The notes under the pieces were generated by a model. It saw only the letters and a list, made by a program, of their open reading frames with translations, was not told where the DNA came from and did no database searches. The translations under genes were made by a program, and so were the position numbers. A DNA stretch of 59,496 bases from Candidatus Thioglobus sp. (GTDB lineage Bacteria > Pseudomonadota > Gammaproteobacteria > PS1 > Pseudothioglobaceae). The first letter of the stretch is position 1. Each line of letters opens with the position of its first letter. The DNA is taken from the NCBI GenBank assembly GCA_012959965.1, contig DUCF01000088.1, forward strand, positions 1 to 59,496, read 5' to 3'. This document shows, one piece after another, positions 1 through 59,496 of this stretch.

Positions 1-499
1 CGAGAATCAACTTATCGTCCATTAACTGTTCTATATGGATATTAGGCTGGTGAATTGGACGATAAAGAATGGCCATATCAATATGACCGTCTCGAAGTTG
101 AGCCATCAAGGGGTCCGAATAATCACTGATTACTCTTGTTGCAATACTGGGTTCTGTTTTCCACATGATGTCTAGCCATTTGGTGGCAATATAATCCCAG
201 TGATTCATTTGAATGCCAAAACTAAAAACACCGGTCATATCGTCTGGTAAGGCAATTTCTTGACGCGCTCTTTCCCATGCTTGAACAGCGGCAACGGCGT
301 GCTTATGAAAAAGTCTGCCAGCGGTTGTTAGCTCACAACCGTTACGTTTTCTGATAATAAGTGCTTGGTTGAGTTGCTCTTCTAGCGCCTTGATTCTAGC
401 ACTGACAGTGGATTGAGTAACGTGTAATTTTTCGGCTGACGCTTGAAAGCTGCCAGATGAACTGACCTCTAAAAAAGTCCTCATATGCTCAATATTCAT
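1..499 (-). CDS. LysR-family transcriptional regulator (3' end cut by window edge)
   Basis: The minus strand is open from an ATG at 499 to the window edge, giving about 166 residues. The N-terminus begins MNIEHMRTFLEVSSSGSFQ and carries the LysR helix-turn-helix, including ASAEKLHVTQSTVSARIKALE. The start of the effector-binding domain follows. LysR proteins are usually about 300 residues, so roughly the C-terminal half is missing. The gene is divergent from the aldolase operon at 668, and a dyad lies between them, so it probably controls that operon in response to one of its substrates. The inducer cannot be read from the sequence. Confidence 0.9.
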   Translation of the reverse strand, partial: MNIEHMRTFLEVSSSGSFQASAEKLHVTQSTVSARIKALEEQLNQALIIRKRNGCELTTAGRLFHKHAVAAVQAWERARQEIALPDDMTGVFSFGIQMNHWDYIATKWLDIMWKTEPSIATRVISDYSDPLMAQLRDGHIDMAILYRPIHQPNIHIEQLMDDKLIL

Positions 500-566
500 T
501 TAGCCTCCCTCATAAACCAAGTTATTCATTGAATATCCTGATTATACAAAGCCTATGGGGTTGGTA

Positions 567-583
567 TATCGCTATTTTCGATA
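567..583. promoter_or_regulatory. Candidate LysR operator in the divergent promoter region
   Basis: TATCG and CGATA arms are separated by 7 bases (567-571 and 579-583). This dyad contains the T-N11-A pattern typical of LysR boxes. It sits midway in the 168-base gap between the LysR gene and the aldolase operon. The rest of the gap is AT-rich, and I could not place a clear -35/-10 pair in it. Confidence 0.45.
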
Positions 584-667
584 AGTGTTATAGTTTTTTA
601 TTGCAGTTCTTTTTGCCTCAAGGGGGTATATTTATCTCTTTTTAGTGTTTATAAAATAGCAAATAGT

Positions 668-1390
668 ATGAGTCTTGAACAAGAGCAAGAAAAAGTTAAG
701 ATTGACTTGGCAGCAATGTTTCGCCTAACCGCAATGAATGGTTGGGACGACACTATCTGGAATCACATTACTGCAAGAGTGCCGGGCTCGGCACACCATT
801 TTTACATGCATCGTTTTGGCCTAACTTACGAAGAAGTTTGTGCTTCAAATTTAATCAAGGTTGATGAAGAGGGTAATGTTCTAGAAGGTCCGAGCGATGT
901 CAATACAGCCGGTTTTATTATTCACAGCGCCATTCACCTCAATCACCCGAACAACAAATTTGTGTTTCATGCACACCCTGCGAGTGCAATTGCAGCCACA
1001 GCTTTTAAAGAAATTCCATTTTTAGTGCAGGATTCTGCGATGCTTTATGGGAAAGTCGGTTATCACGATTGGGAGGGTTTGTCGGTCGACCCAGATGAGC
1101 GCTTACGTATCGCTGATAATTTGGGCGACAATAGCTGTTTGGTGATGCGTAATCACGGCTTTTTGACGGTTGGCGATACTGCGGGTCAGTGCTTTATGCA
1201 TATGTATTATTTGATTCGCCTTTGTGAAGTGGCCCTTAGTGCCAAAGCCTCAAATTTGGAGATTGACAGCGGACCAGAACATCTTTGGCCAATTGCATCT
1301 AAGCAGTACGAGGCGTTTTCACCGGGTGTGTATGAGTGGCCGGGATTACTACGCCGTTGTGACCGATTAGATCCTTCATACAAACATTAA
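668..1390 (+). CDS. Class II aldolase/adducin family protein
   Basis: This 240-residue protein has the length and fold signature of the class II aldolase/adducin family. Those zinc enzymes cleave or decarboxylate phosphorylated or free hydroxy-acids. The probable zinc ligands are H101 and H103 in HAHPASAIAATA and H163 in NHGFLTVG. The acidic residue that fuculose-phosphate aldolase uses just before the F-x-x-H segment does not appear conserved (TAGFIIH here), so a standard aldol cleavage should not be assumed. It is the first gene of the operon running to 5357 and is followed after 2 bases by the oxygenase gene. The substrate is unknown. Confidence 0.85.
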   Translation: MSLEQEQEKVKIDLAAMFRLTAMNGWDDTIWNHITARVPGSAHHFYMHRFGLTYEEVCASNLIKVDEEGNVLEGPSDVNTAGFIIHSAIHLNHPNNKFVFHAHPASAIAATAFKEIPFLVQDSAMLYGKVGYHDWEGLSVDPDERLRIADNLGDNSCLVMRNHGFLTVGDTAGQCFMHMYYLIRLCEVALSAKASNLEIDSGPEHLWPIASKQYEAFSPGVYEWPGLLRRCDRLDPSYKH

Positions 1391-1392
1391 TA

Positions 1393-2277
1393 ATGTCCGT
1401 TATTTCAGCACCTTCCGCCTTTAGTGCTAACGAGATTAGACTGGAGGATTTTCTAGATTTAGAGCGATTTCCTATTCACGATTTAACCAGTGACAAAAGA
1501 GCTGCGCTTGTTGCGCAGTGTCATCAAAATCTTGAAAAGTGCGGTTGTGCCCATGTGCCGAATTTTATTATCCCCACTGCCATTAAAAAAATGAAGGAAG
1601 AGGCTTTTCGAATTATGGATGGGGCGAGGAGGGCGCATGCATGGGTGAATCCTTACCTTACCAAAGAAGACACCAGCTTGCCGAGCGATCATCCCAAGCG
1701 TTTTTTTGAAGAAAGAACTTCGTCCTTTATTAATTCCGATTTATTAGAGGCGGACTCGATTTTAAGAATGATTTACGACAGTGATGTGATGGTGCATTTT
1801 GTTTCTGATTGTCTGAATGTTGGACCTATTTATCGTTGGGCGGAGCCATTAGGGCGCAATCCGTATAGTGTAATGAAGGGCGGTGATTACTTTCCATGGC
1901 ATTTTGACGGCAATGACTTTACCGTGAGCATTCTTGTCAGCGAGGCTGAAGAAGGCGGTGATTTTGAGTACGCGCCCGATATTCGTTCTGCCAATAATGA
2001 GTGTTTTGACGATGTTGGTGCGGTCTTGCATGGTGCTCGAGAAAAGGTCCGGGTGCTGAGTTTACAAACGGGTGATTTGCAAATATTTAAAGGCCGTTAT
2101 TCGATGCACAGAGTCACGGTGACTCAAGGCTCGTCGCCACGAATTATTGCCCTACCAACCTATGTTACCAACCCGTATTTGGTTAATAGGCCGCACCACG
2201 CTGAAGCATTTTATGGGCGTTCAATGGATATTCACCACGAGCGTAATTTAGAGCGCGTTGACAACTTAACCGATTAA
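1393..2277 (+). CDS. 2-oxoglutarate/Fe(II)-dependent oxygenase-like protein
   Basis: This 294-residue protein carries the double-stranded beta-helix iron triad. H170 and D172 lie in WHFDGND and H239 in YSMHRVT. R250 in SPRIIALPTY is well placed to bind the 2-oxoglutarate carboxylate. Family members hydroxylate or oxidatively demethylate small acids and amines using O2. The start lies 2 bases after the aldolase stop, and the dehydrogenase gene follows after 11 bases, so the genes are probably co-transcribed. The neighbours suggest it hydroxylates a compound that the aldolase and dehydrogenases then process. The exact substrate is not deducible. Confidence 0.8.
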   Translation: MSVISAPSAFSANEIRLEDFLDLERFPIHDLTSDKRAALVAQCHQNLEKCGCAHVPNFIIPTAIKKMKEEAFRIMDGARRAHAWVNPYLTKEDTSLPSDHPKRFFEERTSSFINSDLLEADSILRMIYDSDVMVHFVSDCLNVGPIYRWAEPLGRNPYSVMKGGDYFPWHFDGNDFTVSILVSEAEEGGDFEYAPDIRSANNECFDDVGAVLHGAREKVRVLSLQTGDLQIFKGRYSMHRVTVTQGSSPRIIALPTYVTNPYLVNRPHHAEAFYGRSMDIHHERNLERVDNLTD

Positions 2278-2288
2278 GGAAAGATAAA

Positions 2289-3182
2289 ATGAATATTGGA
2301 TTTATCGGTCTTGGCAATATGGGTGCTGGAATGGCGCTCAATCTGCTTAGGCATTGCCAAGAGTCTGGCGACACACTCATTGTTTTTGATATTAATGAAG
2401 CAGTATTGGTGGATTTGATTGCCAAAGGCGCGGTTAATGGGCAGAGTGTTGCCAAGTTGTGCAGCCAGTGCGAGGTATTGTTTACCTCGCTACCAAGTTC
2501 CAAAGAGGTCAACCTTCTGGCTTTTGGTGATGACGGTATTCTTGCCATGCTTAAGGAGGGTGCGACCTGGTTTGAAACCAGCACCAATGAGTTATCAGAA
2601 TGGCAAAAAGTTAAAAACGAAGCGCCGATCCATCTAACCTTGGTCGATGCGCCAGTCAGTGGTGGTGCCGAGGGCGCCTTGGCAGGTACACTGGCGATCT
2701 TTCTCGGCATTGATGAAGGTGTGCTCAACCGGTTTGAGTCTTTATTGAGAAGCTTCGCTGCAAGGGTGGAGCGTATGGGTCCTTCTGGCGCCGGTTACGT
2801 CACTAAATTAGCGCAGCTGCATCTTAACTATTTGGTTGCCCAGGGTATTGGCGAAACACTGATGTTGGGCGCTAAAGCCAATTTAGATCTGGGTGTGTTA
2901 CACTCTGTCTTAATGAGTAGTTGCGCAAGAAGCTATGTTGTCGAAAGTTACATTCCAAAAGTTCTGGATGGTAGCTACGATACATCGTTTGCACTTGGTC
3001 TTGCGGAAAAAGACATGCGCTTAATTACCGAATTGGGCCAACATCTTGAGGTGAAAATGCCACTTGGTGACAAGGTCTATAGTACTTACCAAGCTGCAAT
3101 GAAGGCCTATGGAGAAAACGCTCCACATCTTAGTATTGTTCGTTTAATGGAAGAGCAGCATGATCAAATTTTGCGCAGTTAG
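2289..3182 (+). CDS. 3-hydroxyisobutyrate dehydrogenase family oxidoreductase
   Basis: This 297-residue beta-hydroxyacid dehydrogenase has an N-terminal dinucleotide-binding loop (GFIGLGNMGAGMALNLL, residues 4-20) and the substrate motif DAPVSGGAEGA near residue 120. The catalytic lysine is K173 in GYVTKLAQL. The asparagine normally found four residues after this lysine in HIBADH and GarR is a leucine here, so the substrate preference may differ. The gene sits in the operon between the oxygenase and the GhrA-like enzyme, preceded by an AAGGAAAG ribosome site. The family oxidises or reduces 3-hydroxyacids with NAD(P). Confidence 0.85.
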   Translation: MNIGFIGLGNMGAGMALNLLRHCQESGDTLIVFDINEAVLVDLIAKGAVNGQSVAKLCSQCEVLFTSLPSSKEVNLLAFGDDGILAMLKEGATWFETSTNELSEWQKVKNEAPIHLTLVDAPVSGGAEGALAGTLAIFLGIDEGVLNRFESLLRSFAARVERMGPSGAGYVTKLAQLHLNYLVAQGIGETLMLGAKANLDLGVLHSVLMSSCARSYVVESYIPKVLDGSYDTSFALGLAEKDMRLITELGQHLEVKMPLGDKVYSTYQAAMKAYGENAPHLSIVRLMEEQHDQILRS

Positions 3183-3196
3183 GGCGTACTGAAATT

Positions 3197-4129
3197 ATGG
3201 CATTACTTGTTAGCCTTACCGATACAGACATTGCGCCGTGGTTAAAAGTATTTCAAACGGAATTGAGTGGTATGGATATCCGAATTTACCCTGATGTGGG
3301 TGATCCATGCGACATTGAGTATGTTGCTGCCTGGCAACACCCTTTTTCTGAGTATAAAAAATACCCAAATTTAAAAGCTATCTTGTCACTCGGCGCAGGT
3401 GTGGATCACATCACCAAAGATCCAGAACTACCCAGTGGCATCCCTATCGTGCGAATGGCGGACAATGCTTTGACACGAGATATGTGCTTGTATGCACTTC
3501 ATTGGGTGCTGCATTTTCACAGTGATTACTATCGCTATGCTCAACAACAATCGAATAAGCAATGGCTGCCACAAGACTTTGTCTCACCAAGAGATCGTAC
3601 GATTGGTGTTATGGGCCTGGGTAATATTGGCAAACAAATCGCCGAGTCGCTGGCCACTCAAGGGTTTAATGTTGTTGGCTGGGGCGCAAGCGAAAAACAA
3701 ACAACTGGCTTGATTGAATACTTCCACGGGAAAGAGCAAATGAATGCTTTTTTAAATAAGGCTGAAATTTTGATTAATGTATTGCCACTCACCGATGCAA
3801 CCAGAAATAGAGTAACAGAAAGTGAATTACGTCAACTGCCGCAAGGTTCCTTTGTCATCAATATGGGCAGAGGTTGTATTGTGAATGAGAGCGATCTACT
3901 GTCTTTGCTTAATAGTGGTCATATTGCTGCGGCCGTTCTGGACGTATTTGACATCGAACCTTTGCCCGATGATAACCCGCTTTGGTCGCATCCAAGCGTT
4001 ACCATTACCCCGCATATTGCCGGTCAAAGCGATGGTGAAACAGCGGCAATGTTCATGGTTGATAATATTCGCAGAATAGAGCACGGTGAAGCGCCATTTC
4101 CGCTTTACGACCCCGTTCTGGGCTATTAA
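3197..4129 (+). CDS. ghrA: Glyoxylate/hydroxypyruvate reductase A-like 2-hydroxyacid dehydrogenase
   Basis: This 310-residue D-isomer-specific 2-hydroxyacid dehydrogenase has the length and motifs of the GhrA group. The NAD(P) loop is GVMGLGNIGKQIAE. The catalytic arginine lies in NMGRGCIVNE, the glutamate in DVFDIEPLP and the histidine in TPHIAGQ. GhrA enzymes reduce glyoxylate and hydroxypyruvate in the cytoplasm. Placement between a 3-hydroxyacid dehydrogenase and a DddP-like gene suggests it handles a 2-oxoacid made by this operon. The upstream gap is 14 bases. The family call is firm; the physiological substrate is not. Confidence 0.82.
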   Translation: MALLVSLTDTDIAPWLKVFQTELSGMDIRIYPDVGDPCDIEYVAAWQHPFSEYKKYPNLKAILSLGAGVDHITKDPELPSGIPIVRMADNALTRDMCLYALHWVLHFHSDYYRYAQQQSNKQWLPQDFVSPRDRTIGVMGLGNIGKQIAESLATQGFNVVGWGASEKQTTGLIEYFHGKEQMNAFLNKAEILINVLPLTDATRNRVTESELRQLPQGSFVINMGRGCIVNESDLLSLLNSGHIAAAVLDVFDIEPLPDDNPLWSHPSVTITPHIAGQSDGETAAMFMVDNIRRIEHGEAPFPLYDPVLGY

Positions 4130-4154
4130 CGAATAAAAACGAATAAGTAATAAA

Positions 4155-5357
4155 ATGACAAAACTATTACCAAGCCCTCAGATTTCTGAAAGCAGGTGGA
4201 AGAAAATGTGTGACTATCGTCTGGCAAGATTGCGTCAGATTATGTCGGATAAAAACGTTGATTTATGCATACTGGCAAATCCAATCAGTTTGCGATACGC
4301 TATTGATTTCAATGAATACCAAGTCTTTCAAGCGCACATCCCCACCTGTTATTTGTTTGTGCCATTGGAGGGGCCACTTGTCATGCATGGCGCGACCAGC
4401 CAAGAGTTTCCTAATGTTGCAAGCTATCAGCGCCCTCGCTTTGTTAGTCCTTTTGATGGCGGTTTTGATTTAAATGACAAAACACGTCTTTTTGCCGATG
4501 ACGTTAAATCGCTTTTTGGGGGCGATCACCTCAAATCTGCCCCCGCCAGAATTGCGCTTGAACGATTTACGCCGCTTGCAACTCAAGCGCTAGAAGCTCT
4601 TGGCTTTGAGGTGGTTGATGCCGATTGTATTGTTGAACAGGCCAAAGTCATTAAGTCTGATACAGAGATTGAGTGCATTAAACACTCGATTGCAGTGACA
4701 GAGTACGGCATGAAGCTAATGCAAGAAAACACTAAAGCCGGCATGACGGAGCGCCAACTCTGGTCAATTCTTCATCAAGTGAATGTCGCCAATAATGGCT
4801 GCTGGATGGAGGGTCATATGCTCTCATCCGGGCCCCGTACTAACCCTTGGCTGCAAGAGGCAACGGAACGTGTTATCGAACAAGGAGACATGATTGCTTT
4901 TGATACCGACCTCATCGGCCCAAGAGGCTATATGGCAGATATTTCCAGATCCTGGATATGCGGTGGTGGTGTCGGTACACAAGCACAAAGAGACGCTTAT
5001 CAGCATGCTTTTGATGAGGTGCAGTTCAATATAGACATTATCAAGCCGGGTATGGGTTTTGCCGAATTGGCCGAACATGCCTTTAAGCGTAAGAAAATAT
5101 ATCAACACAATCACTACGTTTGCGTTTATCACGGTGCAGGCCTTTCGGATGAATATCCCAAAATATACTACCAAGACGATTGGGCTAGAGATGGTTATGA
5201 CGGCATTGTAGAGCCTAATACGGTTTTATGTGTGGAAAGCTACTCAGGTGCAAAAAATGGCATTGTTGGTGTCAAGCTTGAGCAAATGGTTCTGGTGAAT
5301 GAAACTGGCATCGAGGTGTTAACGCATTACCCATTCGAAGATAATTTAATTCAATAG
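4155..5357 (+). CDS. dddP: DddP-like M24-fold enzyme (candidate DMSP lyase)
   Basis: This 400-residue pita-bread (M24) protein closely resembles the iron-dependent DMSP lyase DddP, which splits dimethylsulfoniopropionate into DMS and acrylate. Shared stretches include LSSGPRTNPW, AFDTDLIGPRG and HGAGLSDEYP. The candidate metal ligands are D250, D252, D262, H326, E361 and E376. They correspond to the DddP residues I remember as D295, D297, D307, H371, E406 and E421, with a constant offset of 45, meaning no gaps across the catalytic region. It is the last gene of the 668-5357 operon, just upstream of gcvTHP. An M24 peptidase or amidase of unknown substrate is the alternative. No acrylate-handling gene (acuI, acuN) is visible nearby. 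The DddP numbering is from memory, not from an alignment. Confidence 0.65.
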   Translation: MTKLLPSPQISESRWKKMCDYRLARLRQIMSDKNVDLCILANPISLRYAIDFNEYQVFQAHIPTCYLFVPLEGPLVMHGATSQEFPNVASYQRPRFVSPFDGGFDLNDKTRLFADDVKSLFGGDHLKSAPARIALERFTPLATQALEALGFEVVDADCIVEQAKVIKSDTEIECIKHSIAVTEYGMKLMQENTKAGMTERQLWSILHQVNVANNGCWMEGHMLSSGPRTNPWLQEATERVIEQGDMIAFDTDLIGPRGYMADISRSWICGGGVGTQAQRDAYQHAFDEVQFNIDIIKPGMGFAELAEHAFKRKKIYQHNHYVCVYHGAGLSDEYPKIYYQDDWARDGYDGIVEPNTVLCVESYSGAKNGIVGVKLEQMVLVNETGIEVLTHYPFEDNLIQ

Positions 5358-5404
5358 TAAGTGAACTAAACTAAAAATACCTCCTACTTTAATTCAATAC
5401 AGTC

Positions 5405-5419
5405 TATAATTTATATAGA
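5405..5419. promoter_or_regulatory. AT-rich dyad with -10-like box upstream of gcvT
   Basis: The 162-base gap before gcvT contains CTATA-N5-TATAG (5405 region), which overlaps a TATAAT box at 5405-5410. No convincing -35 was found 17 bases upstream. The 13-base string TATAATTTATATA here recurs upstream of the hydantoinase gene at 11568-11580, so a shared regulator is possible. No glycine riboswitch core was recognised in this gap. Confidence 0.35.
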
Positions 5420-5519
5420 TTGAATATAACTAAACACGTCTGCGGTTTATTTTATCAGTTAATACTGGGTAAATAAGCGTAGCTATAGGCATATTATCAC
5501 GATATTGAAGAGTAATTAA

Positions 5520-6656
5520 ATGGGTCTTGCGATGACAGAAACTATAAATGAATTCACTACAGCGTTTTATCAAATGCATATTGATGCTGGCGCGAAAATG
5601 GTGCCTTTTGCGGGCTATGACATGCCTGTTAGTTATCCGTTGGGTGTAAAAAAAGAACATTTACATACACGCGAGAAGGTCGGCCTTTTTGATGTCTCAC
5701 ATATGGGGCAAGTCAAGCTAATTGGTGAAAATGCAAAAAAAGCATTAGAGTCTTTAGTGCCAGTCGATATTATTGATTTGCCATTAATGAAGCAACGCTA
5801 CGCGCTATTTACCAACGACAAGGGCGGCGTTCTTGATGATCTTATGGTAACAAATATTGGCAATGACAGCTTGTTGTTGGTGGTCAATGCTGGCTGCAAA
5901 CAGGCGGATTTTGCTCATTTGCAGAATACTATTGGCAATGAGTGTGAAGTGAAAGTGTTGGAGGATTACGCACTACTAGCTTTGCAAGGGCCACAGGCTG
6001 GCGAAGTGTTGGCGGCGTTGGCGCCAGAATCCCGTGAAATGACTTTTATGACGGCTAAAGTTTTAATGATTGATGGTATTGATTGCTTCGCCACGCGATC
6101 GGGCTACAGCGGCGAAGACGGTTTTGAGATTTCTGTTCACAACGACCAAGCGCAACAACTAGCCAAATGTCTTTTGGCGCATGAGGCTGTTGAGTGGATT
6201 GGTCTTGGTGCTAGAGATTCTCTGCGTTTAGAAGCGGGCTTGTCTCTTTACGGCCACGAATTGGATACAGAACACAGCCCGGTGGAATCTTCGCTTGTTT
6301 GGGCCTTGTCAAAAGTGAGAAGATCTGACGGCTCTCGTGCCGGCGGATATCCCGGTGCGATGACTGTCATGAATCATATTGATGCCGGTGTGGCGCAAAA
6401 AATTGTCGGTCTTCAGCCAGAGGGCAGAGCGCCTGTACGTGATGGCGTGGAGATCGTTGATGACGATGATAATGTTGTTGGCAAAGTCACTAGTGGTGGC
6501 TTCGGACCGACAACTGGCAAGCCCATTGTTATCGCCAGAATTGAATCTGCGGCGAGTGATGGCACAAAAAAACTCTTCGCTATTGTGCGTGAGAAAAAAC
6601 TTGCAGTTGAAGTGGTCAAACTGCCATTTGTAAAAACCAATTATTACCGTGGCTAA
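5520..6656 (+). CDS. gcvT: Glycine cleavage system T protein (aminomethyltransferase)
   Basis: This 378-residue T protein transfers the methylene group from the H-protein aminomethyl arm to tetrahydrofolate, releasing ammonia. The N-terminal region (MVPFAGYDMPVSYP, VGLFDVSHMGQ) and the later GYSGEDGFEI and GARDSLRLEAGL segments are standard for GcvT. I kept the ATG at 5520, which follows GAAGAG at a good distance; the ATG at 5532 is an alternative that removes four residues. gcvH and gcvP follow directly. The related DMSP demethylase DmdA was considered and is unlikely given the complete gcvTHP context. Confidence 0.95.
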   Translation: MGLAMTETINEFTTAFYQMHIDAGAKMVPFAGYDMPVSYPLGVKKEHLHTREKVGLFDVSHMGQVKLIGENAKKALESLVPVDIIDLPLMKQRYALFTNDKGGVLDDLMVTNIGNDSLLLVVNAGCKQADFAHLQNTIGNECEVKVLEDYALLALQGPQAGEVLAALAPESREMTFMTAKVLMIDGIDCFATRSGYSGEDGFEISVHNDQAQQLAKCLLAHEAVEWIGLGARDSLRLEAGLSLYGHELDTEHSPVESSLVWALSKVRRSDGSRAGGYPGAMTVMNHIDAGVAQKIVGLQPEGRAPVRDGVEIVDDDDNVVGKVTSGGFGPTTGKPIVIARIESAASDGTKKLFAIVREKKLAVEVVKLPFVKTNYYRG

Positions 6657-6676
6657 GTGCCATACAAGGAGATGTT

Positions 6677-7048
6677 ATGACAATTAAATATTCAGAAGAT
6701 CATGAGTGGATCGAACTAACGGAAGACGGATTAGTGACAGTTGGTATTACGGAGTTTGCTCAAGAGCAACTCGGTGATCTGGTTTTTATCGAGCTACCCG
6801 ATGTCAGCGATGAAGTCAGCCAAGGCGACAATATCTGTGTCATTGAGTCTGTTAAAGCGGCCTCCGACTTGATTGCGCCTGTTTCTGGTGAGATTGTGTC
6901 GGTTAACGATCGTCTTAATGATGAGCCGGAACTGGCTTCTGAGGATCCATTGGTGGAGGGTTGGTTTGTCAAAATAAAACTTTCCGATATTTCTGAGTTT
7001 GACGCCCTAATGGACGAGGCGGCTTACCAAGAATTTATAGAAGAATAA
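6677..7048 (+). CDS. gcvH: Glycine cleavage system H protein
   Basis: This 123-residue lipoyl carrier shuttles the aminomethyl group from GcvP to GcvT. The lipoylated lysine is K60 in VIESVKAASDL. The start is fixed by a strong AAGGAG ribosome site 6 bases upstream. It is the usual length for the family and lies between gcvT and gcvP with gaps of 20 and 12 bases. Confidence 0.97.
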   Translation: MTIKYSEDHEWIELTEDGLVTVGITEFAQEQLGDLVFIELPDVSDEVSQGDNICVIESVKAASDLIAPVSGEIVSVNDRLNDEPELASEDPLVEGWFVKIKLSDISEFDALMDEAAYQEFIEE

Positions 7049-7060
7049 AGAGAGAAAAAA

Positions 7061-9913
7061 ATGAGTGAAAAGATTGAAGCCCTATTAAATAACGACGTTT
7101 TTGCCGATAGACATATTGGCTCTTCAGCTGCCCAAAAGCAACAGATGCTTGATTATTTGGGTGTTGATGACATGGAGGGCTTATTAGAGCAAGTTGTTCC
7201 TAGCAATATTCGCCGGAAATCGGAAATGAATATTGACGAAGGACTTTCAGAACTTGCAGCACTCAAAAAATTGAGAAATTTGGCGAGAGAAAACAAACGC
7301 CTTAAATCTTTTATCGGTCAAGGCTATTACAACACCATCACGCCGCCGGTTATTCAGCGCAATATTTTGGAAAATCCTGCGTGGTATACGGCTTACACGC
7401 CTTATCAGGCTGAAATTTCTCAAGGCCGTATGGAGGCAATGATCAATTTTCAGACGATGGTTGCAGACCTTACTGGTTTACCACTTGCCAACGCCTCGAT
7501 GCTGGACGAGGCGACAGCCTGTGCCGAGGCAATGAGCTTCTGCAAAAGAGTGAGCAAATCTAAAAGCAACACATTTTTTGTTGCCAATGATTGCCACCCA
7601 AGAAATATTGAGCTGGTTCAAACCAGAGCCAAGCCACTGAACATTGAAATTGTCATTGGAAATCCATTAAGCGACCTCGAGGGGCTGGATGTATTTGGTG
7701 TTTTGCTGCAGTATCCGAATACCTATGGTGGCTATAGTGATTATTCAGACATCATTGAAACCGCTCACAACAATAAAGCACTGGTTGCAGTGAGTGCCGA
7801 TTTATTGGCCTTAACGCTATTAAAGCCGCCAGGGGAAATGGGTGCTGATATCGCTATTGGTAACACTCAAAGATTTGGCGTACCGTTGGGTTATGGTGGT
7901 CCACATGCGGCTTACATGTCCACTCGAGACGAGTATAAGAGGGCTTTGCCAGGCCGCATCATTGGTCTATCTATTGATAGCAATGGCAATCCAGCTTATC
8001 GCTTGGCCTTGCAAACACGCGAGCAACACATTCGTCGTGAAAAAGCGACGAGTAATATTTGTACTGCACAAGCACTACTAGCTATTATGGCAGGAATGTA
8101 TGCCGTTTATAACGGTGCTGACGGTCTAATTAAAGTGGCAAAAAGAGTGTTTCGCTATACGGCCGTATTTGCAGACGGCATTAAGCAGCTGGGCCTTGAG
8201 GTATCTAACGAGACATTTTTCGACACCATTGCTATTCGTGTCGACGATTCGAGCGAGATCATTAAGCGAGCCGAAGCTGCTGGTTACAACATTAACCTTG
8301 TTTCAGCCACTATGGTGTCAGTAGCGTTTGACGAGCTATCCACGCCTGAAGATATTGAGGCTCTATGGGGCGTCTTTAGTGAAAATTCTGCCCTTAGTGC
8401 GCAGAGCGTTTTTGAGAAAAATACCAGTGAAATCAGCAAAGCATTGGGGAGAACGTCCCGATTCTTAACAAATGCCGTTTTCTCGTCTCATCATTCTGAG
8501 ACACAAATGATGCGCTATTTGCGTCATTTAGCGGATAAAGATTTGGCGCTTGATCGTACGATGATTCCGTTGGGCTCGTGCACAATGAAACTCAATGCAG
8601 CCGCTGAATTAATTCCAATTTCTTGGCCGGAATTCTCCCAGATTCACCCTTATGTGCCTCTGGATCAAGTTCCGGGGTATCATAAAATGATTGACGAGTT
8701 GGAGCGGATGTTGTGTGAAGCAACGGGCTACGATGCTATTTCATTGCAACCGAACTCTGGCGCTCAAGGTGAGTATGCAGGCCTTTTGGCTATCAGCGCT
8801 TACCACCATTCTCGTGGCGATGATCGGCGCAATATTTGCCTCATTCCAGCTTCTGCACACGGCACTAACCCAGCTTCAGCGCAAATGGCGGGAATGAAAG
8901 TTGTGGTCGTGAAAACAGCAGAAAACGGCAATATTGATTTGGGTGACTTGGCCAGCAAGTGCGAGAAGCACCAAGAAAATTTAGCCGCAATTATGATTAC
9001 TTATCCGTCCACACACGGTATTTTCGAAGAAGACGTTAAAGAGGTTTGTGAGATGATTCACCAGGCTGGCGGTCAAGTTTATATTGATGGCGCCAACATG
9101 AACGCTATGGTCGGCGTTGCCGCCCCTGGAGAATTCGGTGGTGATGTTTCCCATCTTAATTTACATAAAACCTTTGCCATACCACACGGTGGTGGTGGTC
9201 CAGGTGTAGGCCCTATTGGCGTTAAGCAACATTTGGCTGAGTTTTTGCCTACAACACCTGTTAAAGAAACAACGACAGGTAGTGTTTCAGGTGCGCCGTG
9301 GGGTTCGGCGAGTATTCTTCCGATCAGCTGGATGTATATTTCGATGCTGGGAAAAGAGGGTTTGTACCAAGCAACAACCAATGCAATTTTAAATGCCAAC
9401 TATATGGCAACACGTTTGGCCGAGTACTATCCACTCCTTTATACGGGCAAAAACGACCGAGTGGCTCATGAGTGTATTGTTGATTTACGCCTAATTAAAG
9501 ACGAGGTAGGCATTAGTGTTGATGACGTTGCTAAGCGTTTAATTGATTATGGCTTTCACGCACCAACCATGTCTTTCCCTGTGCCAGGTACGCTCATGAT
9601 TGAGCCAACAGAGTCTGAATCATTGGAAGAGTTGGATCGTTTTTGCGATGCGATGATTCGCATCAGACAAGAGATAAAACGCATTGAAGTGGGCGAGTGG
9701 CCTGTGGATGATAATCCGCTAATCAATGCTCCACATACGATAGAACTGGTAACATCTTCTACATGGAGTTGTTCTTACTCGAGAGAAGACGCTGCCTATC
9801 CAGTAAGGAGTTTGCAAAAAGGCAAATACTGGCCACCTGTTGCTCGAGTTGACAATGTTTATGGAGATAAGAATTTAATTTGCTCATGTCCAAGTTTGGA
9901 TTCGTATACATGA
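7061..9913 (+). CDS. gcvP: Glycine dehydrogenase (decarboxylating), P protein
   Basis: This 950-residue single-chain P protein is a PLP enzyme that decarboxylates glycine onto the GcvH lipoyl arm. The N-terminal half starts ADRHIGSS. The PLP lysine lies near residue 702 in [18 protein letters not shown], the glycine-rich loop typical of the family. Full length indicates the undivided proteobacterial form rather than separate GcvPA and GcvPB subunits. It completes gcvTHP, which would consume glycine from sarcosine oxidation encoded at 22136-27283. The L protein (lpd) is not in this window. Confidence 0.97.
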
Positions 9914-9939
9914 GTTAGATTCGCAACATAAGGATTAGC

Positions 9940-10455
9940 ATGAAGTCGATTGTTATAAGTGTATTGGGTAATGATAAGCCGGGCTTGATAGATGGCCTAT
10001 CGAGTATCGTAGATTTGCATAACGGTGACTGGGTAGAAAGCAGAATGTCTAAAATTGAAGGCAAGTTTGCCGGAATTCTCAGAATTAATGCGCCTGATGA
10101 CAACTTGCAGTCTCTTTTAGAGAGCCTTTCTAGTGCTGATTTAGGGTTGTCTATCGTTTGTGAAGAAGTGCATCCGCCAGCTAAATTTTCTAGATTCAAA
10201 AGCTATAATATTGAGCTGATTGGCAATAACCACAGCGGCATTATCCGACAGTTGTCACATGTTTTAACTAACTTGGGCGCAAACCTAGAAGAAATGCAAA
10301 CCGAAGTCATTGATGGCTCTATGTCGGGAGAAAAGCTTTTCAAGGCGAAGATTCACTTGCAGCTTCCTGTTGGTGTGAATGAAGATTTTGTTAGAGCAAA
10401 ATTAGAGCAAATCGCTAACGAAATGATGGTTGAAATCTACAGCTACGAAGATTAA
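9940..10455 (+). CDS. gcvR: GcvR-like ACT-domain regulatory protein
   Basis: This 171-residue protein has two ACT-like halves, from about residues 1-75 (MKSIVISVLGNDKPGLIDGL) and 88-165 (YNIELIGNNHSGIIRQLSHVL). This is the architecture of GcvR, which binds glycine and modulates GcvA control of the glycine cleavage genes. It starts after an AAGGATTAG ribosome site, 26 bases downstream of gcvP, so it is probably co-transcribed. No GcvA-type activator is adjacent. Regulation of gcv by this protein is inferred from position and family. Confidence 0.8.
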   Translation: MKSIVISVLGNDKPGLIDGLSSIVDLHNGDWVESRMSKIEGKFAGILRINAPDDNLQSLLESLSSADLGLSIVCEEVHPPAKFSRFKSYNIELIGNNHSGIIRQLSHVLTNLGANLEEMQTEVIDGSMSGEKLFKAKIHLQLPVGVNEDFVRAKLEQIANEMMVEIYSYED

Positions 10456-10490
10456 GACGGCACACCCTCTCAGTAAAAAACCAATAAAAA

Positions 10491-11390
10491 TTAGTGCACT
10501 ATTGGTGCGTTCTTTTTGCGCGTAGCCAAGCCTTGCATAGTAATAGCGCCAAGCATTATCAAGCCACCAATTAGAGTATTCAGATCTGGCACCTCATTAA
10601 TGCCGATGATAGGCAGCCAAGCCCAGAAAATACCGACGACCACCTCTAGTAACGAGAGCAAAACAAGTTCTGCAGCGGGCAAATATTTTGCACCCAAGCC
10701 GTAAAGAACTAATCCAGCACCAACAATCGTGCCGTGAGTCACACTTAATTTAATATTTATTTCCGGCATAACAAAGCTCAAATCGTCACTTGCCAGAATC
10801 AAAACACAAGTCACTACAATCCCCACAAGACCAGAGAGAGCCGGAGTTAATAATTTTGGCGTTTCTGGATTATGGCGGATAGTGATGGTGTACATGGCAA
10901 AACAAAACGCGGTAAACATACCGTATAGGACGCCAATAATTGTATTGGAGCTTTCCACGTTCCAAACCATGACAACCACGCCAACAATCACAATAAACAT
11001 ATTAATGATGGTGGTTCGACTGAGTTTTTCACCGAGTAGTAAATAGCCAAACACAGCAGAGAATAAAGGAGCAAGCGCAAGCATCAGTAAAGTGATTGCC
11101 ACTGTTGTTATGGTTAGCGCGTAGATAAAGCCAAACATGGCCATCATAAGTAATATGGCGCCAGAAACAGCCCAGCGGTCAATGCGCTTCAAATTGGCAA
11201 GAAATTCCCGCCTATCACGCAATAATATATATAGCATTATGGTCGCACAAATGGCAAAACCTCGATAAAAAAGATAAAGGAGTTTGTAGTTTTCTGCATT
11301 TTCCATAAGGCGCACAATGGGGGCGCCAAAACTCCAGACAATGCCCGATAGACAAACGAGCACAAAACCCAGTAAGTATTTATTCTCCAC
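10491..11390 (-). CDS. EamA/DMT-family permease
   Basis: This 299-residue polytopic membrane protein has about ten hydrophobic helices and two repeated EamA halves, typical of drug/metabolite transporters. The start is a GTG at 11388-11390, preceded by AGGGGG on the minus strand. It is oriented against the gcv operon and divergent from the hydantoinase operon. It could export or import an amino acid or catabolic intermediate of the surrounding island. The substrate cannot be read from sequence. No dedicated betaine or creatine ABC importer is visible in the window. Confidence 0.85.
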   Translation of the reverse strand: MENKYLLGFVLVCLSGIVWSFGAPIVRLMENAENYKLLYLFYRGFAICATIMLYILLRDRREFLANLKRIDRWAVSGAILLMMAMFGFIYALTITTVAITLLMLALAPLFSAVFGYLLLGEKLSRTTIINMFIVIVGVVVMVWNVESSNTIIGVLYGMFTAFCFAMYTITIRHNPETPKLLTPALSGLVGIVVTCVLILASDDLSFVMPEINIKLSVTHGTIVGAGLVLYGLGAKYLPAAELVLLSLLEVVVGIFWAWLPIIGINEVPDLNTLIGGLIMLGAITMQGLATRKKNAPIVH

Positions 11391-11552
11391 TCAACCCCCT
11401 TTTTAGACATCAGAGCAGATGTCGTTGATTCGGGCATTTTGTTCCTAATGATGTGAACTGTCCAACGATATTTTTTGACAACAGTTATCGAGTTTTTCGA
11501 TTTCAGAAAAATTGTTTCAATGCCCTTAAAGTATCTTAATATCTGGAATTTA

Positions 11553-11582
11553 CATATATAATACGTATATAATTTATATATG
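11553..11582. promoter_or_regulatory. Perfect 9-bp inverted repeat overlapping -10 boxes before the hydantoinase gene
   Basis: CATATATAA (11553-11561) and TTATATATG (11574-11582) are exact reverse complements separated by 12 bases. TATAAT strings occur at 11557-11562 and 11568-11573, so the dyad overlaps likely promoter elements 21 bases before the start at 11603. No good -35 is visible, which suggests an activator-dependent or regulator-occluded promoter. The winged-helix regulator at 16412 is a candidate binder. Confidence 0.4.
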
Positions 11583-11602
11583 TTATTAATTTAAACAATG
11601 TT

Positions 11603-14600
11603 ATGACGAGTGAAGCAACCCCCATAAGCAATAACAAATGGCAATTTTGGATTGATCGTGGCGGCACCTTTACCGATGTTATTGGTAAAAGCCCTGCTGG
11701 GCAGGTTACAAGTCATAAACTGTTGAGTGAAAACCCTGACCAGTATAAGGATGCCGCCATTCAAGGCATTAGAGATTTGCTTGAACTTGGGAGTGATGAG
11801 AGTATACCCATGGATAAAATCGATGCTATAAAAATGGGTACTACGGTCGCTACAAACGCCTTGCTTGAGCGTGACGGCGAGAAAACATTGCTTGCGATTA
11901 CTAAGGGTTATAAGGACATATTACGTATAGGCTATCAGCAAAGACCTAAGCTATTTGCCCTTGATATTCAACTGCCAGATATGCTTTACAGCGATGTTGT
12001 TGAAATTGAAGAGCGAATAGATGTTCATGGCGATATTATCAAAGAACTGGACCAGTGTTATTCGACTAAGCAACTGCAAAAAGCATTTGATGGGGGTTAT
12101 CGATGCATTGCAATCGTATTGTTACACGGATATCGTTATCAACAGCACGAGTTGCAATTAAAGGGCATTGCAGAAACGATAGGGTTCGAACAAATATCGG
12201 TAAGTCACGAGGTAAACCCCTTAATGAAAATTGTTCCAAGAGGTGACACAACCGTTGTGGATGCATATCTTTCGCCAATACTTAGGCGTTATGTAGAACA
12301 GGTCGAGAGTGCTCTGGGCAGCGCAGGTGCTGAGAAAGGCAAGCTTATGTTTATGCAATCTAATGGCGGCTTAACAGATGCGCGTTTTTTCCAAGGTAAA
12401 GATGCGATATTGTCTGGCCCTGCCGGCGGTGTTGTTGGTATGGTAAAAGTGGCTGAAAAAGCTGGATTCTATAAGCTAATCGGTTTCGATATGGGTGGCA
12501 CATCAACGGATGTTTCCCACTATGCAAACGACTACGAGCGAACGTCTGAAACACTAGTGGCCGGTGTGCGTGTTAGGGCGCCGATGATGTTAATACATAC
12601 TGTTGCTGCTGGTGGTGGCTCCATTTTGCACTTTGACGGTGCACGCTATCGCGTTGGGCCAGAATCTGCTGGCGCCAACCCTGGTCCAGCCTGCTATCGA
12701 AATGATGGCCCTCTAACAGTGACAGATTGTAATGTTATGCTGGGTAAATTAAAAACCGAGTTTTTCCCTAAGGTATTTGGACCTAATGCAGATCAGGGGC
12801 TTGATGTTGATGTGGTTGAGCAAAAATTTAAGCAACTCTCAAGTGAAATATCTGCGGCAACACAAAAGCCAATCACAGTGACTGAAGTGGCCGAAGGTTT
12901 CCTCTCGGTTGCCATCGACAGCATGGCAAATGCCATCAAAAAAATATCGGTTGAACGAGGTTATGACGTGAGTGATTACACACTTTCTTGTTTCGGTGGC
13001 GCTGGCGGTCAACATGCTTGCTTGGTTGCAGACAGTCTTGGCATACAACGCATCCATCTACACCCTTTTGCTGGCGTTTTATCTGCTTTTGGTATGGGTC
13101 TTGCAGACACAAGGACAATCAAAGACTTGGCAATAGAGCTAACCTTAGATCCCTGCGTTGTAGAAGGCTTACACGCACATTTTTCCGATTTGCAAACGCA
13201 GGGCGTTAATGATATGACAGCGCAAGGCTTAGAGGCTAACAAGCTATCGTTTGCTCGTCGTGTTTATCTCCGGTACAAAGGCTCTGATAGTGCTTTGGCG
13301 GTTAGTTTTGGGGGTTGTGATAAGTTAAATTACGATTTTGAGGTCATCCATAAGGCCCGATTTGGCTTTACTTCACCGGAAAAAGCCTTGATAGTTGAAT
13401 CTATTCAAATAGAAGTGTCTTGTGAGAATGAAAAAAGCAACTTGGTCGGGCATCGAATGAGTCCAAAGGTAACAACTAAAGCAGCTACATTGCCGGTGAT
13501 AATCGGCGGCAAGGAGTACGATACGCCGCACTACCTTCGCGATGATATTGCCAGTGATGATGCTATCGATGGCCCCGCAGTCATTATTGAGTCAACTTCA
13601 ACTATTGTCATTGAGCCGGGTTGGCAAGGAACCATTCGAAAAGAAAACGATCTTGTTCTGGAAAGAGTCGAGCCATTAGTGAGAGATAGTGCGATTGGCA
13701 CTGATGTTGATCCTGTGATGTTGGAAATTTTTAACAACTTGTTTATGAGTGTTGCCGAACAAATGGGTACAGTGCTTGAAAATACAGCATCATCAGTTAA
13801 TATTAAAGAGCGCTTGGATTTTTCGTGTGCACTGTTTTCCGCGAGAGGAGATTTGGTTGCCAATGCGCCTCATGTGCCTGTCCATCTTGGTTCAATGAGC
13901 GAATCAATTAAAACAATTATTCGAGAGAACGGCGAGACAATGTCTCCCGGTGATGCGTTTTTAATCAACGCGCCGTACAACGGCGGCACTCACCTCCCTG
14001 ATATTACCCTTATCAAGCCTGTGTATGACGAGCAGAATAAGGAGGTTATTTTTTACGTTGCAACTCGTGGCCACCACGCCGATATCGGTGGTACCGTGCC
14101 AGGCTCTGCGCCGGCATATTCCACGCATGTCAGCGAAGAGGGTATTTTAATTGATAACTTTACTTTGGTTTCAAAAGGTGTTTTCCTTGAGAGAGAAGTC
14201 AAAGAGTTGCTTTGTTCTGGCGAGTATCCTGTCAGAAATATCCAGCAAAATATTGCCGATCTAAAGGCACAAGTGGCGGCAGCCGAAAAAGGCGCTCAAG
14301 AGCTGCTCCTTGTGATTCGACACTATGGCTTGGATGTTGTTCATGCATACATGCAGCACGTTCAAGATAATGCCGAGGAGACTGTGAGACGTGTACTGGA
14401 TGTGTTGAGTGATTCAAGCTATAGTTACAAAATGGATGATGGTCATCAGATATGTGTCGCCATTACTGTGAACAAAACACAAAGAGCAGCCACCATAGAT
14501 TTTACTGGGACTAGCGATCAACATCCAAGTAACTATAATGCACCAAGGGCTATCTGTCAGGCAGCAGTGCTTTATGTTTTTCGTTGTATGGTTGATGACG

Positions 14601-15247
14601 ATATTCCCCTTAATGCTGGCTGCCTTAAACCTCTCAAGCTGATTATTCCTCAGCGCTCAATTATTAATCCGGAGTATCCAGCCGCAGTTGTTGCCGGCAA
14701 TGTTGAAACGTCACAATATATTGTTGATACGCTGTTTGGCGCCCTGGGTGTTGTTGCGGCTTCACAGGGTACTATGAATAACTATATTTGGGGAAACGAG
14801 CGTATACAAAACTACGAAACGATTTGTGGTGGTGCCGGAGCAAGTGCAAAGCAGGCGGGTTGTGATGCGGTTCATACTCATATGACAAACTCGAGGATTA
14901 CGGATCCTGAAGTATTGGAGTGGCGCTTTCCGGTGCGCTTAGAGTCATTCTCAATTCGCAAAAACTCTGGCGGTAAAGGCCTTAATAAAGGCGGTGAAGG
15001 CGTTGATCGACGCATGCGGTTTTTGGAGTCGATGACCGTTAACATGATTGCAGGGCATCGAGTTGTTCCTCCGTATGGGCTTTCTGGTGGAGGCACTGGT
15101 GCTTTGGGTGAGAACTACGTTATCCATGCCGATGGCAAACAAACAGATTTAGGAACCAAGGGTCAGATAGAAGTAGTGAAAGACGACGTCTTTGTTCTAA
15201 AAACACCTGGTGGCGGTGGTTTTGGAAAATCAATAAACGAATTATAG
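11603..15247 (+). CDS. Fused HyuA-HyuB hydantoinase/5-oxoprolinase family protein
   Basis: This 1214-residue protein joins both subunits of the ATP-dependent hydantoinase/oxoprolinase family. The HyuA half (about residues 15-690) has the ATPase-type motifs DRGGTFTDVIG and GFDMGGTSTDVS. The HyuB half (about 700-1210) begins DPVMLEIFNN and includes SCALFSARGDLVANAPH. Single-chain forms are typical of 5-oxoprolinase, while N-methylhydantoin amidohydrolase, acetone carboxylase and others are often split. The creatinase and sarcosine oxidase genes downstream make N-methylhydantoin, a creatinine breakdown product, an attractive substrate, but 5-oxoproline cannot be excluded. It leads a tight operon running to 19463 and has its own AT-rich promoter region. 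Confidence 0.88.
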   Translation: MTSEATPISNNKWQFWIDRGGTFTDVIGKSPAGQVTSHKLLSENPDQYKDAAIQGIRDLLELGSDESIPMDKIDAIKMGTTVATNALLERDGEKTLLAITKGYKDILRIGYQQRPKLFALDIQLPDMLYSDVVEIEERIDVHGDIIKELDQCYSTKQLQKAFDGGYRCIAIVLLHGYRYQQHELQLKGIAETIGFEQISVSHEVNPLMKIVPRGDTTVVDAYLSPILRRYVEQVESALGSAGAEKGKLMFMQSNGGLTDARFFQGKDAILSGPAGGVVGMVKVAEKAGFYKLIGFDMGGTSTDVSHYANDYERTSETLVAGVRVRAPMMLIHTVAAGGGSILHFDGARYRVGPESAGANPGPACYRNDGPLTVTDCNVMLGKLKTEFFPKVFGPNADQGLDVDVVEQKFKQLSSEISAATQKPITVTEVAEGFLSVAIDSMANAIKKISVERGYDVSDYTLSCFGGAGGQHACLVADSLGIQRIHLHPFAGVLSAFGMGLADTRTIKDLAIELTLDPCVVEGLHAHFSDLQTQGVNDMTAQGLEANKLSFARRVYLRYKGSDSALAVSFGGCDKLNYDFEVIHKARFGFTSPEKALIVESIQIEVSCENEKSNLVGHRMSPKVTTKAATLPVIIGGKEYDTPHYLRDDIASDDAIDGPAVIIESTSTIVIEPGWQGTIRKENDLVLERVEPLVRDSAIGTDVDPVMLEIFNNLFMSVAEQMGTVLENTASSVNIKERLDFSCALFSARGDLVANAPHVPVHLGSMSESIKTIIRENGETMSPGDAFLINAPYNGGTHLPDITLIKPVYDEQNKEVIFYVATRGHHADIGGTVPGSAPAYSTHVSEEGILIDNFTLVSKGVFLEREVKELLCSGEYPVRNIQQNIADLKAQVAAAEKGAQELLLVIRHYGLDVVHAYMQHVQDNAEETVRRVLDVLSDSSYSYKMDDGHQICVAITVNKTQRAATIDFTGTSDQHPSNYNAPRAICQAAVLYVFRCMVDDDIPLNAGCLKPLKLIIPQRSIINPEYPAAVVAGNVETSQYIVDTLFGALGVVAASQGTMNNYIWGNERIQNYETICGGAGASAKQAGCDAVHTHMTNSRITDPEVLEWRFPVRLESFSIRKNSGGKGLNKGGEGVDRRMRFLESMTVNMIAGHRVVPPYGLSGGGTGALGENYVIHADGKQTDLGTKGQIEVVKDDVFVLKTPGGGGFGKSINEL

Positions 15248-15256
15248 GAGAAAGAA

Positions 15257-16408
15257 ATGGCCATTCATTTTAGTAGGAAAGAGTTTAATAACCGTCAAGC
15301 CAAAGCAATCAGGGCACTCAATGAGAGGGGTCTTGACGGCTTATTAATGTTCCGCCAAGAAAGTATGTACTACCTCAGCGGCTACGACAGTTTCGGTTAC
15401 GCCATGTTTCAATGTCTGTATCTGGGCGCAGATGGGCGCATGGTGTTGTTGACGCGTGCACCAGATCTTGCACAGGCTGAGTTAACATCCATTCTTGATG
15501 ACATTCGCATTTGGAAGGATGAGGCTGGGATGAATCCAGCTCAGAATCTAAAAAAACTACTAAAAGAGCTGAATTGCGACAATAAGAATTTGGGTATCGA
15601 GTACGACAGCGTTGGCTTGACGGCACACAATTACCGCTTAGTAGACAACGCTTTAGCTGGGTTTTGTGAGCTAAGTGACGCCTCCGACTTGGTTAACAAG
15701 CTGCGCTACATCAAGAGTGAGACGGAGCTTACTTATATTCGAAAGGCAGCAGAACTTGCTGATGATGCTTATGATGCTGGGGTGAAATTAACCAAAGCTG
15801 GTGCTTTTGAAGGCGATATTTTGGCAGCGATGCAAGGTGCAGTTTTTCAGGGGGGTGGCACCTACGCCGGCAATGAATTTATTATTGGCTCTGGAGAACA
15901 CGCACTACTGTGTCGTTACCACGCCGGACCTCGTCAGCTTGATGCTGTCGATCAAATGACTTTGGAGTGGGCAGGCTGTTATCGGCGCTATCATGCTGCT
16001 ATGATGCGCACCGTACTCATAGGCGAAGCTCAACCGGAGCACCATCATATGCACTCAGTAGCGACCGATGCATTGCTTGCCTGTGAAGAAGCGTTAAAGC
16101 CTGGGAATACCCTTGGAGATGTTTTTGCAGCGCATGCAGGTGTCATGGATGCCGGCGGATTAAGAGAGCATCGATTAAACGCTTGTGGTTATACTATGGG
16201 GTGTGCATACGCACCGATCTGGGTTGATTACCCAATGATTTTTGAGAATAACCCGATGCTGGTAGAAGAGAATATGGTGTTCTTTTTACATATGATTGTG
16301 ATGAACCGAGACAATCGCCTGGCGATGTGCCCTGGCCATTCTGTGATTATTGGCGCGAATGGCGCTGAACGCCTTAGTCGTACACCACTTGACTTGGAGA
16401 TTAAATAA
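15257..16408 (+). CDS. Creatinase/ectoine-hydrolase-like M24 protein lacking metal ligands
   Basis: This 383-residue pita-bread protein starts after an AGGAG site, 9 bases behind the hydantoinase gene. All five canonical M24 metal ligands look replaced. The usual D-x(10)-D becomes E237 and A248 (LEWAGCYRRYHAAMMRT), the histidine loop reads GYTMGCAYAPIW, and the two late glutamates are absent. H222 in RYHAGPR occupies the position of the catalytic histidine of creatinase. Creatinase and the ectoine hydrolase DoeA are known metal-free or metal-depleted members that cleave non-peptide C-N bonds. I infer a hydrolase for a guanidino, carbamoyl or cyclic amide compound, possibly the product of the fused hydantoinase. 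It is clearly not the main creatinase (19580). Confidence 0.75.
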   Translation: MAIHFSRKEFNNRQAKAIRALNERGLDGLLMFRQESMYYLSGYDSFGYAMFQCLYLGADGRMVLLTRAPDLAQAELTSILDDIRIWKDEAGMNPAQNLKKLLKELNCDNKNLGIEYDSVGLTAHNYRLVDNALAGFCELSDASDLVNKLRYIKSETELTYIRKAAELADDAYDAGVKLTKAGAFEGDILAAMQGAVFQGGGTYAGNEFIIGSGEHALLCRYHAGPRQLDAVDQMTLEWAGCYRRYHAAMMRTVLIGEAQPEHHHMHSVATDALLACEEALKPGNTLGDVFAAHAGVMDAGGLREHRLNACGYTMGCAYAPIWVDYPMIFENNPMLVEENMVFFLHMIVMNRDNRLAMCPGHSVIIGANGAERLSRTPLDLEIK

Positions 16409-16411
16409 CCC

Positions 16412-16927
16412 GTGAGTTCAAAAGATCAATCAATCGTCTCTTCCTCGCATCTTGCCCAAGGAGTAGGTGGAGTACTTTCCGAAGTTGAGTACGGCATTAT
16501 AATTGCCAGCAATGCCATGCAAAACTGGATTGTCAGGTGCATGGTTGCAGCCGGCGGCCCTGAAAAAGTAACTTACACAGACTCTCTCGTGTTGCACAAT
16601 GTTTATCATCGAAATCGTGCCAAGCGCCTTGCGGATATTTGTTTTACCCTCAATATTGAAGACTCTCACACTGTCGCCTATGCATTAAGAAAATTACACA
16701 AGTTGGCGCTTATTGAGGTTGAAAAACGAGGTAAAGAAAGCTTTTACCAAGTGAGCAAACAGGGTAGAAAAATCTGTGAAAGGTATGCCGAAATCCGCCA
16801 GCAGTGTTTGGTGGAAGCGTTGGGTGACCTGTGTAATGATAATCAAGATTTGCACGAGGTTGCTCGACTACTTAGGACCCTATCGGGACTCTATGATCAA
16901 GCTGGTCGTGCCGCTACTTCATTATGA
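16412..16927 (+). CDS. Winged-helix (MarR-like) transcriptional regulator
   Basis: This 171-residue protein uses a GTG start 3 bases after the preceding stop. A winged-helix core spans about residues 55-120: RAKRLADICFTLNIED, then a recognition helix in SHTVAYALRKLHKLALIE, then a wing with KRGKESFYQVSKQG. This resembles MarR-like regulators found beside DUF1989 genes, and here the stop overlaps the DUF1989 start by four bases (ATGA). It probably regulates its own operon, with the inverted repeat at 11553-11582 as a candidate operator. The ligand is unknown. Confidence 0.72.
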   Translation: MSSKDQSIVSSSHLAQGVGGVLSEVEYGIIIASNAMQNWIVRCMVAAGGPEKVTYTDSLVLHNVYHRNRAKRLADICFTLNIEDSHTVAYALRKLHKLALIEVEKRGKESFYQVSKQGRKICERYAEIRQQCLVEALGDLCNDNQDLHEVARLLRTLSGLYDQAGRAATSL

Positions 16928-17787
16928 AACACAAACCACAAAATCCAAAACCGGCTGATGTACAAGATCGGCTTGGTAGTACTGCTGTTATTTCTTATCC
17001 TACAAACTCACTGCCGCCAGCGGATATGGCGATGTACCAAAAGGCCAGGGAGAATATGACCTTGGTTGATGAGATACTCATTCCGCCTAAAGAGGCTAAA
17101 ACTTTCTGCGTAGCAGCAGGGCATTTTTTTCGTATTGTCAGTGTTGAAGGGCCTCAAGTTGGCGATTTAAACCTTTGGCATAAGGACGATTTGAGCGAGC
17201 GCTTTTATTCCGGTAAGACTCGAGCGCTTTACGGCACCCATGTCAGTACCAGCGACCGACTCTGGAGTAACTTTCCGTATCTCAGGCCAATCGCTACAAT
17301 CACTTACGACACTCTTGATTGGTATGGTTGGGATGAAGATGGTGGCAGTGTTCACGATGTTATTGGTACGCGCTGCGATCCTTATACCCATATGGCGCTT
17401 AATAACCAAAACTATCATTATTGTTGTCACTCGAATTTATGCAGAGCAATGGCTGCTTATGAAGACAAGTCGATTGACGAAATTGAGCGTTTAGTACACG
17501 ATGTTTTAAACGTCTTTATGTGTACCGGCTTTACCAAGGATACGCACCAATATTTTATGAAGGCAAGCCCGGTAAGGCCCGGTGATTTCATTGAGTTTTT
17601 TGCGGAGGTTGGCTTACTTGGCGCTCTATCAGCATGCCCTGGTGGGGATTGCAGCAGCACGCATTCCAGCGACTCTGCAGCTTGTTTTCCACTCAAGGTG
17701 GAGATCTACAAGCCTCAAGCAGGGACTCTCGTTGACTGGTCCTCGCCAAAGGTTAATGCCTATTCAGGCCAGCACGGTTGCTCATGA
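16924..17787 (+). CDS. DUF1989 (urea carboxylase-associated) family protein
   Basis: This 287-residue protein belongs to the DUF1989 or urea-carboxylase-associated family. Recognisable segments are VEGPQVGDLNLW, DVIGTRCDPYTH and YYCCHSNLCRAM with clustered cysteines. Some family members (CgdA/CgdB) are known as carboxyguanidine deiminase subunits in guanidine degradation. No urea or guanidine carboxylase gene is present here, so this is a solo member. Position next to hydantoinase and creatinase-type genes suggests hydrolysis or deimination of a guanidino compound such as a creatine or creatinine derivative; this is inference. Its stop overlaps the GMC oxidoreductase start by four bases. Confidence 0.82.
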   Translation: MKHKPQNPKPADVQDRLGSTAVISYPTNSLPPADMAMYQKARENMTLVDEILIPPKEAKTFCVAAGHFFRIVSVEGPQVGDLNLWHKDDLSERFYSGKTRALYGTHVSTSDRLWSNFPYLRPIATITYDTLDWYGWDEDGGSVHDVIGTRCDPYTHMALNNQNYHYCCHSNLCRAMAAYEDKSIDEIERLVHDVLNVFMCTGFTKDTHQYFMKASPVRPGDFIEFFAEVGLLGALSACPGGDCSSTHSSDSAACFPLKVEIYKPQAGTLVDWSSPKVNAYSGQHGCS

Positions 17788-19463
17788 GTGAGTCTGTAGA
17801 AGAAAGCACAGCGCAAAAGCAGGATAAGGCGCCAAAATCAAGCCAGTACGACTACATCATTGTTGGTGCGGGAGCTGCAGGTTGCGTGCTGGCCAATCGA
17901 CTCAGCGAAAATCCCGAGAATTCAGTGTGCTTAATCGAAGCGGGTGGTAGTGATAAAAGCCCGTGGATTCAGATACCTGCTGGTATTTTTGGGCTTTACG
18001 GCAATAAAAAATACGACTACGCTTACCAAGGCGTGCCACAAAAACACTTAAATAACCGCATAATTACGATAAACCGTGGCAAGTGCCTCGGCGGTTCGAG
18101 TGCTATTAATTCCATGGTCTATATTCGTGGCAACAAGCAAGATTATGACCATTGGGTGGACTTGGGTTGTGAGGGTTGGTCTTATGACGATGTTTTGCCA
18201 ATTTTTAAAGATTTAGAGAGGGATTGCACAGGGGGCGATGCCAATTTTCATGGAGTCGAGGGTGAGTTATCGGTTGTTAATCCACAAGATGTCAACGCTG
18301 CAGCCAAGCGATTTGTGCGTGCAGGCGCTGAAGCGGGTTTGTCGGAAAATGCTGACTTTAATGCAGGCTCGCAAATAGGTCTAGGTATTTATAAGGTGAC
18401 ACAAAATAATGGCGTGCGTGTCAGCGCCTACTCGGCTTTTATTAAGCCCATTGCGCGTCGACCAAATCTTCGAGTGATTAGCGACACGAAAGTCTTCTCC
18501 CTTGACATTGAGGGAGATATTGTCAAAGCGGTGAACATTAAAATTGACACATTTGACTACAAACTAAAATGTGGAGAGGAGGTAATGCTCTGTGCTGGCG
18601 CCATCGATTCACCTAGATTGTTGTTAAGTTCCGGCATCGGCAATAAAAAAGAGCTTGAGGAGCTGGGTATTGAATGCAAGAAGGATCTCGCTGGCGTGGG
18701 TGAGAATCTACAAGACCACTTGGACTCCATGGTTACCGTCAGGTCAAGTAAGGCAGAGTCTATTGGCATCTCTTGGCGCAGTTTATTGAGTCGTGTTCTA
18801 CCAGCGCCCTTTCGCTACTACTTCAAAAAAATGGGCTGGTGGACAACCAATTATGTCGAGGCCGGTGGTTTTGCCAAAACCCAAAGTATGAGTGACGATT
18901 TGCCCGATGTTCAATTTCACTTTACCCCGATTTATAGAAGCCATCGCGGCAGGAAATTTGAGTTTGGCCATGGCTATTCATTGTTTACTTGTCTATTACA
19001 GCCTTACAGTGTTGGCAGTATTAAACTTGCAAAAGATAACGACGATTTAAAGCTATTGATAGATCATAATTTTCTCTCAGATTCAAGGGATGAAGTTGCG
19101 ATAATTGAGGCATTAAAAAAAGCCAGAGAGATATTGGGATCATCAGAATTTAATGCTGTTTGCGGTAAAGAAATGGCGCCCGGCAAAGACGTGCAAAGTG
19201 ATGAGCAAATACTGCAGTATTTGCGCAACACAGCAACTACTGTTTTTCACCCGGTTGGCACTTGTAAAATGGGGATTGACGATCTGGCTGTCGTTTCTCC
19301 AAAGGACTTAAAAGTTAGAGGAATGAATAACTTACGTGTTATCGACGCCTCCATAATGCCACGCATTATCAGGGGCAATACTGCGGCTGCAACGATGATG
19401 ATCGGTGAAATGGGCGCGCGGATGATATTGGCCGATCAGCGGCTTAAACAAGAAGAAACTTAA
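17784..19463 (+). CDS. GMC-family FAD oxidoreductase (choline dehydrogenase-like)
   Basis: The ATG at 17784 forms an ATGA overlap with the preceding stop and is preferred to an in-frame TTG two codons upstream. The resulting protein is about 559 residues. The FAD loop is IIVGAGAAGCVLANRLSE, followed by the GMC signature GGSSAINSMVYIRG. The C-terminal active-site region contains FHPVGTCKMG. Family members oxidise alcohols such as choline and related hydroxy compounds to aldehydes. No betaine aldehyde dehydrogenase is adjacent, so choline oxidation is only one option. It closes the operon 11603-19463, followed by a weak hairpin. Confidence 0.88.
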   Translation: MSESVEESTAQKQDKAPKSSQYDYIIVGAGAAGCVLANRLSENPENSVCLIEAGGSDKSPWIQIPAGIFGLYGNKKYDYAYQGVPQKHLNNRIITINRGKCLGGSSAINSMVYIRGNKQDYDHWVDLGCEGWSYDDVLPIFKDLERDCTGGDANFHGVEGELSVVNPQDVNAAAKRFVRAGAEAGLSENADFNAGSQIGLGIYKVTQNNGVRVSAYSAFIKPIARRPNLRVISDTKVFSLDIEGDIVKAVNIKIDTFDYKLKCGEEVMLCAGAIDSPRLLLSSGIGNKKELEELGIECKKDLAGVGENLQDHLDSMVTVRSSKAESIGISWRSLLSRVLPAPFRYYFKKMGWWTTNYVEAGGFAKTQSMSDDLPDVQFHFTPIYRSHRGRKFEFGHGYSLFTCLLQPYSVGSIKLAKDNDDLKLLIDHNFLSDSRDEVAIIEALKKAREILGSSEFNAVCGKEMAPGKDVQSDEQILQYLRNTATTVFHPVGTCKMGIDDLAVVSPKDLKVRGMNNLRVIDASIMPRIIRGNTAAATMMIGEMGARMILADQRLKQEET

Positions 19464-19478
19464 CGAAATAACTTGAAT

Positions 19479-19503
19479 AAAAGATAATTAAATCTTTTTT
19501 TTA
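19479..19503 (+). terminator. Weak AT-rich hairpin with T-tract after the GMC gene
   Basis: AAAAGAT (19479-19485) and ATCTTTT (19492-19498) form a 7-bp stem with a 6-base loop, followed by more T residues. The stem has only one G-C pair, so termination would be inefficient. It lies between the GMC stop and the creatinase promoter. Confidence 0.4.
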
Positions 19504-19521
19504 TTTTGTTAAAGAAAGAAC

Positions 19522-19550
19522 TTGCCTTTCGTAGAGAACTTGATTAATAT
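19522..19550 (+). promoter_or_regulatory. Candidate sigma-70 promoter for the creatinase gene
   Basis: TTGCCT at 19522-19527 and TAATAT at 19545-19550 are separated by exactly 17 bases. They lie 30 bases before the creatinase ATG, which has a GGAGAAGG ribosome site. This suggests the creatinase-to-HD gene segment can be transcribed independently of the hydantoinase operon. Confidence 0.55.
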
Positions 19551-19579
19551 CCGCATTTTTTGACTATCTGGAGAAGGGT

Positions 19580-20788
19580 ATGAATATGCCAAGAACGAAA
19601 ATCATTCCAAACGGCAATAAGGCTGTTCACACATTTAGTGACGGTGAATTTCAAAATAGACAGGCAAAGCTTCGAGCGCATATGGCTGTACATAATATTG
19701 ATGCAGTTATCCTTACTTCTATCCACGGTATTAATTATTACAGTGATTTTCTTTACTGTTCATTCGGTCGCCCTTACGCGTTGGTTGTTACACAGGATAA
19801 AGCCACAACTGTTACGGCAAATATTGACGGTGGACAGCCGTATCGCCGTACTTTCGGTGAAAACTTGGTTTATACCGATTGGCAAAAAGACAGTTTCTTC
19901 TATGCGCTGCAGACACTTGTTGCCAATAAAGGAAAAATTGGTATTGAGTATGATCATATTACTATGGAGCGCCTGAACAAACTCCAATGCGCTTTTGACA
20001 AGGCGCAACTTGTTGATATTTCTGTTGATTGTATGAACATGCGCTCGATTAAATCGGACGAAGAAATTGCCCATATTATTCATGGCGCTAATATTTGTGA
20101 CATTGGTGGTGCAGCCCTGGTTGAAGCAATTAAAGAGGGCGCTCCAGAGCATGAGGTTGCGCTTCACTCAACACAGGCAATGGTTAGAGAGACCGCCATA
20201 AGATTTCCGAATTCTGAATTAATGGATACTTGGACTTGGTTTCAGTCTGGCATTAATACCGATGGTGCTCATAATCCGGTCACCACTCGACAAGTGAAAA
20301 AAGGCGACATTCTTAGCCTTAATTGTTTCTCTATGAATTCTGGCTACTATGTCGCACTTGAGCGCACATTGTTCTTCGATCATGTTGACGACGCATCGTT
20401 GAAGCTTTGGGAAGTGAATGTGAAAGTGCACGAAGAAGGTATGAAGCTTATCAAGCCTGGTGTGGCTTGTAGAGACATTGCGCTTGAACTAAACAAGATA
20501 TTTGAAGAGTACGGCTTACTTGAATCTCGCACCTTTGGTTACGGCCACTCGTTTGGTGTTCTGTCGCATTACTACGGTCGTGAGGCTGGTGTTGAGCTGC
20601 GCGAGGATATTGATACCGTTTTGCAAAAGAACATGGTGGTCTCAATGGAGCCGATGATTATGATTCCTGAAGGACAAGCTGGAGCTGGCGGATATCGCGA
20701 GCACGACGTGTTGGTAATCACCGAGGACAGTGCTTATGACATTACTGAATTTCCGTACGGTCCGGAGCACAATATCATAGCCAGCTAA
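19580..20788 (+). CDS. Creatinase (creatine amidinohydrolase)
   Basis: This 402-residue protein matches Pseudomonas creatinase along its length, as far as I recall that sequence. Shared stretches include YYSDFLYCSFGRPYALVV, ELMDTWTWFQSGINTDGAHN and GYGHSFGVLSHYYGREAG. The catalytic histidine is H231 (H232 in P. putida), and the substrate-binding glutamates fall at E261 and E357 (E262 and E358), a constant one-residue offset. The enzyme hydrolyses creatine to sarcosine and urea in the cytoplasm and needs no metal. Sarcosine oxidase genes follow at 22136, giving a direct route to glycine. No urease or urea amidolyase gene is in the window, so the fate of urea is unknown. Confidence 0.95.
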   Translation: MNMPRTKIIPNGNKAVHTFSDGEFQNRQAKLRAHMAVHNIDAVILTSIHGINYYSDFLYCSFGRPYALVVTQDKATTVTANIDGGQPYRRTFGENLVYTDWQKDSFFYALQTLVANKGKIGIEYDHITMERLNKLQCAFDKAQLVDISVDCMNMRSIKSDEEIAHIIHGANICDIGGAALVEAIKEGAPEHEVALHSTQAMVRETAIRFPNSELMDTWTWFQSGINTDGAHNPVTTRQVKKGDILSLNCFSMNSGYYVALERTLFFDHVDDASLKLWEVNVKVHEEGMKLIKPGVACRDIALELNKIFEEYGLLESRTFGYGHSFGVLSHYYGREAGVELREDIDTVLQKNMVVSMEPMIMIPEGQAGAGGYREHDVLVITEDSAYDITEFPYGPEHNIIAS

Positions 20789-21004
20789 GTGCATGGTTTA
20801 TTTCGATTTTATCGATTGAATAATGTAATCATACAACTCAAGCTTCACTGATAAAATTCGCAATTTTTATAGCTGCTTAAATACAATTGGTTTGAAAGTA
20901 GCTTAGAGTTGATTTGTAGCATTCCCAAGATGGCTTTGAAAGGGGCGGCTATCGTTATAGACTGCTACAATGATGGTTTTTTCTTGATGTCTTGCACAGT
21001 AAAT

Positions 21005-22114
21005 ATGAGTTCAATAAATTTTCCAAATATTGATCATGAAAATTTGCCAAAGTGGCAGGGCGATCTGGCGCCCCTTGAATGCATAGAAATCATCGAAGAG
21101 ACGCATAACGTTAAAAGCTTTCGATTTAAATCACAGAAAGACGCTTGGTTTCAGTTTTTGCCGGGTCAGCACACGACGCTATTCTTAAATATCGATGGTG
21201 CGGATGTGATGCGCACCTATACGATTGCCTCAAGTCCAACTAGGCCGCACACCATTACCATTACTTCAAAGCGTATGACGGATGGTATTGTCACTAATTG
21301 GATGCACGACAATCTTAAGGTGGGCGATGTTATTGATGCACTCAATATTGGCGGCTCGTTCAGTGTGGCACTTGACAAGCCAAAGAAAAAAGTTTTATTG
21401 ATGTCGGGCGGTAGCGGCATAACACCAATGCTATCGATGACGCGTTATTTTGTCGATCTGGCGATTGATGTTGATATTGTTTTTATCCACAATGCACAAA
21501 CGCCAGAGGATTTAATTGGCAAATACGAGTTGGATTATTACGCGCACCACCAGTTAAATTTTGGCCTGCATTATGTTTGCGATAAGGCGGATGCGACTTG
21601 GCAGGGCGCAAGTGGTTTTTTAGACACAAAAATGTTGACGCGTTTGGTGCCGGATTACCTTGAGCGCGAAGTGTACTGTTGTGGCCCTGAAGCCTACATG
21701 GTGAATGCTAAAGGACTTCTTCGAGCGGGTGGATTTGATATGGATTACTACCATCAAGAGAGTTTTGATATTGAGAGCTCCACTGCGCAACAGAATATGG
21801 CCGAACCCCTTGAAAAGCCAGTAGTAGACGTGGAGTATAGTGGCGAGATTGTTGAGTACAATGTGATATTGACAGAGACAGGAAAAACAATCTCTTGTGC
21901 CAGCAATAGCAGTATTTTGTCGGCGATTCAAGCACAAGGCATCGGCGTGCCATTCGCTTGCTCAATGGGCATGTGTGGTACGTGCAGAGCGAAAATGACT
22001 GAGGGAACAGTTGATATGGACGCGCAAGGCGGCCTGTTGAAATCTCATGAGGAAGAGGGTTACATTCTAACCTGTTGTTCAAAACCTACAAGCGATGTAG
22101 TGCTTGATTTATAG
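21005..22114 (+). CDS. GbcB-type ferredoxin reductase (FAD + C-terminal 2Fe-2S)
   Basis: The frame is open from a TTG at 20909, but I place the start at the ATG at 21005 because the N-terminus then matches GbcB in length (369 residues). No start has a strong ribosome site. The FAD domain shows the RTYTIASSP motif and the NAD(P) domain shows LLMSGGSGITPMLS. The YCCGPEAYM segment precedes a plant-type 2Fe-2S domain with CSMGMCGTC and a later cysteine in ILTCCS. GbcB passes electrons to the Rieske oxygenase GbcA, which demethylates glycine betaine to dimethylglycine. No GbcA-like gene lies in this window, so its oxygenase partner must be encoded elsewhere or be a different enzyme. Confidence 0.85.
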   Translation: MSSINFPNIDHENLPKWQGDLAPLECIEIIEETHNVKSFRFKSQKDAWFQFLPGQHTTLFLNIDGADVMRTYTIASSPTRPHTITITSKRMTDGIVTNWMHDNLKVGDVIDALNIGGSFSVALDKPKKKVLLMSGGSGITPMLSMTRYFVDLAIDVDIVFIHNAQTPEDLIGKYELDYYAHHQLNFGLHYVCDKADATWQGASGFLDTKMLTRLVPDYLEREVYCCGPEAYMVNAKGLLRAGGFDMDYYHQESFDIESSTAQQNMAEPLEKPVVDVEYSGEIVEYNVILTETGKTISCASNSSILSAIQAQGIGVPFACSMGMCGTCRAKMTEGTVDMDAQGGLLKSHEEEGYILTCCSKPTSDVVLDL

Positions 22115-22135
22115 AATTTTAGATAGAGTTATATT

Positions 22136-23386
22136 ATGCAAAAAAAATATTCTTGGTATTCGTTATTAAAAGCAGGCTTAAGCGGCCAAGACTGGGATCA
22201 GGCGATTCCACTGGTCGAGCCCAAGTCGAAATACGACGTCATTATTATTGGCGGCGGCGGTCACGGTTTAGCGACCGCTTATTATTTGGCAAAAGAGTGC
22301 GGCATTACTAATATTGCCGTTGTTGAAAAAGGCTATATTGGTGGTGGTAATACCGCTAGAAACACCACCATCATTCGCTCTAACTATTTGCGAGATGAGG
22401 CCTCTAGTCTTTACGAGCATTCCATGCAATTATGGGAAGGCATTAGTGAAGATTTAAATTTTAATGTGATGTTTTCTCAGCGTGGTGTTTACAATCTTGG
22501 CCATACGCTGCAAGACATGCGTGATATTGAGCGTCGAGTGAACGCCAACATGCTCAATGGTGTTGATGCTCAAGTGGTAACCGCAAAAGAAATTAAAGAG
22601 CAAATTCCAATTATTAACACCTCTCAGAATGCCAGATACCCTATTATGGGCTCTTCTTATCAGCCACGTGGCGGCGTAGCAAGACACGATGGTGTTGCCT
22701 GGGGTTTTGCCAGAGCGGCCGCAATGCTTGGTGTGGATATTATTCAAGATTGCGAAGTGATTGGAATTGAGGTAGAGGAGGGTCGCGTTAAGGGTGTTAA
22801 CACCACTCGTGGTGACATTATGGCAGACCGTATTGGTTGCGTCAGTGCGGGACACTCTTCAGTGATAGCAAAAATGGCCGGCCTAAGGTTGCCAGTTGAA
22901 AGCCATCCTTTGCAAGCATTTGTTTCGGAAGCAATGAAGCCAGTTTTACACACCGTTGTTATGTCAAATGCGGTGCATGGCTATATCTCCCAAAGTGATA
23001 AGGGTGATTTAGTTATCGGTGCTGGCATCGATGGCTACAGTTCCTACGCACAGCGTGGTGCTTCACGAATTATTGAGCATTCAGCGGCCGCTATATTGGA
23101 AATGTTCCCGATATTTTCGCGCGTTCGTATGAATCGCCAGTGGGGTGGTATTGTTGATGTTTGCCCTGATGCTTGTCCGATTATCAGTCCAACGAAAATA
23201 CAAGGTTTGTACTTTAATTGTGGCTGGGGAACGGGCGGCTTTAAGGCAACACCAGGATCGGGTCATGTATTTGCGCATACCATTGCACAAGACAAGCAGC
23301 ACCCATTAGCAAAGCCATTCCATTTAGACCGTTTCACCACAGGCGCGCTCATTGATGAGCACGGCGCTGCTGGTGTGGCACATTAA
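22136..23386 (+). CDS. soxB: Sarcosine oxidase beta subunit
   Basis: This 416-residue protein is the catalytic flavin subunit of heterotetrameric sarcosine oxidase. The FAD loop is [17 protein letters not shown] (residues 36-52). H184 in [12 protein letters not shown] is at the place of the histidine that holds FMN covalently in characterised enzymes. The complex oxidises sarcosine with O2 to glycine, H2O2 and, with folate, 5,10-methylene-tetrahydrofolate. The order soxB-soxD-soxA-soxG follows with gaps of 15 and 5 bases and then an 8-base overlap. Confidence 0.96.
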
Positions 23387-23401
23387 TAAGGATAGATAAT
23401 T

Positions 23402-23677
23402 ATGTTTTTGATTCATTGTCCATATTGCAACGAAGAAAGAGAGCAAGAAGAGTTTTCTCCCGCGGGAGAGGCCTTTATTGCTCGCCCTGAAGCACCTGAG
23501 GACATCAGTGATGAAGCTTGGGCGGATTACGTTTTTTATCGTACAAATCATAAGGGCGACCACTGGGAACAATGGGTTCACAGTAATGGTTGCCGAAAAT
23601 ACTTTATGGTTGAGCGCTCAACCATAACCCATGAAATTTTAAAAGTCGCCGCTTTTGGCGCGGATATTAGCGAGTAA
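23402..23677 (+). CDS. soxD: Sarcosine oxidase delta subunit
   Basis: This 91-residue subunit has the zinc site of the delta family, with C6 and C9 in HCPYCN and H60 and C64 in WVHSNGCRKYF. Characterised delta subunits use the same four positions within one residue. It has a structural role in the SoxBDAG complex. The start follows a AAGGAT ribosome site. Confidence 0.95.
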   Translation: MFLIHCPYCNEEREQEEFSPAGEAFIARPEAPEDISDEAWADYVFYRTNHKGDHWEQWVHSNGCRKYFMVERSTITHEILKVAAFGADISE

Positions 23678-23682
23678 GTATT

Positions 23683-26600
23683 ATGAGAGTTGAACAAATA
23701 ACGAGCCATCAAATCGATCGCTCTAAGCCACTCACTTTTATTTTTAACAATAAAAAGTACAAAGGTTTTGAAGGCGACACGTTGGCTTCGGCTTTAATTG
23801 CAAATGACGCCCTGTTGTTCGCTAGAAGTTTTAAATATGGCCGTAAACGCGGCCTTATGGCGGCTGGTGTTGAAGAGCCTAACGCATTGGTGTCTTTAGA
23901 AATGGGTGGTCGTTATACACCTAATCTGAAAGCAACAGAAATTCCTCTTTATGATGGCCTTAGCGCCAAAAGTGCGACAAATCCGCACAGCTTTGATTTG
24001 CGCGCCTTTATCAAGCCATTGCACCGCTTTATGCCAGCCGGTTTTTACTATAAAACCTTTATCAAGCAGGCAGTTTGGGCAAAAGTAGAAGACTCTCTTC
24101 GCGCCCTCTCTGGATTCTCTGAAGCACCAACACAAGAAGATGTTGATGTTTACGATCATGTTCATCATCACGCCGAGGTGCTTATTGTTGGCGGTGGTGC
24201 GGCCGGCATGTCGGCAGCTCTTGAGGTGCTGAAGAATTCAGATAGTGAGCGTGTTATTTTGGTTGATGAGCGCGCTAGACTAGGTGGCGAGTTGTTCAAT
24301 GAATTTGCTTCAGATGAAGCTGCCGCTATATGGCATGAGGAAGGGGTTGCTGATTTGTGTGGTTTTGCTAAGGAGCAAAGCGATCGTTTTACGATGTTGA
24401 CTCGTGCCACAGCCTACGCCTGGCATGATCAAAACTATGTAGAGGTTTTGGAAACGCATGCGACTGGCGAAAACTTATCACTAACTAATGGCAGTCAAGT
24501 TAGAAAAACACTGCATAAAATTCGTGCAAAAAAAGTGATTTTGGCCACAGGTGCACATGAGCGTCCAATGCTGTTTGAAGCAAACGATTTGACCAATATT
24601 ATGCTCAGTCAATCGGTCAGACGGTATTTGAATGAATTTGGCGCCGTATCAGGTAAGAAAGTTGTTGTGTATGGCAATAATGACAGTATCTACCAAACTG
24701 CTCAAGACCTGCATAGGTGCAATATTAGCTGCACTGTGATTGATGTGCGCTCCGCTGGTGCAACGAATTCTATTGCAGACAAGACAAGACAAGGCGGCAT
24801 TAAAGTAATGCAGGGTTATGCGATTGTTAAGGCGCATGGCTCTGACAAGGTTGATGGTATCGATGTTGCGCTTGCAGTGCGCCAAGGTGTCAGTTGGGAA
24901 GTGATTGGCGAGAGCGAGTCACTCAGTTGCGATTTATTAGCAACATCTGGCGGTTTTAACCCTGTCGTTCATTTGGATTGTCACACAGGCGCTAAAGCTA
25001 CTTTTGATGAAGTCTCGCAAGCATTTTTGCCACAAAAAGAGCGCCCAAATCGCCAAACCTGTGGCGCGGTGAGCGGTGTAGGAGCTTGGCATGATGCTGT
25101 TATTGATGCTAAAAACAAAGCGCAGCTTACATTGCAATCCTTGGGTGTTGTCAGTGAAGTGAATAACGCTGAATTGGGTGAAAACCACTCAAATTATTAT
25201 AATGTCGGAGAATTTTTTACCCCTGCTGCGATTATCGAACGACCAAAAGTTTTTCTGGATTTGCAAAATGATGTCACTACTCTGGATGTTGCGCTTTCAA
25301 TTAGAGAGGGCTACCGCTCAATTGAGCACATCAAGCGTTATACCGCAATGGGTTTTGGCACAGACCAAGGTAAAACGGGCAACATCAATGGTATTGCCGT
25401 TGCCGCAGCGATTCTTGGCAAAACAATGCCTGAAGTGGGTACAACAACTTTCCGACCGGCATACACCGGTGTTGATTTTGGCGCCCTAGCAGGTCGTGAA
25501 AATGGTGGATTATTTGATCCACAGCGCTATACAACGATTCACGACTCTCACGTTGCCAAAGGCGCTGAGTTTGAAGTGGTTGGTCAGTGGTATCGTCCTT
25601 GGTATTATCCAAAAACGGGCGAGAATATTCATCAAGCTGTTCATAGAGAGTGCCTGGCTGCAAGGACCTCATTAGGTATGATGGATGCTTCAACGCTAGG
25701 CAAGATTGACGTACAAGGCCCCGATGCAAGGGAGTTTTTATCAAGAGTCTACACCAATGCTTGGATGAAACTCGCGCCGGGAAGCTGTCGTTACGGCTTG
25801 ATGTGTAATGAAAAAGGCATGATTATCGACGACGGCGTATCAACATGCATCGGCGATAACCACTTTATTATGACCACGACAACCGGTGGTGCAGCTAGCG
25901 TTTATTCGACATTAGAGATGTGGCTGCAAACAGAATGGAATCACTTGGATGTGCACTTAAACAGTGTCACTGATCACTATTCTACCATTGCTGTGGTAGG
26001 TCCTAATGCGCGAAATTTAATGAAATTACTGTGTCAGGATGTTGATTTTGATCGTGAGAGTTTCAAATTTATGCAGTGGCGCCCCGGCATAGTTTGTGGT
26101 GTTAGCGCGCGTATTATGCGCATCAGTTTTTCTGGCGAGCTGGCTTATGAGATCAATGTAGAAGCTAATTACGGTCGCTACATTTGGGATCAAGTGGCCA
26201 CTGTCGGTGAGAAGTGGAACATTACACCGTACGGAACGGAATCCATGCACGTTCTTCGTGCGGAGAAAGGTTATATTATTGTGGGTCAAGACACCGATGG
26301 CTCAATGACGCCAGCGGATGTTAATATGAATTGGATTGTTGCAAACAACAAGCCGTTTTCATTTATCGGTCAACGTTCATTTTCGATTGCCGCACTTAGC
26401 GCCGAAAACCGTTTTCAGTTGATTGGTCTATTAACCAAAGACGCCTCAGTAGTGATACCAGAAGGTGCCCATATTATTGATAACGGCGGCAAGTCCGTAG
26501 GTTACGTAACGTCGAGTTATTTTAGTCCGATGTTAGGGCGATCCATCGCGATGGCTCAAATGCAAGGTGGTTTGAGCAAGGTGGGTGAAACAACCATTGT

Positions 26601-26703
26601 TAAAATAGTGCAAGAAAAACAAGGGCTTAAAGAGATTCCTTGTGAAATATCAAGCAGTGTTTTTTATGATATTAACGGCGAGAGGGTAGACGGTAATGAC
26701 TAA
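23683..26703 (+). CDS. soxA: Sarcosine oxidase alpha subunit
   Basis: This 1006-residue subunit has an N-terminal ferredoxin-like region (residues about 15-95). A Rossmann dinucleotide domain follows with VLIVGGGAAGMSAALEV near residue 166, then a second glycine-rich segment KVVVYGNNDSIYQTA near 325. The C-terminal part, from about residue 610, is a GcvT-like folate-binding domain. That domain takes the sarcosine methyl carbon onto tetrahydrofolate, coupling demethylation to the C1 pool. Full length with no truncation. Confidence 0.96.
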   Translation: MRVEQITSHQIDRSKPLTFIFNNKKYKGFEGDTLASALIANDALLFARSFKYGRKRGLMAAGVEEPNALVSLEMGGRYTPNLKATEIPLYDGLSAKSATNPHSFDLRAFIKPLHRFMPAGFYYKTFIKQAVWAKVEDSLRALSGFSEAPTQEDVDVYDHVHHHAEVLIVGGGAAGMSAALEVLKNSDSERVILVDERARLGGELFNEFASDEAAAIWHEEGVADLCGFAKEQSDRFTMLTRATAYAWHDQNYVEVLETHATGENLSLTNGSQVRKTLHKIRAKKVILATGAHERPMLFEANDLTNIMLSQSVRRYLNEFGAVSGKKVVVYGNNDSIYQTAQDLHRCNISCTVIDVRSAGATNSIADKTRQGGIKVMQGYAIVKAHGSDKVDGIDVALAVRQGVSWEVIGESESLSCDLLATSGGFNPVVHLDCHTGAKATFDEVSQAFLPQKERPNRQTCGAVSGVGAWHDAVIDAKNKAQLTLQSLGVVSEVNNAELGENHSNYYNVGEFFTPAAIIERPKVFLDLQNDVTTLDVALSIREGYRSIEHIKRYTAMGFGTDQGKTGNINGIAVAAAILGKTMPEVGTTTFRPAYTGVDFGALAGRENGGLFDPQRYTTIHDSHVAKGAEFEVVGQWYRPWYYPKTGENIHQAVHRECLAARTSLGMMDASTLGKIDVQGPDAREFLSRVYTNAWMKLAPGSCRYGLMCNEKGMIIDDGVSTCIGDNHFIMTTTTGGAASVYSTLEMWLQTEWNHLDVHLNSVTDHYSTIAVVGPNARNLMKLLCQDVDFDRESFKFMQWRPGIVCGVSARIMRISFSGELAYEINVEANYGRYIWDQVATVGEKWNITPYGTESMHVLRAEKGYIIVGQDTDGSMTPADVNMNWIVANNKPFSFIGQRSFSIAALSAENRFQLIGLLTKDASVVIPEGAHIIDNGGKSVGYVTSSYFSPMLGRSIAMAQMQGGLSKVGETTIVKIVQEKQGLKEIPCEISSSVFYDINGERVDGND

Positions 26704-27283
26704 TTCAACAACAAACTTCAAGCCGGTTTTTGCCTCAACATTCGAGTCTATGACCGATGATGAGGGGTATTTAATTAATCAAGAGGGTCTTTCATGTCTT
26801 GAAATTTGCGACAAAGCGATCGTTATATTGCGCGCCTCCAAAGACCCTGAGAAAACAAAAAAAGCCGCCAAAGAGAACTGGGGTATTGACTTACCTCATG
26901 TACTTGGCATTAGTAAAGGCGATGATGGTGTACAGTGTTTCTGGATTAGTCCAGACGAGTACTGGCTGGTCCATTCTCAATTTCAAAGAGAGGCACTGTG
27001 GCAAAAGCAAGTCGACTTGCCGGTTGGCGTGTCGCTAGTTGACAACACGGGCGCCTATGGTGCGCTGTGCTTTAAAGGCACCAATGTGCACAAACTTTTG
27101 TCTCGCTGGATGGGCTACGACCTAAGTGGCAAGCTCGCTGTGGGCAAGGTTGTATCCACCACTCTGGGCCAAGCGCCAGTGGTTGCGTACCGTGAAACAG
27201 AGGGTGAGTTGATGTTGCTGGTTCGGCATTCATTTTCTCATTATGTTGTCGGTCTTTTGACTGACAGCGCAAAGCGCCTTTAA
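26696..27283 (+). CDS. soxG: Sarcosine oxidase gamma subunit
   Basis: This 195-residue gamma subunit is the usual length. It shows the family segment FWISPDEYWLV followed by SLVDNTGAYGALCFKG, and a C-terminal region SFSHYVVGLL resembling a folate-binding GcvT half. It overlaps the soxA end by 8 bases, which implies translational coupling. It is the fourth subunit of the SoxBDAG complex. Confidence 0.92.
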   Translation: MTNSTTNFKPVFASTFESMTDDEGYLINQEGLSCLEICDKAIVILRASKDPEKTKKAAKENWGIDLPHVLGISKGDDGVQCFWISPDEYWLVHSQFQREALWQKQVDLPVGVSLVDNTGAYGALCFKGTNVHKLLSRWMGYDLSGKLAVGKVVSTTLGQAPVVAYRETEGELMLLVRHSFSHYVVGLLTDSAKRL

Positions 27284-27300
27284 AAAAGAAGAGAAAACAG

Positions 27301-27891
27301 ATGGAAAAAGTAAGCTTTACTAAAATGGAAGACGGTACCGCTGAAGAGTACGCTTTTCTCGATACTTTAGAAGATCAGTACAAAGCTGCCCTGCCGACAA
27401 GGCTTATTGAAACCTTAAGGGGTTTGAGTATAGGTCTGTCGGGTTATCAAATTTCTCGTTTGGATCATAGTCTCCAGGGCGCAACTCGTGCGCATCGTGC
27501 CGGTGAAGATCTAGAGTTGGTAATGGCAATTTTATTTCATGATATTGGCGATGAGCTTGCGGTTTATTCTCATTCGGAGATGGCAGCCGCTATTTTGCGC
27601 CCGTTTGTTAGCGAGAAAATCTATTGGATAATCAAGTACCACGGTGTTTTTCAAATGTATTACTACGCTCATCATTGTGGTGGCGATAGAAACACTCGAG
27701 AAATGTTTAGCGACAGCCCTTGGTATGAAGATGCGATTCATTTTTGTCACGAATACGATCAAAATTGCTTCGATCCGAACTACGATACAGAATCTTTAGA
27801 GTTTTTTATTCCGATGATTGAGTCATTCTTTTCTTCGCCACGAACTGATGATGCTGAAGAGCTCGCCAGATACGGCAATCGCGCCAGATAG
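27301..27891 (+). CDS. HD-domain protein, candidate diiron oxygenase
   Basis: This 196-residue protein carries an HD fold with H56, H80-D81 (LFHDIGD), H91, H114 and D153. From memory these match the diiron ligands of the phosphonate oxygenase PhnZ (H34, H58-D59, H80, H104, D161), including the same 24-residue spacing between the first two. PhnZ-like enzymes (PhnZ, TmpB, inositol oxygenase) cleave C-P or C-C bonds with O2 and are not phosphohydrolases. The PhnZ substrate tyrosine and glutamate positions read L and Y here (LSGYQISRLDHSLQ), so the substrate must differ. It starts 17 bases after soxG and ends the sarcosine oxidase operon, so a methylated amine substrate is likely. Confidence 0.7.
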   Translation: MEKVSFTKMEDGTAEEYAFLDTLEDQYKAALPTRLIETLRGLSIGLSGYQISRLDHSLQGATRAHRAGEDLELVMAILFHDIGDELAVYSHSEMAAAILRPFVSEKIYWIIKYHGVFQMYYYAHHCGGDRNTREMFSDSPWYEDAIHFCHEYDQNCFDPNYDTESLEFFIPMIESFFSSPRTDDAEELARYGNRAR

Positions 27892-27923
27892 AATCGATAA
27901 TAACGGGCTGTACTGGGCTTTTG

Positions 27924-27953
27924 TTGTCATCAGAAAGGCGCTTATGGTAAGAT
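27924..27953 (+). promoter_or_regulatory. Candidate promoter for dsbB
   Basis: TTGTCA (27924-27929) and TAAGAT (27948-27953) are 18 bases apart, with TATGG directly before the -10. The 13-base string TATGGTAAGATAA recurs at 28574-28586 before cfa. Confidence 0.5.
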
Positions 27954-27990
27954 AAACCACAATTTTTCCAGCTTAAGTTGAGGTTTTTCT

Positions 27991-28506
27991 TTGAACGTTT
28001 TATTGCGACAAATCAGTGTTCGTCAAATTCACTTACTCATTTTATTGGCCGTTGGCGGCATTATTGGTTATGCAGCTTATAGCATCAAAGTTCTTGGCCT
28101 TGAGGCGTGTCCTCTTTGCATTACCCAGCAATTCTTTTATTGCCTAATCGGTATCACTGCTTTTGTCGCTTTTTTGCACAATCCTCGGGCTAGAGTCTAC
28201 CGCATTTATGCGGCGATTATCTTTGCATCTTCCACCTTTGGCGCATGGATAGCAGGGCGTCAAGTTTGGCTGCAAAGTTTGCCTGATGATGAAGTGCCAC
28301 TTTGCGGCCCTCCATTGGAATACATCTTAGAAGTATTTCCATTTGGCGAGTTACTCAACGCATTATTTATGGGCGATGGTAATTGTGCTGAAATCCCTTG
28401 GACATTCTTAGGTGGCTCTATGGCGCTTTGGTCACTTCTGTTCTTCATTGTATTCTTTGTCCTAAGCTTTATCGTGATGATGCGCTCTAATTCTATTTAT
28501 CGCTAG
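27991..28506 (+). CDS. dsbB: Disulfide bond formation protein B
   Basis: This 171-residue inner-membrane protein has four hydrophobic helices. The quinone-side cysteine pair is in EACPLCITQQ. The second periplasmic pair is formed by the cysteines of VPLCGPP and DGNCAEI. DsbB reoxidises DsbA by passing electrons to ubiquinone. The start appears to be a TTG at 27991, with AGG 8 bases upstream; no in-frame ATG exists near the N-terminus. No dsbA is adjacent. Confidence 0.9.
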   Translation: MNVLLRQISVRQIHLLILLAVGGIIGYAAYSIKVLGLEACPLCITQQFFYCLIGITAFVAFLHNPRARVYRIYAAIIFASSTFGAWIAGRQVWLQSLPDDEVPLCGPPLEYILEVFPFGELLNALFMGDGNCAEIPWTFLGGSMALWSLLFFIVFFVLSFIVMMRSNSIYR

Positions 28507-28555
28507 ATTGGATTCATAGTTTTGTAAGGGGAAGGCTTGGCTCAAATTGCAGCTA

Positions 28556-28584
28556 TTCCAAGGGGATTATTTCTATGGTAAGAT
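28556..28584 (+). promoter_or_regulatory. Candidate promoter for cfa
   Basis: TTCCAA (28556-28561) and TAAGAT (28579-28584) are 17 bases apart, and the -10 is preceded by TATGG as in the dsbB promoter. It lies about 35 bases before the chosen cfa start. Confidence 0.45.
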
Positions 28585-28618
28585 AACGACCTGATTGAGA
28601 AAAATCACAAGTTTATTA

Positions 28619-29761
28619 ATGGCAGACTTTAAAAAGACAGTCGAAAATTTGCTAGCGACTGTAGACATTCAAATCAACGGCCCAAGACCTTGGGACATGC
28701 AAATTCATAACGAAAACTTTTACGCGCGCGTGCTTGGCGGCGGCGCTTTGGGGCTTGGTGAAAGCTACATGGATGGTTGGTGGGATTGTGAAGCGCTCGA
28801 TCAATGCATGGACAGATTGCTTGGTGGTCGAATTGACAAAAAAGTGAAGGGCAGCGCCCCTGCTTTTTTGTGGATGCTGTTGCGTGCAAAATTTTCGAAC
28901 GCGCAGAGTAAAAAGCGAGCCTATATTGTTGGTGAGGAGCATTACGATACCGGCAATGATTTATTTGCTTTAATGCTTGATAACAAAATGAACTACTCAT
29001 GTGGCTACTGGAAGCAAGCAGAGAAGCTAGACCAGGCACAGGAAGATAAGCTCGATTTAATTTGTCGAAAAATGCAACTTGAGCCGGGCATGAGAGTGCT
29101 TGAGATTGGCTGTGGATGGGGTGGGTTCGCTAAATATGCTGCTGAGAATTACGGCGTTAGTGTTCATGGTGTTACTATTTCAAAAGAGCAAAAGAAATTG
29201 GCAGAGGATATTTGCAAGGGTCTGGATGTTACATTTCAATTAAAAGATTATCGAGAGCTTGATGAAGAGTACGATCGTATTGTCTCGATTGGCATGTTTG
29301 AGCATGTGGGTTATAAAAACTACCGGGAATACATGGAGGTTGCCAATCGTTGCCTTAAAGATGGCGGCTTGTTCTTGCTCCACACTATTGGCAGGAACAC
29401 TTCAGACCAAAGTACTGATGCGTGGACCAATAAATACATCTTTCCGAATGGTATGACACCTTCGGCCAAACAGGTGAGTGCTGCAACTGAAGACCTCTTC
29501 CAAATAGAAGACTGGCATAGTTTTGGTCAATACTACGATACAACCCTAATGGCTTGGCATGACAATTTTCAAAAGCACTGGGGCGCATTGGAAGGTAATT
29601 ACGACGAGCGCTTTAAGCGAATGTGGCAATATTACTTGCTAACAGCCGCAGGCAGTTTTCGCGCTAGGCGCAATCAATTGTGGCAACTGGTGCTTTCAAA
29701 AGGCGGGGTAAAGGGTGGCTACAGTTACAAAAATAATCCACGATTTGAACAGGGCGTTTAA
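28619..29761 (+). CDS. cfa: Cyclopropane-fatty-acyl-phospholipid synthase
   Basis: The frame opens with a TTG at 28595, but the ATG at 28619 gives 380 residues, close to the E. coli enzyme, and is preferred. The SAM-binding motif is VLEIGCGWGGFAKYAA. The N-terminal region GGGALGLGESYMDGWW and the C-terminal YYLLTAAGSFRARRNQLWQ are typical of Cfa. The enzyme methylenates unsaturated fatty acids in membrane phospholipids and is often induced in stationary phase or acid stress. A GST-family gene follows after 17 bases. Confidence 0.93.
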   Translation: MADFKKTVENLLATVDIQINGPRPWDMQIHNENFYARVLGGGALGLGESYMDGWWDCEALDQCMDRLLGGRIDKKVKGSAPAFLWMLLRAKFSNAQSKKRAYIVGEEHYDTGNDLFALMLDNKMNYSCGYWKQAEKLDQAQEDKLDLICRKMQLEPGMRVLEIGCGWGGFAKYAAENYGVSVHGVTISKEQKKLAEDICKGLDVTFQLKDYRELDEEYDRIVSIGMFEHVGYKNYREYMEVANRCLKDGGLFLLHTIGRNTSDQSTDAWTNKYIFPNGMTPSAKQVSAATEDLFQIEDWHSFGQYYDTTLMAWHDNFQKHWGALEGNYDERFKRMWQYYLLTAAGSFRARRNQLWQLVLSKGGVKGGYSYKNNPRFEQGV

Positions 29762-29778
29762 ATGGTGATGGTGCTCCA

Positions 29779-30480
29779 ATGTCACTAAAATTGGTCAGCT
29801 TCAAGGCCTGCCCCTTTGTTCAAAGGGTTGTTATTGTTCTTGAGATGAAAGCTGTCGATTATGAGATTGAATATATCGACTTGGCTTGTCCGCCAGACTG
29901 GTTTTTAGCCATTACGCCGCTGAAAAAAGTACCCCTGCTGATTGTTGAAAACAGTGTTATTTTTGAATCCAGTGTTATTAATGAATACATCGATGAAGCT
30001 TTTCCGGTTAACAGACTACACCCCGAGGATCTTCTCTCAAAAGCACAAAATCGCTCTTGGATCGAGTTCAGCTCTAATGTCTCCATGCATACCTTTAAAT
30101 TAAGTATCGATGAAAAAAAGCAGGACTTTGAACACACTTTAGCAATTCTTAAGAATGACTTTGATCAAATTGAAAAAAACCTCAAAGAGCAACCGTTCTT
30201 TAATGGCGAGCATTTTTCTTTAGTGGACGCGAGTTTTGCGCCGGCGTTCCAAAGGCTTAATTATTTGCACAGTATCCACGGCGCTGTTTTTGATAAAAAA
30301 CGCCATCCACACATTTTCAAATGGCAAGATAAATTGCTGAAATTAAGCGAAGTAAAGCGCTCTTGTGTGCCTGAGATTGAGGCTTTGTATTATCAACTTC
30401 TATGGACAAGGCAGGGTCATATCACCCAGTTTATGGACGAGAGTGAGTTCGGTGAAAGGCCAGAAAGAAGCATTTACTAA
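29779..30480 (+). CDS. Glutathione S-transferase family protein
   Basis: This 233-residue protein has a thioredoxin-like N-terminal domain (LVSFKACPFVQRVVIVLEM, KKVPLLIVENSVIFESSVI) and an all-helical C-terminal domain. The cysteine in KACPFVQR sits where omega-class and related enzymes have their catalytic cysteine. Family members conjugate or reduce small molecules with glutathione. It lies just behind cfa and may be co-transcribed. The substrate is unknown. Confidence 0.85.
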   Translation: MSLKLVSFKACPFVQRVVIVLEMKAVDYEIEYIDLACPPDWFLAITPLKKVPLLIVENSVIFESSVINEYIDEAFPVNRLHPEDLLSKAQNRSWIEFSSNVSMHTFKLSIDEKKQDFEHTLAILKNDFDQIEKNLKEQPFFNGEHFSLVDASFAPAFQRLNYLHSIHGAVFDKKRHPHIFKWQDKLLKLSEVKRSCVPEIEALYYQLLWTRQGHITQFMDESEFGERPERSIY

Positions 30481-30490
30481 TCCCAATAAG

Positions 30491-30601
30491 ATGATCATAA
30501 TAATATTCAGAGTTGGGATTCACGCGCAAATGCGAGAAGAATTCGAGGCAAAATTCACCTCTATTTCAATCAATGGAGACTTTACAAAAATAATTAATTA
30601 A
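30491..30601 (+). pseudogene. Possible truncated N-terminus of an ABM-type monooxygenase gene
   Basis: A 36-residue frame begins MIIIIFRVGIHAQMREEFEA. This resembles the first strand and helix of small antibiotic-biosynthesis-monooxygenase-like proteins, which are normally about 100 residues. It stops at 30601, overlapping the 3' end of the convergent thiE gene. There is no clear ribosome site. It may be a remnant or chance similarity. Confidence 0.3.
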
Positions 30602-31163
30602 AGAGTTCGTTAATCATCGCAACAGTATCACAACCCGCATCAAGAGCTAGCTGTTGATTCTCAAAGGTAATGCCACCGATACCAACAATTGGAAGACACA
30701 ATTCCTTTTTAGCTTGAGTGACAACCGACAAAGGACAACGCTTTGCGTTAGGCTTGGTTGAGGATGCGAACAACGCTCCAAAAGCAACATAGTTCGCCCC
30801 TTGGCTTTGCGCTTGAATGGCGAGACCGAGTTGATTGTAACAAGAAACGCCAATAATAGAATCCTTACCCAATTGTGCTCTAGCAGTCTGGATAGATGCA
30901 TCGTTTTGACCAAGGTGAACCCCATTTGCGCCAACTTTTTCACATAGGTTAATATCATCGTTAATGATAAATAAAGTATTATGTGTCAGGCACAGTTCGC
31001 GCAACTGACTCGCTTCATCAAGCCTGCGTTGTTCGTTATCCGTTTTATGACGGTATTGGAGAATATTGACTTGATGTTTTGTTATCACCCCTTCAATCAG
31101 AGCGATATCCAGATTTTTGTTTGGCGTGATTGCATATAAACCTTGTATTTTTTGATCTAACAT
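30594..31163 (-). CDS. thiE: Thiamine-phosphate synthase
   Basis: This 189-residue protein joins the thiazole and pyrimidine phosphates to make thiamine phosphate. Recognisable motifs are NILQYRHKT, FIINDDINLCEKVGANGVHL, DSIIGVSCYN and the late VGIGGI segment. It is slightly shorter than many ThiE proteins (about 210 residues) but the fold motifs are complete. Its ATG is only 2 bases from the divergent lptC ATG. No other thiamine gene is adjacent. Confidence 0.92.
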   Translation of the reverse strand: MLDQKIQGLYAITPNKNLDIALIEGVITKHQVNILQYRHKTDNEQRRLDEASQLRELCLTHNTLFIINDDINLCEKVGANGVHLGQNDASIQTARAQLGKDSIIGVSCYNQLGLAIQAQSQGANYVAFGALFASSTKPNAKRCPLSVVTQAKKELCLPIVGIGGITFENQQLALDAGCDTVAMINELFN

Positions 31164-31165
31164 AA

Positions 31166-32122
31166 ATGGCCTTTCTTCAATCCCGGAAAATTCAATTACT
31201 AGCGGCTTTGATTATAATCGTTGCCGGTGCTTTTTGGACATATCAAGATGTTGAGCTGACAGTGGACACTGCTGCAGAGCCAAGCAGTGAGACTGAGATT
31301 ATCAAGGAAAAAATTAAGGCAGTTCCTTATCTTGAAAAAATCGAAAATTTTGCTTTAGAGGAATACACAGAAGATCAGTTATTGGCGCATTTTATCGAAG
31401 CCGAGACTTACTATAATTTTGAAAATTCACCCATTCTATTATTAAACATTAAAGTGACTACGTATGATGAGCGCGGCAATGAGGGCTTTATTTTGTCCTC
31501 CAATCGTGCCAACTATTTGCGTTCTGGTGAAGTGTTTTTTAATGGCGAAGTGAGCATACAATCGAAGGGCGGTGCAGCACATGAGATTGATACCGAGTCG
31601 CTGATTGTTCGTGAAAAAATGAAACAAATCAAAAGTGACAGGGATGTTATTTATCTGGGCGAGGGCGCCAAGATTCATGCGCAAGGTATGCTAATGAATA
31701 CTGATGACGACACGATGGAGCTTAAAGGCGATATCCGTATTGATCAAAATTCTGGCTCAGAGATTAAAACCAAGAATTTATTTGTTGATCAATCTGACGG
31801 GAAAAAGCATTACCACACGAAGGAATACACAACGTATTTGTCTGAAATGAGCATTATCAACGCAGACAAGGGTATGGATTTGGACATGAACCAGCACATT
31901 ATTGAGCTGTTGGGTAAAGTCGAAATTTTGCAGAGCTCAGGTAGCAAAATCCAAAGCAAAAATTTGATTGTTGATCAGTCAAACGGTGGTGAAGTGTATA
32001 AGACAGATAACACCATTCACTATCAATCTCAAGTGGCGGATATTTTGGCACAAAGTATGCATTTTGATGCGAAGCGACAAAAGATTAAGCTGACGGGCGG
32101 AGTGACGGCGCGCTATGAATAA
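31166..32122 (+). CDS. lptC: LPS export protein LptC, extended form with internal repeats
   Basis: This is a membrane-anchored periplasmic protein of 318 residues with one N-terminal helix (residues 9-25, IQLLAALIIIVAGAFWTY), against about 190 in E. coli. LptC connects the LptBFG transporter to LptA in the LPS bridge. The extra length consists of repeated beta-strand units. Residues about 196-255 (SGSEIKTKNLFVDQSDG) and 258-315 (SGSKIQSKNLIVDQSNG) are clear copies, and a weaker unit precedes them near 137-192. The gene overlaps lptA by 8 bases. The lptB gene is not in the window. Confidence 0.85.
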   Translation: MAFLQSRKIQLLAALIIIVAGAFWTYQDVELTVDTAAEPSSETEIIKEKIKAVPYLEKIENFALEEYTEDQLLAHFIEAETYYNFENSPILLLNIKVTTYDERGNEGFILSSNRANYLRSGEVFFNGEVSIQSKGGAAHEIDTESLIVREKMKQIKSDRDVIYLGEGAKIHAQGMLMNTDDDTMELKGDIRIDQNSGSEIKTKNLFVDQSDGKKHYHTKEYTTYLSEMSIINADKGMDLDMNQHIIELLGKVEILQSSGSKIQSKNLIVDQSNGGEVYKTDNTIHYQSQVADILAQSMHFDAKRQKIKLTGGVTARYE

Positions 32123-32600
32123 AGTATTTCTCACGGCATTAGTATTGTTATCAACTTTGGCTGTCGCGTTGCCTGAGGACGCCGGACAACCAATTGAAAT
32201 TAGTGCATACACCGTGATGATCGATGAAAGTACCGGAATTAGTGAATACACAGGCGATGCAGAGGTTAGGCAGGGTTCACTTTTTCTCTCGGCCGAGTTG
32301 ATCAAGGTGCTTACGGCAAACAATGAAGTTCTTAAGGTTATAGCCGAAGGAACGAAAGAAAAGCCAGCCAAGTATTCTCAGAGTCAGCCCAATCAACCTC
32401 GTTTTATTGAAGCCGTTGCACGGTTAATTGTCTACGATGTGGAAAATGGCTTGGTACTTCTCAAAGGGGACGCTCATTTGGTTCAGGGCTTTGATTCGTT
32501 TAGTGGCGAAACTTTGGACTACGACATTGTTAACGATAAAGTCATCGTTAAGGGTTCTGAAGATGGCACAAAGCGTGTCAAATTCAAAATCAAAATGTAG
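32115..32600 (+). CDS. lptA: LPS transport periplasmic protein LptA
   Basis: This 161-residue protein has a short signal peptide (MNKVFLTALVLLSTLAVA) and then an OstA/LptA jelly-roll repeat region, including IEISAYTVMIDESTGISEY and LIVYDVENGLVLLKGDAHL. LptA polymerises across the periplasm to carry LPS to LptDE. It overlaps lptC by 8 bases, which suggests translational coupling. The start ATG is supported by the signal peptide. Confidence 0.9.
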   Translation: MNKVFLTALVLLSTLAVALPEDAGQPIEISAYTVMIDESTGISEYTGDAEVRQGSLFLSAELIKVLTANNEVLKVIAEGTKEKPAKYSQSQPNQPRFIEAVARLIVYDVENGLVLLKGDAHLVQGFDSFSGETLDYDIVNDKVIVKGSEDGTKRVKFKIKM

Positions 32601-32603
32601 TTA

Positions 32604-32879
32604 ATGGGGGGCGCCATAACAGCGACAGTGATTGGACGCGTACAAGGCGTGTACTTTCGAGCTGCTACACAAATTGAGGCCAACAAGCTTGGCATAACTG
32701 GCTGGGTGAAAAACACCGCAGAGGGTGATGTATATGTAGAGGCCGAAGGAAATGAGGAAAATCTAGAGCAATTTATACTTTGGCTGAACAAGGGGTCAAA
32801 GCTTGCCAAGGTGGCGCAAGTTATCGTCGAAAGCAGCGATGCTTTCGACTCATTTCAGGGCTTTGATATTCGCAGTTAG
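32604..32879 (+). CDS. acyP: Acylphosphatase
   Basis: This 91-residue protein has the acylphosphatase signature GRVQGVYFRAAT with the phosphate-binding arginine, and GWVKNTAEGDVYVEAEG with the catalytic asparagine. It hydrolyses acyl phosphates such as 1,3-bisphosphoglycerate or acetyl phosphate. It begins 3 bases after lptA stops, so it is probably co-transcribed, with no obvious functional link to LPS export. Convergent with adk, 7 bases apart. Confidence 0.93.
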   Translation: MGGAITATVIGRVQGVYFRAATQIEANKLGITGWVKNTAEGDVYVEAEGNEENLEQFILWLNKGSKLAKVAQVIVESSDAFDSFQGFDIRS

Positions 32880-32886
32880 TTTGCGT

Positions 32887-34805
<1,919 letters not shown>

Positions 34806-34927
34806 ATTGAGTTGTTCTGCTGTTTGATCGAGATGAATTTTATGATTGATAAAACAAGTTCTTTAGCTGCGGAAAGTATATCAGGTCGCTATAAAATCCC
34901 GTTCAATTATTTTATATTGTTGTTTAA

Positions 34928-35626
34928 TTAATTTGTGTTGATTGGTAAGATTTCAGAAAAATCAACAATGTTAGTAAAGCCAGGCACAGTCTTGGATTCT
35001 ATTTTTGAGCTGGGCTTGCTGATAGCAACAATGTACTTGATATCAAACTGTTTGGCGGATTTTAAGACATCCAAGGAGTCGTCAAAAAAGATCGTTCGCT
35101 CTTTATTCAAATTAAGTTCGGCCGACAGTTGCTTCCAAAAACCCTGTTCCTGTTTGGCAACACCATAGTCGTGTGAGGAGATAATGCCGTCAAAATAACC
35201 CTCTAACTGTACGATTGACATTTTAAGCTTGATGGTTTGTCGGTGTGCGTTGGTGGCTAGGATGATTTTTTTATTGTTGACTCTAGCCTCAACAAGGAAA
35301 TCTTTGACGTGAGGCAATACTTGGATTAAATGAGAAATGTTGAGTTTAAGCTCGACAATGTCCAACTCGAATTTGGCTTGCCAATAATCCAGACAATACC
35401 AACTGAGTTTGCCCATTTCGGCTTTGAGTATTGGCATAATAGTGTCTTTGGCCTCTTGATGGCCGATGTTGTGCTTCTCAGCATAAACCAGAGGTAAGTA
35501 TTCCATCCAAAAATGCAGGTCAAAATTCAGATCAAGCAGTGTGCCGTCTAAGTCCAGAAGAATGGTATCAATTTCTTGCCAATCGATGGCTACTGAGGGT
35601 TTATTTTCTGCGCCAAGTGGTGCCAT
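34928..35626 (-). CDS. yrfG: HAD-superfamily nucleotidase, YrfG-like
   Basis: The open frame extends to 35764 inside cysS, but the ATG at 35626 fits the family and gives 232 residues, overlapping cysS by 26 bases. HAD motif I is [14 protein letters not shown], followed by HFWMEYLP as in E. coli YrfG. Motif II is [10 protein letters not shown] and the DDSLDV segment is motif IV. YrfG is a GMP/IMP nucleotidase. Translation may be coupled to cysS. The family is secure; the nucleotide preference is inferred. Confidence 0.85.
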
Positions 35627-36989
35627 TAGAGCCGTCTTCAAGAATAATATCAAGCGCCATAAGTTCGTCTCGAATTTGATCCGACATGGCGAAATCTTTC
35701 GCTGCTCTTGCGTCGTTTCTTTGGCGAATTTTATCGTCAATTTCAGTGTCCGAGAGTGCCACACCTTGTTTTAGAAAGACTTCCGCATCGCCTTCAAGAA
35801 TACCAATAAAGCCACCAAGTTTTCGCAGAAGTTGCGCTAAGGCGCCCGCCTGGTCTAGATCCTTTTTGCGCTCGGTATTGATGTGTTTGGCGACTTCGAA
35901 AAGAATACTAAGAGCAATCGGGGTGTTGAAGTCGTCATCCAAGGCAGTGTTAAAACGATTCTCATAGTCAAAGCGCATTGCCACTTCGTTCATTGCGGAG
36001 TCACTGGCGCTAAGGCCGCGAATGGCTGTGTAGAGACGCGTCAGTGCGGTTTTGGCATTGGAAAGATTTTCGTCGCTAAAGTTAAGCGGTGAGCGATAAT
36101 GACTGCTCATAATAAAGTAGCGCAATGATTCGCCGTCATATTTTTCTAACACGCCGCGAATGGTAAAGAAGTTATTGAGCGATTTGCTCATTTTTTCGTC
36201 ATTAATTTTTACGAAGCCGACATGCATCCAAGTGTTGACGAACTTACAATCATTAGCGCCTTCGGATTGTGCAATTTCGTTTTCATGATGCGGGAACGTT
36301 AAGTCCATACCGCCGCCGTGAAGATCAAAATGATTGCCTAAATGATGCGTTGCCATTGCCGAGCATTCGATATGCCAACCTGGACGACCATCACCCCAAG
36401 GTGAAGACCATTTAGGCTCATCTGGTTTGGCCATTTTCCACAAGACAAAATCCAGTGGATCGTTTTTATCGCTTTCCACATCAACACGAGCGCCAGCCTC
36501 TAAATCATCCAAGTTTTTGCCAGAAAGCTTGCCGTACCCTTCAAAATCTCTCACTGAGTAATAGACGTCGCCATTTTTGCCTTGATAGGCAATGCCTTTA
36601 TTAATCAGGGTTTCAATCATATAAAACATTTGCTCGATTGAGTCTGTAGCGCGTGGCTCGACATCTGGCTCGAGTACACCCAAAGCGCGCTCGTCTTCGT
36701 GCATGGCGTCAATAAAGCGCTGCGTTAGCGTGTAAATATCCTCTTTGTTTTCAATCGCACGATTGATGATTTTATCATCAATGTCGGTGATATTTCTAAC
36801 GTACTTCACTTCAGGAAAATTGCGGCGGAGATGGCGGGTAATAACATCAAACATTACCAAAACACGGGCATGGCCCATATGGCAATAATCGTAGACAGTC
36901 ATTCCACAAACATAGATCCCGATATTCTCAGGATTAATCGGCTGAAAGACTTCTTTTTGATTGGTTAAGGTGTTGTATATCTTGAGCAT
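35601..36989 (-). CDS. cysS: Cysteinyl-tRNA synthetase
   Basis: This 462-residue class I synthetase charges tRNA-Cys. The HIGH-type motif is in [13 protein letters not shown] and KMSKS is in [11 protein letters not shown]. Zinc ligands are expected at the cysteine of [10 protein letters not shown], the cysteine of [13 protein letters not shown] and nearby HE residues. The length is normal. The coding sequence overlaps the downstream yrfG start. Confidence 0.97.
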
Positions 36990-37086
36990 AGCGACATTTT
37001 ATACAAATATCAGTAAGTCGAGCGTCAAAGGCGCTAAAGCATTCAATTTGTAAGGGTTTTAACGCTCAAAGAAAGTCAAAAAATTG

Positions 37087-37118
37087 TATAATTATCGGGT
37101 TTTTCACATTAATTTAGG
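37087..37118 (+). promoter_or_regulatory. -10 box and strong ribosome site of the peroxiredoxin gene
   Basis: A perfect TATAAT lies at 37087-37092, and a TTAGGAG ribosome site lies a few bases before the ATG at 37127. No -35 close to consensus is seen at 16-18 bases, so an activator may assist. No OxyR-type site was recognised by eye. Confidence 0.45.
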
Positions 37119-37126
37119 AGCTAACC

Positions 37127-37726
37127 ATGAGCGTATTAGTAACACAACAAGCGCCAGACTTTACAGCGACTGCTGTTTTAGCAAACGGCGCAATCGTAGA
37201 AGACTTTCAACTGTCTAGCCTGAAAGGCAAGAAGATCGTATTATTCTTCTACCCACTAGACTTTACATTTGTCTGCCCATCAGAAATTTTAGCACACCAT
37301 CACCGTGTGGCTGCTTTTGCTGAGCGTGGTGTTGAATTGGTTGGTGTTTCAATCGACTCAAGATTCACTCACAACGCATGGCGCAACACGGCAATCAACG
37401 ACGGTGGTATCGGCGCGATTGATTTCCCGTTAGTTGCTGATATGGATCACTCAATTATGGAAGCATACGGTGTTGTTCATCCAGACGGTATTGCTCTTAG
37501 AGCTTCTTTCCTAATTGATGAAAACTTTGATGTACGTCATCAAGTCGTTAACGACCTTCCTCTAGGCAGAAACGTTGACGAAATGTTGCGTATGGTTGAC
37601 GCGTTAGAATTCCACACAAGCCACGGCGAAGTTTGCCCAGCGGGTTGGACTAAAGGCGACGCGGGTATGGATGCATCACCAGACGGTGTTGCGGCTTACT
37701 TGTCAGAAAATGCTGACGACCTATAA
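37127..37726 (+). CDS. Typical 2-Cys peroxiredoxin (AhpC/Prx1 group)
   Basis: This 199-residue peroxidase has the peroxidatic cysteine C50 in FYPLDFTFVCPSEI and the resolving cysteine C170 in HGEVCPAGW. It reduces H2O2 and organic hydroperoxides. Codon choice looks tidy and the ribosome site is strong, which suggests high expression. A hairpin and a rubredoxin gene follow. H2O2 made by sarcosine oxidase is one source it could deal with. Confidence 0.95.
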   Translation: MSVLVTQQAPDFTATAVLANGAIVEDFQLSSLKGKKIVLFFYPLDFTFVCPSEILAHHHRVAAFAERGVELVGVSIDSRFTHNAWRNTAINDGGIGAIDFPLVADMDHSIMEAYGVVHPDGIALRASFLIDENFDVRHQVVNDLPLGRNVDEMLRMVDALEFHTSHGEVCPAGWTKGDAGMDASPDGVAAYLSENADDL

Positions 37727-37741
37727 GTCGTTGAAATACTG

Positions 37742-37772
37742 ATAAAAAGGGGAGCTTAGCTTCCCTTTTTTG
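37742..37772 (+). terminator. Rho-independent terminator between peroxiredoxin and rubredoxin
   Basis: GGGGAGC and GCTTCCC form a stem around a TTA loop, extended by flanking A and T runs, ending in TTTTTT. It lies 16 bases after the peroxiredoxin stop. Some read-through into the rubredoxin gene is possible because that gene starts only 17 bases later. Confidence 0.75.
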
Positions 37773-37788
37773 TCTCTGGAGTAGAAAA

Positions 37789-37953
37789 ATGAAAACATAC
37801 GAATGTATTATTTGCGGTTGGGTTTACGATGAAGCCAAGGGCGCACCGAAAGAAGGTCTTGCGCCAGGTACGCGCTGGGAAGATATTCCTGAGGATTGGG
37901 CTTGTCCTGATTGCGGAGCTAGTAAAGAGCAGTTCGAAATGATTGAAATCTAA
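37789..37953 (+). CDS. Rubredoxin
   Basis: This 54-residue iron protein has the two ligand pairs C6/C9 in YECIICGW and C39/C42 in WACPDCGA, with the conserved aromatic residues. It is a one-electron carrier. The start follows a CTGGAG ribosome site directly after the terminator of the peroxiredoxin gene. The pairing suggests it may supply electrons for peroxide reduction or another oxidative-stress enzyme; this is inference from position. Confidence 0.95.
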
Positions 37954-38131
37954 TAACGATCATCTTTTTCGATATAACTTTGTTAAAGATTTCACAATAA
38001 GCGCTCATTTACTAATTGTAAACTCGCGTTCTTTGATCAACCTTTGCCGTGCTATAACAAAAAATATTTCTCGTAAAACTCTCCTAGTAAAAAGTAAAAT
38101 GCACACACAGTTAATAATTCAAGGTTAAGTC

Positions 38132-39202
38132 ATGTCAAAAATATTAGTTCTGCCAGGTGATGGCATCGGTAAAGAAATAATCACGCAAGCATTAAAAGTG
38201 ATTGATTCACTGAACGCTAATAATAATTTAGGCATGGAGCTTGTTCACGGCCTAATTGGCGGCAGCGCTTATGACGAAACTGGTTCGCCATTACCGGAAG
38301 AGACATTAAAAGCAGCAAAAGAATGCGACTCGATTTTGCTTGGCGCCGTTGGTGGTTACCAATGGGAGGTACTAGATAGACCGCTTCGCCCAGAGCGCGG
38401 CTTGCTTGGCCTTAGAGCGGAGATGGATTTATTTTCCAACCTTCGTCCGGCCATTCTTTACCCTCAACTTGCAGCTGCTTCGTCGCTTAAAGAGGAGATC
38501 GTTTCAGGCCTAGACCTAATGATTGTTCGTGAGTTGGTTGGCGGTATATACTTTGGCGAGCCTCGCGGCATCGAAGTCAAAGACGGCCAGCGTTTTGGCA
38601 TTAACTCGGCAACTTACTTCGAATCAGAAATTGCTCGTATCGGTCATTCAGCGTTCCAAATTGCACAAAAAAGAGACAAGCGCGTTTGTTCGGTTGATAA
38701 GGCCAATGTTTTGGAAGTATGCGAACTTTGGCGCGAAGTGATGGAGGAGGTCTCTAAAGACTATCCAGATGTTGAGCTTTCGCACATCTACGTTGACAAC
38801 GCCGCTATGCAACTCGTCAAAGCGCCAAAACAATTTGACGTGATGGTGACAAGCAACTTATTCGGCGACGTGCTTTCAGATTGTGCTGCGATGCTCACAG
38901 GCTCGATTGGCATGCTGCCATCGGCATCTCTTAACAAAGACAACTTTGGCATGTACGAACCAATTCACGGCTCTGCACCGGATATTGCTGGCAAAGACAT
39001 TGCCAATCCGCTGGCAACCATCCTGTCGGTTGCAATGATGTTGCGTTACTCACTCAACCAGACGGACCTAGCAGGCAAGATTGAAGTGGCAGTGAACACT
39101 GTGCTTGATCAGGGCTATCGTACGGGTGATATTGCTGCACAAGGTGATACAGTCATTGGCACCGAGGAAATGGGCGACAGGGTTGTCGCGGCACTAAAAT
39201 AA
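38132..39202 (+). CDS. leuB: 3-isopropylmalate dehydrogenase
   Basis: This 356-residue enzyme oxidatively decarboxylates 3-isopropylmalate in leucine synthesis. It shows [11 protein letters not shown] at the N-terminus, the LeuB segment [10 protein letters not shown] and the metal/NAD region [14 protein letters not shown], then [17 protein letters not shown]. leuA, leuC and leuD are not adjacent, which is unusual. The 178-base gap upstream is AT-rich and has no recognised leader peptide. The gene is followed by a repeat-containing gap. Confidence 0.95.
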
Positions 39203-39205
39203 GCT

Positions 39206-39312
39206 AAATTTTGTCAATATTATTGTTGTCGAGCCTCTCAAAACCAGTCGCTTATTAAATATAAACTCCTACTTTTTCGAGACTCTTACGCCTCAATCTA
39301 GACAAAATTTTA
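39206..39312. repeat. Nested inverted repeat, copy A of a covarying hairpin element
   Basis: Outer arms AAATTTTGTC (39206-39215) and GACAAAATTT (39301-39310) enclose inner arms GAGCCTCTCAAAA (39231-39243) and TTTTTCGAGACTC (39273-39285). The loop side contains CTTATTAAATATAAACTCCT. The loop resembles that of copy B, while the arm sequences differ. It lies in the 333-base gene-free stretch between leuB and the Yip1-family gene. Confidence 0.65.
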
Positions 39313-39346
39313 ACTTATTTGCCAAAAGACAAAACCGGCAGAATCT

Positions 39347-39420
39347 CTGTTGTTGGCATTCTTAAAAACAGTCATTTATAATTTATAAACTCCTGTTTTA
39401 CGAATGCCTTATGCCTCGAA
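39347..39420. repeat. Inverted repeat, copy B of the hairpin element
   Basis: GGCATTCTTAAAAACAG (39355-39371) pairs with CTGTTTTACGAATGCC (39393-39408), with one mismatch and one bulge. The loop, TCATTTATAATTTATAAACTC, aligns with the copy A loop. A TGTTGTT lead-in precedes both copies, and a TTATGCCTC / TTACGCCTC tail follows both. Confidence 0.65.
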
Positions 39421-39497
39421 ATAAATAAAATTAAGCTTATTTAACAAGCACACCTCAGAAAAAAAAGCGATCTCTTGGTTGTCGTGTCGAGCCCTTC

Positions 39498-39530
39498 AAA
39501 AACAGCCACTTATCTTTTTTTGGCTATTTT
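39498..39530 (-). terminator. Hairpin after the Yip1-family gene, within partial copy C of the repeat
   Basis: AAAACAGCCA (39499-39508) and TGGCTATTTT (39521-39530) form a 10-base stem with one mismatch and a 12-base loop. On the minus strand the stem is followed by TTTTTG, so it can act as a terminator for the gene ending at 39536. The left part (GTCGTGTCGAGCCCTTCAAAAACAG) echoes the left arm of copy A. Confidence 0.5.
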
Positions 39531-39535
39531 CGTGG

Positions 39536-40198
39536 TTAAGATGCTCGTGAAACTACAAGTACAATAAATAGAAACATAATAATAGCAATCGGCACAAGCA
39601 AAACTAGTGCTGTTAGTGCTTGATTGCCCAGCGCCCTCCAGGCAGAAAAACCTTGCACTTGCCCTAGGCAGTGTAGAGCAATCACAAACGACCATACATT
39701 CAAAACAACCTCGGCAATAGCGATGATACCAAACGCAACGCCACTTTGCACGGGCACCATTGGCAGCGAATCTGAAAATGTAGTATGTTGGTAGTTAAAC
39801 AGGTCGAAGCCGTAGAACATAAACAAAGGGACATAAAGGGCAATGGCGGCAATGATTGGAATATAACTCCATGCATAAGCGGCGCGGATTTGTTCTTGAG
39901 TTGCTTTGCCGCCCAGCCATTTTCCAGTCCAACGAGTCAGGCCACTTACTAGGTACAACAAAAGGATTGTAATCAGAGGAAAAATGGCTACAATAATGAA
40001 AAACACCCAAAGTAACGACATGTCGTAACCCCAGCCCTCTGCACTTGCTGCAGAAACACCATACGAAACGCCTGTAAGCGCAAGTAGTACCAACACGAGA
40101 TAAGTTGGGTTGGTATCAACAATACGCTGAATGGTTGAGCGAGGCTGAAGCCAGATTGATTTGTATGGGTTGAACGATGTTTGTTGTTCGTTTTCCAT
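39536..40198 (-). CDS. Yip1-family membrane protein
   Basis: This 220-residue protein has a short soluble N-terminus (FNPYKSIWLQPRSTIQRIVD) and five hydrophobic helices. The pattern of a proline-rich start, a W-x-G-K-W-L-G-G-K segment in the middle loop and AYAWSYIP matches bacterial Yip1-domain proteins. Their function in bacteria is not established. It stands alone with its own terminator. The start ATG follows GGGGGA on the minus strand. Confidence 0.75.
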   Translation of the reverse strand: MENEQQTSFNPYKSIWLQPRSTIQRIVDTNPTYLVLVLLALTGVSYGVSAASAEGWGYDMSLLWVFFIIVAIFPLITILLLYLVSGLTRWTGKWLGGKATQEQIRAAYAWSYIPIIAAIALYVPLFMFYGFDLFNYQHTTFSDSLPMVPVQSGVAFGIIAIAEVVLNVWSFVIALHCLGQVQGFSAWRALGNQALTALVLLVPIAIIMFLFIVLVVSRAS

Positions 40199-40312
40199 TT
40201 TTCCCCCGGAGATTTGTTATAGGAACTATTCTACTATTGTGAACTGCAATTTATATAGGGTTTTCACCATTAATATAATGCCGAACCTTGTGGCACATGG
40301 CTAATATAGATT

Positions 40313-40927
40313 TTACTCGGCATCAATAAAGCGCCATAAAAATAACGCAGCAACCGTTCGATACGGTTGCCATTGATTTGAAATCTCAATAATTTCGCTC
40401 ATTTCTAACTCTTTATCACCGCTTGAATAGAGTTGATTAATCGCCCTGATGATTCCGATGTCTTTTAGTGGAAAAATGTCTGGCTCCAGTAGGTAGAACA
40501 TGCCAAACATTTGTGCCGTCCAAGGACCAACCCCTTTAATACCGGTCAGCTCTTCAACAATCTCAGGATAGTCTCGATTTTGCCAATGGGCGGCGTCATT
40601 GATTTTATTGGCTCTAAAGTGCTCGGCAATATTAATGCAATACTGAGTCTTTTGATTGGAGAGTCCACATGCTCTCAATTTATCAAAGCCCGCCGCAAGA
40701 ACGTTTACAGTTGTTATTTCGCCAACGACATCAATAATTCTTTGCCAAATGCTCGCCGCCGCTTTGACGGATATTTGTTGCGAGACAATCGAACGTAGCA
40801 GCGACTCCAGGGCGCTTTTATCGTCATCAAAAGCGTGATTGTTGTGATTTTCTATGATTGTTGCTAATTTTTCGTCTTGTTGACACAAATAATCGATTGA
40901 TTCTTGCCAATAATGCGGTTTTTTCAT
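40313..40927 (-). CDS. alkA: DNA-3-methyladenine glycosylase II-like (AlkA family)
   Basis: The frame opens at a TTG (40969), but the ATG at 40927 gives a more plausible N-terminus (MKKPHYWQESIDYL) and about 204 residues. The helix-hairpin-helix reads GIKGVGPWTAQ, and the catalytic aspartate is in PLKDIGIIRA. The enzyme excises alkylated bases from DNA. It lacks the extra N-terminal domain of E. coli AlkA, like the compact AlkA form of many bacteria. The ribosome site is poor for either start. Confidence 0.88.
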   Translation of the reverse strand: MKKPHYWQESIDYLCQQDEKLATIIENHNNHAFDDDKSALESLLRSIVSQQISVKAAASIWQRIIDVVGEITTVNVLAAGFDKLRACGLSNQKTQYCINIAEHFRANKINDAAHWQNRDYPEIVEELTGIKGVGPWTAQMFGMFYLLEPDIFPLKDIGIIRAINQLYSSGDKELEMSEIIEISNQWQPYRTVAALFLWRFIDAE

Positions 40928-41161
40928 AAAAAATGGAAACTTTGTTAAAAAATAGTCAAATTTGATCAAAAAACATCAATAAATAGTAAATTTATGCCAT
41001 AAAACAGCAGTTTTTATCAAAATATTGTCAAATATATAGTGTAAATGGATAATTTCTAAAATTTACTTGTTGTTACAAGTAATATCGATAGTTTATTGTA
41101 TCTGAGCATGATAACCTTAATCATCATCGTATAATTCTCGTCATACAACCAAGGGTTTATT

Positions 41162-42046
41162 ATGAGCAATAAAAGAAACGTGACTTTCATCGGACTGGGT
41201 ACGATGGGCTACCACATGGCGGGGCATTTGTCCAAATCGAACTTGGCCAATGTTACGGTTTACAATCGAACTACTGCAAAAGCAGAGCAATGGCTGGGTG
41301 AGTTCGAGGGTGCAATGGCGGCCACACTTAAAAAAGCTGTGTCGAGTGCCGATGTCATCATGACTTGCGCGGGGAGGGATGAAGACATGATGGAGATTGT
41401 TTTTTCTGAAAATGGTCTTTACCCACATCTCAAGGATGGTGCAATATTTGTTGATCACACAACCACTTCGTTTAAATTGGCTCAACATCTGAGTGACTCT
41501 TTAAAAGAAAAGAATATTTGTTTTATTGATGCGCCAGTCAGTGGCGGTGAAGCGGGTGCGGTGAACGGTGTGTTAAGCGTTATGGCCGGTGGCAATAAAG
41601 ACGCCTTAGAGTGCGCCGCGCCACTCATGGAGTCGTATTCAAAAAATATCAGCTATATGGGCGAGTCCGGTTATGGCCAATTGGCCAAAATGGTCAATCA
41701 GATTTGTATTGCGGGTTTGTTACAGGGTTTGTCAGAGGGTTTGCAATTTGCAGAGGCAGAAGGCATGAATATGGACAGTTTGCTCTCAGCAATTTCGGGC
41801 GGTGCGGCACAATCTTGGCAGATGGATAATCGAGCAAGCACCATGCACAAACGAGAGTTTGACTTTGGTTTTGCGATTAAGTGGATGGTGAAGGACCTAG
41901 GGTATTGCCTGGATCGAGCCAAAGACAACGAGTCTCAACTGGATTTCACTCAAGAGGTTTACGATCGATACGTCACTCTAATGGACAAGGGGCACACTTA
42001 TAGCGATACTTCGTCTCTAATGACTTATAACGAACTGATCAAATAA
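41162..42046 (+). CDS. GarR-like 3-hydroxyacid dehydrogenase
   Basis: This 294-residue beta-hydroxyacid dehydrogenase has NAD loop FIGLGTMGYHMAGHL and substrate motif DAPVSGGEAGAVNG. The catalytic lysine motif is KMVNQICIAG, which keeps the asparagine (KxxNQ) seen in GarR-type tartronate semialdehyde reductases. It is a second paralogue of the gene at 2289, with the canonical residue that that protein lacks. A TATAAT box lies at about 41130. A LysE-family gene follows after 6 bases. Possible substrates include tartronate semialdehyde, succinic semialdehyde and 3-hydroxyisobutyrate. Confidence 0.87.
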   Translation: MSNKRNVTFIGLGTMGYHMAGHLSKSNLANVTVYNRTTAKAEQWLGEFEGAMAATLKKAVSSADVIMTCAGRDEDMMEIVFSENGLYPHLKDGAIFVDHTTTSFKLAQHLSDSLKEKNICFIDAPVSGGEAGAVNGVLSVMAGGNKDALECAAPLMESYSKNISYMGESGYGQLAKMVNQICIAGLLQGLSEGLQFAEAEGMNMDSLLSAISGGAAQSWQMDNRASTMHKREFDFGFAIKWMVKDLGYCLDRAKDNESQLDFTQEVYDRYVTLMDKGHTYSDTSSLMTYNELIK

Positions 42047-42052
42047 AGACCT

Positions 42053-42685
42053 ATGAGCGCTGAACAATGGTGGTTTTTTATCACCGCTTGCACCATTCTT
42101 AATATTGCCCCAGGGCCTGACACGATGTACATCATGTCAAAAACCATCGCTCAAGGTCGAAGAGCTGGGCTGCTTTCCTCTGTTGGGGTCTGCAGTGGTG
42201 CGATGATTCACGCGAGCTTGGCGGGGCTTGGTCTGTCAGCTATTCTTACAACCTCTCCCGATATTTTTAATACGATTAAGTGGGTTGGTGCGATTTATCT
42301 AATTTACTTGGGCTACGTTACCATCGCCGCGACATTTGCCTCGTCCGATAACGCCAAAGAAGAAAAAAGCGAAACAACAAAACAACATTCCGCTTGGCGC
42401 ATTTATTACCAAGCTATTTTGGTGGATTTGCTCAACCCTAAAACTGCGCTTTTCTTTCTCGCATTCATTCCGCAATTTATTGATAACGAGGCAGGCAGTT
42501 ATTTTTGGCAGTTTATTTTGTTGGGCTTGGTCGTCATCACGAATGCGCTTATCATTGAATGTGGCTTGGTTTTCCTTGGCGAGCGATTGACGCAATTTAT
42601 GCGCAACAATACTTCACTTGCGTGTTGGCTTGAGCGCAGCGTTGGCTTGGTTCTGGTCGGCATTGGCTTTAATCTTTTTTGGTGA
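42053..42685 (+). CDS. LysE-family amino acid exporter
   Basis: This 210-residue protein with about six hydrophobic helices begins with the LysE/RhtB signature NIAPGPDTMYIMSKT. The IYLIYLGY and LLNPKTALFFLAFIPQF segments are typical. The family exports amino acids such as homoserine, threonine or lysine. It follows the GarR-like gene by 6 bases and may share its promoter. Confidence 0.9.
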   Translation: MSAEQWWFFITACTILNIAPGPDTMYIMSKTIAQGRRAGLLSSVGVCSGAMIHASLAGLGLSAILTTSPDIFNTIKWVGAIYLIYLGYVTIAATFASSDNAKEEKSETTKQHSAWRIYYQAILVDLLNPKTALFFLAFIPQFIDNEAGSYFWQFILLGLVVITNALIIECGLVFLGERLTQFMRNNTSLACWLERSVGLVLVGIGFNLFW

Positions 42686-42789
42686 TTTAAAGCCTTTTTA
42701 TCCCAAGCCAAGTACAATGCTAGCCAAGAAAACAAACATCGGTGTACGTTGGGTTTTGTATAGAGTTTACTATTAATTTTGGAGAAATA

Positions 42790-43065
42790 ATGAGTGCAAA
42801 TAGCGACACCATTCAAAGAATTAAAGAGCAGTATGCCACTTGGCAACATGCTTTATTTTGGCTAGGAATTTTTGTTAATTTCTTAGTTTTTTATCTCGTA
42901 ATTTCTAATTTGTCTTATGTCGGACTGGCGATGCCAGTCATTCAAGGTCTCTATCTTGCTATGTGCTTTAAGGCTTATGCAAAAGGCTTTAACCCGCTTA
43001 TGATCATCATTCCTTTGTATGTTGTCTCAGGTGCGTTGTACATGTCACTTAGTTCGGTGATGTAA
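42790..43065 (+). CDS. Small three-helix membrane protein (copy 1 of a tandem pair)
   Basis: This 91-residue protein starts at an ATG preceded by TTGGAGAAA. Upstream in-frame residues are not part of it. Three hydrophobic helices are visible (LFWLGIFVNFLVFYLVIS, then residues 40-55, then 70-88). I do not recognise the family. It is closely similar to the next gene, and the pair is a tandem duplication with a 5-base gap. Confidence 0.7.
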   Translation: MSANSDTIQRIKEQYATWQHALFWLGIFVNFLVFYLVISNLSYVGLAMPVIQGLYLAMCFKAYAKGFNPLMIIIPLYVVSGALYMSLSSVM

Positions 43066-43070
43066 GAACG

Positions 43071-43343
43071 GTGTCACTATCTAGTACAATCCAAAGAGTA
43101 AAAGAACGCTACACCACTTTGCAACATGCTTTATTTTGGCTAGGAGTTTTTGTTAATTTCTTGGTTTTCTACCTTGTAATTTACAACTTGACTGCCATGG
43201 GATGGTTTTTTCCAGTTTTTCAAGGCCTGTATCTTCCTGTGTGTGTTATGGCTTATGTCAAAGGCTTTAAAGCATTAAACATTATCACCCCTTTGTTTGT
43301 TGTTTCAGGTGTTATATATATGGCACTGAGTTCAGTAATTTAA
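43071..43343 (+). CDS. Small three-helix membrane protein (copy 2 of a tandem pair)
   Basis: This 90-residue protein with a GTG start at 43071 shares the layout and much of the sequence of the previous gene, for example TIQRVKERYTTLQHALFWLG against TIQRIKEQYATWQHALFWLG. The helices and the C-terminal SLSSV / ALSSV end are conserved, and the middle helix differs most. No known family was recognised. The pair precedes phhB. Confidence 0.65.
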   Translation: MSLSSTIQRVKERYTTLQHALFWLGVFVNFLVFYLVIYNLTAMGWFFPVFQGLYLPVCVMAYVKGFKALNIITPLFVVSGVIYMALSSVI

Positions 43344-43360
43344 TTATATAAAATATAATC

Positions 43361-43696
43361 ATGAGTAATTTATCAGAAAAAGAATGTATCGCCTGTAGCG
43401 GTTGGGTGCCGAAGCTTGTCGGTGAGGCGCTTGCCAATCTGTACGCCGAGCTTGGTAATGAGTGGGGTGTGGTTGATGAGCATCACCTTGAAAAAACATA
43501 CAAGTTTAGCAATTTTAGAAAAGCGTTAGACTTTACCAATGCGGTTGGAGAATTAGCAGAAGAGCAAAACCATCACCCTGATATTTTTCTCGCTTGGGGC
43601 AAGGTTAAAGTGACCATTTGGACGCACAAGATTGATGGCCTTACTGAGAGTGATTTTGTCTTTGCTGCCAAGGCCGACGACGCGCTAGAGGGTTAA
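43361..43696 (+). CDS. phhB: 4a-hydroxytetrahydrobiopterin dehydratase
   Basis: This 111-residue pterin carbinolamine dehydratase has the active-site motif EEQNHHPDIFLAWGKVKVTIWTH (His-His-Pro core). It recycles the pterin cofactor or acts as a general pterin dehydratase. No phenylalanine hydroxylase gene is nearby. The stop overlaps the nudE start by one base. Confidence 0.93.
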   Translation: MSNLSEKECIACSGWVPKLVGEALANLYAELGNEWGVVDEHHLEKTYKFSNFRKALDFTNAVGELAEEQNHHPDIFLAWGKVKVTIWTHKIDGLTESDFVFAAKADDALEG

Positions 43697-44241
43697 TGAG
43701 GCAAAAACCAAAACTTTCCAATATTCACACTGTCGCGAAAAGCAATATTTTTCGCGTGGAGTCGATGGATGTTGAGTTTTCGAATGGCGCAACAAGAACT
43801 TATGAGCGTTTAAACCCGAAGGGCAGGGGCGCGGTTTTAGTCATTCCGATGCTCGATGATGACACCGTGCTGATGATTTATGAATACGCAGGCGGTACTG
43901 AGCGCTATGAACTCGGCTTGACCAAAGGCAAGATTGATGCCGGTGAAACACCCATTGAGGCCGCGGGACGTGAACTCAAAGAAGAGATTGGCTACGGCGC
44001 CAATAAACTAACCTTTCTAAAAACCATCACCTTGGCACCCGGCTATCAATCCAATACGACACACATTGTGTTGGCCGAGGATTTATACGAGCAATGGGAG
44101 GAAGGCGATGAGCCCGAGCCTCTCGAAATCGTAAAACACAAACTCTCGGATCTCGAGCAACTTACCTATAACGAAGATTTGACCGAGGCACGAAGCATAT
44201 TAGCGCTTTATATGGCGAGAGATATTATTCAGAGTCGTTAG
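43696..44241 (+). CDS. nudE: ADP compounds hydrolase NudE
   Basis: This 181-residue Nudix hydrolase has the box GKIDAGETPIEAAGRELKEE continuing into IGYG. The N-terminal RVESMDVEFSNGATRTYERL and the APGYQSN segment fit NudE, which cleaves ADP-ribose, NADH and AP3A. It overlaps phhB by one base and is followed 2 bases later by aat. Confidence 0.88.
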   Translation: MRQKPKLSNIHTVAKSNIFRVESMDVEFSNGATRTYERLNPKGRGAVLVIPMLDDDTVLMIYEYAGGTERYELGLTKGKIDAGETPIEAAGRELKEEIGYGANKLTFLKTITLAPGYQSNTTHIVLAEDLYEQWEEGDEPEPLEIVKHKLSDLEQLTYNEDLTEARSILALYMARDIIQSR

Positions 44242-44243
44242 CC

Positions 44244-44903
44244 GTGCTGCAAATACCGAGTGAATTTTGGCTTGACCAAGCAAACACACCCTTTCCCGAA
44301 GTTAGTCTTGCTTTAAATGAACCTAACGGCCTCATTGCCATTGGCGGTGAATTATCAACTGAGCGTTTGTTAGATGCCTACAGCAAAGGCATCTTCCCGT
44401 GGTACAGTGAGGGCGAGCCGATTCTTTGGTATTCACCAGACCCGAGAATGGTGATAAGCCCTGAGAACTTTCATTTGTCTAAAAGTTTGTCCAAAGTGAT
44501 TCGCTCAGAGCGATTTGAAGTAAGGAAAAATACCAGTTTTGAAAAAGTAATTAACCTCTGTCGAAATGTAGTCAGGGCAGAGCAGGGTGGCACTTGGATT
44601 GATGACGACATGGTCAGTGCTTACTGCGTCCTTCATCAGAAAGGCTATGCGCATTCGTATGAAGTGTACGAGGAAGGTGTATTGGTGGGCGGGCTTTACG
44701 GGGTTGCGCTAGGCAAGGTGTTTTTTGGTGAGTCGATGTTCTCTCTGGTTAGTAATGCTTCAAAAGTTGCCTTCGCCAGCTTGCTGCAGAGTGGCACTTA
44801 CAAGTTGATTGATTGCCAGGTGGAAAATGAGCACTTGAAAAGTCTCGGTGCCATCAATATCCCGAGGGATTTGTTTGTACAACAGCTGAAGGCCTTTGTG
44901 TAA
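44244..44903 (+). CDS. aat: Leucyl/phenylalanyl-tRNA-protein transferase
   Basis: This 219-residue enzyme has a GTG start. It shows the family hallmarks NGLIAIGGELSTERLLDAY, GIFPWYSEGEPILWYSPDPR and the late GGLYGVALGKVFFGESMFS. It adds Leu or Phe to N-terminal Arg or Lys of proteins, feeding the ClpAP N-degron pathway. clpS and clpA are not adjacent. Confidence 0.95.
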   Translation: MLQIPSEFWLDQANTPFPEVSLALNEPNGLIAIGGELSTERLLDAYSKGIFPWYSEGEPILWYSPDPRMVISPENFHLSKSLSKVIRSERFEVRKNTSFEKVINLCRNVVRAEQGGTWIDDDMVSAYCVLHQKGYAHSYEVYEEGVLVGGLYGVALGKVFFGESMFSLVSNASKVAFASLLQSGTYKLIDCQVENEHLKSLGAINIPRDLFVQQLKAFV

Positions 44904-44936
44904 AATAGCGCTATTAAAGAAAAACCGGTAAGCGCC

Positions 44937-45068
44937 ATGAAAAAAATACTGAAAATAACGATGATTGTCTCATTTGTAATCGCTCTGAGTGCGTGTGGCA
45001 GAATGGGTGACCTAACGCCAGCAACAGCAAATCAAAGCAGTTCAGCGTCGACATCAAGTGCCGCTTAA
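44937..45068 (+). CDS. lptM: LptM-like small lipoprotein
   Basis: This 43-residue peptide has a lipoprotein signal ending in a lipobox (LSAC, Cys20), followed by GRMGDLTP and a serine/alanine-rich tail. LptM (YifL) is a tiny lipoprotein that helps LptD mature and is typically encoded upstream of lysA or dapF, as here. The start ATG follows a CGGTAAGCGCC leader with a weak ribosome site. The neighbour context raises confidence despite the short length. Confidence 0.8.
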   Translation: MKKILKITMIVSFVIALSACGRMGDLTPATANQSSSASTSSAA

Positions 45069-45079
45069 GCTCAAACTCG

Positions 45080-46324
45080 TTGAACACATTTTCTTTTCAA
45101 AACAAAATATTGCATGCTGAGTCTGTTTCTGTAACAGACCTGATGGCGGCGTACGGCTCGCCACTCTACATTTATTCAAGAGCCGAAATAGAAGCCAACT
45201 GGCGTGAATTCGACCAAGCTTTTGGCGATCATCCGCATTTAATCTGCTACGCAGTAAAGGCCAACTCTAATTTGGCGGTTCTTAATGTGCTCGCCAAAAT
45301 GGGCTCTGGCTTTGATATTGTTTCTATTGGTGAACTCCAGCGCGTTATTGCTGCTGGCGGAGATCCCACCAAATGCGTATTCTCCGGCGTGGCAAAAACC
45401 CGCAGCGATATTCAGCAGGCTTTAGATATTGGCATTTATTGCTTCAACGTAGAATCTGCGGGCGAACTGGATAGAATTGAATCGGTCGCTAGCGCATTAG
45501 GTGTTCAAGCACCTATCTCGATTCGGGTGAATCCCGATGTCGATGCAAAAACGCATCCTTATATTTCGACCGGTTTAAAAGAGAACAAATTTGGCGTTGA
45601 TATTGAAGCATCAAGGGCTTTGTATCACAAGGCGCAACAATCAGACTCGCTTAATGTTTGCGGTATGGATTGTCATATTGGTTCGCAAATAACTGAAGTG
45701 TCGCCGTTTATTGATGCGCTTGATAAAGTATTGAATTTGATTTCTCAATTAAGTGAAGACGGTATTGACATTCAGCATCTGGATTTGGGTGGCGGTGTTG
45801 GCATTACTTACGACGATGAGCAAACGATTGATATTGCGGATTATATTCAAGCAGCGTTGGCGAAGGTTGGTGAATTGGAAATTTTGCTAGAACCTGGACG
45901 TGCCATTGTCGGCAATGCCGGTGTTTTTGTCACTCGAGTAGAATATTTAAAGCAAAATGATGACAAGTCATTCGCCATTATCGATGGTGCAATGAACGAT
46001 TTGTTGCGTCCAGCACTTTATGGCGCTTATCATAAAGCCCTTGCTGTGAATGAAAATTCAACAGGGGTGAAAGACACTTGGGATTTGGTTGGCCCAGTAT
46101 GCGAAACAGGGGACTTCTTGGCGAAAGGCAGGGAGCTCACTTTGGCTCAGGGTGATTATGTTGCTTTGATGTCTGCAGGAGCGTATGGTTTTACCATGAG
46201 CTCGAACTACAATACCCGACCAAGGGTTGCTGAGGTGATGGTTTCTGGCGATACGCACACGCTTGTGCGCAAGAGAGAGACTATTGAATCTTTATTTGAA
46301 AACGAATTTACACTGGACACTTAA
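45080..46324 (+). CDS. lysA: Diaminopimelate decarboxylase
   Basis: This 414-residue PLP enzyme makes L-lysine from meso-diaminopimelate. The PLP lysine lies in LICYAVKANSN, followed by GSGFDIVSIGEL, the glycine-rich loop DLGGGVGITY and the C-terminal SAGAYGFTMSSNYN. The start is taken as TTG at 45080, because the N-terminus MNTFSFQNKILHAE fits the family and the next ATG is 21 codons in. It lies 11 bases after lptM. Confidence 0.95.
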   Translation: MNTFSFQNKILHAESVSVTDLMAAYGSPLYIYSRAEIEANWREFDQAFGDHPHLICYAVKANSNLAVLNVLAKMGSGFDIVSIGELQRVIAAGGDPTKCVFSGVAKTRSDIQQALDIGIYCFNVESAGELDRIESVASALGVQAPISIRVNPDVDAKTHPYISTGLKENKFGVDIEASRALYHKAQQSDSLNVCGMDCHIGSQITEVSPFIDALDKVLNLISQLSEDGIDIQHLDLGGGVGITYDDEQTIDIADYIQAALAKVGELEILLEPGRAIVGNAGVFVTRVEYLKQNDDKSFAIIDGAMNDLLRPALYGAYHKALAVNENSTGVKDTWDLVGPVCETGDFLAKGRELTLAQGDYVALMSAGAYGFTMSSNYNTRPRVAEVMVSGDTHTLVRKRETIESLFENEFTLDT

Positions 46325-46326
46325 TC

Positions 46327-46626
46327 ATGAAATTAACAAACAATCAAAAAAGGTACTTACGTTCATTGGCGCACGATTTAAAGCCTGTGGTGATGGTGGG
46401 TCAGCACGGTTTGAGTGATGCTGTACTTGCAGAGCTTCAATCCAGCATGGAGATTCATGAGCTATTAAAAATTAAAGTACGTGCTGATAATCGCGAAGAA
46501 AAACAACAAATTATTGATAAAATTGTTGCCTCGTCAGAGGCGGCTATCGTTCAAGTCATTGGCGGCGTATTGGTAATCTACAAGCCTTTCGATGAAGATC
46601 AAGTGATAACTTTACCGAGGAAGTAA
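46327..46626 (+). CDS. yhbY: Ribosome-associated RNA-binding protein YhbY
   Basis: This 99-residue CRM-domain protein begins KLTNNQKRYLRSLAHDLKP and has the GxxG-type loop VVMVGQHGLSDAVL. It binds the pre-50S subunit during assembly. It starts 2 bases after the lysA stop and ends 11 bases before lpxB, so it sits in a dense operon. Confidence 0.93.
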   Translation: MKLTNNQKRYLRSLAHDLKPVVMVGQHGLSDAVLAELQSSMEIHELLKIKVRADNREEKQQIIDKIVASSEAAIVQVIGGVLVIYKPFDEDQVITLPRK

Positions 46627-46637
46627 AGACCTCTAAC

Positions 46638-47723
46638 ATGAACATTGCAATCAGTGCTGCAGAGACTTCAGGCGATTTAGTCGCCTCTGCACTGGTTAAA
46701 TCCCTGCTAGAGTTAAATCCAGAATGCCGCATAGAAGGCATGGCGGGCGATAAAATGGCCGCTGCTGGCTGTCAAACACTGTGGCATTTAAATAAAGTTA
46801 ATGTGATGGGCTTTAGTGAAGTTCTGAAAAAACTGCCCTCACTATTGCGCCTGCGAAAGACCATGGTGTCTCACTTCTGCGAACAAAATCCCGATGTATT
46901 TATTGGCGTTGATGCGCCTGATTTTAATTTTAAGATCGAGCGACAGCTAAAAGCTCGTGGCATTAAAACCGTGCACTTTGTCAGCCCTTCTGTCTGGGCT
47001 TGGCGCTCAAGTCGCATCAAAAAAATCAAAGAATCAACAGATTTGATGTTGTGCATGTTTCCTTTCGAGGTGGATTTTTATAAAAAGCATGGGCAAAAAG
47101 CGCTGTTTGTTGGCCATCCTTTGGCGGAAACACTAGCACCACGTGTTGGCCACAAGCAAGGAAAAAAAGTACTGTTGATGCCGGGCTCTCGTGAGGCTGA
47201 AATTAAATCTTTATTGCCCGAGATGGTGGACGCTTTGAGATTAATGAAAGCGCAAGATGAAGAGGTTAGTTTTTCATTGGCGTTGGCGAGCACGAATTTA
47301 CAAGCTTGGGTGGAAGAGAAAACCTCAGGGCTAGATATTGAGGTTAGCATCGGCGATGCTCATCAGAAAATCTCACAAGCGGACTTGGTTATTGTTGCTT
47401 CGGGCACGGCGACGCTCGAGATTGCGATGTTAGGTGTACCGATGGTTGTTGTTTATAAGCTTTCAGCAATTAGTTATCAAATTGCCAAACGCTTATTAAA
47501 AACGGACTATGTCTCGTTGCCGAATGTTATACTGGGCAAAGAGGCAGTGCCAGAGCTGCTTCAGGACAAAGCAAATGCCTATAATATCGCAAGTTCTGCT
47601 TTACAGATACTGGGCGCTGATAATACGCAATTAATGGCTGAATTAAGCTCTATTCATACGCAGCTTAATCAAGGCTCTGCAGAGAAGTCGGCCAAGGCCA
47701 TCTTGGAATTTATCAATGCCTAA
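46638..47723 (+). CDS. lpxB: Lipid-A-disaccharide synthase
   Basis: This 361-residue glycosyltransferase condenses UDP-diacylglucosamine with lipid X. Family motifs are IAISAAETSGDLVA, FIGVDAPDFNFKIE, VHFVSPSVWAWR and LLMPGSREAEIKSLLP. It is slightly shorter than the E. coli enzyme (382). The other lpx genes are not in the window. The start of nadC overlaps its end by 8 bases. Confidence 0.95.
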   Translation: MNIAISAAETSGDLVASALVKSLLELNPECRIEGMAGDKMAAAGCQTLWHLNKVNVMGFSEVLKKLPSLLRLRKTMVSHFCEQNPDVFIGVDAPDFNFKIERQLKARGIKTVHFVSPSVWAWRSSRIKKIKESTDLMLCMFPFEVDFYKKHGQKALFVGHPLAETLAPRVGHKQGKKVLLMPGSREAEIKSLLPEMVDALRLMKAQDEEVSFSLALASTNLQAWVEEKTSGLDIEVSIGDAHQKISQADLVIVASGTATLEIAMLGVPMVVVYKLSAISYQIAKRLLKTDYVSLPNVILGKEAVPELLQDKANAYNIASSALQILGADNTQLMAELSSIHTQLNQGSAEKSAKAILEFINA

Positions 47724-48549
47724 ACTGATGCGCCAAATTGTCCTTAATGCTTTATCTGAAGATATTGGTACAGGCGATATCTCATCGAGTTTACTTGATG
47801 ACAACCTTGTATCCGGAAAAATTATTTGTCGCCAAAAAGCGGTTATTTCTGGCGTTGATTATGCAGCACTTTGTTTCTATGAGCTCGATCCCAATATTTC
47901 CATTGAATGGCAAGTTGAAGAAGGGGGTGTGGCAGAGCCAGGGCAAACACTTTGTTTGCTTAAAGGTCGCTCTAGAGCCATGATTAGCGCTGAGCGAACA
48001 GCGCTTAATTTTCTGCAAACATTGAGTGCGACAGCCACACAAACAAGGCAATTATCCGATCTTATTTCTCACACGAAAACCAAACTTCTCGATACGCGAA
48101 AGACCTTGCCCAATCTTCGTCAGGCACAAAAACAAGCGGTTAAAAGCGGTGGTGGCGTTAATCATCGCATGGGTCTTCACGACTGCGTCATGCTCAAAGA
48201 AAACCATATTGCCGCGATTGGTTCACTTGAGAGTGCAATCACTAGAGCCTTAGAGTCGTTCCCAGATAAGCCGGTGATTGTTGAGGTAGAAACGCTGGAT
48301 CAATTGGATCAAGCACTCGCTATTGGTGGAATTATGCGAATATTGTGTGATAATTTTGATCCAAGAGTGTTGGCAGAGGCCGTTAGAAAAACAAATGGAA
48401 AATACCCATTGGAGGCTTCAGGAAATATTGACGAAAGTAATATTCAAGAATTTGCAGAAACCGGAGTCGACTATATTTCTATTGGCGCTATTACCAAGCA
48501 CATCCGAGCAATCGACCTATCTTTGCAGTTTGAGATTATTGCAAAATAA
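47716..48549 (+). CDS. nadC: Nicotinate-nucleotide pyrophosphorylase
   Basis: This 277-residue quinolinate phosphoribosyltransferase is part of NAD synthesis. Motifs include LSEDIGTGDISS, AERTALNFLQTLSATAT, LLDTRKTLPNLR and GGGVNHRMGLHDCVMLKENH. It overlaps lpxB by 8 bases and ends the operon. nadA and nadB are not adjacent. Confidence 0.96.
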   Translation: MPKLMRQIVLNALSEDIGTGDISSSLLDDNLVSGKIICRQKAVISGVDYAALCFYELDPNISIEWQVEEGGVAEPGQTLCLLKGRSRAMISAERTALNFLQTLSATATQTRQLSDLISHTKTKLLDTRKTLPNLRQAQKQAVKSGGGVNHRMGLHDCVMLKENHIAAIGSLESAITRALESFPDKPVIVEVETLDQLDQALAIGGIMRILCDNFDPRVLAEAVRKTNGKYPLEASGNIDESNIQEFAETGVDYISIGAITKHIRAIDLSLQFEIIAK

Positions 48550-48574
48550 TTTCGGCAACGGTCTTAATGAGAGG

Positions 48575-49330
48575 TTAGGCGCTAGCCAAAAAAGGAGGGC
48601 TTATGCTATCCTTTTTCGTGTTGTAACGAAGTGGTTTGCCGTCAAGATCTTTAACGTTGCCACCTGCACCCTCAAGTATACAAACGCCCGCCGCTGTGTC
48701 CCATTCCGAGCACGGCCCGAATTTTGGATAATGATGGTGTTTTCCTTCAGCAATAGTGCAGAATTTAAGCGCACTGCCTAGCAGAAAAAGCTCAAAATCC
48801 GATTTGTCGCCGAGGTGTTTTTGCAGTTGTTTATTTGTTGAGGAATAATGACCAATGACAACATTTTGCCAGCGCTTTGGCTGTGATGTTTGTAGCGAGC
48901 AGCAAACATTGTTAAGTTGTTTTACGCTTGTCTCACCGGGTAGCCTGTAATAGTGAACCTTGCTGAAAGGCGCGTAAATGAGGCCAAAGACTGGGTAGTT
49001 ATTTTTGATAAAAGCAATGTTGATGCAAAAATCATAATTTCCATCGAGAAAATCTCGGGTGCCGTCCAGCGGATCAATCAGCCAATACTCATCCCATTTT
49101 TTGCGAATTTCAAAAGGAATTTCTTGCGACTCTTCTGAAAGTACCGGTATGCCGGGTGTGAGTCGTTCCAGCTCTTCGCTAATCAATTTATGAGCGGTTT
49201 CATCAGCAAGTGTTAAAGGTGTATTGTCCGACTTGACAGTGATGTCTAGCTTTTCTCTATGAAGCGTCATGATGCCCTCCCCGACTTGCGAAGTGAGCTC
49301 GATGAGCTGGGGTAATAGTGCTGCAAACAT
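48575..49330 (-). CDS. cysQ: 3'(2'),5'-bisphosphate nucleotidase CysQ
   Basis: I place the start at the ATG at 49330 (MFAALLPQLIELTSQVGEGI), giving 251 residues as in E. coli. The longer frame to 49399 would run through the tRNA gene and is rejected; an ATG at 49342 is an alternative. The inositol-phosphatase-type metal motifs are present: DNTPLTLAD, WLIDPLDGTRDFLDG and a late EWDTAAGVCILEGAGG. CysQ removes the 3' phosphate of PAP(S) in sulfur metabolism. Confidence 0.92.
   Translation of the reverse strand: MFAALLPQLIELTSQVGEGIMTLHREKLDITVKSDNTPLTLADETAHKLISEELERLTPGIPVLSEESQEIPFEIRKKWDEYWLIDPLDGTRDFLDGNYDFCINIAFIKNNYPVFGLIYAPFSKVHYYRLPGETSVKQLNNVCCSLQTSQPKRWQNVVIGHYSSTNKQLQKHLGDKSDFELFLLGSALKFCTIAEGKHHHYPKFGPCSEWDTAAGVCILEGAGGNVKDLDGKPLRYNTKKDSISPPFLASA
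48588..48616. terminator. Bidirectional terminator hairpin between nadC and cysQ
   Basis: AAAAAGGA (48589-48596) and TCCTTTTT (48609-48616) form an 8-bp stem with a 12-base loop. T-runs lie on the right side for nadC, and the A-run on the left serves the reverse strand. The hairpin lies inside the last codons of cysQ on the minus strand. Confidence 0.6.
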
Positions 49331-49372
49331 GGGTTTAATCATACCCCTTGTCGCATTGCGACCAAAGAAAAA

Positions 49373-49449
49373 TGGTGGGCCTACTTGGACTTGAACCAAG
49401 GACCAATCGATTATGAGTCGACTGCTCTAACCAACTGAGCTATAGGCCC
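49373..49449 (-). tRNA. ileX: tRNA-Ile2 (CAU anticodon, to be lysidine-modified)
   Basis: A 77-base cloverleaf is formed on the minus strand with encoded CCA. The acceptor stem GGGCCTA pairs perfectly with TAGGCCC. The D arm is AGCTCAGTTGGTTAGAGC, the anticodon loop is CTCATAA with anticodon CAT, and the T arm is CTTGG-TTCAAGT-CCAAG. The anticodon could mean Met, but the anticodon stem GTCGA/TCGAT and the CTCATAATCG-TTGGTC stretch resemble ileX rather than elongator tRNA-Met. It lies between cysQ and rpoD. Confidence 0.8.
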
Positions 49450-49462
49450 CAAACTTAAATGG

Positions 49463-51322
49463 TTACTCCAAGAAGCTTTGTAATTTGTGCGCTCGTGAAG
49501 GGTGTCTTAGCTTGCGTAGTGCCTTGGCTTCGATTTGACGAATTCTTTCACGCGTAACATCAAACTGACGACCCACTTCTTCCAAGGTGTGGTCAGTGCT
49601 CATGTCAATACCAAAACGCATCTTCAAAACCTTGGCTTCTCTAGGAGATAAGTTTGCCAGAAGATCGCCGGTAGTCTCTTTGAGACTTTCTTTGGTTGTA
49701 ATTTCAACCGGGGAAGAAAGTTTTTCGTCTTCAATAAAGTCGCCAATTGTTGAGTCTTCATCATCACCCACTGGGTTTTCCATTGATAAAGGCTCTTTAG
49801 CAATTTTAAGAATTTTATTAATTTTGTACTCTGGCAATTCCATCTCTACTGCCAACTCTTCTGGTGTTGCTTCACGGCCAAATTTTTGTAGAAGTTGACG
49901 TCTGACGCGATTAAGTTTGTTGATCGTCTCAATCATGTGAACCGGGATACGAATCGTACGCGCTTGGTCAGCAATCGAACGCGTAATCGCTTGACGAATC
50001 CACCAAGTAGCGTAAGTTGAGAATTTGTAGCCACGACGGTATTCAAATTTATCGACCGCTTTCATCAAGCCAACGTTGCCTTCCTGAATAAGGTCTAAGA
50101 ATTGTAGACCACGGTTGGCGTACTTTTTCGCAATGGAGATTACCAGGCGCAAGTTAGCTTCAATCATTTGTGATTTTGCTTTTTTCGCTCTACGGTCGCC
50201 AGCACGCAATGTTTTGTTAATTTCTTTTAGCTCTGTGATAGTCATTTGCATAGCCCCTTGGTTTTCCAAAAGGTTTTTCTGGGCGTAGTAAATTTCGTCT
50301 TTACACGCGTCCATTGCATCTTTAATTTTGCCTTCAGCCTTGATTGTCTTTGTCCATTCAAAGTTGGTTTCGTTGCCAGGGAAAGTATCGTAGAACACCG
50401 CCTTGTCAATACCGGCATAATTAAGCGCTTCACGAATAACTTTTTCTTGTTTTTGCACTTTATTTACACGATCAACAACCAATTCCATCATTGTGCCAAC
50501 CAACTTAGGTGCAAGTCTTAAGTCAGAGATAGCCGTTGAGAATTTGTGTCTTGCTTTAACGGTTTTAGCGTCTTGGTAGCCGTGCTTCTCGTTGGCATTG
50601 GTGTAGGTTTTGAAGGTTTTTTGAATTTTGTCAAAACGCTCGTACACTTTTTCTTCGTTTGGACCTGTGTACTCCAATTCGTCGTATTCTTCGTCAAATT
50701 CGTCTTCTTCAAGATCGATGCCTGCGGCTTCGGCTTCAGCCACCACTTTAGCATGCTCAGCATCTCTCTCAGCAATTAGCACTTGCTTTTCTTCAAATTC
50801 TTCTGCGTCGCCTTGGTAGCCAATGACAACGTCAGTCATCTTACACTTACCTTCTTCTAAACGAGTATAAGCCTTGAAAAAGTATTCTGAAATAGCAGGG
50901 TAAAGCGTGATTGATTGCAAGATTTCGAAAACGCCCGCTTCAATTTCCTTGGCGATACGAACTTCATCTTTTTGTTCTAAAAGTTCAACAACGCCCATTT
51001 CGCGCATGTACATACGCACAGGATCTGTTGTTCTACCGAACTCGGAGTCAAGTGCCGCTAATGCCGCAACAGCAGCTTCCGCTGAAGTTGATTGCGCTTT
51101 GGCGCCCGATTCAATAACTAGTGTGTCTGCATCTGGTGCTTCGTCCGACACATTAATGTCCAACTCTTCAAGAATAGTAACAATCGGCTCCATCTGCTCA
51201 GGTGTGAGCAAATCTTCAGGCAGCATATCGTTAATTTCAGAGTAGGTTAGGTAGCCACGCTCCTTACCTTTCATGATTAAGTTTTGCAGGGCTTGCTTGT
51301 GTTCTTTATTAGTGGATTTCAT
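49463..51322 (-). CDS. rpoD: RNA polymerase primary sigma factor RpoD
   Basis: This 619-residue sigma-70 begins with region 1.1 (residues about 10-80). An acidic non-conserved insert follows, with [16 protein letters not shown] near 200-220. Region 2 carries [14 protein letters not shown], region 3 follows, and region 4.2 has [20 protein letters not shown] near the C-terminus. The length is typical for gammaproteobacteria. dnaG and rpsU, common upstream neighbours, are not seen; prs lies upstream instead. Confidence 0.97.
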
Positions 51323-51400
51323 AAGTGGTCTTTTGAGCGAACAGGGGGTGCATTATACATAAGTTTTTGCCGTGAATTCAGCGCCTTGGCAGGGCTGCGG

Positions 51401-52363
51401 TTACTTGGCGTCAGTGAATATTGAGCTGATTGACTCTTCCTTACTGATGCGTCTAATGACGTTAGCAAGAGATGGCGCAATCGATAGTTGCCTAATTTTT
51501 GTACAGCTTACAGCATCGGCAGTCAATGGGATGGTGTTGGTGATTACCAATTCATCCAAAGTTGAGTTGTTGATGTTGTTAATTGCGTTGCCAGATAGTA
51601 CGGCATGCGTTGCATAGGCCACAACTTTGGTAGCGCCTTTTTCTTTAAGAATGTCGGCTGCTTGGCAAAGTGTGCCAGCGGTATCAACCATGTCGTCAAT
51701 CATCACACAAGTGCGACCTTCAACATCACCAATAACATTCATCACTTTGACCATGTTTGGTGCTGGACGTCTTTTGTCAATGATGGCAAGATCAGCGTCA
51801 TTAATTTTTTTCGCAGCGGCTCTCGCTCTGACCACACCACCAACATCGGGTGATACGACAACAACATCTTCAAAGTTTTGCGCAAGAATGTCGTTAACAA
51901 GAACAGGCTGTGCGTAGATGTTATCAATTGGAATATCGAAAAACCCTTGAATTTGGTCGGCGTGTAAATCCATCGTCAAGATGCGATCAACGCCTGCTGC
52001 CTCAATCATTTTGGCGACTAATTTAGCAGTAATTGGTACACGAGTCAGGCGTGAACGTCTGTCTTGTCTAGAGTAGCCAAAATAAGGAACAACCGCAGTA
52101 ATGCGTCCTGCAGAAGAGCGATGAAGAGCATCCACAATCACCAATAACTCCATCAGAGTTTCGGCCGGTGAGGGGCCACAAGTTGGCTGGATAACAAACA
52201 CATCGCAACCACGAACGTTGTCTAGAATTTCAACTTGCGCTTCGCCATCACTAAATTTGCCGACAAAGGCTTTGCTTTGGTCAATTTCTAGGTTTTGAAT
52301 AATCTCAGAAGAGAGGCCTGGATTAGCGTTACCGCTAAAGATTTTGATTGTGTCTAATGACAT
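51401..52363 (-). CDS. prs: Ribose-phosphate pyrophosphokinase
   Basis: This 320-residue enzyme makes PRPP from ribose 5-phosphate and ATP. Motifs include [39 protein letters not shown] and [13 protein letters not shown]. The order ispE, tRNA-Gln and prs is conserved in gammaproteobacteria, here with a pqiA-like gene between. A 78-base gap separates prs from rpoD. Confidence 0.97.
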
Positions 52364-52469
52364 AGCTAGTAATGTGTTTTTTAAGTGTGTAAATTATACG
52401 CCAAAAATTGTCAAAATTAATTTCACAAGTAGATCTTTGAGGGTATTTTTCTATTATTTTTTTAATTAC

Positions 52470-52973
52470 CTATCTTGTGGATCGTTGGACAAGTTTTGAC
52501 ACTTTCCCCGTTACAATCATTAGCAATATTGTTCCGAATCCAAACACATAAAAGCCGCTATGCACCTGGATGTTGGCAATAGCACCCAGTTTAACTGTTA
52601 CTACTAAAAGAGCGACAATCATGACGTCTAACATTGCCCAACGTCCATACTCGTGCATGACATTTAAGATTTTATTATGCTTATCACGACTTGTTTTTTT
52701 CGATAACAGTAAATAAAGGGTTGATATTTTCAGTACTGGTAGAACGACACTAAAGCTCGCAACTAGAAGAAAGATAATAATTTGACCGCCCTCGAGGAGA
52801 TCGAATAATCCCGTTAATATTGAGAAAGAATCTCTAATGAAGATCAGCTTTGAAATGGTCAACATGGGCAGAGAAATGCCAAGGATAAACAGTAAAGTGC
52901 CCAGTGTTAGTGCCCACCATAGGACAACTGGCCGGTCAAATAGCGTCGAAAATGTATAAAAGATCTTTTTCAT
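52470..52973 (-). CDS. PqiA-family (paraquat-inducible protein A) membrane protein
   Basis: This 167-residue protein has four hydrophobic helices and PqiA-domain segments: LPMLTISKLIFIRDSFSIL near residue 40, LPVLKISTLYLLL in the middle and VMHEYGRWAMLDVMIVALLV. PqiA/LetA proteins act with MCE-domain partners in envelope lipid transport. This is a single short domain with no adjacent MCE gene, so its role is uncertain. It lies between tRNA-Gln and prs. Confidence 0.82.
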   Translation of the reverse strand: MKKIFYTFSTLFDRPVVLWWALTLGTLLFILGISLPMLTISKLIFIRDSFSILTGLFDLLEGGQIIIFLLVASFSVVLPVLKISTLYLLLSKKTSRDKHNKILNVMHEYGRWAMLDVMIVALLVVTVKLGAIANIQVHSGFYVFGFGTILLMIVTGKVSKLVQRSTR

Positions 52974-53039
52974 ATATTGCTATGCGACTGAGATTTTTGG
53001 GGTTTGATAAGGTTGGAGGAGAAAAGATGCGGTAAAAAA

Positions 53040-53114
53040 TGGCTGGGCTGGCAGGATTTGAACCTGCGCATGACGGGATCAAAACCCGTTGCCTTACCGC
53101 TTGGCGACAGCCCA
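53040..53114 (-). tRNA. tRNA-Gln (UUG anticodon)
   Basis: A 75-base cloverleaf is formed on the minus strand with encoded CCA. The acceptor TGGGCTG pairs with CAGCCCA. The anticodon stem ACGGG/CCCGT encloses loop TTTTGAT with anticodon TTG. The T arm is GCAGG-TTCAAAT-CCTGC. A 5' T in the acceptor is normal for tRNA-Gln. It lies 4 bases downstream of ispE. Confidence 0.95.
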
Positions 53115-53118
53115 ATTG

Positions 53119-53955
53119 TTATGCTGGTGAGGTGTTAATCGCTTGAGCGACAAAACCAAACCATTGTTCTGGTAGTTGTTTCTTTGCTACCAAAGCATCT
53201 TTCTCTTTTTCGAAGGCCACAAAAACACAGCAACCTGTACCTGTCATTCTAGCATTATGCAGATGATTTGCAGTTGAATCTAGATGCTTAAGTGCTTGTT
53301 TTATCTCGTTTTGTAGAGAAATTGCAGCATCTAAACAGTCATTATGCAGATCAGACAGTCTCGAAAAGTCCGCTATTTTCCTTTGTACCGGCGTCATTGT
53401 CAATGCTTTGTGCGAGAATATTTCTGCTGTGGAGATATGTTTATTAATTGAAACCACTAAATAATAATACTGAGGCAAATCCATTGGCTCTAATATTTCG
53501 CCAATACCCTGCGCCCAAGCGCTTCTACCAAAGACAAAAACAGGCACGTCGGCACCTAATGTTAGCCCAATATCTGCCAATGTTTGTTGGTCTAGGTTTA
53601 GCTGCCAGAGTTCATTGAGTGCCAATAACACCGTTGCCGCATTGGAGCTGCCACCACCAAGGCCACCACCGGTTGGAATTTTCTTATCGATTGAAATATC
53701 AACACCCAACGAACTGTTTGAGTATTTTTGCAGTGCTCGAGCACTCTTGATTAGCAGGTCATCTTCGGCAGGGATGTCTTCATTGCCCTTGATGCGATTA
53801 ATCTGTCTATCTTGACGTGCAGAAAAGCTAATTTCATCACAGAAATCCAGCAGCTGAAAAACGGTTTGCAGGTTGTGATAGCCATCAGCTCTTTTCGAGG
53901 TGATATGCAAAAATAGATTGATTTTTGCCGGTGAGAAATAGCTAGCTTCAGCCAT
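53119..53955 (-). CDS. ispE: 4-diphosphocytidyl-2-C-methyl-D-erythritol kinase
   Basis: This 278-residue GHMP kinase of the MEP isoprenoid pathway starts with [13 protein letters not shown]. Its ATP loop is [14 protein letters not shown]. The late segment [12 protein letters not shown] is the third GHMP motif. It overlaps orn by 8 bases at its start and is followed by tRNA-Gln. lolB, a common neighbour, is absent here. Confidence 0.96.
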
Positions 53956-54490
53956 TAATAAAGTGCTCTCGATAATGCTTTAGTTCGTTGATTGAATCGT
54001 AAACATCAGACAGCGCTAAATGCGCTGATTGCTTGCTTGTATGCGCTGCCGCTTTTGGCTTCCAGCGCGATACCAATTCCTTGAGCGTTGACACATCGAT
54101 ATGGCGATAGTGGAAAAACTTTTCCAATTCTGGCATGTAGTTGTACAAAAAACGGCGATCTTGGCAAATGGAATTACCGCACATCGGTGAGGCGCCAGCA
54201 TCGACAAATTCGCGCAAAAAATCCAGTGTTTGTTTTTCGGCATCTGCAGACGATAGCGTGGAGTTTTTTACACGCTCAACAAGGCCAGATTTGCCGTGTT
54301 GATTGGTGTTCCACTCATCCATACCATCAAGGCGTTCATTGCTCTGGTGGACGGCCAAAGAGGGCCCTTCTGCAATCACATTGAGGTCGGCATCGGTTAC
54401 AACCGTAGCGATTTCAATAATGACGTCGCTTTCGGGTACTAGGCCTGTCATTTCAAGGTCAATCCAAATGAGGTTTGTTGTTTTATTCAT
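53948..54490 (-). CDS. orn: Oligoribonuclease
   Basis: This 180-residue DEDDh exonuclease degrades short RNA oligomers. The exo motifs are [24 protein letters not shown] and the C-terminal [11 protein letters not shown] region with HxxxxD. It lies between trpD and ispE with short gaps on the same strand. Confidence 0.96.
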
Positions 54491-54502
54491 GATTTGGCTT
54501 GT

Positions 54503-55519
54503 TTATTGGTTACTTGCTGCTGCGTACTCTTCAAGTTTGCTTTGAGCGCCACCATTACTGAGAATTTGATTGGCTTTTTCAACGCCAGTTTTTAGGCTGT
54601 CTGCAAGTCCGCTAACATAAATTGCCGCACCAGCATTCAGAGCAACAATATCTTTGGCCGCACCTTCTTTGCCAGCAAAGGCGTCTTTAATCATTGCCAA
54701 TGAATCGTCAGCGCCATCGGCGGCAATATCATTAAGACTGCCAAGGCTAAGGCCGACATCCGTAGGGTTGACGGTATAAGTAGAAACCACACCATCTTTA
54801 AGTTCGGCTACATAAGTGTCATCTGCAATTGACAACTCATCGAGTCCGTCTTTTGAATGAACCACCATGACGTGGCGCGAGCCAAGGCTTTTTAAAACGT
54901 TGGCAATGGGCTCGACTAAATTTTTATCGTACACGCCCATCACTTGATTGGGTGCTTTGGCAGGATTTGTCAGTGGCCCAAGAACATTGAAAATGGTTCT
55001 AACGGCCAGTTCTTTGCGCGGCCCAATAGCATGCTTCATTGCGCTATGGTGTGCAGGGGCAAACATAAACCCAACGCCAATCTCATCAACACAACGTCCG
55101 ATTACTTCAGGACTGACAGCCAGGTTAACACCAGCCGATTCGAGTACGTCGGCACTGCCGGATTTAGAAGAAATAGAGCGGTTGCCGTGTTTGGCTACTT
55201 GGCCCCCAGCAGCTGCGACGACAAAGGCTGAGGCAGTCGATATATTAAACAGGCCAAGACCATCACCGCCGGTGCCACAGGTGTCCACCAAGTGATTGGT
55301 CGGGGAAATTTCAACTACTGTTGCCAAAGAACGCATCACTTTGGCGCTGGCTGTAATTTCTTCAATGGTTTCACCCTTCATCGAAAGACCAACTAAGAAT
55401 GCGCCGATTTGTGCATCGGTTGTTTTACCGGTCATAATATCGCTCATGACACCGTGCATTTGTTCTTCGCTTAAGTCTTGTTTGGAGATAACCGCTTTGA
55501 TAGCCTGTTGTATGTTCAT
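54503..55519 (-). CDS. trpD: Anthranilate phosphoribosyltransferase
   Basis: This 338-residue tryptophan-pathway enzyme has the PRPP loop DTCGTGGDGLGLFN, then KHGNRSISSKSGSAD and the HHSAMKHAIGPRKEL segment. It is a free-standing TrpD; trpG, trpE and trpC are not adjacent. It follows pepP by 11 bases and is preceded by an AGAGAAAG ribosome site. Confidence 0.96.
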   Translation of the reverse strand: MNIQQAIKAVISKQDLSEEQMHGVMSDIMTGKTTDAQIGAFLVGLSMKGETIEEITASAKVMRSLATVVEISPTNHLVDTCGTGGDGLGLFNISTASAFVVAAAGGQVAKHGNRSISSKSGSADVLESAGVNLAVSPEVIGRCVDEIGVGFMFAPAHHSAMKHAIGPRKELAVRTIFNVLGPLTNPAKAPNQVMGVYDKNLVEPIANVLKSLGSRHVMVVHSKDGLDELSIADDTYVAELKDGVVSTYTVNPTDVGLSLGSLNDIAADGADDSLAMIKDAFAGKEGAAKDIVALNAGAAIYVSGLADSLKTGVEKANQILSNGGAQSKLEEYAAASNQ

Positions 55520-55530
55520 TACTTTCTCTG

Positions 55531-56760
55531 TTAGTTGTTGTAAGAGTCTCTATTCATAAGGCGTTCAATATCGCCAATCTCTTTAACGAGGGATTGTGTA
55601 AGCACTTTGTTGCCCGACTCGGTGATTAGAACATCATCTTCAATTCTGATACCAATATTCCAATATTTTGGGTCAATTTTATCATTCTTGCGAATGTAAA
55701 TCCCTGGTTCAACCGTCATTATCATGCCTGCCTCAAAATGGCGGTACTCGTCATTCAGTTTATATTGGCCACAGTCGTGCACATCAAGCCCCAGCCAGTG
55801 TCCTGTATTGTGCATATAAAACTCATGCAGTGGAAGATCTTCACTAATTATGCCGAGCTCTGTCAGTCCGGTTGAGATAATATGACATGCAGTGTCGTGA
55901 GCTTTATTGACTTTTTCTCCAGGCTTGAGGCAGCTAATCGCGCCTTTTTGTGCGTCAAGGACAATACTATAAATTTGTTTTTGTGCTTTGCTAAATCGGC
56001 CATTTACTGGAAATGTTCGGGTGATATCTGAGGCATAACCCTCGGTTTCACAGCCGGCATCGATCAACAACAAGTCGCCATCTTTCAGTGCTTCATTGTT
56101 TTCAATGTAGTGCAGTACACAGGCGTTAGCGCCGCCGGCGACAATGGGTGTATAAGCATGTGTTGAGTTATTTCTCGCAAACTCAGCGTCGAATAAAGCA
56201 GCAATTTCATATTCAAACATGCCTGGTTTAACGTTTGTCATTGCTTGAATGTGGGCGTTGACAGCCAAATCCGCAGAGGACTGCATATTTTCAATCTCTT
56301 TCGCATCTTTGATTAGGCGCATTTCGGAAAGGTGCTGCAAAAGAGGTTGAGCGTCAGCCGACGAGGCGATGTCTTGTGCAAGAATGTTGGTGCTATTGTT
56401 GTCGTAATAAAGCACGGTTTCGTCATCGATTAAAGCGTCCAATTGTTCGGCAAACTCTTCGACTGGGTAGGCGTTATCAGCCAGTAATGTTGATGGTGCG
56501 GCTTCCGCACCCAATCTTTTGCCATTCCATATTTCTTTAGTTTTGTCTTTTGGTCTTAGGAAAACTGAATAATTTTTTGTTGAGAAAACAGCGATAGCGT
56601 CGGGCTCAGTAAAGCCGGTCAAATACCAAAAACTGGAATCAGGGCGAAACGGAAAAGTGCAGTCGGCATTGCGTTGTAACTCTGAATTGGTGCAGACGAT
56701 GACGAGCGCGTTGTCGTCTAGTCGGCTTAATAACTCTTTTCGTCTTTTTTGATGTATCAT
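55531..56760 (-). CDS. pepP: Xaa-Pro aminopeptidase (aminopeptidase P)
   Basis: This 409-residue M24B peptidase removes N-terminal residues before proline. It keeps the metal site: D-D in LLIDAGCETEGYASDITRTF, H in YMHNTGHWLGLDVHD, and E-E in MTVEPGIYI and IRIEDDVL. This contrasts with the altered M24 proteins at 4155, 15257 and 19580. It is the first of the minus-strand pepP-trpD-orn-ispE series. The ubiH/visC genes often found downstream are absent. Confidence 0.94.
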   Translation of the reverse strand: MIHQKRRKELLSRLDDNALVIVCTNSELQRNADCTFPFRPDSSFWYLTGFTEPDAIAVFSTKNYSVFLRPKDKTKEIWNGKRLGAEAAPSTLLADNAYPVEEFAEQLDALIDDETVLYYDNNSTNILAQDIASSADAQPLLQHLSEMRLIKDAKEIENMQSSADLAVNAHIQAMTNVKPGMFEYEIAALFDAEFARNNSTHAYTPIVAGGANACVLHYIENNEALKDGDLLLIDAGCETEGYASDITRTFPVNGRFSKAQKQIYSIVLDAQKGAISCLKPGEKVNKAHDTACHIISTGLTELGIISEDLPLHEFYMHNTGHWLGLDVHDCGQYKLNDEYRHFEAGMIMTVEPGIYIRKNDKIDPKYWNIGIRIEDDVLITESGNKVLTQSLVKEIGDIERLMNRDSYNN

Positions 56761-56816
56761 TTTTACTGTAATCTGACTCTATTGAAGTCTGAGTTGACCA
56801 ATTTCAAAACGATACC

Positions 56817-57533
56817 ATGAAAAGCGTAAGACTTTATCAAAATACCACTCTCAAAGTAGGCGCTCAAATTGATTTGGATGAATCGGCAGCACATCATTTA
56901 ATCAAAGTTTTACGTTTCCCTGAGGGGCAGAACATAACTCTTTTTAATGGTGACGGCCTTGACTATCAAGTGAGAGTTGTTAGTATTAAAAAAATCTGCG
57001 TTGTTGAGGTTCTTTCTTGTGAGAAAAATAATAGAGAGTCCTCGCTGAATTTAACCTTGGCGCAAGGTATTGCTAAAGGTGAAAAGATGGATTTTCTTAT
57101 TCAAAAAGCCATTGAGCTTGGTGTTAATCGAATTGTTCCTGTGCAAGCTGAACGTTGTGTGGTGCGCTTAAATGGTACGAAGCTTATTAAACGCACAGAA
57201 CACTGGCAAAAAATAGCCAATCACGCCTGCGAGCAATCAGGTCGATCGGTAATTGTTAAGGTGGCTCCAGCAAAATCACTTTCAGAGGTACTGTCAACGA
57301 CTGAAGGCAATGGCTATGTGTTGCATCACCGCGCCGAAAAAGGCTTGTTAACTATGAAGGCACCTTCACAGGCAACCATATTAATTGGTCCAGAAGGCGG
57401 ACTCAGTAGTCATGAGATTGACGAGGCCATTTCGTCCGGCTTTCAACCGTTGTTGCTGGGCAGTCGAATTTTAAGAACCGAGACAGCATCTTTGGCGGCG
57501 ATTGCTAATATGCAGCTGCTTTGGGGTAGCTAG
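56817..57533 (+). CDS. rsmE: 16S rRNA (uracil-1498-N3)-methyltransferase
   Basis: This 238-residue SPOUT methyltransferase has the knot motifs ILIGPEGGLSSHEID and LLLGSRILRTETASLAAIA. It methylates U1498 of 16S rRNA. It is divergent from pepP with a 56-base gap and overlaps the convergent gene end by 4 bases. The start ATG gives the usual length. Confidence 0.94.
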   Translation: MKSVRLYQNTTLKVGAQIDLDESAAHHLIKVLRFPEGQNITLFNGDGLDYQVRVVSIKKICVVEVLSCEKNNRESSLNLTLAQGIAKGEKMDFLIQKAIELGVNRIVPVQAERCVVRLNGTKLIKRTEHWQKIANHACEQSGRSVIVKVAPAKSLSEVLSTTEGNGYVLHHRAEKGLLTMKAPSQATILIGPEGGLSSHEIDEAISSGFQPLLLGSRILRTETASLAAIANMQLLWGS

Positions 57534-57934
57534 AGGACGACGTTCAGAAATCGATTAAGTGATGACAGAGAATTTTCCTCGACACCGTCTTTGAAAATCG
57601 GCACGTGGACCTTGTCAAATCGGATGATCACTAAATATCGCGATTGATAGGGTACGCAGTACTTATGTTGTGTTTTTGTCACGCCATCTTTTGTGCCAAA
57701 GTTAATGCTGCTGCCAATTGTTATTGAAATGATCGAACTCTCTTTTGTAAGAAAAGCATATTTTGGGAAAAAAGTAATCGCTGAAATCGCAATCGCAATA
57801 CTGAGTCCGACACTGATCCAAATGCTATCAAGTCGCGACCATACCAATACAATGCACAATCCGTAGATCAGCGCCGAAATAATTAAGTAACTTTTTGAAG
57901 GTCGAAGCGTTAGATTGAATTGGTTAATCGACAT
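57530..57934 (-). CDS. YgfX/CptA-like small membrane protein
   Basis: This 134-residue protein has two adjacent hydrophobic helices near residues 16-56 (IISALIYGLCIVLVW and SVGLSIAIAISAITFF) and a soluble C-terminal beta region. The N-terminal RPSK and the late YLVIIRFD with a closing LNRFLNVVL resemble YgfX, the membrane partner of SdhE. No sdhE is adjacent, so this call is tentative. It overlaps proC by 11 bases and rsmE by 4. Confidence 0.5.
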   Translation of the reverse strand: MSINQFNLTLRPSKSYLIISALIYGLCIVLVWSRLDSIWISVGLSIAIAISAITFFPKYAFLTKESSIISITIGSSINFGTKDGVTKTQHKYCVPYQSRYLVIIRFDKVHVPIFKDGVEENSLSSLNRFLNVVL

Positions 57935-58754
57935 CGCCTAATTGAATACTCAACTCGTGCGCACGCTCGAAAGCCGCCCTCGTTGCATTGGCTACAATGC
58001 CTTCGAAGTTTTGGTCTTGAAACGATTCAATTGCCGCTTGTGTTGTGCCATTAGGGGAGGTCACATTAGCTCGAAGCTGTTTGGGGCCATCGTCGCTATT
58101 GGCTGCCATCACACTGGCACCAAGCGCTGTTTTGACGCTTAGCGCACTGGCTGTTTCTTCGTCCAATCCGAGCGCCATTCCGGCTTGCGTCATTGACTGC
58201 ATCATTAAGAAGAAATAAGCAGGACCACTGCCAGAAATGGCGGTGATAGCATCAATGAGTTTTTCCTCGCTCACCCAAAAACAATCGCCGATTGCCGATA
58301 GCACCGAGGTAACAATAGCCTTGTGATCTTCTGAGGCAAGGTCGTTGGCAAATAATCCCGTCGCACCTTGTTGCACCAATGCTGGCGTATTTGGCATTGT
58401 GCGCACCAAAGCATAGTCGCCGCCGAGCCAACGACAAATATCACTCGCCCTAATGCCGGCGGCAATAGAAACAAATAAGTGGCTGGATTTTATGGCACCT
58501 TGTAAGCCCTTACAAACGTTACCCATCACCTGCGGTTTGACAGCAAGAACCACAACATCACATTCAGCAATAAGAGCAGTATTGTTTGTAAAAGTAGCGA
58601 CACCAAGTTCGCTATTTCTGCTGCTTAGCAGCGTCTCATCAAGATCACTGATTTTGATGTTTTCTGCGCCGTAGCCGTTATTAACAAGGCCTTTAATTAG
58701 TGCGTAAGCCATATTTCCCGCGCCAATAAAACCGATGACTGATTTGTTTTGCAT
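57924..58754 (-). CDS. proC: Pyrroline-5-carboxylate reductase
   Basis: This 276-residue enzyme makes proline from pyrroline-5-carboxylate. The NADPH loop is IGFIGAGNMAYALIKGL. The C-terminal signature AISGSGPAYFFLMMQSM and LRANVTSPNGTTQAAI are diagnostic. It is divergent from gph, with an inverted repeat in the gap. Confidence 0.96.
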   Translation of the reverse strand: MQNKSVIGFIGAGNMAYALIKGLVNNGYGAENIKISDLDETLLSSRNSELGVATFTNNTALIAECDVVVLAVKPQVMGNVCKGLQGAIKSSHLFVSIAAGIRASDICRWLGGDYALVRTMPNTPALVQQGATGLFANDLASEDHKAIVTSVLSAIGDCFWVSEEKLIDAITAISGSGPAYFFLMMQSMTQAGMALGLDEETASALSVKTALGASVMAANSDDGPKQLRANVTSPNGTTQAAIESFQDQNFEGIVANATRAAFERAHELSIQLGDVD

Positions 58755-58779
58755 ATAAAATATCTCAGGTGAAAGTAGT

Positions 58780-58839
58780 CGAGATCTTTGTAAAAACCCG
58801 CCGCCAAATCCAGAGTGATTTATGCAAACAAAGGTCTCG
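58780..58839. repeat. Inverted repeat between proC and gph
   Basis: CGAGATCTTTGT (58780-58791) and ACAAAGGTCTCG (58828-58839) form a 12-base inverted repeat with one mismatch, with a 36-base interior. It lies in the 118-base divergent promoter region and could be an operator pair or a cruciform-forming site. Confidence 0.45.
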
Positions 58840-58872
58840 TTAAGTTAATTCTACCAAAATCAGTATAAATAA

Positions 58873-59496
58873 GTGAAAACATTTAAGCCAAAATTAATCA
58901 TGATCGATGTTGATGGCACTCTCGTTGACAGCGTGCCAGACTTGACCTATTGTGTTGATGAGATGATGAAGCAACTTGGTAAAGAGCCATGTGGCGAAGC
59001 CAAAGTGCGTCAGTGGGTGGGTAACGGTGTACCAAAATTAGTAGAACGCGCCTTGACCGGCGAACTGGAAGCAACACCAAATTCAGAGGATTACGAGAAA
59101 GCCTACCCAGTTTTCCTTGAACTTTATGCTGAAAACACGGCGAAGCGATCTTGTCTTTATGATGGCGTTCGAGAGGGTTTGGATTATATGAAGTCTCAAG
59201 GCTATCTTCTGGGATGTGTGACCAATAAGGCCGAGCAATTTACCCTGCCATTGCTCAAAGCGCTTGGCATTTTTGATGATTTTTCCATTATTATTTCTGG
59301 TGATACGCTTGCCAAGAAAAAACCAGACCCTTTGCCGTTATTGCACAGTGCTGAGTATTTTGGTATTGAACCGAAAGACTGCATGATGTTGGGTGATTCT
59401 GTAAGTGATGTGAAGGCTTCAAGAGCAGCGGGCTTTGCTATTATTTGTATGTCTTATGGGTACAATCATGGCAATGATATTGCCAATGAAAATCCT
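58873..59496 (+). CDS. gph: Phosphoglycolate phosphatase-like HAD hydrolase (3' end cut by window edge)
   Basis: The frame is open from a GTG at 58873 to the window edge, giving 208 codons without a stop. HAD motif I is IMIDVDGTLVDSVPDL, motif II is in CVTNKAEQF, motif III is the lysine in KKKPDPLPL and motif IV is MMLGDSVSDV. The cap segment QWVGNGVPKLVERAL fits Gph. The enzyme removes phosphate from 2-phosphoglycolate. The start is GTG with AAATAA upstream and a weak ribosome site. About 15-20 residues are probably missing. Confidence 0.9.
   Translation, partial: MKTFKPKLIMIDVDGTLVDSVPDLTYCVDEMMKQLGKEPCGEAKVRQWVGNGVPKLVERALTGELEATPNSEDYEKAYPVFLELYAENTAKRSCLYDGVREGLDYMKSQGYLLGCVTNKAEQFTLPLLKALGIFDDFSIIISGDTLAKKKPDPLPLLHSAEYFGIEPKDCMMLGDSVSDVKASRAAGFAIICMSYGYNHGNDIANENP

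Follow-up and report, generated by a model that had tools for sequence, protein, structure and literature searches.

The window analysed here, the whole stretch of 59,496 nucleotides from Candidatus Thioglobus sp., encodes a protein (P0001) that belongs to a DddP-related lineage separate from DddP itself and situated in gene clusters that probably serve the breakdown of betaine-like osmolytes. With a probability of roughly 0.55, P0001 is a DddP-like dinuclear-metal enzyme whose substrate is a zwitterion of the betaine type and not DMSP, and which is encoded in a betaine-catabolic operon; calling it a DMS-producing gene is probably a mistake. The observations behind this reading include the kinship in fold, the metal ligands, the catalytic base and tyrosine, the loss of the M24 histidine, the replacement of a tryptophan by phenylalanine, the clade and the gene neighbours. 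The genome is that of a Thioglobus (SUP05 cluster) of 1.79 Mb and 99.7% completeness, and the genus is reported to be abundant in polar surface waters (PMC10030565). The gene and its neighbours are:

1-499, minus strand: LysR-type regulator, cut by the contig start and divergent from the operon (97% identity to an uncut LysR at the syntenic position in genome G019)
668-1390, plus strand: class II aldolase/adducin family protein of the PRK07044 type (NCBIfam NF005451 over cut-off, PF00596)
1393-2277, plus strand: HalD-like Fe(II)/2-oxoglutarate (2OG) oxygenase with an HxD motif, WHFDGN (PF23169, motif)
2289-3182, plus strand: beta-hydroxyacid dehydrogenase of the HIBADH / tartronate semialdehyde reductase family (profile matches)
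3197-4129, plus strand: GhrA-like 2-hydroxyacid dehydrogenase (profile match)
4155-5357, plus strand: P0001, M24-fold protein of 400 aa, DddP superfamily, clade A (open reading frame, PDB matches to DddP, PF00557, tree, AF2 model)
5520-6656, plus strand: gcvT, first gene of gcvTHP, after a gap of 162 bp

The reading frame of P0001 is intact, with an ATG start, 400 codons and a stop at 5357, and it is under purifying selection (dN/dS 0.055-0.115 against orthologs of 68-90% identity, for which dS is not saturated). In a phmmer search of the PDB with P0001, the first four sequences were DddP (4rzy, E=1.5e-65; 4b28, E=1.7e-62), and the fifth, a Xaa-Pro aminopeptidase at 8e-13, was the next M24 protein after them. 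The protein scores 85.4 bits on PF00557 (M24 fold; gathering score 23). Likewise, the AF2 monomer built from 11 sequences (pLDDT 75, pTM 0.78) matched the four DddP structures first, with TM 0.84-0.85, followed by creatinase, prolidase and DoeA. The kinship between P0001 and DddP is one of homology and not of chance. Residues 56-61, 218-236 and 330-333 of the model have pLDDT <50, and given this low confidence in the active-site loops the model is not used for the geometry of the pocket.

The earlier note had recognised a DddP-like protein with the metal ligands of DddP in exact register, and the alignment to RlDddP bears this out. With an offset of 45 throughout, D250, D252, D262, H326, E361 and E376 of P0001 correspond to D295, D297, D307, H371, E406 and E421, which are the ligands listed by Hehemann et al., 2014 (PMC4108388). 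The same offset holds for Y321 and D332, which correspond to Y366 and D377; in DddP, Tyr366 and Asp377 are proposed catalytic residues, D377 as the base, and H371 is a ligand (PMC4108388). The stretches SGPRTNPW and FDTDLIG, called near-identical in the note, are in fact identical to RlDddP. The codons concerned are:

4326-4328, plus strand: F58, at the position of DddP Trp95 (alignment columns)
4851-4853, plus strand: L233, where ordinary M24 enzymes have their catalytic His and DddP has F278 (alignment)
4902-4940, plus strand: metal ligands D250 (4902), D252 (4908) and D262 (4938) (alignment to DddP)
5115-5150, plus strand: Y321 (Y366 of DddP, 5115), H326 (ligand H371, 5130) and D332 (base D377, 5148) (alignment; roles in DddP from PMC4108388)
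5235-5282, plus strand: metal ligands E361 (5235) and E376 (5280) (alignment to DddP)

The complete ligand set is no sign of DddP as such. Among 110 proteins of the DddP superfamily, gathered from relatives of the window, from its class and phylum and from named plasmids, all but one carry the six ligands, rhizobial proteins included. The set is complete even in clades E (n=8) and F (n=9), in which the proposed base Asp377 is Gly. The ligands thus mark membership in the superfamily only and do not diagnose a DMSP lyase, and as proof of such activity they were rejected. In members of clades E and F, such as L099 5401-6717 and L094 9851-11155, the Trp95 position is held by Tyr, Phe or Asn.

A review states that a conserved tryptophan and a tyrosine bind the DMSP sulfur in DddP. 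The tryptophan that contacts the sulfonium is taken to be Trp95, as reportedly described by Wang et al., 2015. This column holds Trp in 73/73 proteins of clades B-D, with 32/32 in clade B, and Phe in 16/17 of clade A; P0001 itself has Phe58 at this position. The catalytic histidine of M24 proteins, which precedes the first metal Asp and is present in three of four outgroup M24 proteins of the same genus, is replaced by Leu233 in P0001. Every clade of the DddP superfamily has Phe, Tyr, Met or Leu in this column, and a histidine occurs only in the outlier L108. Its loss across all clades fits the lack of dipeptidase (Val-Pro) activity in RlDddP (PMC5395565), which also argues against peptidase chemistry on the DddP scaffold. 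The outlier (L108 5635-6957) further has Trp, Thr and Gly in place of Tyr366, Asp377 and the ligand E406, respectively, and is probably inactive or of different chemistry.

The alignment and tree that had been proposed as a check went against placement with DddP. FastTree on 114 rows and IQ-TREE on 55 rows, neither set holding the verified fungal DddP sequences, agree in placing P0001 in clade A (support 100/98) and outside DddP proper, which is clade B (100/100). Clade B contains the structures 4rzy and 4b28, a protein annotated as dddP on an Oceanisphaera plasmid and those matches of the phylum sample that exceed the NCBIfam cut-off. The group of clades B, C and D excludes clade A with a support of 99/96 (IQ-TREE). 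Uniting A and B in one clade is rejected (61 log units worse, AU p 0.0037), and constraining P0001 alone into B is 352 log units worse (p 3e-57). When the long-branched outgroup was removed, A and B remained separate groups, each with a support of at least 100/99. On the DddP equivalog model NF043017, P0001 reaches 274.8 bits against a cut-off of 600, and the clade B matches in the phylum sample reach at least 634. P0001 shares with DddP (RlDddP 4rzy, RdDddP 4b28) the M24 'pita bread' fold, the six ligands, Tyr366 and Asp377, and the missing M24 histidine; it differs in clade, equivalog score and the Trp95 residue, the three tested features of DddP that it lacks, as well as in its overall identity of 33%, in having GH/GR for TR after Glu264 and in its betaine-type operon with a 2OG oxygenase.

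The gene arrangement described earlier, an aldolase, a 2OG oxygenase and two hydroxyacid dehydrogenases ahead of the M24 gene, was recovered with gaps of 2-25 bp, in the order divergent LysR, class II aldolase, HalD-like 2OG oxygenase, HIBADH, GhrA and M24. Among the neighbourhoods of the 17 clade A genes, the aldolase and the HIBADH-type gene each occur in 9/17 and the GhrA-like gene in 8/17, and similar LysR genes stand beside members of clades A, E and F. The 2OG oxygenase belongs to the same Pfam family as the HalD-family Fe/2OG enzymes (PF23169) but keeps HxD, and its matches in the PDB are at chance level only. HxD is the hydroxylase-type triad, unlike that of halogenases; judged by this motif, the enzyme should hydroxylate and not halogenate. 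The gcvT gene does come next, as had been pointed out, but this adjacency is confined to Thioglobus and was not seen elsewhere among the lineages; gcvTHP was rejected as part of the unit, and gcvT is probably not a member of the operon. No transporter adjoins the P0001 gene in the window, and the operon contains no acrylate genes.

Further along, the window holds a dense methylated-amine region (11603-23386). It includes a caprolactamase/hydantoinase-like protein, a DoeA-like M24 protein (15257-16408), a BetA-like GMC oxidoreductase (17778-19463), another M24 protein (19580-20788), a GbcB-like reductase (20909-22114) and a sarcosine oxidase beta (22136-23386).

The suggestion that the context could mean a different substrate is well supported. 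The betaine-type operon is common to Thioglobus, Marinomonas, Pseudomonas and others. The pathway unit recurs in Thioglobus, Marinobacterium, Marinomonas, Oceanospirillaceae and Pseudomonas. Related Thioglobus clusters add an enolase-superfamily enzyme (nearest to TalrD/mandelate racemase) and an FrhB-like iron-sulfur protein, whose genes often directly adjoin the M24 gene. The clade A locus of Marinobacterium jannaschii has 2OG, FrhB and LysR genes, and the cluster of Marinomonas MED121 has a BCCT transporter that scores 532 bits on the betaine BCCT model, under the equivalog cut-off of 650. Similarly, the Antarctic Pseudomonas MPC6 carries 2OG-M24-FrhB, GhrA, an enolase member, ProVWX and BCCT, and on two Mesorhizobium plasmids a clade A gene lies near ProXVW and a trimethylamine-methyltransferase-family gene. 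Marinomonas, Pseudomonas and Mesorhizobium therefore all have betaine transporters of the BCCT or ProU type flanking the cluster. A module of FAD oxidoreductase, 2Fe-2S protein, FAD oxidoreductase and RidA was seen near the clade A gene of Pseudomonas MPC6 (L088 2005-5224) and also near the annotated dddP of the Oceanisphaera plasmid (L091 227-3478).

The HalD-like oxygenase is a neighbour of 12/17 proteins in clade A, 7/9 in clade F and 2/8 in clade E (21/34 in all), as against 0/30 of DddP proper and 1/71 of clades B/C/D, some of the C loci being short-flanked (Fisher p 2.7e-12); these and all other neighbour counts are uncorrected for shared ancestry. Clade E and F genes often follow directly behind the oxygenase gene, in one case with an enolase-superfamily gene after them (L182). 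Members of clades C and D adjoin MttB-family and FAD-GcvT genes or GbcA-like Rieske monooxygenases, and quaternary-ammonium catabolism is the common theme outside DddP proper. The literature searched on homarine and proline betaine operons, PMC3950512 (proline betaine) not included, yielded no M24 or DddP-like step.

These features suggest a lineage, clade A, that would have split off the ancestors of DddP before DddP arose. P0001 would be a homodimeric, dinuclear-metal enzyme of the M24 fold, and its operon would serve the breakdown of an imported betaine-type zwitterion, a quaternary ammonium or sulfonium carboxylate distinct from DMSP. The HalD-like oxygenase and the enolase-superfamily enzyme may make or modify the substrate of P0001, in an order of steps that is only presumed. 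The two metals would hold the substrate carboxylate; by analogy with DddP, Asp332 would then deprotonate the alpha carbon, and a leaving group (amine, sulfide or oxygen) would depart from the beta position. The aldolase and the two hydroxyacid dehydrogenases would finish the carbon skeleton. As clades E and F have the 2OG oxygenase and lack the D377 base, the shared chemistry may not depend on D377. A bolder and rather doubtful extension is that clade A and its sister clades form a family of metal-dependent betaine lyases, which would use DddP-type chemistry to eliminate an amine from quaternary ammonium acids. DddP, the DMSP lyase most abundant in the sea, would then descend from a C-N lyase of this kind, recruited once Trp95 had taken the place of Phe or Tyr.

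'DddP-like' in the earlier note holds, and it is the description as a DMSP lyase candidate that is weak on the grounds of clade, score (275/600 bits), the Phe and the operon. Even so, P0001 could in principle be a divergent but functional DddP yielding DMS and acrylate from DMSP (or DMSOP), as its ligands, Tyr366 and Asp377 are all conserved. Divergence alone does not exclude such activity, since E. coli produced DMS with a fungal DddP that is only 32% identical to RdDddP, close to the level of P0001 (PMC4108388). Thioglobus also handles DMSP: a DmdA encoded in the genome of P0001 passes the model cut-off, and the genus is reported to have dmpX transporters (PMC10030565). This explanation is nevertheless unlikely, given the position of P0001 outside the DddP clade at 275 of 600 bits, the Phe at the Trp95 position across clade A, an operon with oxygenase, aldolase and hydroxyacid dehydrogenases instead of acrylate genes (the best AcuI match of the genome is below cut-off and lies away from the operon) and the presence of clade A relatives in soil and nodule bacteria.

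Less probable again is a hydrolase of the creatinase or ectoine-hydrolase type, which would cleave a C-N bond by metal-bound water. Creatinase and the ectoine hydrolase DoeA, both non-peptidase M24 proteins, share the fold and the two-domain layout with P0001 and belong to the structural matches that follow those to DddP; their substrates are small nitrogenous zwitterions. Genes of the hydantoinase type occur close to clade A genes both in the window and in the Mesorhizobium loci, and the window has its own DoeA-like M24 protein. P0001 is, however, only 16-19% identical to these enzymes and has lost the catalytic histidine, and its Asp252 and Asp332 (D297 and D377) are DddP-type additions; the missing dipeptidase activity of DddP itself (PMC5395565) is a further point against hydrolysis. 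The most improbable of these alternatives is that P0001 acts as an eliminase, dehydratase or isomerase on a hydroxylated carboxylate that is not an onium compound and is made later in the pathway. The sugar-acid-type neighbours (TalrD-like enolase member, GhrA, HIBADH and aldolase) would suit it, and Phe in place of Trp weakens the best-known contact to the cation, but P0001 retains aromatic faces in Phe58 and Tyr321, and several lineages have betaine-type transporters beside the gene. The preferred reading remains a DddP-like enzyme for a betaine-type zwitterion other than DMSP.

The genome contains two more DddP-like paralogs, nearer to DddP, which makes three in all with none over the cut-off. 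One of them, C78 (L001:1432-2748), scores 464 bits on the DddP model and is 44% identical to RlDddP; the other, C49 (L002:1411-2431), is cut by a contig end and scores 357 bits. Each stands behind a near-identical MttB-family gene. C78 and other clade C/D proteins share with P0001 the superfamily, the ligands and the base, and differ in keeping Trp95 and in lying beside MttB-family, FAD-GcvT, MDR and hydroxyproline-dehydratase-like enolase-superfamily genes. A homolog of TMAO demethylase elsewhere in the genome (G000:C55:245-2538) is spread over two open frames, which match profile positions 7-490 and 510-762, and is either split or frameshifted.

The clade A gene belongs to the accessory genes of the genus, being full-length in 6/28 other genomes, many of which are incomplete, and represented by fragments only in two (G001 and G006). 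The G006 fragment is a 27-residue scar with a stop (G006:C23:17073-17153) between HIBADH and an APS-kinase-like gene, and that of G001 is an 81-residue C-terminal piece (G001:C4:833-1075). Much of the cluster is left around both, and these fragments beside cluster parts imply that the M24 step may be dispensable.

The practical point concerns the annotation of DddP-like genes below the cut-off. DddP is reported to make up about 65% of the marine ddd genes (PMC10686828), and in at least one global ocean survey the HMM threshold for DddP was E <= 1e-30 (PMC8520302), which P0001-like proteins would probably pass. Of 398 evenly sampled Pseudomonadota genomes, 41 have a match at E <= 1e-50 and 17 have one over the DddP cut-off, which leaves 24/41 with none over it. 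If such genes below the cut-off act on betaines, the potential for DMS production would be overcounted. The clade A lineage also offers a way of tracing the origin of the DMSP lyase.
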